Assembly: GCA_949299135.1 (NCBI GenBank)
Contig: CASFZG010000018.1
Location: forward strand, 1 to 50,109
Reading direction: 5' to 3'
Length of the DNA: 50,109 nt
DNA from: an uncultured Phascolarctobacterium sp.
GTDB lineage: Bacteria > Bacillota > Negativicutes > Acidaminococcales > Acidaminococcaceae
Shown here: in pieces, positions 1-50,109 of the stretch
Layout of the letters: the number at the start of each line of letters is the position of its first letter
Numbering within the stretch: position 1 is the stretch's first letter
Position numbers and translations under genes: made by a program
Notes under the pieces: generated by a model
Told to the model about the DNA's origin: nothing
The model's input: the letters and a program-made list of their open reading frames with translations, nothing else
The model's database searches: none

Positions 1-1
1 C

Positions 2-115
2 ATAGCTGCACTTTCTTTAATAGTAATGCTTGATGAAAAGTTTGAAAAAACTGTAAGCGGTGCACAGATTAAAGCGTTGGGAACCGTAAATGATATTTTA
101 GATTTGATGATATAA
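2..115 (+). CDS. Acyl carrier protein, C-terminal part (cut by window edge)
   Basis: An open frame enters from the left edge and ends with TAA at 113-115, giving 37 residues ending LGTVNDILDLMI. The text (DEKFEKTVSGAQIKALGTVNDILDLM) has the look of helices III-IV of an acyl carrier protein, where an acidic DxxFE segment is followed by a short VxDxxxxI helix. The phosphopantetheine serine would lie upstream of the window and cannot be checked. It sits 13 bases before a second, complete carrier protein, with a GGAGA ribosome-binding site in between, so both are probably on one transcript. It is too short to exclude other small helical proteins. Confidence 0.6.
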   Translation: MAALSLIVMLDEKFEKTVSGAQIKALGTVNDILDLMI

Positions 116-128
116 GGAGAATGATAAA

Positions 129-353
129 ATGGAAAAATTATATGCTCTTTTAGAAGAAATAAGGCCGGATGTAGATTTTCGTAATACTACTACTTTAGTA
201 ACAGATGGTTTTATAGATTCTTTTGATATTGTAACTATTATAGCAAGTATTGAAGCAGAGTTTTCAGTAGAAATACCGGTAGAAAACATGCTGCCTGAAA
301 ATTTTGAAAGTGCTGAGGCAATGATGAATATTATAAATGGGGCTGGAAAGTAA
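129..353 (+). CDS. Acyl/peptidyl carrier protein
   Basis: A 74-residue carrier protein of normal length. The motif GFIDSFD (residues 28-34) carries the serine expected to receive 4'-phosphopantetheine; the family form is D-S-[LF]-[DE]. It is followed by IEAEFSVEIPVENMLPENFES, typical of ACP helix III. Such proteins hold an acyl or aminoacyl group as a thioester while it is activated by an AMP ligase and passed to a transferase, both encoded just downstream (1340-2863 and the GNAT proteins). Its 3' end runs to within 5 bases of the next gene, indicating an operon. The start ATG follows GGAGAATGATAAA. Whether it is charged with a fatty acid or an amino acid cannot be told from sequence alone. 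Confidence 0.85.
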   Translation: MEKLYALLEEIRPDVDFRNTTTLVTDGFIDSFDIVTIIASIEAEFSVEIPVENMLPENFESAEAMMNIINGAGK

Positions 354-357
354 AGAT

Positions 358-1305
358 ATGTTTAAGATTATTAATAAAATCAAACTTTGGTATAGTCATC
401 AAAAATTAATAAAACAAGGTATTTTGATACCTGTTAATTCTTATGATGAATACCTTGCTTTGGTAAAAAAAGCTAAAGCCACTTCTGAACGCAAGCTGTT
501 TAGTAATTGTTATATGTTACCCGGTGAAATTAAAAGATTAATCACCTTAAAAAAATTTTATATAGTAAAAACTAATGGAGGATTGGTTTTTACAGATGAT
601 GAAGGCGGATATTATTATTTATTTTTATATGTAGATATGATGAAACCTTTGGTTTTACCAAAATTAGAAAAAGATATATTAGTTGAAAATGTTTATTATG
701 AAGGGCGTAAAACCGAATTACAAAGCAAATTTGAAGAATATGTTCAGTCTGCTGGATGTGTTTATTTAAATACGTATAATGCAGTTATTGATCGCCCTCA
801 ACTTAGTCCTGAAAAATATTGGCAAAATCTTGAAGTTTTGCAAAACTCTTTAGCCGCAGAGGGGAAAAAAATTTGTATACCATCAGAACATCAATTAAAA
901 GAATTCGAACAAATTTATCGCGATACTATTGATAAATTCGTTCAAAGAAGATACAGCAAAAAAGAAAGAAATGAACAAAGAAAATTAGGTTATTTACATT
1001 GCATTGATGATGAGAAGGGAAAAATTTATGCAATTCATATTACTGGTGTGCATGGTGGTGCAATTGCTACGAGAAAAGATTGTCAGGGTGGTATATATTC
1101 ACCAGGGTTGATGCTGTATGCTTTTAAAAAATATTATGAAGCTATGCCAAAAGATTTAGAAGAACAGAAAAAATATATGCAACCTAAAGGTATTGGAGGT
1201 TGGATAGCAGTAGATAATAAAGCCTCTTGGAGAATTCACAAAATGTTAGGCATGAAGGCTACTGTTAAATCTATGAATCAATTTGTTATTAAAGCTTCAA
1301 AATAG
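358..1305 (+). CDS. GNAT-like acyltransferase of unknown acceptor
   Basis: A protein of 315 residues from the ATG at 358, preceded at good distance by GGAAAG; an in-frame ATG at 337 lies inside the upstream ACP gene and has no ribosome-binding site. The N-terminal half is unfamiliar. The C-terminal part (KGIGGWIAVDNKASWRIHKMLGMKAT) resembles the last strand-helix of GNAT N-acyltransferases, where an Asn-x-x-[AS] turn and a lxxxlGF/M segment recur. With two carrier proteins and an adenylating ligase beside it, the likely job is moving a carrier-bound acyl or aminoacyl group onto an amine acceptor, perhaps an amino sugar. The GNAT call is moderate and the acceptor is a guess. Confidence 0.55.
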   Translation: MFKIINKIKLWYSHQKLIKQGILIPVNSYDEYLALVKKAKATSERKLFSNCYMLPGEIKRLITLKKFYIVKTNGGLVFTDDEGGYYYLFLYVDMMKPLVLPKLEKDILVENVYYEGRKTELQSKFEEYVQSAGCVYLNTYNAVIDRPQLSPEKYWQNLEVLQNSLAAEGKKICIPSEHQLKEFEQIYRDTIDKFVQRRYSKKERNEQRKLGYLHCIDDEKGKIYAIHITGVHGGAIATRKDCQGGIYSPGLMLYAFKKYYEAMPKDLEEQKKYMQPKGIGGWIAVDNKASWRIHKMLGMKATVKSMNQFVIKASK

Positions 1306-1339
1306 CAGTATTGAATAAAATTGTTTAGGGGAGAGAAAA

Positions 1340-2863
1340 ATGATTACTATTTTAGATTGTTTGGAAAACACTGCCGCAAAATTTCCTTATAATGTTATAA
1401 GTGAAGATACTAATAAAAAAATAACTTATAACGATTTTGTTAAAAACGCAAAATCTATTGGCAGTTTTTTGTGTAAATATCAAGTTACACGCAGCCCGAT
1501 TGCTGTTTTTATGGATAATTCGGTAGAATCATTGGAAGCAATGATGGGTGTGGTTTATAGTGGCAATTTTTATGTTGTTATCGATGCCTTAATGCCATTG
1601 GAAAGAATAAAAAACATTTTTTCTACTTTGAAGCCTGTAGCAGTTATATTTGATGAAAAGTGTAGAAAACAGGCTGAAAAATTAGAAATGGATGATAATA
1701 TTTATCTTTACAATGAGCTGGTGCAAAATAATGTAAATGAGGAAACGCTGCAAACCGTGCGTAGTAGAATGATTGATGCAGATCCTCTGTATGCATTATT
1801 CACTTCCGGTTCTACCGGAATGCCAAAAGGTACAGTGCTTACTCATTTAAGTGTAATGAAATACACCAAATGGTATGCTGAAACTTTTAATATTACTGAA
1901 AATACTATTTTTGGCAGCCAGACGCCGTTTTATTTTAGCATGTCTGTATCAACTATATTTTCTACAATCTATACAGGCGCTAAACTGGTAATTATTCCCA
2001 AACAACTTTTTTCTTTTCCGGTTAAATTAATAGAGTTTATGAATGAAGCAAAAATAAATACAATTTATTGGGTTCCTTCAGCCATGAATATGATTGCTAA
2101 TTTTAAAGCTTTAGATAATAAAGAACTTCCATATTTAAAAACGGTGCTTTTTGCAGGGGAAGCTATGCCGACAAAACAGCTGAACTACTGGAGAAAACAT
2201 TTGGCACCGGATACTTTATATGCTAATTTATTTGGGCCAACAGAGACAACGGATATAGCTGCGTATTATATTGTTGACAGGGAATTCCGTGATGACGAGC
2301 CTATTCCCATTGGTTCACATTGCAGTAATTGTGATGTATTCGTTTTGAAAGACGATGATACGTTAGCCGGAATTGGTGAAGAAGGAGAGTTATGTGTCAG
2401 GGGTTCTTTTTTAGCTTCCGGCTACTATGATAATCCTCAGAAAACTAAAGAAGTTTTTGTTCAAAATCCATTAAATCCTCATTATCGTGATATTATTTAC
2501 AGAACAGGTGACCTTGTTAAATATAATGATAGAGGAGAATTGGTTTATATTACAAGAAAAGATTTTCAGATAAAACATCAGGGGTACAGAATTGAGTTAG
2601 GCGAAATTGAAACAGCAGTAAGCGCAGTGAAAGGTGTATATGAATGCGGCTGCATTTATGATAGCGCTAAACAACTTATTGTACTTTTTTGCGCAGGAGA
2701 ATCCCTGACAGCAAAAGATATTTTGATAGGTGTGAAGGATTTACTGCCTAAATATATGACACCTAATAAAATATTTTTCTTGAATGATATGCCGCATAAT
2801 GCTAATGGTAAAATAGATAAAAAGAAATTGCAGGAAATATATCAGGCTGGTATAAAACAATGA
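1340..2863 (+). CDS. AMP-forming ligase / amino-acid adenylation domain (DltA-like)
   Basis: A stand-alone adenylate-forming enzyme of 507 residues, the size of D-alanine:carrier protein ligases such as DltA. Visible core motifs in order: LFTSGSTGMPKG (A3, phosphate loop, around residue 155), FGPTETTD (A5), YRTGDL (A7), HQGYRIELGEIE (A8 hinge) and NGKIDKKKL (A10 with the catalytic Lys). It should activate a carboxylic acid, most likely an amino acid, with ATP and load it onto the carrier protein encoded at 129-353. There is no fused condensation or thiolation domain. The start ATG is preceded by GGGGAGAG. It overlaps the next gene by 4 bases (ATGA), so they are translationally coupled. Substrate specificity was not inferred. 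Confidence 0.85.
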   Translation: MITILDCLENTAAKFPYNVISEDTNKKITYNDFVKNAKSIGSFLCKYQVTRSPIAVFMDNSVESLEAMMGVVYSGNFYVVIDALMPLERIKNIFSTLKPVAVIFDEKCRKQAEKLEMDDNIYLYNELVQNNVNEETLQTVRSRMIDADPLYALFTSGSTGMPKGTVLTHLSVMKYTKWYAETFNITENTIFGSQTPFYFSMSVSTIFSTIYTGAKLVIIPKQLFSFPVKLIEFMNEAKINTIYWVPSAMNMIANFKALDNKELPYLKTVLFAGEAMPTKQLNYWRKHLAPDTLYANLFGPTETTDIAAYYIVDREFRDDEPIPIGSHCSNCDVFVLKDDDTLAGIGEEGELCVRGSFLASGYYDNPQKTKEVFVQNPLNPHYRDIIYRTGDLVKYNDRGELVYITRKDFQIKHQGYRIELGEIETAVSAVKGVYECGCIYDSAKQLIVLFCAGESLTAKDILIGVKDLLPKYMTPNKIFFLNDMPHNANGKIDKKKLQEIYQAGIKQ

Positions 2864-3519
2864 AAATAATAACTTATATCTCTCCTCTTTTAGAGCAAAA
2901 TATGTATATTTTAGAAGAAAACAGCCATTGTATAGTTATAGATCCTTATTATGATGATAGCTTATCAGCTTTATTTAAAAATAAGGTAATTGATTTAATG
3001 CTGGTTACACATGAACATTACGACCATATTAGTGGAGTTAATAAATTAAAAGAACTATATGGTTGCAAATTATTGGCAAATGCAAAATGCAATAGTAATC
3101 TTCAAAATCCAACTAAAAATTTTTCAAAATATTTTGAAGCTTATTATGAATTTCAGGGAGATTTAAAAAAGCCTGATTTTGATTTTGACAGTAATTATTC
3201 TTGCTGTGCCGATAATGTTTTTGATGATAGTATTAAGTTTAAGTGGCAAAATAATGACATTTATATCAGAGAAGTTCCGGGACATAGCAAAGGCGGAAAT
3301 TTTATATTTTTAAATAATAAAATTTTGTTTTCAGGAGATATACTTTTGGATGAAAGTGTTCCTGCCGCAAAGTTTCCCGGAGGAAGCAAAAAAGCTTTTG
3401 AAGATACAACTTTACCTTATGTTAATTCTTTGCCTGCTGATATTGTTGTATACCCCGGGCATGGAGAAAAATTTATTTTAAGCGACTATTATGGTTATTT
3501 GGGCGAGAAGGAAAAATAG
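2860..3519 (+). CDS. Metallo-beta-lactamase-fold hydrolase (glyoxalase II-like)
   Basis: A 219-residue hydrolase with the dinuclear metal signature THEHYDH (HxHxDH, around residue 51), then GHSKGG, FSGDIL and YPGHGEKF, the other metal-ligand loops in family order. Members of this fold cleave thioesters (glyoxalase II) or other esters and lactams. In a carrier-protein cluster, an editing or releasing thioesterase acting on carrier-bound or CoA-bound intermediates is the natural guess, but it is only inference. The segment between residues 75 and 120, rich in Lys, Phe and Asp, is an insertion not typical of minimal glyoxalase II. The gene starts within the stop of the adenylation gene and its own stop overlaps the start of the following gene. 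Confidence 0.8.
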   Translation: MKIITYISPLLEQNMYILEENSHCIVIDPYYDDSLSALFKNKVIDLMLVTHEHYDHISGVNKLKELYGCKLLANAKCNSNLQNPTKNFSKYFEAYYEFQGDLKKPDFDFDSNYSCCADNVFDDSIKFKWQNNDIYIREVPGHSKGGNFIFLNNKILFSGDILLDESVPAAKFPGGSKKAFEDTTLPYVNSLPADIVVYPGHGEKFILSDYYGYLGEKEK

Positions 3520-4349
3520 TGTTAAAGATAATAGAATCTGTAGCAGAATACAGGGAGCTTTATAACAAATATGTGATATTAAATAAAGCAAAGGGTATTA
3601 CAAATTTTTTTGTCAATGAGAGGAATATTGCCGCATTTATTGATGATAAAAGAATTAAATTTGATGTAGTTGACGGCGTATTATTTTTATTTGTAGAAGA
3701 AAATGATTATTATAAAATGTATTTTTATGGCCTCACAGCAGAGGTAAAACATTTGCCTGCAGCTGATAAAAATATTTGTTGTGATATTTTTGACCAGAAA
3801 GAAAATGAAACACACGGCTTTTTATATAATTTGTTTTTGAATAACAATTTTGTATGTAAACAAAAATATGAACAGGTTCGTTTATGTTATGGTAAGTTGC
3901 ATAAGATAGCTTTAGGATATTTAGAAAAAAATAAATGGAAGTTACAAGAACATAATATGAGTATTGATAAGCTTAAATTAACGGATAAGTTGGAATTTGA
4001 GCAGCTTGTAATAGATAATATGGGAAAGTATGATGGCTTTTCTATTGAAGATCCTGAGTGGGAAGAACAGATTAAAAATAATAATGTTGTAGGAATATAC
4101 ATATTAGATAAATTGGTTGCGGCATATTATTTTACAGAAAAAGCCGGAAGGATAATTGTTGAAAAAAAATATCGTGGAAGAAATTTAAGTGTTCTTTTAC
4201 GAATGTATTTTGCAGCGCAAAAGCGTTGGTCAAATTCTTCTAAGAACCAGTATGGTTGGGTTGAAGAAAATAATATATCGTCAAAGAAAACTTTTGAAAA
4301 ATTGTTTGTAGTTTATACGGGAAAAATTAAGTATAGATATTTGAAATAA
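3519..4349 (+). CDS. GNAT family N-acetyltransferase-like protein
   Basis: A protein of 276 residues starting with GTG that shares bases with the upstream TAG. The C-terminal 120 residues (VVGIYILDKLVAAYYFTEKAGRIIVEKKYRGRN...) show the GNAT order: beta-strand pair, then a KKYRGRNLS turn matching the acetyl-CoA pyrophosphate loop Q/RxxGxG/A in degenerate form, a helix, and a NNISSKKTFEKL segment like the NxxAxxxYxxxGF end. The N-terminal half has no recognised motif. It is the last gene before a strong terminator, so it closes the carrier-protein operon. It could transfer the carrier-bound group, in parallel with the other GNAT-like protein at 358-1305. Their sequences are not obviously alike. 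Confidence 0.6.
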   Translation: MLKIIESVAEYRELYNKYVILNKAKGITNFFVNERNIAAFIDDKRIKFDVVDGVLFLFVEENDYYKMYFYGLTAEVKHLPAADKNICCDIFDQKENETHGFLYNLFLNNNFVCKQKYEQVRLCYGKLHKIALGYLEKNKWKLQEHNMSIDKLKLTDKLEFEQLVIDNMGKYDGFSIEDPEWEEQIKNNNVVGIYILDKLVAAYYFTEKAGRIIVEKKYRGRNLSVLLRMYFAAQKRWSNSSKNQYGWVEENNISSKKTFEKLFVVYTGKIKYRYLK

Positions 4350-4371
4350 TATGATTTATAAAATAATTTTT

Positions 4372-4425
4372 AAACAAACCAAAATAGATGGCTGGAAAAA
4401 TTCAGCCATCTATTTTGGTTTGTTT
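4372..4425. terminator. Long bidirectional intrinsic terminator
   Basis: Two 23-base arms (4372-4394 and 4403-4425) are perfectly complementary around an 8-base loop. On the plus strand the 3' arm ends in a T-containing tail; on the minus strand it also ends in T-rich sequence. It serves the convergent carrier-protein operon and the reverse-transcriptase gene. The last residues and the TAG stop of the RT gene lie inside the right arm. Confidence 0.85.
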
Positions 4426-5816
4426 AATGCTTTGGCAATTTTTTGTTTATGATTTTTTATTAACGAGTTTGTTTCTGGATCATTTAAATTTAATATTCGT
4501 TTAGCTTTTCTTGCATAATCAATAAATGTTTGAGTATGTTTACTTTTGGATTTCTTTTTGTTAAATGCATATACACGATATAAATTTGCTGCGGATATAC
4601 GATGCCCTTTGGATGATGTCCAATTGCATTTTGTTATGTTTTGGGCTTTTCTTTGCATTCGATAATAGTATTTGGTAATTGATTTAGGATTAATTTTTAT
4701 ATTTTTACCATCGAATATAAATCCTAAATATTTTATAGATGTGACTTTGTCCTGTGAATGATTGTATATATGATTATTTTGGTAAACATATAATTTTGTT
4801 TTATCTTGTTGTAAAGTAATTAAATTTGATTTATTATCAAAATATTCAGTAATAAAATCAATAAAAGAAGTTATTTCTGAATTAGTTTGACATGGAATAA
4901 TTATAATGAAGTCATCAGAATAGCGCATATATAAACCGTTTTTATTCTTTACAAACTCATTAATATCTTTATCAATTTCTATCATATAGACATTTGATAA
5001 TACAGCGCTTATTGGTGAACCTTGGGGAATACCTTTTGATAAGTCGTGTTTATGTATTTTATTTTTTAATTGTTTGAATTGTGATTTATTTAAAATGAGT
5101 TCTTTTGAATTTAATATACTTTTAATGCCGCGAGTAGTTATTTTTTTGCCAGATTGATTTACTATATCATTCCAGTCAACAGAAGAAAATTTTGTGATAT
5201 TTTTATAAACAGCGTAAAAGTCTTTCGGAAGTTTATTGCAATTAAGTATTTTACAAAGTTGCTGTTTTAAATATTTATGATCAAGATTGTCAAAAAAATC
5301 AGTGAAATCTCCAATTAGTATAAAAGCATTTTCTGATTCTTTTATTTTATCAAAAGCAAGTTTTGCAAAATGTATATTATTTTTACCTTTAAAACAATTT
5401 CTATAAGCGACCGGTATATTAGTAATATTATTTTTATCTAACCATGTATTATAAAATTCGTTTAGTAAAAAGCTATATCTTTGGTAAACACAACGATCAA
5501 GATGTGAGCAATAATATATTTCGCGTATTTTTTGCGGTTTATTTTTATTAATTTCATTTTTATTATATTTTCTTTGTTTATGAGTATAATGTATAAATGG
5601 ATAGAACCCGTGATGAATTATATTATTTCTATTCATAACATATTTGCGAATGGAAGGTTGGCGTAAAGAAGCGGTTTTTTTATCAAAATGAGAATAAAGT
5701 TTTAAGTCATTGTGTGTTAAAATAAAGTTTTTCCAATTTAAACAATAAACATAATTAGTGCATGAGCTACAAGAATTTAATTTATTACATTCAGCATATT
5801 TTTTTATTTCTTTCAT
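4410..5816 (-). CDS. Stand-alone reverse transcriptase, candidate defence-associated RT (DRT/UG class)
   Basis: An RT of 468 residues. Palm motifs are clear: GDFTDFFDNLDH (motif A, Asp at about 170), KGIPQGSPISAVLSNVYM (motif B, about 261-278) and YMRYSDDF (YxDD, about 296-303), then KYLGFIFDG. There is no maturase, HNH or thumb domain of group II intron type, no separate retron effector and no DGR-type SQ motif. The N-terminus carries Cys10, 16, 19 and 25 (C-x5-C-x2-C-x5-C), a possible zinc site. The text HHGFYPFIHYT, SHLDRCVYQRYSFLLNEFYN and PVAYRN recalls the unknown-group RTs that act alone in phage defence (DRT2-like), from memory only. The ATG follows AAGAGG on the minus strand. A promoter plus about 290 nt of hairpin-rich DNA precede it, as in RTs that copy an upstream ncRNA. 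Class assignment is tentative; RT identity is firm. Confidence 0.85.
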   Translation of the reverse strand: MKEIKKYAECNKLNSCSSCTNYVYCLNWKNFILTHNDLKLYSHFDKKTASLRQPSIRKYVMNRNNIIHHGFYPFIHYTHKQRKYNKNEINKNKPQKIREIYYCSHLDRCVYQRYSFLLNEFYNTWLDKNNITNIPVAYRNCFKGKNNIHFAKLAFDKIKESENAFILIGDFTDFFDNLDHKYLKQQLCKILNCNKLPKDFYAVYKNITKFSSVDWNDIVNQSGKKITTRGIKSILNSKELILNKSQFKQLKNKIHKHDLSKGIPQGSPISAVLSNVYMIEIDKDINEFVKNKNGLYMRYSDDFIIIIPCQTNSEITSFIDFITEYFDNKSNLITLQQDKTKLYVYQNNHIYNHSQDKVTSIKYLGFIFDGKNIKINPKSITKYYYRMQRKAQNITKCNWTSSKGHRISAANLYRVYAFNKKKSKSKHTQTFIDYARKAKRILNLNDPETNSLIKNHKQKIAKALNKPK

Positions 5817-5829
5817 ATGATAATCCTCT

Positions 5830-6118
5830 TAAAATGCAATAAGCCTGCTGATATGGGGGGCAACTTCCCTGAATCAGCAGGCAAAAACATGAACTATAGT
5901 TACCTATAATTGCCCAAAAATAACATTGCATTCCATGTTATAATAACAATGGAAAGGAGATGTTTCTTAATGTTAACGCTAATCGTTATCACCATCTTGA
6001 AACGAGCCAAGTTAACTGGCGTTCAAGCTATTCTTAGATGGGTAATATTACACATCGAAGAATTGCTTTATGCCTACTTGACAGAAATACTCCGCCCAAT
6101 TTGCCAATTGCAAATGGT
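5830..6118 (-). ncRNA. Predicted structured leader / template ncRNA of the reverse transcriptase
   Basis: Transcription from the minus-strand promoter at 6125-6153 would make an RNA of about 290 nt before the RT ribosome-binding site. It holds several inverted repeats: arms around 6037-6056 (GATG-n-GTAAT with its complement), a CTTGAAC/GTTTCAAG stem enclosing GCCA/TGGC near 6001-6027, a TAACG/CGTTA hairpin near 5975-5990, a CCAT-GTTA/TAAC-ATGG hairpin at 5933-5952 and a perfect 10-bp stem at 5843-5882. No good minus-strand reading frame crosses it. A long structured RNA directly upstream of and co-oriented with a lone RT is the arrangement of DRT2- and DRT9-type systems. Function as a template is inference; ends are approximate. 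Confidence 0.5.
5843..5882 (-). other. Stable 10-bp hairpin upstream of the RT start
   Basis: Arms 5843-5852 and 5873-5882 (GCCTGCTGAT and its exact complement) enclose a 20-base loop which can pair further (GGG with CCC). It lies 27 bases before the RT start codon at 5816. It could mark the 3' end of the ncRNA, act as the RT recognition element, or attenuate translation of the RT. Confidence 0.6.
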
Positions 6119-6125
6119 ATTATAA
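5970..6125 (+). other. Small plus-strand open frame antisense to the RT leader
   Basis: From position 5910 to the TAA at 6123-6125 one plus-strand frame is free of stops for 71 codons, long for such AT-rich DNA. Within it an ATG at 5970 has a good AGGAG (5954-5958), giving 51 residues rich in Leu, Ile and Val with alternating charged residues, which looks helical and hydrophobic. It is on the strand opposite the RT and the predicted ncRNA, and ends 45 bases before rfbB. It may be meaningless, a small protein gene, or a frame carried in the cDNA. No family recognised. Confidence 0.25.
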
Positions 6126-6153
6126 TAATAGCGCATATTAATCAAAAAGTCAA
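6125..6153 (-). promoter_or_regulatory. Sigma-A-type promoter for the RT leader
   Basis: On the minus strand TTGACT (6153-6148), a 17-base spacer and TATTAT (6130-6125) give a near-consensus promoter. The start of transcription would be near 6118, about 300 bases ahead of the RT start codon. Confidence 0.75.
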
Positions 6154-6170
6154 ATTCTTAAGGTGAAATC

Positions 6171-7190
6171 ATGAAACTCATCATTACCGGCGGGGCCGGT
6201 TTTATTGGCAGTAATTTTATATATTATGAACTTAAGCAGCATCCGGAAGACGAATTTATTTGTCTGGATAAGCTGACGTATGCAGGCAATTTAAGCAGCT
6301 TAAAGAGCGCAATGCAGCTGCCTAACTTTAAGTTTGTCAAAGGCGATATTGCTGACCGTGATTTTGTTTACAGTCTGTTTGAAGCAGAAAAGCCTGACGT
6401 TGTGGTAAATTTTGCGGCGGAGAGCCATGTTGACCGCAGCATTTTTGAGCCGGAGCTGTTTTTAAAAACAAATGTTATCGGCACGGGTGTGCTTATGGAT
6501 GCCTGCCGTAAATATGGCATTAAGCGTTATCATCAGGTAAGTACGGACTAGGTTTACGGTGATTTGCCGCTGGACAGGCCGGATTTGTTCTTTACGGAAA
6601 ACACGCCGCTGCATACTTCCAGTCCGTATTCTGCTTCTAAAGCCAGCGCAGATTTACTGGTGTTAGCATACCACCGTACTTATGGTTTGCCGGTGACGAT
6701 TTCCCGCTGCAGCAATAACTATGGTCCGTATCACTTCCCGGAAAAGTTGATTCCGCTGATGATTATCAATGCCCTGCATGATAAAGCATTGCCGGTATAC
6801 GGTGACGGAGCCAACGTGCGCGACTGGCTGTATGTGGAAGACCATTGCAGCGCGATTGATTTAATTATACGCCATGGGCGCGAGAGCGAAGTTTACAACG
6901 TAGGCGGGCATAATGAAAAGAGTAATTTGGACGTTGTGAAGATTATTTTAAAAGCGTTGGGCAAGAGCGAAGATTTGATTACTTTTGTGAAAGACCGCCC
7001 GGGGCACGACAGGCGTTATGCCATTGACCCGACGAAGATATATAGCGAGCTTGGCTGGCTGCCGCAGACGAAGTTTGAGGACGGTATTGCCAAAACGATT
7101 GAATGGTATTTAGCTAATAAGGATTGGTGGCAGGAAATCATCAGCGGCGAATACCAAAAGTATTATGAAAAAATGTATGGTGGTAGATAA
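6171..7190 (+). pseudogene. rfbB: dTDP-glucose 4,6-dehydratase interrupted by an amber codon
   Basis: Read as one frame this is a full-length (about 340 aa) RmlB/RfbB: N-terminal ITGGAGFIGSNF NAD-binding motif, the YSASKA catalytic Tyr-Lys region, and [11 protein letters not shown] in the second half. The enzyme makes dTDP-4-keto-6-deoxyglucose, the entry to rhamnose and other deoxysugars of surface polysaccharide. The frame is broken only at 6549-6551, where TAG replaces the Glu codon of the STDEVYG motif; reading resumes in the same frame as [11 protein letters not shown]. That Glu is catalytic in RmlB. One G-to-T change explains it. The rest shows no decay, so the mutation is recent, is a sequencing error, or the codon is read through. 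No rfbA, rfbC or rfbD is adjacent. Base composition is richer in GC than both flanks. Confidence 0.9.
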
Positions 7191-7232
7191 AAACGATTAT
7201 ACTTTAGTTACAATTTTAAAGAAAATATAAAA

Positions 7233-7279
7233 AAAGTAACACCCCACAGTTATTTGTATAACTATTGGGGTGTTACTTT
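7233..7279. terminator. Bidirectional terminator after rfbB and LysR gene
   Basis: A 14-bp perfect stem (7233-7246 with 7266-7279) with T-rich flanks on both strands lies between the convergent rfbB remnant and the minus-strand LysR gene. Confidence 0.85.
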
Positions 7280-7291
7280 ATTTTGCAAGTT

Positions 7292-8191
7292 TTAAATTTT
7301 GTTCCGCTGACGTAAAAATCCGGGAAAATAAGCGTCTTTCATAAATTGATAAAAAACTTTTTGTACCGGAAATGTCTCTACATCTTTAATATCAAAAATT
7401 AGCCATGTATGTCTTTTAAAAATACTACCATCTTTAAAATACATTGCTTTTGTAAATAATGGTCCGGAACATTCCGGGACGAGTATTTCCGGTAAAATAC
7501 CGTAACCTAAACCTGCAAAAATCATTTCTTTAGATATATCAAGATTGCTCACTTTTGTACCTATATTCGGCGGGCAATCAAAAGTTTCTTTCCACCATTT
7601 CCATATTGAAGCACGATAAGATTCTTCGTAAGGATAAGTAATCAAATTCATTTTAGGAAGATCTTCAATATTAAATGGATTTTTGGAAGCTATTAAAGCG
7701 TTGTAAGTTGTTAAAAGTAATTTATTATTTTTTTCAAAAGCAGAAGCATTTTTTGTAAATCCAAAATCAGATAAGTGTGATTTTACTAATTTATTTACTT
7801 CTGATGAAGGTGTTATTGTGATTTCATAACGTATTTTGGGATATAGTTGCTGAAAATTTTCTAATAATGTAGGCAGATAGTAACGTCCAATAATACTGGA
7901 AACAGCTATTTTTAAAGTTCCTGTTACTTCATTTCCAAATGATTGTAAGTTTTGTTTAAATATGTAGAAATCCTTTAAATATTGAATTGCAAATTGTGCT
8001 GCGAATTCACCGTATGGTGTAAAAGAAATTCCTTTATTAGAACGTTGGATAAGCTGGACGCCAAGAGAGCTTTCTATTTGTTTAATACGTGAAGTTAATG
8101 CCGGTTGAGATATGAATAGAGTGTTTGCTGTTTTTGTTATATTTTTATATTTGTAAAGTGTACTTATAATTTTCCAATCTCTATCATCCAT
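7292..8191 (-). CDS. LysR-family transcriptional regulator (first of two paralogues)
   Basis: A regulator of 299 residues from the ATG at 8191, which has AGGTG at good distance; a GTG nine bases upstream is less likely. The N-terminus is a winged helix-turn-helix (ITKTANTLFISQPALTSRIKQIESSLGVQLIQRS), followed by the two-lobed effector-binding fold, with the ending GLGYGILPEILVPE typical of the family. It is transcribed away from the amidohydrolase gene at 8401, the classic LysR arrangement, so it probably controls the catabolic genes from the intervening 200 bases. A second LysR protein at 11900-12784 is closely similar along its length (same DRDW/ERDW start, YKNIT, SNLDxxKEMxFxGLGYGILP), so they arose by duplication. 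The effector is unknown, presumably the transported organic acid. Confidence 0.9.
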   Translation of the reverse strand: MDDRDWKIISTLYKYKNITKTANTLFISQPALTSRIKQIESSLGVQLIQRSNKGISFTPYGEFAAQFAIQYLKDFYIFKQNLQSFGNEVTGTLKIAVSSIIGRYYLPTLLENFQQLYPKIRYEITITPSSEVNKLVKSHLSDFGFTKNASAFEKNNKLLLTTYNALIASKNPFNIEDLPKMNLITYPYEESYRASIWKWWKETFDCPPNIGTKVSNLDISKEMIFAGLGYGILPEILVPECSGPLFTKAMYFKDGSIFKRHTWLIFDIKDVETFPVQKVFYQFMKDAYFPGFLRQRNKI

Positions 8192-8299
8192 AATAAACAC
8201 CTACTTTTTATAAATATTATGACTGATACAAATTTATTATAACATGACAATGATAAATAGTATAAAATAAAATTCAAATTTATTTAAATTATTATGGTA

Positions 8300-8323
8300 G
8301 CTATCATAACTAAAAGTGATAGC
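8300..8323. promoter_or_regulatory. Candidate LysR operator in the divergent intergenic region
   Basis: GCTATCA (8300-8306) and TGATAGC (8317-8323) form a 7-bp inverted repeat around 10 AT-rich bases, which fits the T-N11-A dyad that LysR proteins bind. It lies between the divergent LysR and amidohydrolase genes. The rest of 8201-8400 is AT-rich with no other gene. Confidence 0.5.
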
Positions 8324-8400
8324 AGGTATAAATTTATGGTATTTTATTTTTGCTTTTTAGAAATATATAATAAAAATATAGAAAATGTAAAGAGGGTGAT

Positions 8401-9534
8401 ATGATGAAATTTAATATTTTAATCAAGAATGGTCACGTTATTGATCCGGCTAATAATGTTGATGTAGTAAAAAATATTATGGTCAGCAATGGTTATATTG
8501 TTGATGACAATAGTGTGTTGCCTGATTTTGTTATTGATGCAGCAGGCAAATATGTTTTTCCTGGGCTTATTGATTATCATGCCCATGTATTTCCTAAAGG
8601 GACTGAGCTTGGTGTTGATCCAGATATAAGTATGCTTAATCAGGGGGTAACTTCTGTAGTAGATGCTGGCAGTGCAGGGGTAGGCTCTATGGAAATGTTT
8701 GTCGAAGATTTCATCTGCCGCTCTAAAATGAATATACAGGCTTATATAAATTTGTGTCCGGCAGGTTTGATAACGATGAAATATCATGAGGATTTTAATC
8801 CTAAATTTTGGGATGAAGATAGTTTGAGACAATTTTTTGAAAAATATCCTGATATTTTACTTGGATTAAAAATACGTATTAGTAAATCTATTTTTGGTTC
8901 ATTAGATTTTGAAGTTGTAGAAAAAGCCGTTACATTGGCAGATAAACTGAAGGTTAAATTATGTGTACATTCAACTGATCCTGTTGCAGGAATGGCAAAA
9001 CTGGCCAATGTTTTGCGTCCGGGAGATATTTTGGCACATTGTTATCATGGTACTGGCGATACAATTATTGGTGATGATGGGCATGTAATTCCTGAAATCA
9101 AAGAAGCCAAACAGCGTGGAGTTATTATGGATGCCGCTAATGGAAGTAACCATTGGAGTTTTGTAACAGCTGAAGCTGCTATAGCAGACGGATTTTATCC
9201 AGATGTAATTTCTACAGATTTAAGTTGCAAAACTTTGTATAAAGATCCTGTGTTTAGTTTGCCCTATGTAATGTCTAAATATTTAATGTTAGGAATGCCT
9301 TTAAACGAAATTATCAAAGCTGTAACAGTTACACCAGCTTCTTTGATGCATAATAAAAAAGAACTTGGTACCTTAAATGTTGGTGCAGAAGGAAATGTAA
9401 GTATATTTGACATAGCTGAAAAAGATATTACTTTCAGTGATACACAAAAACGTACAAGAAATGGCAAACAGGCATTGGTACCGCTTTTGACGATTTGTAA
9501 AGGAGAAGTTGTATACAGGTCTATGGCTTTTTGA
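8401..9534 (+). CDS. Amidohydrolase-superfamily metallohydrolase (dihydroorotase-like)
   Basis: A protein of about 377 residues beginning ILIKNGHVIDPANNVD and containing PGLIDYHAHVFP (HxH metal ligands, about residue 60), GLKIRIS (candidate carbamylated Lys), CVHSTDP and LAHCYHG (further His ligands) and STDLS (catalytic Asp). The tail SLMHNKKELGTLNVGAEGNVSIFD is typical of dihydroorotase, hydantoinase and deacetylase relatives. It should hydrolyse a C-N bond in a cyclic amide, imide or N-acyl compound. Two ATG codons in tandem (8401 and 8404) follow AGAGGGTG. It heads a probable operon with the lyase at 9583 and the CoA-transferase at 10562, so it may release the acid that these activate and cleave. 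The true substrate is unknown; it is not genuine pyrimidine PyrC by context. Confidence 0.75.
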   Translation: MMKFNILIKNGHVIDPANNVDVVKNIMVSNGYIVDDNSVLPDFVIDAAGKYVFPGLIDYHAHVFPKGTELGVDPDISMLNQGVTSVVDAGSAGVGSMEMFVEDFICRSKMNIQAYINLCPAGLITMKYHEDFNPKFWDEDSLRQFFEKYPDILLGLKIRISKSIFGSLDFEVVEKAVTLADKLKVKLCVHSTDPVAGMAKLANVLRPGDILAHCYHGTGDTIIGDDGHVIPEIKEAKQRGVIMDAANGSNHWSFVTAEAAIADGFYPDVISTDLSCKTLYKDPVFSLPYVMSKYLMLGMPLNEIIKAVTVTPASLMHNKKELGTLNVGAEGNVSIFDIAEKDITFSDTQKRTRNGKQALVPLLTICKGEVVYRSMAF

Positions 9535-9582
9535 TGAATTATTATTAATTGTGTAATAGTGTTACAGGATGGAGCGATAAAA

Positions 9583-10539
9583 ATGGATTTTGAATTACCA
9601 AAAAAAATAAAACTTTGTGAAGTTGGGCCGCGTGACGGTATTCAGAATGAAAAAATATATCCTTCAACTCAGGAAAAAATTGAACTTATTAATAAAGTCA
9701 GCGATGCAGGTTTTAAAGTAATAGAGGTTGGCAGTTTTGTTAGTCCAAAAGCAGTTCCCCAAATGGCTGATACTGATGAAGTGTTTAAGAAAATTAATAA
9801 AAAAGCTGGCGTCGAATACCGGGCTTTGGTTGCTAATTTAAAAGGAGTTGAACGTGCTGCGGCTTGTGGATGCAAAAAGGTTAAACTTAATGTATCAGCT
9901 AGTGTAGCGCATAATTTGGCTAATTTAAACTGTACACCTTCAGCTAGTGTAGATCGTTTTGCTTCCTGTGTAGAAAAAGCAAGAGAATCAGAGATTGGAA
10001 TTTCAGGTTCGATATCTATGGCTTTTGGTTCTCCTTGGGATAAAGAAATTAGTGTTGATAATGTTAAAAATATAGTAGAGGCATATTTAAAAGTAGGTGT
10101 AGATGAAATAAGCCTTTCTGATGCTTCAGGTATGGCTTATCCAACTCAGGTTTATGAAATGTGCTGTGAGATGCACAAAAGCTATCCCGAGGTAACGTGG
10201 TGGCTGCATTTTCATAATACAAGAGGACTTGGTCTTGCTAATATAATTGCCGGTATGCAGGCAGGTTTTGACAGATTTGATTCAAGTTTTGCCGGCGTTG
10301 GCGGTTGTCCGTTTGTTCCTGGTGCAGCAGGCAATGTTAGTACAGAAGATTTATTGCATATGTGCCTTGAATGTGGTATAGAAACAGGTATTGATATTGA
10401 TAAGATGCTTGATGTCGCTACTAAAGTTGTTGATATTGTAGGGCATAAAACAGACAGTTATTTATTGCGTGCAGGAAAGACGAGCGATTTGATAAGAGAA
10501 CTGCCTAAAGGTCAGATTAAAAATAATACACAAAAATAA
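9583..10539 (+). CDS. HMG-CoA-lyase-like aldolase
   Basis: A TIM-barrel lyase of 318 residues from the ATG at 9583 (GGATGGAG upstream). It has CEVGPRDGIQNE at the N-terminus (metal-binding Asp of the DRE-TIM family), HFHNTRG (HxH metal ligands) and GVGGCPFVPGAAGNVSTEDL, the Cys loop of 3-hydroxy-3-methylglutaryl-CoA lyases. Such enzymes cleave a 3-hydroxy-3-methylacyl-CoA into acetyl-CoA plus a ketoacid. Paired with a class III CoA-transferase next door, it would act on a CoA ester formed by that enzyme. In this organism leucine breakdown looks unlikely from context; a citramalyl-CoA-like or HMG-CoA-like substrate is possible. Codon use is AT-rich like its neighbours. Confidence 0.85.
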   Translation: MDFELPKKIKLCEVGPRDGIQNEKIYPSTQEKIELINKVSDAGFKVIEVGSFVSPKAVPQMADTDEVFKKINKKAGVEYRALVANLKGVERAAACGCKKVKLNVSASVAHNLANLNCTPSASVDRFASCVEKARESEIGISGSISMAFGSPWDKEISVDNVKNIVEAYLKVGVDEISLSDASGMAYPTQVYEMCCEMHKSYPEVTWWLHFHNTRGLGLANIIAGMQAGFDRFDSSFAGVGGCPFVPGAAGNVSTEDLLHMCLECGIETGIDIDKMLDVATKVVDIVGHKTDSYLLRAGKTSDLIRELPKGQIKNNTQK

Positions 10540-10561
10540 ATAGTATATAGGAGGAATTAAA

Positions 10562-11752
10562 ATGGGTAAGCAAGCGCTTGAAGGTGTAAGGGTACTTGAT
10601 ATAGCTACAGTTATTGCAGCACCATGGGCAGCAGGCCTTATGGCTGATTTTGGTGCAGAAGTAATCAAAATAGAAATGCCCGGGCGTGGAGATTCTTTCC
10701 GCGGAATGGGTCCGTTAAAAGATGGTGTAAGCATTCGCTGGCCATCAATGGGACGCAATAAAAAAAGTATAACACTTGATTTTCATTATGAAGAAGGTAA
10801 AAAGATATTTTTAGATTTGGTAAAAAAAAGTGATGTTGTAATTGAAAATTTCAAAACAGGTACTTTAGATAAGTGGGGGATTGGTGTAGACGTAATGCGT
10901 GAAGCTAATCCTGACATTATAGTTACTCATGTAACTGGTTATGGACAGACAGGACCGTATGCCCACCTGGCAGGCCTTGGACAGCCATTGCAGGCATTTT
11001 CAGGTTTAACTTATTTAATGGGATATCCTGACCGTCCGCCGGTAAGTATGCCGATGCCGCTGGCTGATTATGTAGCAGGGTTATATGCTGTTATTGGAAC
11101 AATGATGTCATTGTACTATCGTGACTGTTTGAAAGGTAAGGCGCAGGAAGTTGATGTAAGCCTTTATGAGGGATTATTCCGTATGGAAGAAAGTTTTGTG
11201 GCACAACTTGATGTTTTAGGGATTAATAAAGAACGTGCGCCTATTTCAACAGGAGCATCTTGTCCGATTGGTATTTTTAAAACCAAGGATAATCAATGGG
11301 TAATTTTGGTATGTAGCACGAATCCTGTATTTTGGCATTTATGCGATGCTATGGAGCGTCCGGATTGGTTGCCAAAATACGAAAAAGCAGCACAGCGTTT
11401 AGCAGATCCTGATCCTATTATGAATGCTGTGATTGATTGGATTGGGAGTAAAACATGGGATGAGCTTAAAGAAAGATGTGATAAGTTTGGCGTACCGGTG
11501 TGCAAAGTTATGAGCATGAAAGATATTTTTGCTGACCCGCAATATAAAGCCCGCAATAATATTCTTGAAGTGCCTTGTGAAGAGTTTGGTACCGTTAAAA
11601 TGCCTGGTATTTGTCCTGTACTTAGTGAAACACCCGGTGAGGTAAAATGGGCAGGTCAAAAACTTGGTTTTTCGAATGAAGAAATTTATAAAAGTCTGCT
11701 TGGTTTAAGTGATATCGAGATAGCAGAATTAAAATCCAAAAAAATAATTTGA
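10562..11752 (+). CDS. CaiB/BaiF family (class III) CoA-transferase
   Basis: A 396-residue protein with the full length and text of the CaiB family: LEGVRVLDIATVIAAPWAAGLMADFGAEVIKIE at the N-terminus, NKKSITLDFHYEEGKKIF, VVIENFKTGTLDKWGIG, and VTGYGQTGPYAHLAGLG; the Asp in PMPLADYVAGLYA is the expected acyl-anhydride nucleophile (about residue 170). It moves CoA between carboxylic acids. The start follows TAGGAGGAATTAAA. It directly follows the HMG-CoA-lyase-like gene by 22 bases, so the pair probably activates and cleaves one hydroxy acid. CoA donor and acceptor are not known; succinyl-CoA and acetyl-CoA are the usual donors. Confidence 0.88.
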   Translation: MGKQALEGVRVLDIATVIAAPWAAGLMADFGAEVIKIEMPGRGDSFRGMGPLKDGVSIRWPSMGRNKKSITLDFHYEEGKKIFLDLVKKSDVVIENFKTGTLDKWGIGVDVMREANPDIIVTHVTGYGQTGPYAHLAGLGQPLQAFSGLTYLMGYPDRPPVSMPMPLADYVAGLYAVIGTMMSLYYRDCLKGKAQEVDVSLYEGLFRMEESFVAQLDVLGINKERAPISTGASCPIGIFKTKDNQWVILVCSTNPVFWHLCDAMERPDWLPKYEKAAQRLADPDPIMNAVIDWIGSKTWDELKERCDKFGVPVCKVMSMKDIFADPQYKARNNILEVPCEEFGTVKMPGICPVLSETPGEVKWAGQKLGFSNEEIYKSLLGLSDIEIAELKSKKII

Positions 11753-11802
11753 AATATAATAATAAAATTTTAAAGTTGTAATTAAAAATATAATGATGAA
11801 AA

Positions 11803-11842
11803 GAATAGGCAATTTCTATATACAAATAGAAACTGCCTATTC
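11803..11842. repeat. Long inverted repeat between CoA-transferase and second LysR gene
   Basis: Arms 11803-11819 and 11826-11842 pair over 17 positions with a single G-T, around a 6-base loop. No T-run follows on the plus strand, while the minus-strand side is T-rich (TTTTCATC). It could still end transcription of the upstream operon, or be a regulator site. Confidence 0.7.
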
Positions 11843-11899
11843 TAAGTTAAAAACAATATGGTTAAACGTATTTGGGATTTTTAGTTAGGGGTAAAATGT

Positions 11900-12784
11900 A
11901 TGGAAGAAAGAGATTGGTTGATTTTAAAAGCACTTTATGAATATAAAAATATTACAAGAACAGCTAAGAAATTATATCTTTCTCAACCTACCTTGACTGC
12001 CCGTATTAAACATATAGAAGAAGATTTAGGTACAAAACTTATGTATAGAGGCAGCAAAGGTATTACTTTTACTGATACAGGTGAATATTCTGCGGAGTTT
12101 GCCGGTAAAATTTTAAATGAAATACGTATTTTTCGTGAAAATATTAATGATATGCAGAAAGACATATCTGGAATATTACGTATAGCGGCACCAGCTATTA
12201 TTGTTAAATATTATTTTCCGAAATTATTAGGTGAATTTAAAAAATTATATCCCAAAGTAAAATTTGATGTACATGTTGCCCGTAGTAGTGATGTGGAGTC
12301 TTTGGTTAATTCAATGGAAATACATTTTGGCTTCATCAGGAATGAAAATGATTGGCCGGAAGATGAACGGTTTATGTTGTCTAGCAATCATGTATGTGCT
12401 GTATCGGCAAAACCATTTAAATTGATAGATTTGCCCAATATGGTGCAAGTAGATTATGATACGGATAAGTATTATAAAAATATGCTTGATAATTGGTGGA
12501 AAGAAACATTTAACGATGCCCCTATTGTTGGAACTCGTGTAAGTAATCTTGATATGTGTAAAGAGATGGTATTTAACGGTCTTGGTTATGGTATATTACC
12601 TTCAATTTTGATTAAGGAATATCCACAATTATATTCTATTCCGTTAATACATAAAGATGGTACGATACTTTTACGCCGTACATGGTTAATTTATAAGAAA
12701 GAAACTATAAATTTACTTTTGCCACAAGCTTTTGAAAGATTTTTAAAAGAATCTGATTTTGATAGTTTTCAACGCAATTATTAA
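11900..12784 (+). CDS. LysR-family transcriptional regulator (second paralogue)
   Basis: A 294-residue LysR regulator with the N-terminal helix-turn-helix (ITRTAKKLYLSQPTLTARIKHIEEDLGTKLMYRG) and a C-terminal effector-binding domain ending NGLGYGILPSILIKEYP. It is a paralogue of the minus-strand regulator at 7292-8191; both share the unusual DW opening, YKNIT and SNLDM/ISKEMxFxG. Unlike the first, it points in the same direction as the genes it precedes (citD-citE-citF), 116 bases upstream of citD. A reasonable reading is that each paralogue controls one half of the locus, or that they respond to different acids. ATG at 11900 follows AGGGG. Confidence 0.9.
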   Translation: MEERDWLILKALYEYKNITRTAKKLYLSQPTLTARIKHIEEDLGTKLMYRGSKGITFTDTGEYSAEFAGKILNEIRIFRENINDMQKDISGILRIAAPAIIVKYYFPKLLGEFKKLYPKVKFDVHVARSSDVESLVNSMEIHFGFIRNENDWPEDERFMLSSNHVCAVSAKPFKLIDLPNMVQVDYDTDKYYKNMLDNWWKETFNDAPIVGTRVSNLDMCKEMVFNGLGYGILPSILIKEYPQLYSIPLIHKDGTILLRRTWLIYKKETINLLLPQAFERFLKESDFDSFQRNY

Positions 12785-12808
12785 AGCTGAACATACTATA
12801 TAGATATT

Positions 12809-12827
12809 TTTGATTGGCGTTATCAAA
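12809..12827. promoter_or_regulatory. Candidate LysR operator upstream of citD
   Basis: TTTGAT (12809-12814) and ATCAAA (12822-12827) form an inverted repeat around 7 bases, of T-N11-A type. A TATAAT at 12871-12876 with TTGAAA at 12846-12851 (19-base spacer, long) could be the citD promoter. Confidence 0.4.
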
Positions 12828-12900
12828 TATAACTATTTTCTTTTTTTGAAAATTCAAATTAAAATGAAAATATAATATAAAATATTGCGGAGGTGCCAAT

Positions 12901-13182
12901 ATGATTTTTAGAGGAACTGAATCTGTTGCAGGGACTAACTCTAAAAGTGATGTTCTTGTAACTGTAGAAATTACAACAAAAGATGGTATACAAATTGAGA
13001 TTATCAGTAAAGCTTTAAAAAAATATGGAGATAGCATCTGCGAAAGTGTAAAGGAAGTATTAAAAAATTTTAAAATAGAAAATGCCAATGTGCTGGTGGA
13101 AGATTTTGGAGCTCTTGATTTTGTTATTAGAGCAAGAACAGAAGCTGCTATAATGCGTAATATAGCACTAAAGGAGGCATGA
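12901..13182 (+). CDS. citD: Citrate lyase-type acyl carrier protein (gamma subunit)
   Basis: A 93-residue protein matching CitD: N-terminal AGTNSKSDVLVTVE, middle KKYGDSICESVKEVL, and FGALDFVIRARTEAAIMR near the end (family form D-G-A-L-x-x-x-x-x-A-R-x-E-A). The subunit carries the 2'-(5''-phosphoribosyl)-3'-dephospho-CoA arm of citrate or citramalate lyase. The site is odd: in the enterobacterial form AGTLES(S/G)D the modified Ser is two residues before Asp; here that place is Lys, with Ser on both sides. It follows GGAGGTG and is followed directly by citE. The genes that make and attach the arm (citG, citX) and the activating ligase citC are not in this window. Confidence 0.85.
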   Translation: MIFRGTESVAGTNSKSDVLVTVEITTKDGIQIEIISKALKKYGDSICESVKEVLKNFKIENANVLVEDFGALDFVIRARTEAAIMRNIALKEA

Positions 13183-13184
13183 AA

Positions 13185-14060
13185 ATGAATTCATTATATA
13201 GAACAATGTTATTTGTACCTGGTAATAATCCTAAAAAAATTATCAGTGCAGAAGTTTATGGTGCTGATTGCATAATTTATGATTTAGAAGATTCTGTTTC
13301 TGTTTTTGAAAAAGATAGTGCCAGGATTTTGGTAAAATATGCAATGCAGTATAATCGCCCAAATTGCAGAGTAGGCATTAGAATCAATCAGTCGGATACT
13401 CCATATTTCAAAGATGATGTAAAATGCATGGTGCCGTTATGTCCGGATTTTTTACGTTTACCTAAAACTGAATGTGCTGAGGATATTATAAATTTGGATA
13501 ATTTAATTACTGAATTGGAAAAAGAGCATGGTATTTCGGAAGGTACTATTAAAATAGTTGCCAGTATAGAAAATGCTTTAGGTGTGATAAATTCTTATAA
13601 AATAGCATCTGCATCACATAGAATGTTGGCAATAGGCCTTGGTGCTGAGGATTTTAGAACAGAAATGGGAATGGAAAGAAGCGAAACAGCAGAAGAAATT
13701 TTATTTGCAAGAAATCTAATTGCTTTAAATGCACATGCTGCCGGTATTAAAGCTATGGATTATGTCTATAGCAATATAAAAAACGATGAAGGGTTCCGCA
13801 AAGACACTATGCTTGGTAAAAAACTTGGCTATTCAGGCAAATCTGTCGTACATCCGCAACAAGTGGCCATTGTGCATGAAGTTTATACTCCGTCTGACAA
13901 AGAAATAGAAAATGCTAAAGCTGTATTTGCTGCTTATGAAGATGCTTTGAAAAATGGATCAGGTGTTACTTCATTAAATGGAAAGATGATTGATAAGCCA
14001 ATGGTAACAAGAGCGATGTCAGTATTATCTTTTGCAAAGGCAGCAGGGATGGAGGTTTAA
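13185..14060 (+). CDS. citE: Citrate lyase-type beta subunit (citryl-ACP lyase)
   Basis: A protein of 291 residues from the ATG at 13185, which is 7 bases after AAGGAGG; an ATG at 13179 is too close to that site. It has RTMLFVPGNNPKK, IIYDLEDSV (Mg-binding Asp/Glu), RINQSDTPYFKDD, RLPKTE, GLGAEDFRTEMGMER and GKSVVHPQQV, all conserved in CitE. The enzyme splits citryl- or citramalyl-ACP into acetyl-ACP and oxaloacetate or pyruvate. It lies between citD and citF with almost no gaps, so the three form one complex. Sequence alone does not separate citrate from citramalate as substrate; the HMG-CoA-lyase-like and CoA-transferase genes nearby make a methyl-branched hydroxy acid plausible. Confidence 0.88.
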   Translation: MNSLYRTMLFVPGNNPKKIISAEVYGADCIIYDLEDSVSVFEKDSARILVKYAMQYNRPNCRVGIRINQSDTPYFKDDVKCMVPLCPDFLRLPKTECAEDIINLDNLITELEKEHGISEGTIKIVASIENALGVINSYKIASASHRMLAIGLGAEDFRTEMGMERSETAEEILFARNLIALNAHAAGIKAMDYVYSNIKNDEGFRKDTMLGKKLGYSGKSVVHPQQVAIVHEVYTPSDKEIENAKAVFAAYEDALKNGSGVTSLNGKMIDKPMVTRAMSVLSFAKAAGMEV

Positions 14061-14061
14061 A

Positions 14062-15591
14062 ATGAATAGGAATTTAATTGAAAAAATTCGTAAAATTTCC
14101 GGTTTTGAAGATAAGGAAATGTTCCGAGGAGCATTTGAAGTTGTGCCTGTTGGCAAAAGAGCATCCAGACCTTTAAAACAATTTAAACCTAAGAATAATA
14201 AAGTTATGCCTCTTGAAAAAGCTATTGATGCAGTTGGCTTAAGAGATGGAATGACCATTTCATTTCATCATTGCCTGCGTAATGGCGATTTGGTTATGCA
14301 AAAAGTTATTAAAGTGATTGCGGATAAAGGTATTAAAAATTTAACACTATCTGCAAGTTCTTTAAGTCTTGTACAGGATGCGTTGCTGCCTTATCTTGAA
14401 AATGAAACTATTACGGCAATTGATACGAGCGGGGCGAGGGGTAAAATTGGTAAATTTATACAAAGTAATCGTTTGCAAAAGCCGGCTATATTTAGAACCC
14501 ATGGAGGCAGAGCAAGGGCTATTGAAACAGGTGAGTTACATATTGATGTAGCCTTTATAGCTGCACCGGCTTGCGACATATATGGTAATATTAACGGGGT
14601 GCAGGGAAAATCAGCTTGTGGTTCATTAGGTTATGCAATGCCTGATTCAGAATATGCTGATCATGTAATTGCTGTTACTGATGGTTTATCGCAGATTCCT
14701 TTAGATTATGTAAGTATTTCTCAGACTAAAGTAGATTATGTATCTGAAATTGATGATATTGGTGATCCTGCTGGAATAAGTACAGGTTCTATTAGAATTA
14801 GCAAAAGCCCTACTGAACTTGTTATAGCAAAATATGTTGCTGATGTTATCAAGTATAGCGGTGTTTTTAAAGACAATATGATTTTTCAATTTGGAAGTGG
14901 TGGAATTTCCATTTCGGCAGCGGATTTTTTAAAAAAGGAAATGGAAAAGCAAAATATCAGAGCTGCAGCTGGTATAGGAGGAGCTACAGGTTATTTAGTT
15001 GATATGTTAGAACATGGCTATATTAAAACATTTTTTGATCCTCAGGATTTTGACCAGTTAGCAATACGTTCTTTATATAATAATAGAAATCATCATGAAA
15101 TATCTGCTTCTGATTATGCGAATCCGTTTAATGGAAATCCGTATGTAAATTTACTTGACGTTGCTGTTTTAAGTGCCACAGAGATGGATGTTAATTTTAA
15201 TGTTAATGTATTAACAGATTCTTATGGTAGATTGATGGGGGCACCTGGAGGACATCCTGATGCAGCAGCTGGTGCTGATGTAACAATTGTTGCGATGCCT
15301 CTTTTACGTGGCAGATTACCGATGATTTTGGATAATGTTCAGACGGTGGTAACGCCGGGAGAAACTGTAGATGTTGTTGTAACTGAATATGGCATAGCTG
15401 TTAATCCAAAAAGAGATGACTTGTACAATAATCTTAAAAAATCAAATTTGCCGGTAGTTAGCATTGAAGAATTATATATTAAGGCGCAAAAATTAGCTGG
15501 GAAAGCGGCACCTTTGGAACATGGCAATAATATTTGCGGTATTGTAGAATATAGGGATGGAACAATTATAGATGTTATTTATGATATTTAA
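14062..15591 (+). CDS. citF: Citrate lyase-type alpha subunit (ACP transferase)
   Basis: A 509-residue subunit from the ATG at 14062, preceded by GGAGG at 14051-14055. Typical CitF text: LRDGMTISFHHCLRNGD, ITAIDTSGARGKIGKFIQ, RTHGGRARAIETGELHIDVAFIAAPACDIYGN, GVQGKSACGSLGYAMPD, and GAPGGHPDAAAGADVTIVAMPL. It exchanges acetate on the carrier arm for citrate or a related acid. Its length matches the family. It follows citE by one base, so it is translationally coupled, and it is followed 29 bases later by an HD-domain gene. Confidence 0.9.
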   Translation: MNRNLIEKIRKISGFEDKEMFRGAFEVVPVGKRASRPLKQFKPKNNKVMPLEKAIDAVGLRDGMTISFHHCLRNGDLVMQKVIKVIADKGIKNLTLSASSLSLVQDALLPYLENETITAIDTSGARGKIGKFIQSNRLQKPAIFRTHGGRARAIETGELHIDVAFIAAPACDIYGNINGVQGKSACGSLGYAMPDSEYADHVIAVTDGLSQIPLDYVSISQTKVDYVSEIDDIGDPAGISTGSIRISKSPTELVIAKYVADVIKYSGVFKDNMIFQFGSGGISISAADFLKKEMEKQNIRAAAGIGGATGYLVDMLEHGYIKTFFDPQDFDQLAIRSLYNNRNHHEISASDYANPFNGNPYVNLLDVAVLSATEMDVNFNVNVLTDSYGRLMGAPGGHPDAAAGADVTIVAMPLLRGRLPMILDNVQTVVTPGETVDVVVTEYGIAVNPKRDDLYNNLKKSNLPVVSIEELYIKAQKLAGKAAPLEHGNNICGIVEYRDGTIIDVIYDI

Positions 15592-15620
15592 TAAATATAT
15601 TAATGAAAGAGGTGTTAAGT

Positions 15621-16169
15621 ATGTTTAAAGATTGGTATGATGTGTTCCCGGAAATTTCTTTAATTAGTAATGTTGATTTGCAGAAGAAAGTAGTAGAAAC
15701 TTGTGAAGAGGCACTGCGTATTGGTGGATGGAAACTGGATGATCTTGATAATATTCCGTTTACGTTATTGATACCAGATACATTAATCGGGTACAGAACT
15801 CATGTTACGGCAGTTACCAGAATGGCGATTAAAGCAGCCGACGAATGGGAAATTTATGGTGAAAGGTTTAAATTAAACCGTGATTATCTGATTGCTGGTG
15901 CTATTTTACATGATGTGGGTAAACTTATTGAATACGAAAAAGATGAAAACGGTAAAACAGTAAAATCTAATCTCGGTAAAAATTTAAGGCATCCGTTTTC
16001 TGGGTGTGCTTTGGCTGTAAAAAATGGTCTTCCGTATGAAGTAGCACATATTATAGCAAATCACGCAAAAGAAGGTGATGGTACCTTGAGAAGCCCGGAA
16101 GCTGTAATTGTCAATAGATGTGATATGCTTAATTTTACGGCTTTGAAATCTTTTGCAGGTATTATTTAA
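15621..16169 (+). CDS. HD-domain phosphohydrolase
   Basis: A protein of 182 residues from the ATG at 15621 with AAAGAGGTG upstream. The HD signature is clear: a first His in YRTHVTAVTRMA (about residue 60), ILHDVGK (HD pair, about 95), the later His in LRHPFSGC, and IANHAKEGDG. These residues bind metal in HD hydrolases acting on nucleotides or other phosphate esters. Such a gene is unusual inside a citrate-lyase operon. It could maintain the nucleotide-derived prosthetic group, or remove a signal nucleotide; both are guesses. It is co-directional and sits between citF and the transporter. Confidence 0.75.
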   Translation: MFKDWYDVFPEISLISNVDLQKKVVETCEEALRIGGWKLDDLDNIPFTLLIPDTLIGYRTHVTAVTRMAIKAADEWEIYGERFKLNRDYLIAGAILHDVGKLIEYEKDENGKTVKSNLGKNLRHPFSGCALAVKNGLPYEVAHIIANHAKEGDGTLRSPEAVIVNRCDMLNFTALKSFAGII

Positions 16170-16207
16170 TTTTATAATTTTTATAAAATATAAGGTGGTG
16201 AACACAG

Positions 16208-17602
16208 ATGATTTTACGTTGGATTGTCTTATTTGCTATACCGGCATTAATTATGGCTATGCCGGTGCCGGATGGCTTAACTCAACAGGCATGGAATATT
16301 TTTGCAGTTTATGCAGCGGCAATTATTGGTTTGATTTTACGACCGGCAGGTGAAGCTGTTGTGATGCTGACTGTAATTGCTTTTGGTTCTTTTTTGGTTC
16401 CTGTAGGGCAACTGCTTAGTGGTTTTGGAAATGGAACTGTATGGTTAGTGTTTACAGCATTTTTGATTACTCAGGCATTTGCTGATACTGGACTTGGCCG
16501 CAGAGTTGCATACATTATGATTGATAAATTTGGCTCTTCTGCTTTAGGGGTTGTTTATGGGCAAATTTTAACAGATTTAATTTTGAGTCCGGCAACACCT
16601 TCTAATACGGCAAGATCCGGTGGTATAGTTTATCCGATTTTTAGAAATGTAGCCAGCGCATTACATTCCGAACCAGATAATAATCCGCGTAGAATAGGTG
16701 CATTTATAACTATTTGCGGTTATGCGGCAAGCTTATCTACATCTGCAGTATTTTTAACTGCTTGTGCTCCGAATGCTTTAACAGTAAGTTTTGCGGCAGA
16801 TATTTTAAAAACTAATATTACATGGATGGATTGGTTTATAGGTTTAGCTGTACCGGCTTTGTTTGTATGTGCAGTTGTACCATGGTTGATTTATAAGATT
16901 TATCCCCCTGAATTAAAAGAGCTACCGGAACATAAACAAATTGCTGCGACTGGCTTGGCTGAACTTGGACCAATGCAAAACAAAGAAAAATTATTAGTTA
17001 TATTTTTCATTTTGGCAATTTTAGGATGGGCAACAAGCAGTATTACAAAGATAGATGGCACTGCTGTAGCTCTATTGTTCTTTGCGTGTTGCGCAATTTT
17101 TAAACTTATTTCATGGAAAAATGTTTTGAGTAATAATGGCGCATGGAATACTCTTATTTGGTATGGTGCTATTATTGGTATTTCCGGTATTTTGAGTAAA
17201 GCTAAATTTTTTACGTGGTTAGCGGATGTAGTAGCTGAAAATATGGATCTTACAGGTATTAATGTGATTGCAGTATTTGCTATTTTGTTAATAGTAAGTA
17301 TTTTGGTGAGATATGTATTTGCTTCTATGGGGGCTTATGTAGGAGCGTTTATTCCTGTACTGTTTACTTTAGGGCTGGTTGCGGAAGTTCCGCCGATGCC
17401 GCTGGCGTTGTTGATTGGCGCATCATCAGCTTATGGATGTCTGCTAACACATTATGGTGGAGCGGTTGGGCCCATTTTGTTTGGTACTGGATATGTTCCT
17501 CAAAAAACATGGTGGAAAATTGGCGCTGTAGTAGTAGCATTCAATTTTGTAGTTTATATGACAATAGGTATTGCTTATTGGAAAGTTTTAGGGTTAATGT
17601 AA
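16208..17602 (+). CDS. DASS-family anion (di/tricarboxylate) transporter
   Basis: A 464-residue membrane protein with about 11-13 hydrophobic segments. It carries LSPATPSNTARSGGIVYPI (first SNT-type substrate and sodium site) and SSAYGCLLTHYGGAVGPILFG in the second half, both typical of the divalent anion:sodium symporter family that includes CitT- and TtdT-type antiporters. It would bring in the acid that citDEF and the CoA-transferase/lyase pair break down. Start ATG follows AAGGTGGTG. It is the last gene of the locus, followed by a bidirectional terminator at 17626-17658. The substrate is not deducible; di- or tricarboxylate is likely. Confidence 0.88.
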   Translation: MILRWIVLFAIPALIMAMPVPDGLTQQAWNIFAVYAAAIIGLILRPAGEAVVMLTVIAFGSFLVPVGQLLSGFGNGTVWLVFTAFLITQAFADTGLGRRVAYIMIDKFGSSALGVVYGQILTDLILSPATPSNTARSGGIVYPIFRNVASALHSEPDNNPRRIGAFITICGYAASLSTSAVFLTACAPNALTVSFAADILKTNITWMDWFIGLAVPALFVCAVVPWLIYKIYPPELKELPEHKQIAATGLAELGPMQNKEKLLVIFFILAILGWATSSITKIDGTAVALLFFACCAIFKLISWKNVLSNNGAWNTLIWYGAIIGISGILSKAKFFTWLADVVAENMDLTGINVIAVFAILLIVSILVRYVFASMGAYVGAFIPVLFTLGLVAEVPPMPLALLIGASSAYGCLLTHYGGAVGPILFGTGYVPQKTWWKIGAVVVAFNFVVYMTIGIAYWKVLGLM

Positions 17603-17625
17603 AACTATTGATGTTGTTTTAATAT

Positions 17626-17658
17626 AAAACCGCACGTTATAGATTAACGTGCGGTTTT
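17626..17658. terminator. Bidirectional terminator after DASS and secretin genes
   Basis: A 14-bp perfect stem (17626-17639 with 17645-17658) with TTTT on one side and its mirror on the other, between the convergent transporter and secretin genes. It also marks a sharp change from AT-rich to near 50% GC DNA. Confidence 0.85.
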
Positions 17659-17675
17659 GTGCGGTTTTTAACTAT

Positions 17676-18905
17676 TTACTTTTCAAACACACTTTCATCA
17701 AGCAGATTTGTGTTGTAAATTGCCGGGGATTCGCCTGCGTCGGTGAGGTGTGGGGTTAGAATCATCAGCACTTCGGTTTTGGTTTTGCTTGTGGTGCGGT
17801 TTTTAAACAGTTCGCCCAGAAGCGGGATATTGGATAAAAACGGCACTTTTTGTAGGCGTTTCTGTTCTTCTTCGTTAATCAGCCCGCCGATGACGAGGGT
17901 TTCACCGTTGCGCATACGCACTGTGGTATCCGCCGTGCGGCTGGTGATTTTGTAGTTTTTAAGCTCGCCAATCAGCGTGGGGGTGCTGACTTCCGTATGG
18001 ACGACCGATGTGATCATGCCGTCATTGCTGACGATGGGGGTGTACTGCAATTTAATACCTGCGTCAACATAATCGGTGGAGCTGGTTGTTACTGCGTTGG
18101 AAATCTTTTCCGTAACAACAGGGATGTGGTCGCCGATGAAAATACTTGCTTCCTTTCCGGGAATTGTGATGATGCGCGGCGTTGCCAGAATTTTGGCTTT
18201 GCCGTTGGCAATTAGTGCGTTTAACGTAGCGTTGAAGCGGAATTCATAATTCGCACCAAAGTGCACCACGCCGCCGAAGTTTTCGTCGTCCGTGTCGCTG
18301 TCATCATCGTCGCCGTAATAATCACTGTTCTGTGGTATTTTGTCCCAGTTCCAGTTAATGCCAAGGTTTTTGCTGTCCTCGCGGCTGACGGCGATGATTT
18401 TTGCTTCCAGCGTTACCTGCTGCGTCGCTACGTCCAGCGCGGCAATAGCACTGCGCAGTCGGGCTTCGTCGGTGGGGGTGCCGGTAAAAATAATGCTGTT
18501 GGTTACGCAGTCGGTGCTTATTTTGCTGCCTGCACCGATGAGTGATGTCAATGCGGGCTTGATTTCTTCCGCTTTGGCGTAATTAAGTTTAATAACGCTG
18601 GCTGTATCGTTAAATTTTTCCAGCCCTGCGGCGCTGCCGACCAGTACCACGCCGTCAGTAAGGCGGTAGCTTAAGCCTTTGGCTGATGTAACGATGCGCA
18701 GGGCTGTGTCGAAGGGGACATCCTTTAAATCGAGTGTTATGGTGCCCTGCACGCTGCTGTCGGCGACGATGCTTTTGCCGGACAGTGCGGCGATTGAGCC
18801 GAGTACGTCGCGAACCTGACCGTCGCGCACGTTGAGCGTGATGTTATTGGCAAACGCATTTAGCGGCAGGCACAAACAAAATAGCAGGGTGCAGAGCTTA
18901 ATCAT
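17676..18905 (-). CDS. Secretin-family outer-membrane protein (PilQ/GspD-like)
   Basis: A protein of 409 residues from the ATG at 18905 (GGAGG 8 bases upstream). The N-terminus is a signal peptide (IKLCTLLFCLCLPLNAFA). Then comes an STN-like domain (ITLNVRDGQVRDVLGSIAALSGKSIVADSSVQGTITLDLKDVPFDTALRIV), a secretin N0/N1-like repeat (IKLNYAKAEEIKPAL), and the C-terminal beta-barrel gate with RTADTTVRMRNGETLVIGGLI and VPFLSNIPLLGELFKNR. It should form the outer-membrane ring of a type IV pilus or type II secretion system, which requires an outer membrane. It is shorter than most PilQ or GspD proteins, having few N domains. It overlaps the upstream PilP-like gene by 8 bases. Confidence 0.88.
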   Translation of the reverse strand: MIKLCTLLFCLCLPLNAFANNITLNVRDGQVRDVLGSIAALSGKSIVADSSVQGTITLDLKDVPFDTALRIVTSAKGLSYRLTDGVVLVGSAAGLEKFNDTASVIKLNYAKAEEIKPALTSLIGAGSKISTDCVTNSIIFTGTPTDEARLRSAIAALDVATQQVTLEAKIIAVSREDSKNLGINWNWDKIPQNSDYYGDDDDSDTDDENFGGVVHFGANYEFRFNATLNALIANGKAKILATPRIITIPGKEASIFIGDHIPVVTEKISNAVTTSSTDYVDAGIKLQYTPIVSNDGMITSVVHTEVSTPTLIGELKNYKITSRTADTTVRMRNGETLVIGGLINEEEQKRLQKVPFLSNIPLLGELFKNRTTSKTKTEVLMILTPHLTDAGESPAIYNTNLLDESVFEK

Positions 18906-19326
18906 GGTCAGCACCTCCGGTTTGCAGGGTCAGCGTTTTGCTGCCGTCCGTAAGCTGTACGCCGCTGCCGTTAATCGCGCTTACGGTGTAGCTGCCGATT
19001 TTGGCGCCGCTTTCATAATAGCCGCTTTGCCCGGCATATTCGATAATCGCCATGCGCGCGCTGCCGTTTTGCACAATGCCTTTTAAAACAGGCGTTGGCG
19101 TTTGTATGGCGTAATGCCGTTTTGGCATCTGCGGCGGCAGAAAGGGGTTGCGTTTGGGTTTATCCGCGTGAGCGGCGTGCTTTGGCAGTGTGATGGGGGT
19201 AAAAACTGCCTGTTGCCCGGCGGCTGTGGCGTGCGTGCTGCCGGTAAGCGCCAACTGTGCCACGCTTAATATAATTGCCGTGCCTGCCAGTGCAAGCAGC
19301 GGCTGGGGTATTTTTAATTTTTGCAG
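18898..19326 (-). CDS. PilP/GspC-like inner-membrane protein, probable CTG start
   Basis: No ATG or GTG gives a complete protein: a GTG at 19263 would cut the membrane segment. Upstream in frame, a CTG at 19326 sits 8 bases after GGAGG and adds LQKLKIPQPLLALAGTAIILSVAQLAL, a clear transmembrane anchor, giving about 142 residues. The rest is a Pro-rich linker (KPKRNPFLPPQMPKRH) and a small beta domain (VLKGIVQNGSARMAIIEYAGQSGYYESGAKIGSYTVSAINGSGVQLTDG), the layout of PilP or GspC proteins that connect the inner membrane to the secretin. It is in an operon with the secretin gene. The start codon is inferred. Confidence 0.65.
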   Translation of the reverse strand: MQKLKIPQPLLALAGTAIILSVAQLALTGSTHATAAGQQAVFTPITLPKHAAHADKPKRNPFLPPQMPKRHYAIQTPTPVLKGIVQNGSARMAIIEYAGQSGYYESGAKIGSYTVSAINGSGVQLTDGSKTLTLQTGGADHD

Positions 19327-19370
19327 AAGCTATTCCTCCAAGGCTTCCGTATCCGCAATTTCAGTTTTTA

Positions 19371-19418
19371 ATTATAGCATAAATTTAACTTGCAGGAAAG
19401 TCCGTTGGCGTTTATAAT
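19371..19418. promoter_or_regulatory. Divergent promoters of the pilus/secretion genes
   Basis: Plus strand: TTGCAG (19390-19395), 17-base spacer, TATAAT (19413-19418), ahead of the GspE-like gene. Minus strand: TATAAT at 19376-19371 ahead of the PilP-like gene, with a weak -35. The plus promoter shows that any GspE start before about 19425 cannot be used. Confidence 0.7.
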
Positions 19419-19455
19419 AAAAAGGCTGCACAATTTTTTTAATGGAGAGAAAAAT

Positions 19456-20649
19456 TTGATTATACAGACGAAACAGCCCCTTTTTGCCGGGGCAGATGAA
19501 AAGGCGGCCGTGAAGACGGCGGACGGCATTATTGCGCAGGCGGTTAAGTGTGGCGCAAGCGATATCCATATTGAGCCTGAGGAGGACGGGGCGCGCGTGC
19601 GTTTGCGTACCGACGGCGTGCTGTACGAGGCGGCGCAGTTGACGAAGCCGGTGATGCAGGCAGTGGTGTCGCGCATTAAGGTGCTGGCGGGCATGGACAT
19701 TGCCGAAAGACGTTTGCCGCAGGACGGCAGTATTAAGCTGGAGCTTGATGGGCGCAGCGTGGATTTGCGCATATCAACTTTGCCGACGATTTTGGGCGAG
19801 AAGGCGGTAATCCGAATTTTAGACCGCGAGCGTTTTGCGCTGAAGCTGGATGAGCTGGATTTTACGCCGCAGAATTTAGAACTGTACCGCAGTTTGCACA
19901 GCGGCGGGAACGGTATTGTGCTGTTAACAGGCCCGACGGGCAGCGGCAAAACGACGACGCTGTACGCCACGCTGACAGAACTGAACAACGACGAGCGCAA
20001 CATCGTGACGGTGGAAGACCCGGTGGAGTACCGTATTGCCGGTATTAACCAGGTGGCGGTGAACGAAAAGGCAGGGCTGACTTTTGCAAGCGGTTTGCGC
20101 AGCATTTTAAGGCAGGACCCTGATATTATGATGATTGGCGAAATCCGTGACCTTGACACGGCGCAGACTGCCATCCACGCGGCGCTGACCGGGCATTTGG
20201 TGTTAAGCACGCTGCATACCAATAGTGCTTCCGGTGCGGTGGTGCGTCTGATTGACATGGGCATTGAACCGTTCCTAGTGGCATCCGCTTTGCGCGGAGT
20301 GGTGGCACAGCGTTTGGTGCGGCGCATTTGCCCGCACTGCAAAACGGCGTATGCGGCAAGCGTTGAAGAAAAGGTGTACTTGAATGTTGACGCGAGTGCG
20401 GAACTGACGCTGTACAAAGGCGCGGGCTGCGAGCATTGCCGCGGCACCGGTTACTTGGGGCGTATGGCATTGCAGGAGGTTATGCCGGTGCTGCCGGAGC
20501 TGAAAAAGTTTATTTTGAAGGAAACGCAGGAGAGCGTGCTGTTTGAAGAAGCGTGCAAATTCGGCGCGGCAAGCATGCGTGAGGATGGCGTGCGCAAGGT
20601 GCTGAACGGTTTAACGACGGTGAGCGAACTGCTGCGCGCTGTGTATTGA
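19456..20649 (+). CDS. Type II secretion / type IV pilus assembly ATPase (GspE/PilB-like)
   Basis: The TTG at 19456 with GGAGAG upstream and a promoter at 19390-19418 fixes the start, giving 397 residues. Motifs: GPTGSGKTTTLYA (Walker A), DIMMIGEIRDLDTAQTA (Walker B), HLVLSTLHTNSA (His box) and CPHCK...CEHCRGTGYLGR, the four-Cys zinc motif of GspE/PilB. It powers pilin assembly at the inner membrane. The protein lacks the usual N-terminal 150-residue domain of PilB/GspE (MshEN), beginning almost directly at the N2 domain (ADGIIAQAVKCGASDIHIEP). The gene is 8 bases before pilT. No PilC/GspF or pilin gene is next to it. Confidence 0.9.
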   Translation: MIIQTKQPLFAGADEKAAVKTADGIIAQAVKCGASDIHIEPEEDGARVRLRTDGVLYEAAQLTKPVMQAVVSRIKVLAGMDIAERRLPQDGSIKLELDGRSVDLRISTLPTILGEKAVIRILDRERFALKLDELDFTPQNLELYRSLHSGGNGIVLLTGPTGSGKTTTLYATLTELNNDERNIVTVEDPVEYRIAGINQVAVNEKAGLTFASGLRSILRQDPDIMMIGEIRDLDTAQTAIHAALTGHLVLSTLHTNSASGAVVRLIDMGIEPFLVASALRGVVAQRLVRRICPHCKTAYAASVEEKVYLNVDASAELTLYKGAGCEHCRGTGYLGRMALQEVMPVLPELKKFILKETQESVLFEEACKFGAASMREDGVRKVLNGLTTVSELLRAVY

Positions 20650-20657
20650 GGTGGAAG

Positions 20658-21698
20658 ATGATAAACGGAATTATTAAACAGGCGATGGCACAAAACGCGT
20701 CGGACATACATTTAACGGCGGGCAGTGCGCCTGTGTACCGAATTAACGGCGTGCTGCAAAAACGGGAACTGCCGCCGGTGACGGAAGCAGCTTTGTGGCA
20801 GTTTGCCAAAGAACAGGCTAATGCTGATTTAAAAGAAAATACCGGCGAGCTTGACTTTGCCTGCGATTTTAAAATCTGCCGCCTGCGCGTAAATATTTAC
20901 CGCCACAGCGGCAAAACAGCGGCGGCCATCAGGCTGATTAAAAACGAAGTGCTTGCGTTAAAGGCATTGAACGTGCCGCCTGCGGTGGAGGGCTTTGCCG
21001 GTTTGCGCAGTGGTCTGGTGCTGGTAACAGGTCCGACCGGCAGCGGCAAAAGCACAACTTTGGCGGCGCTGGTTGAGCAGATAAATCAAAGCCGCGCCGT
21101 GCATATCATCACGCTGGAAGACCCTGTGGAATATAGATTTACGGAGGCGCAGGCGTTAATACACCAGCGTGAGGTTGGCAGTGATACCGGAAGTTTTGCA
21201 TCGGGCTTGCGTGCCGCACTGCGCGAGGACCCGGACGTAATTATGGTTGGTGAACTGCGTGACGCGGAAACAATCGCCATAGCCGTAACGGCAGCAGAAA
21301 CCGGGCATTTGGTTCTGGCAACGCTGCACACGCGCGACGCTGTATCCGCACTGGCGCGTATGGTGGATGCGTTCCCGGCAGATAAGCAGCAGCAAATACG
21401 CATGCAGCTGGCCGACACTTTACAGGGCGTAATTGCGCAACAACTTGTGCCCGATAATAACGGCAGGCGCACGGCGGCGTTTGAAGTTTTAATGGTGCCG
21501 CCTGCGGTGCGTAGTCTGATACGCGATAACAAAGCCTACCAGCTTGCCAGTTATTTGCAGGGTGGCAGGCAGCAGGGTATGCAGTGTATGGATTACGCTT
21601 TGGCTGACTTGGCACGCCGAGGCGTGATAACGCGCCAAACGGCGGATCAGTACGCCTTTGACATTGAACTTTTAAACAAATATTTAGCGGCAAAATAA
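20658..21698 (+). CDS. pilT: Twitching-motility retraction ATPase
   Basis: A protein of 346 residues from the ATG at 20658, preceded by GAGGTGG. PilT features: MAQNASDIHLTAGSAPVYRINGVL, GPTGSGKSTTLAAL (Walker A), ITLEDPVEYRF, LRAALREDPDVIMVGELRDAETI (Walker B), HLVLATLHTRDAVSA, and AGRQQGMQCMDYAL-like text (here GGRQQGMQCMDYAL) near the end. PilT disassembles type IV pili, giving retraction. It has no zinc Cys motif, unlike the assembly ATPase before it. Assembly and retraction motors side by side with a secretin support a pilus rather than a plain secretion system. Confidence 0.9.
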   Translation: MINGIIKQAMAQNASDIHLTAGSAPVYRINGVLQKRELPPVTEAALWQFAKEQANADLKENTGELDFACDFKICRLRVNIYRHSGKTAAAIRLIKNEVLALKALNVPPAVEGFAGLRSGLVLVTGPTGSGKSTTLAALVEQINQSRAVHIITLEDPVEYRFTEAQALIHQREVGSDTGSFASGLRAALREDPDVIMVGELRDAETIAIAVTAAETGHLVLATLHTRDAVSALARMVDAFPADKQQQIRMQLADTLQGVIAQQLVPDNNGRRTAAFEVLMVPPAVRSLIRDNKAYQLASYLQGGRQQGMQCMDYALADLARRGVITRQTADQYAFDIELLNKYLAAK

Positions 21699-21699
21699 A

Positions 21700-21743
21700 A
21701 ACTGCACCTTTAAGGCAATTGCTTTAAGGGTGCAGTTCTTTTT
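21700..21743. terminator. Terminator after pilT, also facing rqcH
   Basis: Arms 21700-21713 and 21724-21737 pair over 14 positions with one G-T, followed by a T-run to 21743. On the minus strand it follows the end of rqcH. Confidence 0.85.
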
Positions 21744-21772
21744 ATTTCAGCAGTTTTTGGATTTGTTCTTCG

Positions 21773-23464
21773 TCAGGTCGTCTGGTTTGTGTAAATTACA
21801 AAGCCGGGTTTACCGCCGGATGGCTTTTTAACAAATTTACGCAGCGTGCTGTCCACCGGTACTTTGCTGCCGCCGCACGCTTTGCTGAAATACGCGGCAA
21901 GGTTGGCGGCTGTCTGAATATCGTTATCCTCCGGTGCGGGCAGCGTGGTTTTTAAAATAACGTGCGAACCGGGAATATTTTTGGTGTGGAACCACAAATC
22001 ATTGCCGCTGCCGATGGAGAAGGTAACGTAATCGTTCTGCTTGTTGTTTTTGCCGATGTACAGCGTGGTATCGGCAGAAAGTTTAACAACTGTCGGCGTG
22101 GATTTGGCCTGCGGCATTTTGTTTTTGGTGTTTTTAACGGTGATAAAGCCTGCCGCTGCCAGTTCCGTTTTAATTTCCGCAATTTCAGCGCGGGTCTGCA
22201 CAAGCTTCAGCGCCACGTCGATGCTGGCAAGGTACTCAATAGCTTCTTCCGTCAGCTTCAGTTGTTCCTTAATCTCCGTTTGTGCGCGTTTCAGCTTGTT
22301 GTAGCGTTTATAGTATTTTTGTGCGTTTTCGTTGGCGGTTAAGTCCGGCGCAAGGGCAATCGTAAGCGGCGTGCCGTCGTAAATGTTTTCAACGGTAACT
22401 TCGCTGCTGCCCTTCCGGATGTGGTACAGGTTTGCCATTAAGGTATCGGCAATAATGCGCTGCTGTTCGGCATCTTCTGCCGCTGCCAGTTCTTCGCGCA
22501 GTACGGTGGCTTTTTTGATGAGCTTTTCCGTTTCAGCAGTTACCGTTTTGATTAAAACTTCCTGCTCCGGCAGCTGCACGGGGGCAAGGCTCTGGGCAAA
22601 ATCAACGGCGCTGTTTAAATTGGCAAATTCTTTTACGGTTTCACCATCTGCAAGCTGCAGCGGTTTAAATGGCAGCACGGTTTTAACATTGTTGGTACGC
22701 GTAACAATGGCATACACCGGTGCGCTGCCTGCTTTAACTTCGCTTACATTTTGCTGCAGGGCAGCGATGGCGTTGGCAAGCTGTGCAGCGTTATTGTTAT
22801 CAATTTGGCCGCTGGTATCAATGCCCGCTGCTTTTAAAAGCTGCGCCGCTGTGTACTGTCCGATGCCCGTTGTTGCGGCAATCAGCGCTTTGGTGGGCGA
22901 TAACGGCAGATTCTGAGCCGCGCTTACAATATCCGCAGGGGCGGCGGTTAAAATATTTAAACCGTTTTGCGGCGGCGGGGTAAGGTAGGGCAGCCCCGGT
23001 AAAATTTGGCGGTAGCTGCTTTGCGCTTTGTTTACGTGCTTTAAGCTGTCCAAAATAATGCCGTCTGCCGTAAAAATAATGTTGGCGTTTTTGCCTGTCA
23101 GCTCAAAAATAAGCTGCTTGGCAATAATCTGCCGCGCGCTGCCGATGCTTGAAATTTCTATCGTAATCACGCGGTCCAGCCCGCTCTGTTCAATTTTGGT
23201 AATGCGCCCTTCTTCAAGATGTTTGCGTAATAACATGCAAAACGCGGGCGGCGTGTCGGGTCGTTCCGGCGTTTTCTCCGGCAGGTACAAATAGGGCGAG
23301 CCGCCGCTGAAATCCGCCGCGAGCGAAAGAGTGGCGCTTTCTGTTTTAATCAAAAGCAGCAGGCAGTTTTTGTTCGGCATAAAAATTTTATAAATTTTGC
23401 CGCCCAGCAGGCGCTTCTGCAATTCCGCCGTCAGCACGTTTATGGTAATTCCTTCCAAATTCAT
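21773..23464 (-). CDS. rqcH: Ribosome quality control protein RqcH (NFACT family), C-terminus frameshifted
   Basis: A protein of 563 residues of the NFACT family: NFACT-N domain at the start (MNLEGITINVLTAELQKRLLGGKIYKIFMPNKN), coiled-coil middle around residues 280-420, and the NFACT-R domain with GSGNDLWFHTKNIPGSHVIL. RqcH recruits Ala-tRNA to stalled 50S subunits and adds alanine tails to nascent chains. The frame stops after IYTNQTT, but a +1 frame continues RPDEEQIQKLLK to a TAA at 21742, matching the family's usual C-terminal PDEE helix, so the last dozen residues are shifted out by a one- or two-base indel. ATG follows AAAGGAG. It lies alone between convergent pilT and divergent yloC. 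Confidence 0.9.
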   Translation of the reverse strand: MNLEGITINVLTAELQKRLLGGKIYKIFMPNKNCLLLLIKTESATLSLAADFSGGSPYLYLPEKTPERPDTPPAFCMLLRKHLEEGRITKIEQSGLDRVITIEISSIGSARQIIAKQLIFELTGKNANIIFTADGIILDSLKHVNKAQSSYRQILPGLPYLTPPPQNGLNILTAAPADIVSAAQNLPLSPTKALIAATTGIGQYTAAQLLKAAGIDTSGQIDNNNAAQLANAIAALQQNVSEVKAGSAPVYAIVTRTNNVKTVLPFKPLQLADGETVKEFANLNSAVDFAQSLAPVQLPEQEVLIKTVTAETEKLIKKATVLREELAAAEDAEQQRIIADTLMANLYHIRKGSSEVTVENIYDGTPLTIALAPDLTANENAQKYYKRYNKLKRAQTEIKEQLKLTEEAIEYLASIDVALKLVQTRAEIAEIKTELAAAGFITVKNTKNKMPQAKSTPTVVKLSADTTLYIGKNNKQNDYVTFSIGSGNDLWFHTKNIPGSHVILKTTLPAPEDNDIQTAANLAAYFSKACGGSKVPVDSTLRKFVKKPSGGKPGFVIYTNQTT

Positions 23465-23504
23465 GGAAAATCTCCTTTTTGCTTCAAAAATTTACGTTTT
23501 TCGT

Positions 23505-23533
23505 TTGCGCTTGTACGCATAATAAGGTATAAT
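23505..23533 (+). promoter_or_regulatory. Promoter of the yloC-remA-gmk-rpoZ-coaBC operon
   Basis: TTGCGC (23505-23510), a 17-base spacer and TATAAT (23528-23533), 63 bases before the TTG start of the YicC-family gene. Confidence 0.7.
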
Positions 23534-23596
23534 ATATTTTCAAGAATAAGTATACAACATATTTATCATTTTAGAAATGCGGCAGGAGGTTTTATT

Positions 23597-24493
23597 TTGT
23601 TAAAAAGTATGACTGGTTTCGGCCGCGGCGAATATGAGGACGAAAAGTTTTCGGCGACGATAGAGATGAAAACGGTCAACCACCGTTACAACGAAGTTGC
23701 TATCCGTTTGCCGCGCTTTTTAAACCCCCTGGAGGACAGGATACGCAAAACCATTTTGCGCAGTATTAACCGTGGACGCATAGATGTTTTTATTACCGCC
23801 GATTACACCAACGACGAGCTTTGCACCATTAAGGTGGATAAGGCACTGGCGGCGGCTTACCACAACGCATTGCAGGAGGTGGCTGACGCTGCCGGTCTGG
23901 AATGTAAAATGGCCGAGCAGGCAGAAGTGCTGTACCTTGCGCGCTGCCCGGAAGTTATCAACGTAAAGGAAGGCCTGTTTGACGTTGAAACCATCTGGCC
24001 GAAGCTGGAATCAACATTGCAGCAGGCTATCGGCAACCTGGTTGCGATGCGCGAAACGGAAGGCGGCAATATTTACGGCGACTTTATTAAACGCGCCGGT
24101 TTGATTGAAGAAAAACTTTTGCAGGTAGAAGCGCGTTCCCCGCAGGTTGTTGAAGAATACCAGGAGCGTTTGAGTGAGCGCATTAACGATTTGCTGGAAA
24201 AATACAACCAGACGATTGAGCCGGAAAGGCTTTTGCAGGAGGTTGCTATTTTTGCCGACCGCACCAGTATTACCGAAGAAATTGTGCGCTTAAAGAGCCA
24301 TATCAAACAGTTCAGGGAAATCATCAACATGAACCAGCCGGTAGGGCGTAAGCTGGACTTTCTGGTGCAGGAGTTCAACCGCGAAGCGAACACCATCGCC
24401 AGCAAGGCCAATGATTACACCATTGCGCAGCTGGTGGTTGACATTAAAGCTGAAATTGAAAAAATCAGGGAACAGATACAGAACATTGAGTAA
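23597..24493 (+). CDS. yloC: YicC/YloC-family endoribonuclease
   Basis: A 298-residue protein of the YicC family: N-terminus [13 protein letters not shown], the signature [27 protein letters not shown], and C-terminus [47 protein letters not shown]. Members are described as hexameric RNases. It starts with TTG after AGGAGG. It leads the conserved remA-gmk-rpoZ-coaBC run found in Firmicutes, 14 bases before remA. Confidence 0.93.
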
Positions 24494-24507
24494 AAGGAGG
24501 CTGTTAT

Positions 24508-24768
24508 ATGGACATTAAGCTTATCAACATAGGCTTTGGCAACATCGTCGCTGCCAACAGGATTATCTCTATTATCAGCCCGGAATCCGCGCCGATTAAA
24601 AGAATTATCCAGGAAGCGCGCGACAACGGCACGCTGATTGACGCAACCTACGGACGCAGAACGCGCGCGGTAATCGTTACCGACAGCGGCCACATCATTT
24701 TATCGGCCGTGCAGCCGGAAACCGTTGCCAACAGGCTTGTCCAGACTGATGACGAAGATGAGGAATAA
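24508..24768 (+). CDS. remA: RemA-like DNA-binding regulator (DUF370)
   Basis: An 86-residue protein: [76 protein letters not shown], nearly the family consensus. In Bacillus the protein RemA activates extracellular matrix genes and forms DNA-binding rings; here it may have a general role because the gene is fixed between yloC and gmk. ATG follows AAAAGGAGG. Confidence 0.93.
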
Positions 24769-24792
24769 CGGCGTAAAAGGGGAGGGCTTATT

Positions 24793-25413
24793 TTGAAACC
24801 AAAAGGATTACTGCTGGTTTTGTCCGGGCCGTCCGGAGCCGGTAAGGGAACAATCTGCCAGATGCTGCGCGACAGGCTGCCGGATATAGGCTATTCGGTT
24901 TCTGTTACCACCCGCGCACCGCGCGAGGGCGAAGTTGACGGCGTTAATTATTTTTTTAAAACTGTCGAAGAAGTAAAAATGATGATTGAAGCAGGCGGGC
25001 TTCTGGAATACGCCGAGGTTTACGGCAACTATTACGGCACGCCGCGCGATTATGTAATGGAGCTTCTGGAACAGGGCAAGGACGTAATTCTGGAAATTGA
25101 TATTCAGGGCGCATTGCAGATTAAAAAGCGTTTTCCGGACGGCGTGTTCGTGTTTATCGTACCGCCTTCTCTGGATGAGCTTTCATCACGCATTTACAAA
25201 CGCGGCACAGACAGCGAGGAGGTTATCAAAAAACGCCTTGCATCCGCCACGGGCGAGCTTGCTTACGCCAGTGAATATGATTATATTATAGTAAACGACA
25301 TTGCCGAAAGGGCGACGCAGAAGGTGCTGACGGTTATGGAGGCCGAACGCTACCGCGCTGCGCGTACCTATTTTATTATTGATGAAATTTGCCATTGTAA
25401 AAAGGAGAAGTGA
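24793..25413 (+). CDS. gmk: Guanylate kinase
   Basis: A 206-residue enzyme that phosphorylates GMP to GDP. It has LSGPSGAGKGTI (P-loop), SVTTRAPREGEVDGVNYFF (GMP-binding), YAEVYGNYYGTPRDYV, VILEIDIQGALQIKK and the lid region RIYKRGTDSEEVIKKRL. Length is normal. It starts with TTG after GGGGAGGG. It is followed 6 bases later by rpoZ, the usual arrangement. Confidence 0.95.
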   Translation: MKPKGLLLVLSGPSGAGKGTICQMLRDRLPDIGYSVSVTTRAPREGEVDGVNYFFKTVEEVKMMIEAGGLLEYAEVYGNYYGTPRDYVMELLEQGKDVILEIDIQGALQIKKRFPDGVFVFIVPPSLDELSSRIYKRGTDSEEVIKKRLASATGELAYASEYDYIIVNDIAERATQKVLTVMEAERYRAARTYFIIDEICHCKKEK

Positions 25414-25419
25414 TTTTCG

Positions 25420-25614
25420 ATGACTATGGTAGACCCTTCCATTGACTATTTAACCGAAAAAGTTGACAGCAAATACACTTTGGCTATGCTGGCTGCCAAA
25501 CGCGCCCGCGAACTGACCGTACCGGGACAGAACCTGCCCGAAAAGGAAGTAAGCATGGCTTTGAAGGAAATTGCCAACGATACCATTACTTACGAGCGCA
25601 ATAAAACCAGATAA
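25420..25614 (+). CDS. rpoZ: RNA polymerase omega subunit
   Basis: A 64-residue protein (PSIDYLTEKVDSKYTLAMLAAKRARELT...EVSMALKEIANDTITYERN) with the YxLVxxxxKRAR-type core of omega. It helps assemble RNA polymerase. ATG at 25420 follows AAAAGGAG. It lies between gmk and coaBC, as in most Firmicutes. Confidence 0.93.
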   Translation: MTMVDPSIDYLTEKVDSKYTLAMLAAKRARELTVPGQNLPEKEVSMALKEIANDTITYERNKTR

Positions 25615-25628
25615 GGGAGGCGCAAGCC

Positions 25629-26828
25629 TTGTTAAAGGGTAAAAAGATTGTTTTGGGAGTTACCGGCGGCATTGCCGTTTATAAAGCGGTTGACCTTGTA
25701 AGCAAACTGCGCAAGCAGGGCGCAGAAGTGCGCGTTGTTATGACGGAGCACGCCCAGCAGTTTGTAACGCCGCTTACCTTTAAGGAAATCAGCGGCAATC
25801 AGGTAGCCGTTTCCATGTGGAACGCCAATCAGGAATTTAATGTTGAACACATCGCCCTTGCCGATTGGGCCGACTTATTTATGGTTGTGCCGGCAACGGC
25901 CAACATCATTGCCAAAATGGCTTACGGCATTGCCGATGACCTGCTTTCGACGACGCTTTTGGCGGCGCACAGCCCGATTATTGTGTGCCCGGCCATGAAC
26001 ACGCATATGTATGAAAACCCTGCCACGCAGGAGAACCTTGCCAAACTGCAAAGCCGCGGCGTTGTTGTAATGCCGCCTGCAAGCGGCGTGCTGGCGTGCG
26101 GCGCTGTCGGTGCAGGCAGACTGCCTGAACCTGCCGATATCGTCAACTTTGTTAGCGCTTATTTTGCCAAGGCAGAAGGCGACATGCGCGGATTGAAGGT
26201 TTTGGTAACGGCTGCCGGTACGCGCGAGCCGATTGACCCGGTACGCTATGTTGGCAACCGCAGCAGCGGCAAAATGGGCTATTCCATTGCGCAGGCAGCG
26301 GCAGAACGCGGAGCGGAAGTAACTTTGGTGAGCGGGCCGAGTGCTTTGACGCCGCCGCCCAACGTAAAAGTTGTTAATGTGGAAACCACCAAAGAAATGA
26401 TGGACGCCTGCCTTGCCGTTTACGATGACTGCGACATCGTCATCAAAGCGGCGGCTGTGGCCGATTACCGCCCGCATGACGTGGCAACGCAGAAAATTAA
26501 AAAGAAAACCGACGATGCTTTAACGGTCGTTATGGATAAGAACCCGGACATTTTAAAAACTCTGGGCGAGCGCAAAACAAAACAGTTTTTGGTTGGCTTT
26601 GCCGCCGAAACGCAGAACCTTATCGACAACGCTAAGGAAAAAGTAACGAAGAAAAACCTTGACATGATTGTTGCCAATGATGTTACCATGCAGGGTGCAG
26701 GCTTCGGTGCCGAAACCAATATTGTTAAGCTTATTTTTGCCGACGGCACCATTAAAGAGCTGCCGCAGATGAGCAAATACGACGTTGCGGAAGAACTGCT
26801 GAACACCGTTTTGCGTTTAAAGAAATAA
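25629..26828 (+). CDS. coaBC: Bifunctional phosphopantothenoylcysteine decarboxylase/synthetase
   Basis: A fused enzyme of 399 residues catalysing two steps of coenzyme A synthesis. The N-terminal flavin decarboxylase (CoaC) part has LGVTGGIAVYKAVDLV, HIALADWADLFMVVPATANIIAKMAYGIADDLLS and PAMNTHMYENPATQENL. The CoaB half begins at GLKVLVTAAGTREPIDPVRYVGNRSSGKMGYSIA and has VIKAAAVADYRP and the Lys-rich KIKKKTDDALTV. It starts with TTG after GGGAGG, 14 bases downstream of rpoZ, and ends the operon. Confidence 0.95.
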   Translation: MLKGKKIVLGVTGGIAVYKAVDLVSKLRKQGAEVRVVMTEHAQQFVTPLTFKEISGNQVAVSMWNANQEFNVEHIALADWADLFMVVPATANIIAKMAYGIADDLLSTTLLAAHSPIIVCPAMNTHMYENPATQENLAKLQSRGVVVMPPASGVLACGAVGAGRLPEPADIVNFVSAYFAKAEGDMRGLKVLVTAAGTREPIDPVRYVGNRSSGKMGYSIAQAAAERGAEVTLVSGPSALTPPPNVKVVNVETTKEMMDACLAVYDDCDIVIKAAAVADYRPHDVATQKIKKKTDDALTVVMDKNPDILKTLGERKTKQFLVGFAAETQNLIDNAKEKVTKKNLDMIVANDVTMQGAGFGAETNIVKLIFADGTIKELPQMSKYDVAEELLNTVLRLKK

Positions 26829-26831
26829 CTG

Positions 26832-26860
26832 TTGCTTTTTTTACATAAATTAGATATAAT
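26832..26860 (+). promoter_or_regulatory. Promoter of the SAM riboswitch and metK
   Basis: TTGCTT (26832-26837), a 17-base spacer and TATAAT (26855-26860), about 20 bases before the riboswitch. Confidence 0.75.
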
Positions 26861-26882
26861 AGCATAGTAATTTAATATTTTA

Positions 26883-27026
26883 CTCATCAAGAGCTGGTGG
26901 AGGGATTGGCCCAATGAAACCGCAGCAACCATTGCCCTTGGCAAACGGTGCTAAGTCCTGCGAGTTAATCGAGAGATGAGAATGCCAGTACCAATCAGCG
27001 GCGCTCTCATTGAGAGCGCTTTTTTA
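26883..27026 (+). promoter_or_regulatory. SAM-I (S-box) riboswitch with terminator, controlling metK
   Basis: The S-box aptamer is recognisable: CTCATCAAGAG start, GGTGGAGGGATTGGCCCAATGAA, then GCAGCAACC, a variable hairpin, GGTGCTAAGTCCTGC, and GAGAGATGAG closing P1 at about 26980. A terminator follows: GCGCTCTC (27001-27008) with GAGAGCGC and a T-run to 27026. When SAM is bound the terminator should form and stop transcription of metK, which starts 21 bases later. This is feedback control of SAM synthetase. Confidence 0.95.
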
Positions 27027-27046
27027 TTTACACAAGGAGGAACAGA

Positions 27047-28225
27047 ATGAGAAAATTATTTACTTCCGAGTCTGTTACGGAAGGGCATCCCGATAAAATT
27101 GCCGACCAGATTTCCGATGCCGTGCTGGATGCCATTTTGGCAGAAGACCCGCATGGCCGTGTTGCCTGCGAAACCGTTGTTGCAACCGGGCAAATCCATG
27201 TAGTCGGCGAAATTTCCACGACCTGCTATGTCGATATTCCCAAAATCGCACGCGAAACCGTTATCAACATCGGTTATGACCGAGCCAAATACGGCTTTGA
27301 CGGCAACACCTGCGGCGTTTTGATTTCCATCGACGAACAGTCCGCCGATATCGCCATGGGTGTTGATAAATCGCTGGAAGCAAAAGAGGGCAAGGCTGAC
27401 GAGGACGAAGTCGGCGCAGGCGACCAGGGCATGATGTTCGGTTACGCTACCAACGAAACCCCAGAATATATGCCGCTGCCTGTATCTCTGGCCCATAAAC
27501 TTTCCCGCCGCCTGGCGGAGGTGCGCAAAACCGGCGTGCTGGCTTACCTGCGTCCGGACGGCAAAACTCAGGTTACCGTTGAATACGACGACGGCAAACC
27601 GGTGCGCATCGACACGATTGTAATTTCCACCCAGCATGCGCCGGAAATTACGCTTGAACAAATCCGCAGGGACATTATGGAACAGGTTATTAAACCGGTT
27701 GTTCCGGCTGAAATGCTGGACGGCGAAGCCAAATACTACATCAACCCGACCGGACGTTTTGTTATTGGCGGCCCTCAGGGCGACAGCGGCCTGACCGGAC
27801 GCAAAATTATCGTCGATACCTACGGCGGCATGGCACGTCACGGCGGCGGTGCTTTCAGCGGCAAGGACCCCACGAAGGTTGACCGCAGCGCTGCTTATGC
27901 CGCACGTTACGTTGCCAAAAACGTAGTTGCCGCAGGCCTTGCTGATAAATGCGAAATTCAGCTGGCTTACGCTATCGGCGTGGCACAGCCTGTTTCCATT
28001 CTGGTTGATACCTTCGGCACCGGCAAAATTGACGACGACAAAATTGCCGAACTGATTAAAAAGAACTTTTCGCTCAGCCCGTCCGGCATCATCAAAACGC
28101 TGGATTTGCTGCGCCCGATTTACAAACAGACTGCCGCTTACGGTCACTTTGGCCGCACGGATGTGGACCTGCCGTGGGAACACACCGACAAGGCACAGAC
28201 TCTGCGCGAGCAGGCAGGCCTGTAA
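27047..28225 (+). CDS. metK: S-adenosylmethionine synthetase
   Basis: A 392-residue enzyme making SAM from methionine and ATP. It has [59 protein letters not shown] and [22 protein letters not shown], all hallmark motifs. The start follows AAGGAGGAACAGA. It is controlled by the SAM-I riboswitch upstream and closed by a terminator at 28239-28276. Confidence 0.97.
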
Positions 28226-28238
28226 AATTTAAAACGAT

Positions 28239-28276
28239 TGCACTGCTTTGCTTAACGGTAAGGCAGTGCATTTTTT
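28239..28276 (+). terminator. Terminator after metK
   Basis: TGCACTGC (28239-28246) pairs with GCAGTGCA (28263-28270), followed by TTTTTT. Confidence 0.85.
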
Positions 28277-28337
28277 ATTTAAAATTTGCGCAGCGTTATG
28301 GTAAAATAAACAGGTAAAGTTAAATTTGAGGTTTGCT

Positions 28338-30593
28338 ATGAGATACATCAATGTTGCAATAAATTTACCGGTAAAAAATTTGTTCCGCCAGTTTACTTAC
28401 TCACTGCCGCCGCAGTTTGATTACATCGGTGCAGGGTGGCGTGTAATTGTGCCGTTTGCGCGGCAGACTGCGGAAGGCTTTGTGGTAGGCGAGGCAGGCA
28501 CGGATTTGCCGCAGCCGGAAAACTACAAAGAGGTGCAGGCCGTTATCGGCGCCGAGCCTTGGTTTGATGAGGAAATGCTGGAAGCGGCGCGCTGGCTGGC
28601 AGGCTATTACATGTGCCCGCTGGCAGAGGCAATGCGCCTTTTTATACCGGGCAAAAGCAGCATTAAACGCCATGCCGTTTACGGCGATGACGGCAAACTT
28701 TTATATTATGACTTGGAAAATCGCCTGAAAGAAAAAACGCAAAGCTGTTACGCCATTACCGAAAGCGGCAGGCAGGCGCTGGCGGCAGGCAATAACCGCG
28801 CCAAAGCGCAGATGGCGGCTTTGGAAATTTTAAACGGCGCTGCCCGCGAATTAACTGCAAAAGAGCTGGAAGCGGAAGGAATCAGCACCGCCGTTTTGCG
28901 TGCGTTGGTGCAGAAGGATTGGTGCAGCCGCAGCGAGCAGCGTGTTTTGCGCGACAGTTATGCTGCAAAAGGTAGTGTTAAGCAAAGCTTTAGTTTAACG
29001 GACGAACAGCAGAACGCCGTCGATGCCGTCAGCAAGGCGATACGCGAAAAACGGCAGGAAACCTTTTTATTGCAGGGCGTAACCGGCAGCGGCAAAACGG
29101 AAGTATATTTAAACTTAACGGCAGCCGCACTGGCAGAAGGCCGTCAGGTTTTGGTGCTGGTGCCGGAAATTGCCTTAACGGCGCAGATAGTCAAGCGTTA
29201 CCAGAGCTGGTTTAAAGGCAATATCGCCGTTGTACACAGTAAGTTATCGGCAAGCGAACGCGCCGATGTGTTTTATAAAATCCGCACGGGCGAAGCGCAG
29301 ATTTTGATTGGCGTGCGTTCGGCAGTTTTTGCGCCATTCAGCAATCTGGGACTGGTAATTATCGACGAGGAGCACGACCAGAGCTACAAGCAGGAGGAAC
29401 GCCCCTGTTACCATGCACGCGAGGTTGCTTTGCACCGTGCCGCTTATTTTGGCGTGCCCGTCGTTTTAGGCAGTGCCACGCCATCAATAGAAAGTTATTA
29501 TGATGCCATAATGAAGCGTTATACGCATTTGCGCCTGACAGGACGCCCCAACGGTCAGCCGCTGCCCAAGGTGCAGATTGTCGATATGCGTAAGGAATTG
29601 CAGGAAAAGAACTTTTCCGTGCTTTCGCGCGCTTTGCAGCAGGAGCTTGTGCGTACGGCTGCGGCAGGGGAACAGGCGATTGTACTGCTGAACCGCCGCG
29701 GTTATTCCACCTTTGTTATGTGCCGTGACTGCGGTGAAACCATTACCTGTCCGCACTGCGCCGTGGCTTTGGTATACCACGAAGCAGGCAAAGCCATGCG
29801 CTGCCATTACTGCGGCAACACCATGCCAATCCCTGATGAGTGCCCCAAATGCCACAGCAAGCGCATTAAATTTTTCGGCACCGGTACGCAAAAAGCGCAG
29901 GAACAGATTGCCGCCCTGCCGGAAGTTAAAGTGCTGCGCATGGACCAGGACAGCACGCTGCGCAAATTCGCGCACGAAGAAATTTTAAGCGCATTTGGCA
30001 GCGGCAAATACAATGTGCTCATCGGCACGCAAATGGTTGCCAAAGGGCACGACATACCCAACGTAACGCTTGTTGGTGTGCTTTCGGCGGATTCGGCGCT
30101 GAACATGCCGGACTTCCGCGCGTCGGAGCGTGCTTTTTCGCTGCTGACGCAGGCAGCGGGGCGTGCCGGGCGCGGCGATAAGCCGGGGCATGTAATTTTG
30201 CAGGTGTACGACGCGGATAACCGCACCGTGCAGCTTGCCGCAGCGCAGGATTACGACACCTTTGCGCAGGAGGAACTGGAACGCCGCCGCGAACTTAACT
30301 ATCCGCCCTATGCGGCGTTTTTAAAAATAACCGTGTGGGATAAGGACGAAGCGCGCGCCAACACGACAGCGCAGGAGCTGGCAGATTTTTTGCAGAATGT
30401 TGCCAAAGACCGGGACGGCGCGGAAGTTTACGGGCCTTTTGCGGGTATTATCGGCAAGGTGCGTGATTTGTACCGCGTTAACGTGCTGGTAAAAAGCGCG
30501 GAGATTGGCGTTTTTAAACAGGCGCTGTGGGATTCGCCCTACCGCGATATGAAAAATGTTTATTTTGATGTCGACCCGTTTAACGTGCTGTAA
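28338..30593 (+). CDS. priA: Primosomal replication restart helicase PriA
   Basis: A protein of 751 residues from the ATG at 28338 (GAGG six bases upstream). N-terminal DNA-binding part NLPVKNLFRQFTYSLP; helicase motifs LQGVTGSGKTEVYLNL (Walker A), IIDEEHDQSYKQEE (DEEH), LGSATPSIES; zinc-binding Cys clusters CRDCGETITCPHC and CHYCGNTMPIPDECPKCHSK; and GTQMVAKGHDIPNVTLVGVLSADSAL. PriA reloads the replisome at stalled forks. It is followed by def-fmt, as in many Firmicutes. Confidence 0.96.
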   Translation: MRYINVAINLPVKNLFRQFTYSLPPQFDYIGAGWRVIVPFARQTAEGFVVGEAGTDLPQPENYKEVQAVIGAEPWFDEEMLEAARWLAGYYMCPLAEAMRLFIPGKSSIKRHAVYGDDGKLLYYDLENRLKEKTQSCYAITESGRQALAAGNNRAKAQMAALEILNGAARELTAKELEAEGISTAVLRALVQKDWCSRSEQRVLRDSYAAKGSVKQSFSLTDEQQNAVDAVSKAIREKRQETFLLQGVTGSGKTEVYLNLTAAALAEGRQVLVLVPEIALTAQIVKRYQSWFKGNIAVVHSKLSASERADVFYKIRTGEAQILIGVRSAVFAPFSNLGLVIIDEEHDQSYKQEERPCYHAREVALHRAAYFGVPVVLGSATPSIESYYDAIMKRYTHLRLTGRPNGQPLPKVQIVDMRKELQEKNFSVLSRALQQELVRTAAAGEQAIVLLNRRGYSTFVMCRDCGETITCPHCAVALVYHEAGKAMRCHYCGNTMPIPDECPKCHSKRIKFFGTGTQKAQEQIAALPEVKVLRMDQDSTLRKFAHEEILSAFGSGKYNVLIGTQMVAKGHDIPNVTLVGVLSADSALNMPDFRASERAFSLLTQAAGRAGRGDKPGHVILQVYDADNRTVQLAAAQDYDTFAQEELERRRELNYPPYAAFLKITVWDKDEARANTTAQELADFLQNVAKDRDGAEVYGPFAGIIGKVRDLYRVNVLVKSAEIGVFKQALWDSPYRDMKNVYFDVDPFNVL

Positions 30594-30595
30594 AA

Positions 30596-30625
30596 TTGCC
30601 GTTGCGGGCGCATTTGTGATATAAT
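30596..30625 (+). promoter_or_regulatory. Candidate promoter for def-fmt
   Basis: TTGCCG (30596-30601), an 18-base spacer and TATAAT (30620-30625), 35 bases before the def start and directly after the priA stop. Confidence 0.6.
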
Positions 30626-30659
30626 ATTTATTTGGAAAGAGATTTTACAGGAGGCTACC

Positions 30660-31127
30660 GTGAGTAAATTAAAAATTTTGGTAGCGGGCGACCCGGTGCT
30701 GCGCCAGAAAGCGGCCGAGGTTAAACGCATGGATAAAAAAACTTTACGCTTGCTGGACGACATGGCGGAAACCATGTATGCCGCTGACGGCGTCGGCCTT
30801 GCCGCACCGCAAATTGGCGTGTCCAAACGCATCGTCGTTATTGACGTGGGCGAAGGATTGCTGGAGCTTATCAATCCGGTTATCACTTACAGCGAAGGCG
30901 CGGCTATTGGGCCGGAAGGCTGCCTGTCCGTACCCGATTACGATGGCGAAGTTGAGCGTGCGGAAATTGTGCACTGCGAATATTATGACCGCAAAGGGCA
31001 CAAAATGCTTATCAAGGCGGACGGGCTGCTGGCAGTCTGCATCCAGCACGAGCTGGACCATTTGGACGGCGTGCTGTTTATTGACAAGGCCAAAGTGCTG
31101 ACGCCGAAGAATTACGACAGGGAGTAA
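30660..31127 (+). CDS. def: Peptide deformylase
   Basis: A 155-residue enzyme that removes the formyl group from new proteins. All three motifs are present: GVGLAAPQIG (motif 1), EGCLSVP (motif 2, metal Cys) and QHELDHLDGVLF (motif 3, HExxH). It starts with GTG after CAGGAGG. fmt, for the opposite reaction on initiator tRNA, follows at 5 bases. Confidence 0.96.
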   Translation: MSKLKILVAGDPVLRQKAAEVKRMDKKTLRLLDDMAETMYAADGVGLAAPQIGVSKRIVVIDVGEGLLELINPVITYSEGAAIGPEGCLSVPDYDGEVERAEIVHCEYYDRKGHKMLIKADGLLAVCIQHELDHLDGVLFIDKAKVLTPKNYDRE

Positions 31128-31132
31128 CAGCG

Positions 31133-32071
31133 ATGCGCATTGTATTTATGGGAACCCCTGATTTTGCCGTTGCAAGCTTAAAAGCACTGGCAGAGCGGGG
31201 CACAGATGAGATAGTTGCCGTATTTACCCAGCCGGACCGCCCCAAAGGACGCGGGCAGAAAATGTTGATGACGCCGGTGAAGGAATACGCTTTGGAACGC
31301 GGCTTTGAAGTATACCAGCCGCAGCGCGTAAAAGCGCCGGAAGTAATTGAACAGCTGCGCGGCCTTGCGCCGGATTTAATTGTTGTTGCAGCTTTCGGGC
31401 AGTTTTTGCCGAAGGAAATTTTGGCAATGCCCAAATACGGCTGCATTAACGTACATGCTTCGCTGCTGCCGAAATACCGCGGCGCAGCACCGATACATTA
31501 TGCCATTTTAAACGGCGAAACCGAAAGCGGTGTAACCATTATGCAGATGGATATCGGTATGGATACCGGCGATATGCTGGAAAAAATCAGCGTTGCCATT
31601 ACGCCGGAAATGACGCAGGGCGAACTGCATGACGAACTGAAGGAAAAAGGCGGCAAGCTGCTTCTGGAAACGATTGAAAAAATCAAACGCGGCGAAGCGG
31701 TGCCCGTTAAACAAAATGACGATGAAGCCACCTACGCGCATTTGCTGACGCGCGAGATGGAAACTATCGACTGGGCTTTGCCGGCTGCAGAAATCCACAA
31801 TAAAATCCGTGCCTTTAACCCTGCGCCGGGTACGGTAACAACCTTGCCGGACGGCAAAAAGCTTAAAATCTGGCGGGCGCAGCTTGCGGACGGCAGCGGT
31901 ACGCCGGGCAAAGTGCTGGAAATTACCAAAGCAGGCTTTAAAGTAGCCTGCGGCAGCGGCGCGCTTCTGGTAACGGAAGTGCAGCCGGAATCTAAAAAAC
32001 GTATGCCTGCGGGCGTTTTCACTAACGGCCGCGGCATTAACGCGGGGGATATTTTAGGCGTTGAAGGGTAA
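31133..32071 (+). CDS. fmt: Methionyl-tRNA formyltransferase
   Basis: A 312-residue enzyme that formylates initiator Met-tRNA. It has IVFMGTPDFAV, FTQPDRPKGRGQKM, VVAAFGQFLP, CINVHASLLPKYRGAAPIHYAILNGETESGVTIMQM (catalytic Asn-His and the SLLPxxRG motif) and the DTGDML Asp. The C-terminal OB-fold-like part follows (AEIHNKIRAFNPAPG). It overlaps no gene at its start but its stop is only 4 bases before the DUF116 start. Confidence 0.96.
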   Translation: MRIVFMGTPDFAVASLKALAERGTDEIVAVFTQPDRPKGRGQKMLMTPVKEYALERGFEVYQPQRVKAPEVIEQLRGLAPDLIVVAAFGQFLPKEILAMPKYGCINVHASLLPKYRGAAPIHYAILNGETESGVTIMQMDIGMDTGDMLEKISVAITPEMTQGELHDELKEKGGKLLLETIEKIKRGEAVPVKQNDDEATYAHLLTREMETIDWALPAAEIHNKIRAFNPAPGTVTTLPDGKKLKIWRAQLADGSGTPGKVLEITKAGFKVACGSGALLVTEVQPESKKRMPAGVFTNGRGINAGDILGVEG

Positions 32072-32075
32072 AGCG

Positions 32076-32876
32076 ATGGAAAGTGTTTTAAAACCTAAAA
32101 AACGCATATTTGTTTCGTTAACATTGGCCAGCGCCTTTTTGGGCGCAGTGTTTATTTACCTGTGCTGGCGCGTTGCGCTGCCGGGCCTTGCGCAAATCAA
32201 CAAAACTCTGCCCATGCTGTTCGGCAGCGTCGGTATTGTGGTGGCGCTGGGGCTTCTGGCGGCAGTCTGCGCCATTGTGCTGGCAATTTTAGGTTTCCCA
32301 ATTATCAAAACCTTTTATTTTTGGGCGTGGAAGGCAGTGAACATGCTGTTTCCGTTCGCCGTAGGGCTAGGGCGTATGTTTAACATCCCGCGCCAGCGGA
32401 TTGAACAGTCTTTTATTGAAGTAAGCAACCACCTTGTAAGGCAGCACAAAATTAAAGTGCCCGCCTCGCGGATTATGATTTTAACTCCGCACTGCATTCA
32501 GCTTGATACCTGTGTGCATAAAATTACGCGCAATATCGAAAACTGCCGTCAGTGCGGCGGGTGCAGCGTCGGCGCGCTTTTGGGGCTGTCGCATAAATAC
32601 GGCATCCACGTGGGCGTGGCAACCGGCGGTACGCTGGCAAGGCAGATGGTAAAGGAAATCCGCCCCAAGGCGATTATTGCCGTGGCGTGCGAGCGCGATT
32701 TGACCAGCGGCATACAGGATGTGTTCCCGCTGCCGGTGCTGGGCGTGCTGAATGAAAGGCCTTTTGGGCCGTGCTTTAACACACGTGTTGATATTAAGAA
32801 AGTAGAAGCCGCAATTTTGGACTTTTTGGATACAGAGGAAGCAGATGACAAAACCACAGGCAAACAGAAAAACTAA
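32076..32876 (+). CDS. DUF116 family membrane protein with a Cys cluster
   Basis: A protein of 266 residues from the ATG at 32076. Two hydrophobic segments (residues about 12-35 and 43-75) are followed by a soluble domain with ILTPHCIQLDTCVHKITRNIENCRQCGGCSVGALLGL, a Cys cluster (C-x5-C, then C-x2-C-x2-C) that looks fit for metal or iron-sulfur binding, then VATGGTLARQMVKEIRPKAIIAVACERDL. The family is kept between fmt and rsmB in many Clostridia and Negativicutes but its function is not known to me. The gene overlaps rsmB by 32 bases, indicating tight coupling. Confidence 0.8.
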   Translation: MESVLKPKKRIFVSLTLASAFLGAVFIYLCWRVALPGLAQINKTLPMLFGSVGIVVALGLLAAVCAIVLAILGFPIIKTFYFWAWKAVNMLFPFAVGLGRMFNIPRQRIEQSFIEVSNHLVRQHKIKVPASRIMILTPHCIQLDTCVHKITRNIENCRQCGGCSVGALLGLSHKYGIHVGVATGGTLARQMVKEIRPKAIIAVACERDLTSGIQDVFPLPVLGVLNERPFGPCFNTRVDIKKVEAAILDFLDTEEADDKTTGKQKN

Positions 32877-34221
32877 AAAAGATACTGCAAGGCAGCTTGC
32901 TTTGGATATAATCTGCGCTGTGCTGGACGGCGGCGCGTATGCCAACATTGCCTTAAACAAGGCCCTGCGCGCTAAAAAAGTTGACGACAGGGACCGCAGG
33001 TTCATTACGGAGCTGGTCTATGGTACCGTGAAGGCTAAAGGTACTCTGGACTGGCTTTTGTCGCAGTTATCGTCAAGGCAGCTTGGCAAAATTGATAAGG
33101 TTATTTTAAACATTCTGCGCATGGGGCTGTACCAGATTTTTTATCTGGACAAGGTGCCCGCTTCCGCAGCGTGCAACGAAAGCACGGAGCTTGCCAAGGC
33201 GTGCAGCCATCTTGGTACGGTTAAATTTGTTAACGGCATTTTGCGTTCTGCTGTGCGCAGTAAGGAAGCCGGTACGATTGTGTTCCCGGCTGAAAGCGAC
33301 AATGCTGCGTTAAGCATGGCGCTGACGGAGTTTTACCCCGAGTGGCTGGTGCAGCGCTGGCTTGAGCAGTTCGGTGCGGAAGAAACGAAAGCCTTGTGCA
33401 AATACGATAATTTGCCGCCGCAGCTTACTTTGCGCGTAAATACTTTAAAAACCACGCGCGCGGAACTGCTGGCAGCATTGCAGGAAGCAGGCTTTGAGGC
33501 AGAGCCTTCCAAATGGTGCGATGAGGGTATTATTTGCACCAAAACGGTGGGGCTGAACGCTTTTATGGAGCAGCACCCGGACAGCTGCTATATGCAGGAC
33601 GAAAGCAGCATGTTGGTAGCGCATGCGCTTAACCCGCAGCCGGGCATGACGGTGTATGATTTATGTGCCGCACCGGGCGGAAAAACCACTCATTTGGCGC
33701 AGATGATGCAGAACAAAGGTAAAATTTTTGCCTGCGACATCCATGCGCACAAAATAAAATTGATTGAAGAAAATGCCCAGCGTTTGGGCATGCAGATTAT
33801 AGAACCCGTTTTGCGTGACGCCGCTGTTTATAAGCCGGACTGGGCAAATACGGCGGACTGCGTGCTGGTGGACGCACCGTGCAGCGGTCTTGGCGTTTTG
33901 CGCCGCCGCGCAGAGGCACGCTGGCGTAAAACAAAAAAAGATCTGGAAGTGTTCCCGCCGCTGCAAAAAGCAATCTTAAATGCCGCGGCGCGTTATGTGA
34001 AACCGGGCGGACGCCTTGTTTACAGCACCTGTACTTTGGAAGCGGCAGAAAACCATGAACTGACAGCTACTTTTCTGGCGGCGCATCCGGATTTTGAGCC
34101 TGCTGTATTCAAGCATCCGCTGACAGGCGAAGAAGTAAGCGAATTGCAGCTTCTGCCGCAGCGCGATAATGTGGACGGCTTTTATATCTGCGCCATGCAG
34201 CGCAAGGAGAACAAAGCATGA
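32845..34221 (+). CDS. rsmB: 16S rRNA m5C967 methyltransferase
   Basis: A 458-residue protein. The N-terminal NusB-like domain (ARQLALDIICAVLDGGAYANIALNKAL...DRRFITELVYGTVKAKGTLDWLL) is followed by the SAM-dependent methyltransferase domain: VYDLCAAPGGKTTHLAQ, VLVDAPCSGLGVLRRRAEARW (catalytic PC motif) and LVYSTCTLEAAENHE (second Cys). It methylates cytosine 967 of 16S rRNA. Its start lies inside the DUF116 gene, and its stop overlaps the rlmN start (ATGA). Confidence 0.95.
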   Translation: MTKPQANRKTKKDTARQLALDIICAVLDGGAYANIALNKALRAKKVDDRDRRFITELVYGTVKAKGTLDWLLSQLSSRQLGKIDKVILNILRMGLYQIFYLDKVPASAACNESTELAKACSHLGTVKFVNGILRSAVRSKEAGTIVFPAESDNAALSMALTEFYPEWLVQRWLEQFGAEETKALCKYDNLPPQLTLRVNTLKTTRAELLAALQEAGFEAEPSKWCDEGIICTKTVGLNAFMEQHPDSCYMQDESSMLVAHALNPQPGMTVYDLCAAPGGKTTHLAQMMQNKGKIFACDIHAHKIKLIEENAQRLGMQIIEPVLRDAAVYKPDWANTADCVLVDAPCSGLGVLRRRAEARWRKTKKDLEVFPPLQKAILNAAARYVKPGGRLVYSTCTLEAAENHELTATFLAAHPDFEPAVFKHPLTGEEVSELQLLPQRDNVDGFYICAMQRKENKA

Positions 34222-35264
34222 AGAAGGAAATTTTCGGGCTGACGCCGGAAGCCTTGCAGCAGGAGTTTGCCGCTGTGGGGTTAAAAAAGTTCCGTGCGGC
34301 GCAGGTTTACCAGTGGCTTTATAAAAAATCGGTGTTTAAATTTGCCGATATGCGTAATATTTCCAAAGCCGATATCGCCGTGCTGGAAGAAAACTTTACC
34401 GTGCTGCCTGCGCAGATTAAAATTTTAACGCGCTGGCAGTCAAGCGATAACCTGACGGAAAAGCTGTTGCTGGAACTGGCGGACGGAAATTCCGTGGAAA
34501 CGGTTTTAATGCATCACGATTACGGTTACAGCGTCTGCGTATCCAGCCAGGTTGGCTGCGCCATGGGCTGTGCGTTCTGCGCCAGCGGTTTAAACGGCTG
34601 TGTGCGTAACCTGACGGCTGCCGAAATTATTATGCAGGTGTATCTGTTTAACGCGATGATTGCGCCGCAGCAGGTAAGCCGCGTGGTGGTAATGGGCAGC
34701 GGCGAGCCGATGCTGAACTACGACGAGGTGCTGGGCGCGCTGAAGTTCCTGCACCGCGAGGATACGCTGTTTATGAGTTACCGCAACATGACGGTATCTA
34801 CCTGCGGCGTTATACCGGGCATTGAACGCCTGACGCAGGAAGCAGTGCCGATTAACCTTGCCATCTCGCTGCACGCGGTTAAAAACGACGTGCGTACGGA
34901 GCTGATGCCGGTCAACAAAGGCTATCCGTTCCCGGACGTTATCGCCGCGGCGGAAAAATACGCGCAGGCTGGCGGAAGGCAGGTAACTTACGAATATATT
35001 TTAATTAAAGATAAAAACGATACGCCGGAGGACGCGCAGCTTTTAAGCAATTACTTAAAATTCAGGCACGCTTCGGTAAACTTAATTCCCGCCAATCCGG
35101 TGCCGGAAAAAGGCTTTGAACGCCCCTCCGCCAAACGGATTGAAGGATTTTTAAGGACTTTGCAGAAAAATAAAATTAACGCTACCATCCGCAAGGAGAT
35201 GGGCAAAGATATCAATGCGGCCTGCGGGCAGCTGCGGGCCAAATTTAACAGGCGTGACGTGTAG
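34218..35264 (+). CDS. rlmN: Dual-specificity rRNA/tRNA adenine-C2 methyltransferase
   Basis: A radical-SAM enzyme of 348 residues that methylates A2503 of 23S rRNA and A37 of some tRNAs. It has CAMGCAFCASGLNG (CxxxCxxC cluster), VVMGSGEPMLNYDEV, STCGVIPGIERL, LAISLHAVKNDVR and the C-terminal AACGQL with the Cys that carries the methyl intermediate (family form ACGQL). It overlaps rsmB by 4 bases and stp follows at 10 bases. Confidence 0.96.
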   Translation: MKKEIFGLTPEALQQEFAAVGLKKFRAAQVYQWLYKKSVFKFADMRNISKADIAVLEENFTVLPAQIKILTRWQSSDNLTEKLLLELADGNSVETVLMHHDYGYSVCVSSQVGCAMGCAFCASGLNGCVRNLTAAEIIMQVYLFNAMIAPQQVSRVVVMGSGEPMLNYDEVLGALKFLHREDTLFMSYRNMTVSTCGVIPGIERLTQEAVPINLAISLHAVKNDVRTELMPVNKGYPFPDVIAAAEKYAQAGGRQVTYEYILIKDKNDTPEDAQLLSNYLKFRHASVNLIPANPVPEKGFERPSAKRIEGFLRTLQKNKINATIRKEMGKDINAACGQLRAKFNRRDV

Positions 35265-35274
35265 GGGGCGCTGT

Positions 35275-36003
35275 ATGAAAGCGGTTAGCAAAACAAATAC
35301 CGGGCTGGTGCGTCAGGGCAACGAGGATGCCGTACTGACGGACGCGCCCGATTTATATGCCATTGCCGACGGCATGGGCGGCTATGTCGGCGGCGAAATC
35401 GCCAGTGCGGAAACAATTAAGGTTTTACAGGAAGAAAAGAAAAATTTTGCCGGGCTGACCGGCGAAACGCTGTGCGAAGCGCTGAAAGACGCAGCGGTTA
35501 AAGCCAACGGGCATCTGCGCCAGCTGGTTTGCAAAATGCCGGATTATGAAGGTATGGGCACAACACTGGTTGCGGTTTATCTGGCAGCGGACGGCAAGGC
35601 GTATGCCTTAAACATTGGCGACAGCCGTTTGTATTTGTGGCGCGGCGGCGCGCTTACGCAGATAACCGAAGACCATTCTTACGTGGCGCAGCTTTTAAGC
35701 AACGGCGATATAACTTCGGAAGAAGCGCGCAGGCACCCACAGCGCAACGTAATTTTAAGGGCAGTCGGCGCGGACACGGATTTGGAAGCCGACGTGTTCA
35801 GTTTTGACGTGCAGGCAGGCGACAGGCTGCTTTTGTGCAGCGACGGGCTGAGTGACATGGCGACTGACGAAGAAATTGCCGCCGTGCTGGCGGAAAAAGA
35901 TACGGAAAAAGCGGCTGACGCTTTGATAGAACTGGCGCTCAACAACGGCGGGCGCGATAATGTTTCGGTAATTTTACTTGACTTTGAGGCGGAGGAAAGA
36001 TAA
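35275..36003 (+). CDS. stp: PP2C-type serine/threonine phosphatase
   Basis: A protein of 242 residues from the ATG at 35275, after TAGGGGGCG. PP2C motifs: GLVRQGNEDAV (metal Asp), YAIADGMGGYVGGEIAS, GMGTTLVAVYL, LNIGDSRLYLWRGG, LLCSDGLSD and GGRDNVSVILLDF. It reverses phosphorylation by the PASTA kinase PrkC, whose gene begins at the next base after its stop. This pair regulates cell wall and translation proteins in Firmicutes. Confidence 0.95.
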   Translation: MKAVSKTNTGLVRQGNEDAVLTDAPDLYAIADGMGGYVGGEIASAETIKVLQEEKKNFAGLTGETLCEALKDAAVKANGHLRQLVCKMPDYEGMGTTLVAVYLAADGKAYALNIGDSRLYLWRGGALTQITEDHSYVAQLLSNGDITSEEARRHPQRNVILRAVGADTDLEADVFSFDVQAGDRLLLCSDGLSDMATDEEIAAVLAEKDTEKAADALIELALNNGGRDNVSVILLDFEAEER

Positions 36004-37911
36004 ATGGAGAACGGTACAATTTTAAAAGAACGTTATAAAATCCTGCGCCATATCGGGTCGGGCGGAATGGCCGAGGTGTATCTGGCGGAAGATTTGCTTT
36101 TAAGCAGGCAGGTTGCCATTAAGGTTCTGCGCGCGCAGTTTAACGACGACAAAACGCTGCTGAACCAGTTTAAGCACGAGGCGCAGTCGGCGGCAAGGCT
36201 TTCCAGCCCTTCCATCATCAACATTTTTGACGTTTGTGAGGAAAACGGCAAATCCTTCATCGTTATGGAATATGTGGAAGGCAAAACGCTGAAGAACCTG
36301 CTGGAGGAAAAAGGGCGCCTTACGCCGTACCAGGCTGTAAAAATAGCCTGCGAGATTGCGGCGGGCTTGAGCCACGCGCACAGGCGCAGCATTATCCACT
36401 GCGATATCAAGCCGCACAACATTTTGATAACCGAAAACATGATGCCGAAGATTGCGGATTTCGGTATAGCCAGAATGATCAGCAGCATGACGATGGTGTA
36501 CACCAATTCCGTCATCGGTTCTGTGCATTACCTTTCGCCGGAACAGGCGGGCGGCAAGCCGATAACGGCGCAGAGCGACATTTATTCGCTGGGCATTGTG
36601 CTGTTTGAAATGCTGACGGGGCATGTGCCCTTTGACGGCAATACGGCGGTTGCCGTGGCAATGATGCACGTTGAAAAAACACCGCCGCCGCTGAGCAGCT
36701 TTGTGGAAGGTCTGCCTGATTGTTTGCAGCGCGTAATTGACAAGGCGCTGGCCAAAGACTTGACCAAGCGTTATGCAACGGCCTGCGAAATGTGGCAGGA
36801 TTTGAATAACATCAAAAATAAAATGGAAAAAGACGGCGAGGAAGATGCTTATCCCGTTGCTGCGGCAGCGGAAGAAATCATCGCCGACGAATATAACGAG
36901 CCGGAAGCACCGGAAGAAACGATTGTGATGACCGTTCCGGCAGCGGCGCAAACACCGGCTAAAGCACAGCAAAGCTGGCTGGAACGCTTGAAGAATACGC
37001 AGCTTACGCGCCATCAGCAGCTGATGCTGGCAGGCGTTGTAGTGGTGTTATCGGCGGTGTTCCTGCTTATCGGCAACGTGTTCAGCCGCGACACCATTAA
37101 AGTGCCTGACGTAATGGGCAAAAGCGTGGTAGAGGCGAAGGAAATTTTAGAAAACGCAGGCTTTACCATTACCTTGAAAGAAGCCTATGACGATAAAGTA
37201 ACGCCCGGACTTGTGTTAAAGCAGGACCCGGCGGGCGATGAAATGCGCAAGGAAGGCAGCGCCGTTTACATTACGGTAAGCAAGGGCATTGAAATGGTTG
37301 AAGTGCCTAACGTAACCGGCAAAACGCTGGCAGACGCGCGCAAAATGATTGAACGCAAAGAGCTTGTGCTCGGCAAGGTTGAAACAGTGTTCCGCGACGA
37401 TAACGACGGGCTTGTTATCGAACAGGAACCGGCAGCCAACGAAAAACTTGAACACGGCACCAAAGTGAACCTTGTAATTGCCGAAAAACCGAAAGAAGTA
37501 GCCATTCCTTCCGTTATGGGCAAAACCTCCGGCGAAGCGATATCCGCGCTGGAAGGCATGGGCTTTAAAAATATCACGGCGCAGACCGTGGGCAGCAAAA
37601 AAGTTGCCGGCACCGTGCTTGGCATTGAGCCGAAGGCAGGCAGCAAAGTGCTGAACAGCACTGCCATTGTGCTGAAAGTTTCTGACGGCGTAGGTACGGC
37701 AAAACAGAACAAATATGCCGAATTTGTTGTGCCGGAAGGCAATAAAAAACAAAAAGTGCGCATTGTTGTAACTGACGACGACGGCGAAAAAGAAGTTTAT
37801 GAAGGCACCAAACGCGCGGGCGTGCGCATCCGCCAGAAGGTGGAAGTAAGCGGCCCTGCGGTTGCTAAATTCTATTGCGATAATAAACTGATTGAGGAGA
37901 AACAGCTGTGA
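36004..37911 (+). CDS. prkC: PASTA-domain serine/threonine protein kinase
   Basis: A 635-residue membrane kinase. Cytoplasmic kinase domain residues 1-270: GSGGMAEVY, VAIKVLR (Lys), HCDIKPHNIL and IADFGIARM. The catalytic loop is HCD rather than HRD, as in some clostridial PrkC proteins. A transmembrane helix (LMLAGVVVVLSAVFLLIGNVF, about 342-362) follows, then three PASTA repeats starting KVPDVMGKS, EVPNVTGKT and AIPSVMGKT, which sense peptidoglycan fragments or lipid II. A further C-terminal domain of about 70 residues (FVVPEGNKKQKVRIVVTDDDG...) ends the protein. The following rsgA starts inside its stop codon. Confidence 0.95.
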   Translation: MENGTILKERYKILRHIGSGGMAEVYLAEDLLLSRQVAIKVLRAQFNDDKTLLNQFKHEAQSAARLSSPSIINIFDVCEENGKSFIVMEYVEGKTLKNLLEEKGRLTPYQAVKIACEIAAGLSHAHRRSIIHCDIKPHNILITENMMPKIADFGIARMISSMTMVYTNSVIGSVHYLSPEQAGGKPITAQSDIYSLGIVLFEMLTGHVPFDGNTAVAVAMMHVEKTPPPLSSFVEGLPDCLQRVIDKALAKDLTKRYATACEMWQDLNNIKNKMEKDGEEDAYPVAAAAEEIIADEYNEPEAPEETIVMTVPAAAQTPAKAQQSWLERLKNTQLTRHQQLMLAGVVVVLSAVFLLIGNVFSRDTIKVPDVMGKSVVEAKEILENAGFTITLKEAYDDKVTPGLVLKQDPAGDEMRKEGSAVYITVSKGIEMVEVPNVTGKTLADARKMIERKELVLGKVETVFRDDNDGLVIEQEPAANEKLEHGTKVNLVIAEKPKEVAIPSVMGKTSGEAISALEGMGFKNITAQTVGSKKVAGTVLGIEPKAGSKVLNSTAIVLKVSDGVGTAKQNKYAEFVVPEGNKKQKVRIVVTDDDGEKEVYEGTKRAGVRIRQKVEVSGPAVAKFYCDNKLIEEKQL

Positions 37912-38789
37912 CGAGCGGCCGCATTATAAAAAATTTTAACGGCTACTATTATGTAGAAACCGATACCGGCATTGTAACCTGCAAAATCAAAGGCAAAATG
38001 AAGCAGGAGCGTTTTTCTGCCGTTACCGGCGATATGGTGGAGTTTCAGAAAAATCCCGACGGCGAAAGCATGATAACCAAAGTGCTGCCGCGCCGCAATT
38101 TTATGGAGCGCCCCGCGATGGCGAACCTTGACTGCGTGGTTATTGCCTTTGCCTGCTGCGACCCTGATTTCAGCTACCTGCTGGCGGATAAAATGCTGGC
38201 TTTTGCCGAGTGCGCCGGTATTGAAGCGGTGCTGTGCCTGAACAAAACCGACCTTGTCAGCGAGGCGGAGCTGAATAAAATAGCGGACGTTTACAAGCTG
38301 GCTGGGTACAGGGTGTTTGCCGTTTCTACCTTTAACAATACCGGGCTTGACGAGCTGAAAGCGTATTTAAACGGTAAAATCAGTGCCTTTGCAGGTCCGT
38401 CCGGTGTGGGCAAATCGTCCATGCTTAATGCATTGCAGCCGGGCATTGCTTTGCAAACCGGCAGCGTCAGCGAAAAAATCGGCCGCGGGCGGCACACGAC
38501 CCGGTATGCGCAGCTGTTGCCGTTTAACGGCGGCTACCTTGCCGATACGCCGGGCTTTGGCAACTTACTGGCCGAGAACATCGACGCGCGCGATCTGTAT
38601 AAATACTTTAGAGAATTTAAAGATTTTGAGCATGACTGCAAATTTATGCCGTGTACCCATACGCACGAACCGGTCTGCGGCGTAAAAAATGCGGTGCAGG
38701 CGGGGCAGATTGCCGCCAGCCGCTATGAATCGTACCTTGCAATTCTGGACGAAATAAAATTACTTAAAGAAAAGAGTGGTAAAAGATGA
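37908..38789 (+). CDS. rsgA: Ribosome small-subunit biogenesis GTPase
   Basis: A circularly permuted GTPase of 293 residues: OB-fold N-terminus ([29 protein letters not shown]), G4 motif LNKTDLV preceding G1 [32 protein letters not shown], and the zinc Cys-His motif C-x-(5)-C-x-H-x(5)-C in [16 protein letters not shown]. It tests maturation of the 30S subunit. Starts with GTG overlapping prkC; overlaps rpe by 4 bases. Confidence 0.96.
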
Positions 38790-39430
38790 TTAAGGTTGCC
38801 CCTTCGATTTTATCTGCTGATTTTGCTTATCTTGCGGACGAAATTAAAAAGATTGAAGCCGCCGGTGCGGACTGGGTACATATCGACGTTATGGACGGCA
38901 ATTTTGTGCCGAACCTGACTTTCGGCGCGCCCGTTGTTACCAAAATCCGCAAGGTGACGGATATGTTTTTTGACTGCCACCTGATGGTGGAGCACCCGGA
39001 AACCTACATCGACGACTTTGCCAAAGCCGGTGCGGATATGATTGTGGTGCACGCCGAGGCAACCAAACATTTGCACCGCTGCCTGCAATATATTAAAAGC
39101 AAGGGCGTAAAAGCGGGCGTGGCACTGAACCCGGCAACACCGCTGTGTATGGTGCAGGAAGTTTTTGGAGATGCCGATATGGTGCTGCTGATGACGGTTA
39201 ACCCCGGCTTTGGCGGGCAGAAGTTTATCGAAAGTGTTGTGTCTAAAATTGCTGAACTGCGCAAAATGGCAGACGCTAAAGGCTTGAGCCTTGATATCCA
39301 GGTAGACGGCGGGATTAACGCTGAAACAAGTAAAATTGTGCGCGAAGCAGGCGCCAATATTTTGGTTGCAGGCAGCTACGTCTACGGCGCAGAAGACACC
39401 GCAGCCGCTATCGAAAGTTTGAGAGAGTAA
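38786..39430 (+). CDS. rpe: Ribulose-phosphate 3-epimerase
   Basis: A 214-residue TIM barrel: [61 protein letters not shown] and [13 protein letters not shown]. It interconverts ribulose- and xylulose-5-phosphate in the pentose phosphate pathway, linking to the transketolase at 45762. It is the last gene of the long core run, followed by a terminator at 39451-39492. Confidence 0.96.
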
Positions 39431-39450
39431 AAAAATAAATAATAAAACAC

Positions 39451-39492
39451 AAACAGCCTTTTACCTACAAAGCGCAGGTAAAAGGCTGTTTT
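39451..39492. terminator. Bidirectional terminator after rpe
   Basis: A 16-bp perfect stem (39451-39466 with 39476-39491) ending in TTTT on plus and mirrored on minus; shared with the small minus-strand gene at 39508. Confidence 0.9.
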
Positions 39493-39507
39493 GCTTATGG
39501 TGTACGG

Positions 39508-39726
39508 TTAATCCCAACGGTTTAAAATGTCTTTGATGATTTCTTTTTCGCTTTTGCGGCGTTTCTTTTCAAAGTTGCGGTAGTTGTTGTCGCGGTGGTC
39601 GGTGGAGTAGTCCGCGTAGTCAAAATCATCGTAGTCGCGTTCGTAGCTGCGGTTATAATCGCCGTGGCCGTCGTCAAACAGCAGCGGCACAATATTTTGC
39701 GCAGGGTATGTATAACAGCTTAACAT
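39508..39726 (-). CDS. Small acidic/Tyr-rich protein of unknown function
   Basis: A 72-residue protein with an excellent AAGGAGG 7 bases before its ATG, so it is probably real. It begins MLSCYTYPAQNIVPLLFDDG, then a stretch full of Asp, Tyr, Arg and Asn (DYNRSYERDYDDFDYADY), and ends with a basic helix (EKKRRKSEKEIIKDILNRWD). No family is recognised. It stands alone between terminators, divergent from the glutamate synthase gene. Confidence 0.6.
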   Translation of the reverse strand: MLSCYTYPAQNIVPLLFDDGHGDYNRSYERDYDDFDYADYSTDHRDNNYRNFEKKRRKSEKEIIKDILNRWD

Positions 39727-39867
39727 GGCAAGCCTCCTTAAACTTTTTGTTACTGATAGTATAACTTTATTTTGTAAATTTGTAAAATGCGGCGGGTTTT
39801 GTGTTATAATAAAGATGAAGGTTCTTGTAATTATTATTAGTTAGGTTTTTGTACGAAAGGAGCAGCT

Positions 39868-41268
39868 ATGGCAAAGTATCAATGCACCGTTTGTGGTTAT
39901 ATTTTTGACGAGGCAAAGGAAGGCAAAGCCTTTGCAGAACTGGACGCCTGCCCGGTATGCGGCATGCCGCCGGAAAAATTTGTAAAGCTGGAGGACGAAG
40001 CCCCGCAGGCAGAAGCGCCGGAGGAAAAAGCAGAGGCACAGGCAGACCTTGCTTATGACAGTGCTTATTACCGTGTTGACGCAAACTGCCGTTATATGGA
40101 GGAAATCCACCAGATGGCGATTACCGGCAAATCCATTATCGGCGCGATGGGCACGCAGATGAAAATGCCCAACTGGGATGACGTTTTAATTTTGGGCAAC
40201 CAGCTTAACCCGCCGCCGCTGAACGACGATGAGCCGGTTACGACGATGACAATTATCGGCAAGAACGCCAAACGCCCGATGATTATCGACAGCCCGGTAT
40301 TTATTTCGCACATGTCGTTTGGTGCGCTCTCCAAAGAAACAAAAATTGCACTGGCACGCGGCAGCGCGATGGCTAAAACTGCCATGTGCAGTGGCGAGGG
40401 CGGCATTTTGCCGGAGGAACGCGCCGAAGCCTACAAATATATTTTTGAATATATCCCCAATTTATACAGCGTTACGGCAGAGAATCTGAAAAACGCCGAC
40501 GCCATTGAAATTAAAATCGGGCAGGGCACCAAGCCGGGCATGGGCGGACATCTGCCGGGCGAGAAAGTTACGCCGGAGATTGCCGCTATCCGCAATAAAC
40601 CGCTGGGGCAGGACATTATCAGTCCGTCCAAGTTCCCCGATGTGAACACCAAGGAGGATTTGAAGGCGCTGGTTGACAAGCTGCGCGAAGAATCAGACGG
40701 ACGCCCGGTTGGCATTAAAATTGCCGCAGGCAAGATTGAAAAGGATTTGGAGTTCTGCGTTTTTGCGGAGCCTGATTTTATTACGATTGACGGACGCGGC
40801 GGTGCTACGGGTGCCAGCCCGCAGCTTGTAAGGGATTCGACCAGTGTGCCGACGCTGTACGCGCTTTACCGCGCGCGTAAATATCTGGACAGCGTTAAAT
40901 CGGACATTGCGCTGGTTATTACCGGTGGTTTGCGCGTATCCAGTGATTTTGCCAAAGCCATCGCCATGGGGGCGGACGCCGTTGCTATCGCCAGCGCGGC
41001 GCTTATTGCCGCTGCCTGCCAGCAGTACCGCATTTGCGGAACGGGTAAATGCCCGGTTGGCATTGCCACGCAGGATGAAGAATTGCGCAAACGCCTGAAA
41101 ATTGACGCTGCGGCTCAGCGCGTAGCCAACTTTTTGATTTGCAGCAACAACGAGCTGAAAACCTATGCGCGCATTACCGGGCACAAAAATGTGCATGATT
41201 TAAACACCGGCGATTTGTGTACGATAAACAAGGAAATTTCGGACTATACAAATATTCCACATGCTTAA
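39868..41268 (+). CDS. Rubredoxin-glutamate synthase-like FMN protein
   Basis: A 466-residue fusion. The first 45 residues are rubredoxin-like (YQCTVCGYIFDEA...DACPVCGMPP, two CxxC motifs binding one iron). The rest is an FMN-binding barrel of the glutamate synthase type: SHMSFGALSKETKIALA, EGGILPEER, KIGQGTKPGMGGHLPGEKV, ITIDGRGGATGASP and CGTGKCPVGIATQD with the [3Fe-4S]-type Cys region. The glutaminase domain of true GltB is absent, so it is one of the GltB2-like proteins of anaerobes, probably moving electrons from the rubredoxin to FMN. Substrate unknown. A TATAAT at 39805-39810 marks its promoter. Confidence 0.88.
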   Translation: MAKYQCTVCGYIFDEAKEGKAFAELDACPVCGMPPEKFVKLEDEAPQAEAPEEKAEAQADLAYDSAYYRVDANCRYMEEIHQMAITGKSIIGAMGTQMKMPNWDDVLILGNQLNPPPLNDDEPVTTMTIIGKNAKRPMIIDSPVFISHMSFGALSKETKIALARGSAMAKTAMCSGEGGILPEERAEAYKYIFEYIPNLYSVTAENLKNADAIEIKIGQGTKPGMGGHLPGEKVTPEIAAIRNKPLGQDIISPSKFPDVNTKEDLKALVDKLREESDGRPVGIKIAAGKIEKDLEFCVFAEPDFITIDGRGGATGASPQLVRDSTSVPTLYALYRARKYLDSVKSDIALVITGGLRVSSDFAKAIAMGADAVAIASAALIAAACQQYRICGTGKCPVGIATQDEELRKRLKIDAAAQRVANFLICSNNELKTYARITGHKNVHDLNTGDLCTINKEISDYTNIPHA

Positions 41269-41273
41269 ACTTA

Positions 41274-41300
41274 AAATCCGGCTTTAATGCCGGATTTTTT
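41274..41300 (+). terminator. Terminator after the glutamate synthase-like gene
   Basis: AAATCCGGC (41274-41282) pairs with GCCGGATTT (41289-41297), followed by TTT. Confidence 0.85.
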
Positions 41301-41311
41301 GTGTGCATGGC

Positions 41312-41499
41312 TTGCAAAAAAATGCGTTTTAGGGTATTATAAAGCGTATGCCTTTTTATGTATAGAGTTAAACATAATATTTTAAGGTTATATTTTAAAA
41401 TGCCTGCCACGCCAAAGCTGATTTTTACAGAACTTTGGGCGCTTATTGGTGACTGCCCGGTCAAAAATACTGGCGGAAGGGCGGCAGGCGTGGTATAAT
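41312..41499 (+). promoter_or_regulatory. Promoter and possibly structured leader of the 41530 gene
   Basis: TTGCAA (41312-41317), 17-base spacer and TATTAT (41335-41340) form a good promoter. The following 180 bases contain long-range complementary pieces: GCCTGCC (41402-41408) with GGCAGGC (41483-41489), and CCACGCC (41407-41413) with GGCGTGG (41487-41493), which are mutually exclusive. A second TATAAT at 41494-41499 could be another promoter. No known riboswitch recognised. Confidence 0.4.
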
Positions 41500-41529
41500 A
41501 TTTTTATAAATTGTTTAAGGAGCCTGACG

Positions 41530-41919
41530 ATGCCGCAGTTAATGACCAAAGAAGAAATTCACGAATTCGGCCTGCAAATTTTAAGCCGCTACCTTGAGGC
41601 TAATGCTTACGAAATTGAAATGATGCACCCCAATATGCAGATGTTTCCGCATGTGATTGCCAAAAAGAACGGGCAGCTGGTGTTTATTATTGCGGCGACG
41701 GACGTTTACCCCAACAAGGGCAAGTTCAGCGACGACGAAAAGGCTGCGCTTTTGGAAAATGCCGCCAAGTTTGACGCGCAGGCGGCCTGTGCTTATCTTG
41801 GCATTGCCAATGCCGAAGGCGCGCAGAACAAGGACAAGGAACTGTGCGGCAAGGCTTATAAAGACGCTAACTTTTTGACCGATTTTGGCGGTTTGGAATT
41901 TATTTATTTTAAAGACTGA
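41530..41919 (+). CDS. Conserved-looking hypothetical protein
   Basis: A protein of 129 residues from the ATG at 41530, after AAGGAGCC. It starts MPQLMTKEEIHEFGLQILSRYLEANAYEIEMMHPN, continues with FPHVIAKKNGQLVFIIAATDVYPNKGKFSDDEKAALLENAAKFDAQAACAYLGIAN, and ends FGGLEFIYFKD. The alpha helix then beta-strand pattern (HVIAKKNGQLVFIIAA) resembles restriction-endonuclease-like or Holliday-resolvase-like small folds, but no catalytic signature is evident, so no function is assigned. It lies 9 bases upstream of the ferredoxin-nitroreductase gene and is probably co-transcribed. Confidence 0.75.
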   Translation: MPQLMTKEEIHEFGLQILSRYLEANAYEIEMMHPNMQMFPHVIAKKNGQLVFIIAATDVYPNKGKFSDDEKAALLENAAKFDAQAACAYLGIANAEGAQNKDKELCGKAYKDANFLTDFGGLEFIYFKD

Positions 41920-41928
41920 GGTGACGGC

Positions 41929-42738
41929 ATGGATTTGTTAAGAGTAGATACCGAAAAATGTGTTAAATGCGGGCTTTGCGTACAGGCGTGCCCGTCCTGT
42001 ATTTTAACCATGGGCGAGGACGGCCCCAAATGCGATTTTGACCGCGGCTGCATGAGCTGCGGGCATTGTGTTGCCATCTGCCCGATGGGCGCGCTGGATA
42101 ACAAATATGCGCCGCTGGAAAAACAGGAACCTATCCCGATGCCGGTGCTGGACAGTGAAACGGCTTATAACTTTTTGCGTATGCGCCGCAGCGTGCGCCT
42201 GTTTAAACCGGAAGCTCCCAGCGACGAAGACCTTACCAGACTGCTTGACGTGTGCCGCTATGCGCCGACGGCGGGCAATTCGCAGGGGCTTTATTATATC
42301 GTTATCCGCGACAGGGAAACCATTAAAAAAATTGCCGACGCTACTGCCGAATGGATGCAGCAGGAAATTGACGCCGGTAGCGACGATAAACGTTATTTTA
42401 CTACCGTGCTGCGTGCTTACAATGACCGCGGTCAGGACATTATCGCGCGTAATGCGCCGTGCTTGGTGTTTGCAACGGCCAAACGCCTTAACCGCACCGG
42501 CGTGAGCAATGCTGAACAGGCATGGGCTTACGCGGAGCTTTTTGCACCGACGATTGGGCTTGGCACAACGATTGCAGGTTTTATCCAGACCTGCGGCATT
42601 GCAGCTTACCAGCCTTTGCTTGATTTGGTCGGCGTGCCGCCGAAGTTTAAAATTTGCGGCACTTTGATGGTTGGCTACCCGCGCGTTAAGTTCCAGCGTT
42701 TGGTAGAGCGCCAGCATTTGAAAGTTGAGTTTAAATAA
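41929..42738 (+). CDS. Ferredoxin-nitroreductase fusion
   Basis: A 269-residue protein. The N-terminus holds two 4Fe-4S motifs (CVKCGLCVQACPSC and CMSCGHCVAICPMGAL). The rest is a nitroreductase-type FMN domain: FLRMRRSVRLFKPEAPSDEDLTRLLDVCRYAPTAGNSQG at the start of the fold, and GLGTTIAGFIQTCGIAAYQPLLDLVGVPPKFKICGTLMVGYP near the end. Such fusions reduce nitro or quinone compounds with ferredoxin electrons in anaerobes. ATG follows GAGGTGACGGC. Confidence 0.92.
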   Translation: MDLLRVDTEKCVKCGLCVQACPSCILTMGEDGPKCDFDRGCMSCGHCVAICPMGALDNKYAPLEKQEPIPMPVLDSETAYNFLRMRRSVRLFKPEAPSDEDLTRLLDVCRYAPTAGNSQGLYYIVIRDRETIKKIADATAEWMQQEIDAGSDDKRYFTTVLRAYNDRGQDIIARNAPCLVFATAKRLNRTGVSNAEQAWAYAELFAPTIGLGTTIAGFIQTCGIAAYQPLLDLVGVPPKFKICGTLMVGYPRVKFQRLVERQHLKVEFK

Positions 42739-42751
42739 GCACTATATTATT

Positions 42752-42787
42752 AACGGTACAGCTTACGTGGCTGTGCCGTTTTTTTGT
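42752..42787 (+). terminator. Terminator after the nitroreductase gene
   Basis: Arms 42752-42762 and 42770-42780 pair with one G-T, followed by a run of T to 42787. The rest of 42788-42911 is AT-rich with no gene seen. Confidence 0.85.
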
Positions 42788-42911
42788 TACTTATGCAACA
42801 GTTTTAAGGCTTTAAATAAATAGTTTTCCAAATTTACTGTAAATTAAAGGAAATATAAAAATTTTGCAGAAATTAAAACTCAATAATGTTTACAAACAAG
42901 GGGGAATATGT

Positions 42912-44978
42912 ATGAAAGAGTATACCGGCGATAGAATTCGCAATGTGGCCATTGTGGGTCATGGTGGGGCAGGAACGACATCTGTTACGGAAGGCCTGCT
43001 GTACCGTTCCGGCGCAATTACCAGAATGGGTAAGGTTGAAGATGGAGCTACCACCACTGACTACGAACCGGAAGAAATTAAACGCGGCGTGTCCGTAAAC
43101 GCAACGCTTGCACCGGTTGAATGGCGCGATACTAAAATTAACTTTATCGATACCCCGGGCTTTGCTGATTTTGTGGCCGAAGTTAAGGGCGCGTTCCGTG
43201 CTGTTGACAGCGCGCTTATCGTTGTCTGTGCAACCAGCGGCGTACAGGTTGGCACCGAGCAGTGCTGGAAGCTGGCAGAAGAAGCACATCTGCCGCGCAT
43301 AGTTTTCGTAAACAAAATGGACCGTGAGAATGCCGACTTTGACAGCATTCTGGATAACCTGCGCGCAAAAATCGGCAAGCGCGTACTGCCGTTGCAGCTG
43401 CCTTTGGGCAAGGAATCCGGTTTCTGCGGCGTTATCGATATTTATAAAATGAAAGCCTATAAGGCTAACGGCAATGATTCCATCGAAATGGACATTCCGG
43501 AAGAATACATGGAAGCTGCCAAAGAAGCGCACGAAAAAATGGTTGAAGCAGCGGTTGAGGCTGATGACGATTGCATGATGCGTTATCTGGAAGGCGAAAC
43601 CATCAGCGATAAAGAAATTATGGACTGCCTGATTAAAGGCATCCGCCAGGCGATTATTTTCCCGGTACTGTGCGGCAGCGCGTACAAGGATATCGGCTTG
43701 GGCCGTGTGATGAACGCCATTATTGACTACACCTACCCGGCAATTTTGAACGACTTTGTTGTTACCAACCCGGAAACCGGCGAGGAAGAAGTACGCGACG
43801 CCAACGCGCCGATGGCTGCTTTGGTATTTAAAACCACGTCCGACCCGTTTGTCGGCCGCCTGAGCTTCTTCAGGGTATTCAGCGGCAGCATTAAGAGCGA
43901 CAGCATGGTTTACAACGCCAGCCGCGAAAAAGAAGAACGCTTCGGCACGGTATTTACCATGCGCGGCAAAACGCAGATTCCGATGAAAGAAGTTGTTGCG
44001 GGCGATATCGGCGTTACCACCAAATTGCAGTTTACCGCTACCGGCGATACCCTGAGCGATAAAAATTCCCCGGTACTGTTTAAACCTATCGCATTCCCCC
44101 TGCCGATGTATACACGCGCTATTTACGCCAAGAAGAAAGGCGAGGAAGAAAAGATTGCTTCGGCGCTGAACCGCCTGATGGACGAAGACCCGACGATTAT
44201 CGTTACCAGAAACACCGCAACGAAGGAAACTTTAATCAGCGGCATGGGAGACCAGCACATTGAAATCATCATGGAGCGCATGAAACGTAAATTCGGCGTG
44301 GAAGCCGACCTGCGCGCACCGATTGTTGAATACCGTGAAACCATCCGCGGCACCGCGATGAATGTGGAAGGCAAGCATAAGAAACAATCCGGCGGCCATG
44401 GCCAGTACGGACATGTTATTATCAACATGGAACCGCTGCCGCCCGGAACAGGTTTTGAATTTGTTGATAAAATCTTCGGCGGCGCTGTACCGCGCCAGTA
44501 CATCCCGGCTGTTGAAAAGGGCATGCGCGAATCTATGGAACACGGCGTGCTGGCAGGTTATCCGGTAGTGGATATCCGCATTACGCTGGTTGACGGTTCT
44601 TACCACACCGTTGACTCCTCCGAAATGGCGTTTAAGGTTGCTTCCAACATCGCCTTTAAAAAGGCAATGGAAGCTGCGCGCCCGGTATTGATGGAGCCTG
44701 TTTATAACCTTGACGTATATTGCGCCGAGAGCATGATGGGCGACGTTATCGGCGACCTGAACAGCAAACGCGGCCGTATTTTGGGCATGCAGAGCCTTGA
44801 AGACGGCATGGGCTGCATTAAGGCACAGGTGCCTTATGCTGAAATTACCGAATACGCCGTTGACCTGCGCGCTTTGACCCAGGGCCTGGGCACCTTTGAA
44901 ATGAAGTTTGACCATTACGAAGATGTGCCGCAGAAAATGGCTGAAAAAATTATTGCCGAACGCAAGGAACAGCAGTAA
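42912..44978 (+). CDS. Elongation factor G paralogue with altered P-loop
   Basis: A protein of 688 residues from the ATG at 42912, after AAGGGGGAA. It has the EF-G domain order: GTPase with DTPGFADF (G3) and NKMDREN (G4), domain II, and domains III-V with QSGGHGQYGHVIINMEP and YAEITEYAVDLRALTQGLGTF. The G1 motif reads GHGGAGTTSV, where the invariant Lys of GxxxxGK[ST] is Thr (ACG). One base change from AAG would give it. A paralogue of the EF-G2 type rather than the main fusA is likely, since no rpsL, rpsG or tuf is near. Whether it still binds GTP is open. A terminator follows at 45012-45039. Confidence 0.88.
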   Translation: MKEYTGDRIRNVAIVGHGGAGTTSVTEGLLYRSGAITRMGKVEDGATTTDYEPEEIKRGVSVNATLAPVEWRDTKINFIDTPGFADFVAEVKGAFRAVDSALIVVCATSGVQVGTEQCWKLAEEAHLPRIVFVNKMDRENADFDSILDNLRAKIGKRVLPLQLPLGKESGFCGVIDIYKMKAYKANGNDSIEMDIPEEYMEAAKEAHEKMVEAAVEADDDCMMRYLEGETISDKEIMDCLIKGIRQAIIFPVLCGSAYKDIGLGRVMNAIIDYTYPAILNDFVVTNPETGEEEVRDANAPMAALVFKTTSDPFVGRLSFFRVFSGSIKSDSMVYNASREKEERFGTVFTMRGKTQIPMKEVVAGDIGVTTKLQFTATGDTLSDKNSPVLFKPIAFPLPMYTRAIYAKKKGEEEKIASALNRLMDEDPTIIVTRNTATKETLISGMGDQHIEIIMERMKRKFGVEADLRAPIVEYRETIRGTAMNVEGKHKKQSGGHGQYGHVIINMEPLPPGTGFEFVDKIFGGAVPRQYIPAVEKGMRESMEHGVLAGYPVVDIRITLVDGSYHTVDSSEMAFKVASNIAFKKAMEAARPVLMEPVYNLDVYCAESMMGDVIGDLNSKRGRILGMQSLEDGMGCIKAQVPYAEITEYAVDLRALTQGLGTFEMKFDHYEDVPQKMAEKIIAERKEQQ

Positions 44979-45011
44979 AAACCAATAATTTGCAGTTTTA
45001 AGCTGCGTTAG

Positions 45012-45039
45012 CGCCGCCGCTTTTTAGCGGCGGCGTTTT
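45012..45039 (+). terminator. Terminator after the EF-G-like gene
   Basis: CGCCGCCGC (45012-45020) with GCGGCGGCG (45027-45035) and TTTT. Confidence 0.88.
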
Positions 45040-45050
45040 GCATAAAAAAT

Positions 45051-45074
45051 AACCCCTTCAAATAATGAAGGGGT
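45051..45074 (-). terminator. Terminator of the brnTA operon
   Basis: AACCCCTTCA (45051-45060) with TGAAGGGGTT (45065-45074); on the minus strand the stem is followed by ATTTTTTATG, so it ends the minus-strand pair. Confidence 0.85.
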
Positions 45075-45086
45075 TTGGCAATTATT

Positions 45087-45302
45087 TTATTTCCACGCCA
45101 GTTCCAAATCTTTTTTCTTATCGGCGCAATCCGTCAGGTAAGAATTGATTAAAATTTGATAGGGGATACCCTTTTGTTTGGCAAGCGCTTTAAAATAAGC
45201 AATGGTGGACACATCAAGATTGATGGTAATTTGCTTTTTTTCTCTGCGGGTATAAGGGTTTTTTCTGGGATTTAAATTTTTAATATCGTATTCTTCCAAC
45301 AT
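45087..45302 (-). CDS. brnA: BrnA-like antitoxin
   Basis: A protein of 71 residues from the ATG at 45302 (AAGGATGGTGG upstream); an ATG at 45323 lies inside the toxin gene and lacks a binding site. The text REKKQITINLDVSTIAYFKALAKQKGIPYQILINSYLTDCADK is a ribbon-helix-helix of the BrnA family: a beta-strand with Thr-Asn-Asp followed by a helix and the GxPYQxLIN turn. It should neutralise the toxin encoded just before it and bind the operon's own promoter. The gene begins 1 base after the toxin stop. Confidence 0.85.
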   Translation of the reverse strand: MLEEYDIKNLNPRKNPYTRREKKQITINLDVSTIAYFKALAKQKGIPYQILINSYLTDCADKKKDLELAWK

Positions 45303-45303
45303 A

Positions 45304-45597
45304 TTACCACCATCCTTCAACATAAGTTTGTTTTTCGTTTTTAGTCGCCTTTCTTGCGGAAATAATCCTTATTGTATTGTCTTTATCCCTGTAACAATGG
45401 CTGACGATACAAACCTTTTCCGTTTCGGTAACGCCGATAATTAAAAATCTTTCTTCGCCTTGAGAATGTTCAGGGTCGTCAAACAAAATAGCGTCGTCAT
45501 CGTAAAATACTGTTTTGGCTTCTTCAAATGAAATGCCATGTTTGCGTTTGTTAATGGTATTTTTATTTTCATCCCATTCAAATTTTAAGTCTTCCAT
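45304..45597 (-). CDS. brnT: BrnT family toxin (ribonuclease)
   Basis: A 97-residue toxin: FEWDENKNTINKRKHGISFEEAKTVFYDDDAILFDDPEHSQGEERFLIIGVTETEKVCIVSHCYRDKDNTIRIISARKATKNEKQTY, matching the BrnT text WDExKNxxNxxKHGxxFEEAxxVF and RIISARKAT...E...Y. These RelE-fold proteins cut RNA. The pair sits between the EF-G-like gene and transketolase on the opposite strand. There is no Shine-Dalgarno; the promoter lies so close that transcription would start at the ATG. Confidence 0.92.
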   Translation of the reverse strand: MEDLKFEWDENKNTINKRKHGISFEEAKTVFYDDDAILFDDPEHSQGEERFLIIGVTETEKVCIVSHCYRDKDNTIRIISARKATKNEKQTYVEGWW

Positions 45598-45603
45598 ACT
45601 TAT

Positions 45604-45632
45604 ATTATAATTATCATATAATTATAAGTCAA
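45604..45632 (-). promoter_or_regulatory. brnT promoter with an embedded palindromic operator
   Basis: On the minus strand TTGACT (45632-45627), 17-base spacer, TATAAT (45609-45604), 6 bases before the brnT ATG. A perfect 10-bp inverted repeat, TTATAATTAT (45605-45614) and ATAATTATAA (45618-45627), covers the spacer and -10: the expected site for a ribbon-helix-helix antitoxin to repress. Confidence 0.8.
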
Positions 45633-45695
45633 GAAGACTATGGAAAAAACTGTTTAATAAATTTTATTTTGAAGATTATTTAATGGTTATACTGT

Positions 45696-45723
45696 TTGAA
45701 AAAAAGGCTAATTGTGTTATAAT
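45696..45723 (+). promoter_or_regulatory. Promoter of tkt
   Basis: TTGAAA (45696-45701), 16-base spacer and TATAAT (45718-45723), 39 bases before the tkt start. Confidence 0.65.
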
Positions 45724-45761
45724 TTATACAAATAACGTACAATAATTGGAGGGTTTATCTT

Positions 45762-47747
45762 ATGCAGACGATCGACCAGGTTGCAGTAAACACCTTGAGA
45801 TTTTTATCCGTCGACGAAGTTGAAAAGGCAAAATCCGGCCATCCGGGCTTTCCTTTGGGCACGGCTCCGCTGATGTATACGGTTTGGGACCGTTTTATGA
45901 ACTATAACCCTAAAGACCCCAACTGGTTCAACAGGGACAGATTTATTTTATCGCCGGGCCACGGCAGCGCGCTTTATTATGCTATGCTGCATCTGGCAGG
46001 CTACGACGTATCTATCGAAGATTTGAAAAACTTCCGCCAGTGGGGCAGCATTACCCCGGGCCATCCGGAATACGGCGTAACGCCGGGCGTTGATGCTTCT
46101 ACCGGCCCGCTGGGGCACGGTTTTGCCATGGGCGTTGGTTTTGCGATTGCCGAAACGATGCTGGCGGCAAAATACAACAAACCGGGCTTTGAAGTTGTTA
46201 ACCACTACACTTATGGCCTGACCAGTGACGGTGACCAGATGGAAGGCGTTGCCAGCGAAGCGGCATCCCTTGCAGGCACACTTGGCCTTGGAAAACTGAT
46301 TTACCTTTACGATGATAACCATATTACCATTGAGGGCAGCACCGATATCGCCTTCCGTGAGGACGTAGGCAAACGCTTTGAAGCTTACGGCTGGCAGGTT
46401 CTGCGCGTGGCTGATTCCGAAGACATAGACGCTTTGGAAAAAGCAGTTAAGGAAGCACAGGCCGATACCGAACACCCGAGCCTGATTATTGTACGCACGC
46501 ATATCGGTTACGGCAGCCCGAAACAGGACAATGCCTCCTGCCACGGCGAACCGCTTGGCGCCGAAGGCGTTGCCAAAACCAAAGAAGCAGCAAACTGGCC
46601 CGTTGGTCAGAGCTTTTATGTACCGGTGACGGTGCGCAAGCATTTTGACGACAAACTTGCCGCCTGCGCCGAAAAACAGGCCGCATGGGAAGCGCTGCTT
46701 GCCGATTACAAAGTAGTTTACCCGGAACTGGGCAAGGAACTGGAAGAACGCATTAAAGGCGATGTGCTGGTAAACCGTGCCGACCTTGAAGCGGTATTTA
46801 ACGATATCGAAGCAACTTCCACCCGTGAAGCAAGCGGCGAAGTGCTGCAAAAACTTTCCATGCAGCTGCCGCAGCTGGTTGGCGGCAGTGCCGACCTTGG
46901 CCCTTCCAATAAAACCGTTATGAAAACCTGCGGTTATTATTCCCAGGATGACAGAACCGGCAGAAACCTGCACTTTGGCGTACGCGAACACGCTATGGGC
47001 AAAGCGCTGAACGGCATTGCCCTGCACGGCGGTTTCATTCCGTTTGGCGGCACGTTCCTTGTATTTGCCGATTTTATGCGCCCCGCAGTACGCATGGCCG
47101 CACTTATGGGCCTGCGTTCCATCTTTGTATTTACGCACGACAGCATCGCGGTAGGCGAAGACGGCCCGACGCACCAGCCGGTTGAACAAACCATGAGCCT
47201 GCGCGTAATCCCGAACCTGTGCGTAATCCGTCCGGCGGATGCTTTGGAAACCGCAATGGCATGGCAGACCGCGTGCCTGAACGAGCATAAACCGACGGCG
47301 TTGCTCTTGAGCCGCCAGAAACTGCCCGTACTGCACAAATACGCAGAAGTTATCCACGAAAACGCCGGTAAGGGCGCTTATGTGCTGGACGCAGGCAAAG
47401 GCACTGCCAAAGCAGTTATCATCGCTACCGGCAGCGAAGTGCATGTTGCACTGGAGGCACAGGCGAAACTTGCGGAAGAAGGCATCTGCGTAAGCGTTGT
47501 AAGCATGCCGAGCTGGGATGTATTTGAACAGCAGAGCGAAGGATATAAACAGTCCGTACTGCCTGCGGGACTGCCGAAGGTTGCCGTTGAAGCCGGCGTA
47601 ACTTTGGGCTGGAGCCGCTACACCGGCAGCGAGGACAATGTTATCGGCATCAACAAATTCGGCGCATCCGCACCCGGCGGCACCGTGCTGAAAGAATATG
47701 GCTTTACCGCCGAAAACGTTGCCAATAAAGTAAAAAGTTTACTGTAA
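45762..47747 (+). CDS. tkt: Transketolase
   Basis: A 661-residue full-length enzyme of the pentose phosphate pathway. Seen: KSGHPGFPLGTAPLMYTVW, FILSPGHGSALYYAMLHL, DGDQMEGVASEAASLAGTLGLGKLIYLYDDN (thiamine diphosphate site GDG/N), FGVREHAMGKALNGIALHGG and FTHDSIAVGEDGPTHQPVEQ, and the C-terminal domain VAVEAGVTLGWSRYTG. Start ATG follows GGAGGG. It uses thiamine diphosphate, and thiamine salvage genes follow directly. Confidence 0.97.
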   Translation: MQTIDQVAVNTLRFLSVDEVEKAKSGHPGFPLGTAPLMYTVWDRFMNYNPKDPNWFNRDRFILSPGHGSALYYAMLHLAGYDVSIEDLKNFRQWGSITPGHPEYGVTPGVDASTGPLGHGFAMGVGFAIAETMLAAKYNKPGFEVVNHYTYGLTSDGDQMEGVASEAASLAGTLGLGKLIYLYDDNHITIEGSTDIAFREDVGKRFEAYGWQVLRVADSEDIDALEKAVKEAQADTEHPSLIIVRTHIGYGSPKQDNASCHGEPLGAEGVAKTKEAANWPVGQSFYVPVTVRKHFDDKLAACAEKQAAWEALLADYKVVYPELGKELEERIKGDVLVNRADLEAVFNDIEATSTREASGEVLQKLSMQLPQLVGGSADLGPSNKTVMKTCGYYSQDDRTGRNLHFGVREHAMGKALNGIALHGGFIPFGGTFLVFADFMRPAVRMAALMGLRSIFVFTHDSIAVGEDGPTHQPVEQTMSLRVIPNLCVIRPADALETAMAWQTACLNEHKPTALLLSRQKLPVLHKYAEVIHENAGKGAYVLDAGKGTAKAVIIATGSEVHVALEAQAKLAEEGICVSVVSMPSWDVFEQQSEGYKQSVLPAGLPKVAVEAGVTLGWSRYTGSEDNVIGINKFGASAPGGTVLKEYGFTAENVANKVKSLL

Positions 47748-47753
47748 AAATTT

Positions 47754-47786
47754 AACGGGCCCGGCTGGTTGCTGAGCCCGTTTTTT
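47754..47786 (+). terminator. Terminator between tkt and thiD
   Basis: AACGGGC (47754-47760) with GCCCGTT (47776-47782) and TTTTTT. Its closeness to thiD suggests thiD has read-through or a promoter nearby; none is obvious. Confidence 0.8.
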
Positions 47787-47802
47787 ATGTAAAGGAGCTA
47801 CC

Positions 47803-48606
47803 ATGAAAAACCTACTTACCATTGCCGGCAGTGATTGCAGCGGCGGCGCCGGCATTCAGGCCGATTTAAAAACTTTTGCCGCGCACGGCACTTTTGGCAT
47901 GAGCGTTATTGTTTCCGTCGTTGCGGAAAACACGGCGCGCGTGATTGATATTCAGGACGTTACGCCGGACATGATTGAAAAGCAGATGGACGCAGTTTTT
48001 GAAGATATTTTTCCTGACGCCGTTAAAATCGGCATGCTGAGTACGCCGGAGTGCATGCAGGTAGTTGCGGGCAAGCTGAAAGAATACAAGCCGCAGAACG
48101 TCGTTATCGACCCTGTTATGTACGCAAAAAACGGCTGTGCTTTAATGCAGCCTTACGCCATCGACACTTTAATTAAAACCATCATCCCGCTGGCGGATGT
48201 GCTGACGCCGAATATCCCCGAAGCGGAAAAAATTGCAGAGATGAAAATTGAAACCGTTGCCGATATGGAAGCGGCGGCGAAAAAAATCTGTGCTATGGGC
48301 TGTAAGGCGATTGTCGTTAAGGGCGGGCACCACATCGGCGACGCTGTGGACGTGCTGTATGACGGCAAGGATTTTTACCATTTTGAAACCGAACGCATCG
48401 AAACAAAAAACACGCACGGCACAGGCTGCACGTTTTCCTCCGCCATTGCGGCGAATTTGGCTAACGGCATGACGGTGGCGGAAGCCGTTAAAGCAGCCAA
48501 AAATTACGTTACCACGGCCATTAAGCACAGCCTTGCCAAGGGTAAAGGCTGCGGCCCGACGCACCATTTTGTTGATTTATACAGAAAGGCAGGCATGCTG
48601 GAATAA
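47803..48606 (+). CDS. thiD: Hydroxymethylpyrimidine (phosphate) kinase
   Basis: A 267-residue kinase: LTIAGSDCSGGAGIQADLKTFAAHGTFGMSVI, VIDPVMYAKNG, DVLTPNIPEAEKIA, VVKGGHHIGDAVDVLYDG and THGTGCTFSSAIAANLANG. It phosphorylates the pyrimidine half of thiamine. ATG follows AAAGGAGC. It overlaps thiM by 1 base. No TPP riboswitch is visible upstream. Confidence 0.96.
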   Translation: MKNLLTIAGSDCSGGAGIQADLKTFAAHGTFGMSVIVSVVAENTARVIDIQDVTPDMIEKQMDAVFEDIFPDAVKIGMLSTPECMQVVAGKLKEYKPQNVVIDPVMYAKNGCALMQPYAIDTLIKTIIPLADVLTPNIPEAEKIAEMKIETVADMEAAAKKICAMGCKAIVVKGGHHIGDAVDVLYDGKDFYHFETERIETKNTHGTGCTFSSAIAANLANGMTVAEAVKAAKNYVTTAIKHSLAKGKGCGPTHHFVDLYRKAGMLE

Positions 48607-49430
48607 TGGAAATGCAGAACCAATTTGGCAAAATTATTGAAGAATTGCAGAAAAAATGCCCGGTAATCCACCACATCACCAATTATGTAACGGTAGAATC
48701 CTGCGCCGACGCGGCAATTTGCGCCGGTGCTTCGCCCGTAATGGCGGATGACCCGGAAGAGGTTGAAAATATTACCGCAGGCAGCGATGCTCTGGTGCTG
48801 AACATCGGTACGATTGACTATAACAAAACCATTGCCATGGAGCGCGCAGCAGCCGCCGCCAAAAAGAAAGGCATACCCGTTGTGCTGGACCCCGTTGGCG
48901 CGATGAGCAGTGCGATGCGTTTAAACTTTGCGCTGAAACTGTTGCAGAGCGGCGCAATTACCATTGTGCGCGGCAACTACGACGAGTGCAAGGCGCTGGT
49001 TGACGAAAAAGCTGCCGGGCGTGGCGTGGACGGCATTACGCAGGCCGACGAAGGCGAAAAATTACAGGTGGCCAAAGCGCTGGCGGCAAAATTTAACTGC
49101 GTGGTTGCGCTTACCGGCAAGGTGGACTATGTAAGCAACGGTAAGCAGGTGCTGGTTTTAAACGGCGGCAACGAGATGCTGAAAAAAATTACCGGAGCAG
49201 GCTGCATGACTACAACCTTGTGCGCCTGCTGCGCGGCAGTATGCAAGGATTACATGACGGCAGCAGCACTGGGCGTTGTAATTATGGGGCAGGCTGCCGA
49301 ACTTGCCGCAGGCTTTATGGAAAAGAAAGACGGCCCGGGCATGTTTAAAACAAGCCTGTTTGACGGCATTTACCACGTTACCGGCAAATGGAATTTAATT
49401 AACCTGAAGCCGGAAGAAAGAATGAATTGA
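48606..49430 (+). CDS. thiM: Hydroxyethylthiazole kinase
   Basis: A 274-residue salvage kinase: CPVIHHITNYVTVESCADAAICAGASPVMADDPEEVENI, VVLDPVGAMSSAMR, ITIVRGNYDECKAL and ITGAGCMTTTLCACCAAV. It phosphorylates the thiazole half. Starts at ATG 48606 or 48612. thiE begins 1 base after its stop. Confidence 0.96.
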   Translation: MEMQNQFGKIIEELQKKCPVIHHITNYVTVESCADAAICAGASPVMADDPEEVENITAGSDALVLNIGTIDYNKTIAMERAAAAAKKKGIPVVLDPVGAMSSAMRLNFALKLLQSGAITIVRGNYDECKALVDEKAAGRGVDGITQADEGEKLQVAKALAAKFNCVVALTGKVDYVSNGKQVLVLNGGNEMLKKITGAGCMTTTLCACCAAVCKDYMTAAALGVVIMGQAAELAAGFMEKKDGPGMFKTSLFDGIYHVTGKWNLINLKPEERMN

Positions 49431-49431
49431 T

Positions 49432-50055
49432 ATGAAACCGGTTTTGGATTACAGGGTTTACCTTGTTACGGACACCGTTTATTTTAACGACGCCAACATC
49501 TGGAACAAAATGGATGCGGCGTTGCGCGGCGGCGTGACGCTGGTGCAGTACCGCGACAAAACGCAGGAAAGCCGCATTTTGTACGAGCGCGCGCTGAAAA
49601 TGAAAGCACTGTGCGATAAATACAAAGTGCCGATGCTGGTTGACGACCGTGCAGATATTGCCTTTGCCGTAGGTGCGGCAGGCGTACACGTCGGGCAAAG
49701 CGATTTGCCTGCGGAAATAGCGCGGCGTATGCTTGGCGCAGATGCAATTATCGGCGTATCGGCGCACAACGCCGAAGAAGTATTGGCGGCGGAAGCAGCA
49801 GGGGCAGATTACCTTGGCTGCGGTGCAGTGTACCCGACCGGCACAAAAAAGGATACGTCCGTTATCGGCGTTGAAGGTTTAAAAGCCATCCGCGCGGTGA
49901 CAAAACTACCCTTTGTGGGTATTGGCGGCGTAACGCTTGCCAATTACCGCGATGTGCTTAACGCCGGTGCAGACGGCGTAGCTATAGTCAGCGCCATTTT
50001 AAGTGCAGACGATATTGAAAGCACTGTGCAGAAATTTGTGCAGCTTTCTTTGTAA
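49432..50055 (+). CDS. thiE: Thiamine phosphate synthase
   Basis: A 207-residue enzyme joining the two halves: YRVYLVTDTVYF, VTLVQYRDKTQESRILYERAL, VPMLVDDRADIAFAVGAAGVHVGQSDLPAEIARRMLG, DYLGCGAVYPTGTKKD and VGIGGVTLANYRDVLNAGADGVAIVSAIL. With thiD and thiM it forms a complete salvage operon; de novo genes thiC and thiG are not here. Confidence 0.96.
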   Translation: MKPVLDYRVYLVTDTVYFNDANIWNKMDAALRGGVTLVQYRDKTQESRILYERALKMKALCDKYKVPMLVDDRADIAFAVGAAGVHVGQSDLPAEIARRMLGADAIIGVSAHNAEEVLAAEAAGADYLGCGAVYPTGTKKDTSVIGVEGLKAIRAVTKLPFVGIGGVTLANYRDVLNAGADGVAIVSAILSADDIESTVQKFVQLSL

Positions 50056-50070
50056 AAATAATAAATGATT

Positions 50071-50109
50071 AAAAGCAGTTAGCAGTAAAGTTGCTGACTG
50101 CTTTTCTTT
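50071..50109 (+). terminator. Terminator after thiE
   Basis: AAAAGCAGTTAGCA (50071-50084) pairs with TGCTGACTGCTTTT (50092-50105), one G-T, with a T-rich tail at the window end. Confidence 0.85.

Follow-up and report, generated by a model that had tools for sequence, protein, structure and literature searches.

The left edge of the window (the whole stretch of DNA analysed here, 50,109 nt from an uncultured Phascolarctobacterium sp.) raises the question of what a compact set of carrier-protein genes makes and where its product is placed. Positions 2-4349 hold six genes, the first partial and the other five complete, all on the + strand (Table 1). They are coupled by overlaps in an arrangement kept across genera; from ACP2 onward the intergenic gaps are -17, 34, -4 and -1 bases. 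A reading of the sequence alone (the sequence-only reading) had described this six-gene set, and it is not due to chance: all six reading frames were recovered on the + strand and the same order, which that reading had proposed to look for elsewhere, is retained in another genus (G006) with 61-85% protein identity. We observed that the last 28 bases of a second contig, C2 (C2:163075-163102), are the same as positions 1-28 of the window, and that joining the two restores an intact ACP1 reading frame. The adjacency of C2 and the window rests on this 28-base overlap together with synteny, as all 17 of 17 genes are collinear on one 797-kb contig in G006, where the ACP at the equivalent place is 84.5% identical to ACP1. 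Because the contig starts inside the first ACP, the sequence-only reading had only half of the operon before it. The complete order is PglF - PglE-like - PglC - LbH - Wzm - Wzt - PglD/VioB - KS1 - KS2 - SDR1 - SDR2 - ACP1 - ACP2 - GNATa - ligase - MBL - GNATb. In this single 17-gene operon the genes of the window form the distal portion. Most likely the operon builds a short acid on carrier proteins and joins it to a sugar of the bacillosamine type in a variable surface glycan. Downstream of GNATb an inverted repeat was found, a possible terminator common to GNATb and a convergent DRT2 gene.

Table 1. Positions of the operon features in the window and the evidence for each assignment
Feature	Position	Strand	Evidence
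ACP1, 3' part	2..115	+	5' part on C2 (window -103 to 1); joined protein 72 aa
ACP2, 74 aa, Ser in DSFD	129..353	+	Pfam PP-binding 22.7 bits (cutoff 20.8)
GNATa, 322-aa tandem-GNAT, putative acyltransferase	337..1305	+	AF2 pLDDT 92.8; family alignment
DltA/NRPS-A-type adenylating ligase, 507 aa	1340..2863	+	Pfam AMP-binding 207.7 bits; TIGR01733; alignments; tree
MBL-fold, glyoxalase II-like hydrolase, 219 aa	2860..3519	+	Pfam Lactamase_B 53.7 bits
GNATb, 276-aa tandem-GNAT, GNATa paralogue	3519..4349	+	AF2 pLDDT 89.8; HMM link to GNATa
Inverted repeat 3' of operon	4370..4427		4370-4394 = reverse complement of 4403-4427

Extending the sequence leftward onto C2, as had been proposed, yielded glycan genes, and with them a pair each of KASIII ketosynthases and of ketoreductase-like SDRs. 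Homologues of PglF, PglE, PglC and PglD are all found in this one operon: PglF scores 422 bits against Polysacc_synt_2, the PglE-like aminotransferase scores 312 bits against DegT and has sugar aminotransferase structures as its best PDB matches, and PglC scores 224 bits against Bac_transf, with a diNAcBac-1-P transferase as its best PDB match (E 6e-81, compared with 2e-36 for WbaP). The PglD/VioB acyltransferase reaches 159.4 bits against the NeuD/PglB/VioB model, just under the cutoff of 160.8, and its best PDB match is VioB (E 2.5e-23). Wzm and Wzt are the genes of an ABC-2 glycan exporter. KS1 and KS2 are KASIII enzymes 35% identical to each other with Cys-His-Asn intact, and SDR1 and SDR2 retain Tyr-Lys; a dedicated ACP is thus accompanied by two ketosynthases and by ketoreductase-like enzymes. 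The statement that no ketosynthase is present holds inside the window only and is an artefact of the cut contig, and the KASIII genes on C2 rule out a pathway that would depend on the ligase without any ketosynthase. No modular NRPS or PKS and no MBOAT gene was found in the operon, so that upstream it is not the conventional NRPS/PKS or Dlt operon that the sequence-only reading had named as the outcome against it. Its proposal of a carrier-protein pathway for the decoration of a surface-glycan amino sugar is strongly supported by the PglF-, PglE-, PglC- and PglD/VioB-like genes and the ABC-2 exporter, and is probably right.

Both carriers are small. The phosphopantetheine site DS(I) of ACP1 falls on the C2 side of the junction, and the fragment in the window scores 16.4 bits against Pfam PP-binding, below the cutoff of 20.8. 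A third genus, G021, carries three copies of ACP1. In 80 relative loci, 53 of 60 ACP2-like ORFs adjoin a ligase, a GNAT-family protein or an MBOAT; ACP2 is the ACP type that goes with the ligase in relatives. The ligase itself passes the amino-acid adenylation domain model TIGR01733 (322 bits, cutoff 317.4), while the DltA equivalog model is reached with 291.1 bits only, far under its cutoff of 559.85. Prediction of its adenylation pocket, recommended earlier, gave the code S-M-S-Y-L-A-L-D-I-K from alignments: the Asp that binds the alpha-amino group (A4, position 235) is replaced by Ser200, with FSMS instead of FDxS, and this Ser is found in all three ligases, our own and those of G006 and G021. 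Among the sequences compared no reference carries this code, and only the lost Asp can be interpreted; it suggests that the substrate is a small carboxylic acid, probably without an alpha-amino group.

In the tree the ligase nests in a 30-row clade (support 99/93) whose other members mostly adjoin an MBOAT gene, which Pfam confirms in two of the loci, and its pocket code is identical to that of the clostridial Dlt-like cassettes of this clade. Judged by sequence, it descends from Dlt-like ligase-ACP-MBOAT cassettes. The code SMxYLALDIK is common to about 30 loci, and one loading assay could give the substrate of the whole clade. This ancestry argues for a Dlt-like role, in which ligase and ACP2 would charge an acid for an acyltransferase that acts after export, on a glycan or a polymer of the teichoic type, separately from the KS/SDR line. 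We regard this as unlikely, since the 17 genes hold no MBOAT, the sole MBOAT of the genome lies on C16 beside an AlgJ/SGNH-like gene and has neither ligase nor ACP as neighbour, the transferase candidates in the operon are soluble GNATs, and gene order joins the ligase to the KS/SDR genes in three genera. A plain Dlt operon is ruled out by the missing MBOAT and the unreached DltA cutoff.

For the two GNAT-like proteins, no Pfam or NCBIfam model scored above its cutoff. Nevertheless, both are modelled with confidence as tandem GNATs, proteins of this kind rank top in a Foldseek search with the GNATa model, Pfam Acetyltransf_1 matches 12 of 24 members of the GNATa/GNATb family, and the GNATb model aligns to the mycothiol synthase MshD with a VIA-align Z of 16.0 over 247 residues (rmsd 4.7). 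The predicted fold and the family match place both proteins in the GNAT superfamily. As in MshD (2c27), MAB_4324 (7q3a) and the clavulanate-pathway tandem GNAT (2wpx), two tandem GNAT domains span the whole model, but sequence identity to these is just 9-10%, and here the context is a ligase and ACPs and acyl transfer is putative. This uncharacterised tandem-GNAT family adjoins ligase/ACP pairs in several phyla. GNAT-family and MBOAT genes occur together in eight loci, which argues against a simple rule that a GNAT replaces the MBOAT; we keep this as a possibility only. The MBL protein between ligase and GNATb matches glyoxalase II/MBL structures by sequence and has complete metal motifs (THEHYDH at 50-56, GHS 141, GD 159, GHG 200), and we consider it a putative editing thioesterase.

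Taken together, we think it likely that the product of the 17-gene operon is an exported, N-acylated sugar of the bacillosamine type, and we infer its acyl group and the roles of the single enzymes as follows. By family membership, PglF and the aminotransferase would convert UDP-GlcNAc to UDP-4-amino-4,6-dideoxy-GlcNAc. On ACP1, KS1/KS2 and SDR1/SDR2 would then use malonyl units to make a short acyl chain of the beta-hydroxy or 3,5-dihydroxy type, on the model of the 3,5-dihydroxyhexanoyl group in Flavobacterium psychrophilum. The ligase would activate a small carboxylic acid, probably one with no alpha-amino group as the lost Asp suggests, and load it on ACP2, as expected from its family. Mis-charged carriers may be cleared by the MBL hydrolase, and PglD/VioB and/or the tandem GNATs may move acyl groups either onto the sugar, at its 4-amino group, or onto the chain. 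Finally, PglC would transfer the sugar phosphate to undecaprenyl phosphate and Wzm/Wzt would export the product, ending in a strain-variable surface glycan. In line with this route, LpxC, Wzy_C-type proteins and AcpS are encoded in the genome. A more specific form of this chemistry, which we put forward tentatively, uses two carriers: the Dlt-derived, non-amino-acid ligase might charge ACP2 while the KASIII/SDR line runs on ACP1, and the tandem GNATs might take the acyl group from a carrier rather than from CoA and place it on the 4-amino sugar or the growing chain. If this were true, soluble GNATs would be the counterpart of membrane MBOATs in the cassette.

Beyond the PglC-like initiating transferase no glycosyltransferase was found in the 17 genes, and PglC with an ABC exporter would be enough for a lipid-linked monosaccharide. 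The end product could accordingly be a small secreted lipid or metabolite, either an acyl-amino sugar linked to a lipid or an acyl product that diffuses, instead of part of a polymer; two larger loci (L076 and L078) with GNAT/ligase/MBL sets, several ligases and a WcbI-like gene point in the same direction. The surroundings make this quite improbable: the locus stands where a sister species has an ordinary glycan locus of the rhamnose type, related loci lie among glycan genes in four genomes (G014, G026, G029 and G047), and the host is a diderm with Wzy_C-type proteins. The rfbB (rmlB) gene beside the operon, to which the product had been linked, is no member of the pathway. This copy is interrupted by an in-frame TAG, no rmlB adjoins the operon in G006, and the sister species has an intact rmlB (98% identical in the C-terminal part) in the equivalent chromosomal slot but in a different polysaccharide locus; the broken gene seems to be what remains of an older allele. 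In G021 the set from KS1 to GNATb follows other sugar genes (RmlA/RmlC-like and a different aminotransferase), which is the behaviour of a portable acyl cassette. This suggests that a cassette making such acyl groups is exchanged between glycan loci of the UDP-bacillosamine type and of the dTDP-sugar type within one bacterial family. Acyl groups on 4-amino sugars help to set serotype.

For the proposed acylation of a bacillosamine-type sugar, several known systems offer partial parallels. DltABCD and the clostridial Dlt-like cassettes (e.g. L050, ligase-ACP-MBOAT-348 aa) share the DltA-type ligase and the small ACP, and the latter also its clade and pocket code; compared with DltABCD, the operon has no MBOAT or DltD, falls far under the DltA equivalog cutoff and carries Ser for the A4 Asp. 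A similar ACP/FabH/ligase set in Campylobacter jejuni (Cj1297-Cj1309) is taken as a lead only. An AMP-dependent ligase and an ACP in a surface-glycan locus are also found in the RfbK/RfbL tetronate pathway of Vibrio cholerae O1 (PMC12208996, citing Morona 1995), where 2,4-dihydroxybutanoic acid is described as the acid that RfbL activates, and in the group II flagellar glycosylation island of Aeromonas (PMC7874193); paired KASIII, MBL and tandem GNATs do not appear in the passages concerned. The viosamine island of Pseudomonas syringae (vioA, vioM, vioT, vioS, vioB, vioR and acp), in which a vioR mutant loses modified viosamine, shares by description an aminotransferase, KASIII, ketoacyl reductase, ACP and VioB-type acyltransferase acting on a 4-amino sugar (PMC3927599). 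This plant pathogen places dTDP-viosamine on flagellin, however, with one KS, one reductase and one ACP, and no ligase, MBL or GNAT (PMC3927599). The closest described pathway, judged by gene description, is that of the O-PS R-group of F. psychrophilum (pglE, pglF, wfpB-wfpG), whose product is D-Qui2NAc4NR with R = 3,5-dihydroxyhexanoyl, a solved structure (PMC6519341). Common to both are PglF/PglE, a PglC homologue, a dedicated ACP, two 3-ketoacyl-ACP synthases, a 3-ketoacyl-ACP reductase and a PglD-type acyltransferase, whereas an AMP ligase, a second ACP of the ligase type, an MBL hydrolase and tandem GNATs are absent from the R-group genes as described, and a Wzy polymerase is found there instead of Wzm/Wzt (PMC6519341). 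Since the R-group needs none of them, the analogy leaves the role of ligase, MBL and GNATs unexplained. The earlier statement that no named pathway has exactly this set thus stands for all 17 genes but not for the front half, which matches the wfp R-group pathway. The operon is a known kind of pathway, and what is new in it is the loading-and-transfer module of ligase, MBL hydrolase and two tandem GNATs in the window.

Re-examination of the window bore out the six reading frames at positions 2-4349 that a sequence-only reading had taken for a carrier-protein pathway beside an rfbB (rmlB) remnant. The genome (1.87 Mb, 40 contigs) is broken at this place: the window is the beginning of contig C18, and its positions 1-28 are identical to the final 28 bases of another contig, C2 (C2:163075-163102). 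Joining the two contigs gave a complete carrier protein, ACP1, of 72 aa (MELQEKLALIEEVLDVEEGSLKPETELADVDEWDSIAALSLIVMLDEKFEKTVSGAQIKALGTVNDILDLMI), and leftward extension, which the earlier reading had proposed along with a pocket prediction and a search for the gene order elsewhere, located the upstream genes from PglF to the start of ACP1 on C2. In G006, a genome of another genus of the same family, all 17 homologues from PglF to GNATb lie in identical order on a single 797-kb contig, with protein identities of mostly 61-90% (aminotransferase 56%, SDR2 45%). Because of the restored carrier protein and this gene order on one contig, the adjacency of C2 and C18 is well supported. In G021, also of another genus of the family, locus L038 (G021:C7, 57619-58319) contains three near-identical ACP1 genes in tandem with a period of 238 bases. 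Our assembly, too, is broken within ACP1, and in view of these tandem copies the real count at the break may be higher than one.

Genes of the operon (negative starts lie on C2; KS, KASIII ketosynthase; SDR, ketoreductase-like; PGT, initiating transferase; GNATa/b, tandem-GNAT-like)
Gene	Start	Strand	Evidence
PglF-type dehydratase	-10308		family profile
DegT aminotransferase	-8445		best matches sugar aminotransferases, E 1.7e-89
PGT	-7309		closest PglC, E 6e-81; WbaP only 2e-36
Hexapeptide transferase	-6704		family profile
Wzm	-6085		family profile
Wzt	-5293		family profile
PglD/VioB-like acyltransferase	-4535		closest VioB, E 2.5e-23
KS1	about -3892		Cys, His, Asn retained
KS2	-2768		Cys, His, Asn retained
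SDR1	-1671		Tyr-Lys motif retained
SDR2	-919		Tyr-Lys motif retained
ACP1	-103		DS site retained
ACP2	129	+	DS site retained
GNATa	337	+	
AMP ligase	1340	+	
MBL-fold hydrolase	2860	+	every metal motif retained
GNATb	3519	+	

Intergenic gaps across the operon range from -17 to 61 bases; in relatives, genes were called as the longest ORFs. We infer the functional steps from protein families and gene order. The genome encodes LpxC, so the host is diderm; from its Selenomonas-type relatives it may belong to the Negativicutes.

The ligase is of the amino-acid-adenylation type, scoring over the cutoff of TIGR01733 and far under that of the DltA model. Its predicted pocket code is S-M-S-Y-L-A-L-D-I-K, with positions numbered by GrsA-PheA, and Ser200 stands at the A4 Asp position. 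This Asp normally binds the alpha-amino group, and the activated acid is probably one without such a group. Among 80 ligase relatives from a scan of 84,980 genomes, 28 have Ser at this position, 25 of them with an MBOAT gene at most 6 genes away. In a maximum-likelihood tree our ligase groups with those of G006 and G021 (100/100) within a Ser clade of 30 rows (99/93), while the ligases of six KS/SDR-type glycan loci from other bacteria (G014, G026, G029, G047, L087, L098) retain Asp and fall elsewhere, outside this clade. Placement within a mostly MBOAT-adjacent Ser clade, unlike the other KS/SDR-locus ligases, argues for a Dlt-like ancestry, and the operon would join a KASIII/SDR acyl line to a ligase of this descent. 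A further ligase group (L079, L083, L086), also adjoining MBOAT genes, has Val at the A4 position (FVMS), which is predicted to form another non-alpha-amino pocket.

GNATa and GNATb are paralogues, and an iterated HMM joins them with about 20 proteins of relative loci, where members usually adjoin a ligase or ACP, a co-occurrence that is partly by construction, as the loci were collected via the ligase. Acetyltransf_1 matches 12 of 24 aligned members, and N57, W289 and N294 of GNATa are invariant or nearly so. Both AlphaFold models (mean pLDDT 92.8 for GNATa, 89.8 for GNATb) match tandem GNATs, and the two proteins are putative acyltransferases that would take acyl groups from ACP or CoA. L076, from an uncultured bacterium, and L078, from the Lachnospiraceae, share the order GNAT-ligase-MBL-GNAT at 25-49% identity, which is therefore not unique to the window. 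Each of these large Lachnospiraceae-type loci combines several ligases and ACPs with tandem GNATs, MBL and proteins resembling WcbI and ketopantoate reductase. Of the 60 ACP2-like ORFs counted over the 80 relative loci, 53 adjoin a ligase, GNAT-family protein or MBOAT, and 4 of 7 ACP1-like ORFs (small numbers) adjoin KS/SDR genes; these neighbour counts lend mild support to ACP1 serving the KS/SDR enzymes and ACP2 the ligase.

Part of the operon behaves like a portable cassette, and the chromosomal slot that it occupies is variable. Upstream of KS1-KS2-SDR1-SDR2, G021 has RmlA/RmlC-like genes, Wzm, Wzt, a PglD-like gene and a different aminotransferase, only 20% identical to the DegT one; a separate contig holds the genes from the triple ACP1 through ACP2, GNATa, ligase and MBL to GNATb, and the contig ends at this place look like a candidate mobile element. 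The ligase was not found in any of five other genomes of the same genus. Among 380 genomes of the class, GNATa is restricted to three genera, and close KS2 homologues occur in those three only. In the sister species G003, the slot after a VTT-like gene and pnp is occupied by a locus for a rhamnose-type glycan, whose rmlB is intact and, in its C-terminal part, 98% identical to our rmlB (6171-7190, +). The latter is broken by a single in-frame TAG (6549-6551) and, given the intact copy in the equal slot, is best read as a remnant, as first proposed.

Between GNATb and rmlB lies a 468-aa reverse transcriptase (4410-5816, -) that matches models of the anti-phage Drt2 system (E 1e-128 with PADLOC; 366.9 bits with NCBIfam, slightly below the 390 cutoff); no DRT2 gene was found at the corresponding place in G006. 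Upstream of its start, 5817-6175 (mainly 5910-6125) folds strongly (MFE -94.6 kcal/mol/330 nt, without shuffle control) and carries on the opposite strand a 71-aa frame that stays open if repeated head to tail; the region may be the non-coding RNA template of a 'neo' type DRT2 system. Further downstream, 8401-17602 seems, from translations alone, to hold a group of citrate-lyase-type and organic-acid genes together with LysR regulators.

In Flavobacterium psychrophilum, D-Qui2NAc4NR, with R a 3,5-dihydroxyhexanoyl group in the NMR structure, is assigned by gene-based prediction to PglF, PglE, a PglC homologue, an ACP, two ketosynthases, a reductase and a PglD homologue (PMC6519341). The viosamine island of Pseudomonas syringae has one KASIII, one reductase, an ACP and VioB (PMC3927599). 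An AMP ligase with an ACP within glycan loci is described for RfbL/RfbK of Vibrio cholerae (PMC12208996) and the Aeromonas group II islands (PMC7874193). The front half of our operon is a further member of the F. psychrophilum-type R-group pathway, from which the ligase/MBL/two-GNAT module sets the operon apart.
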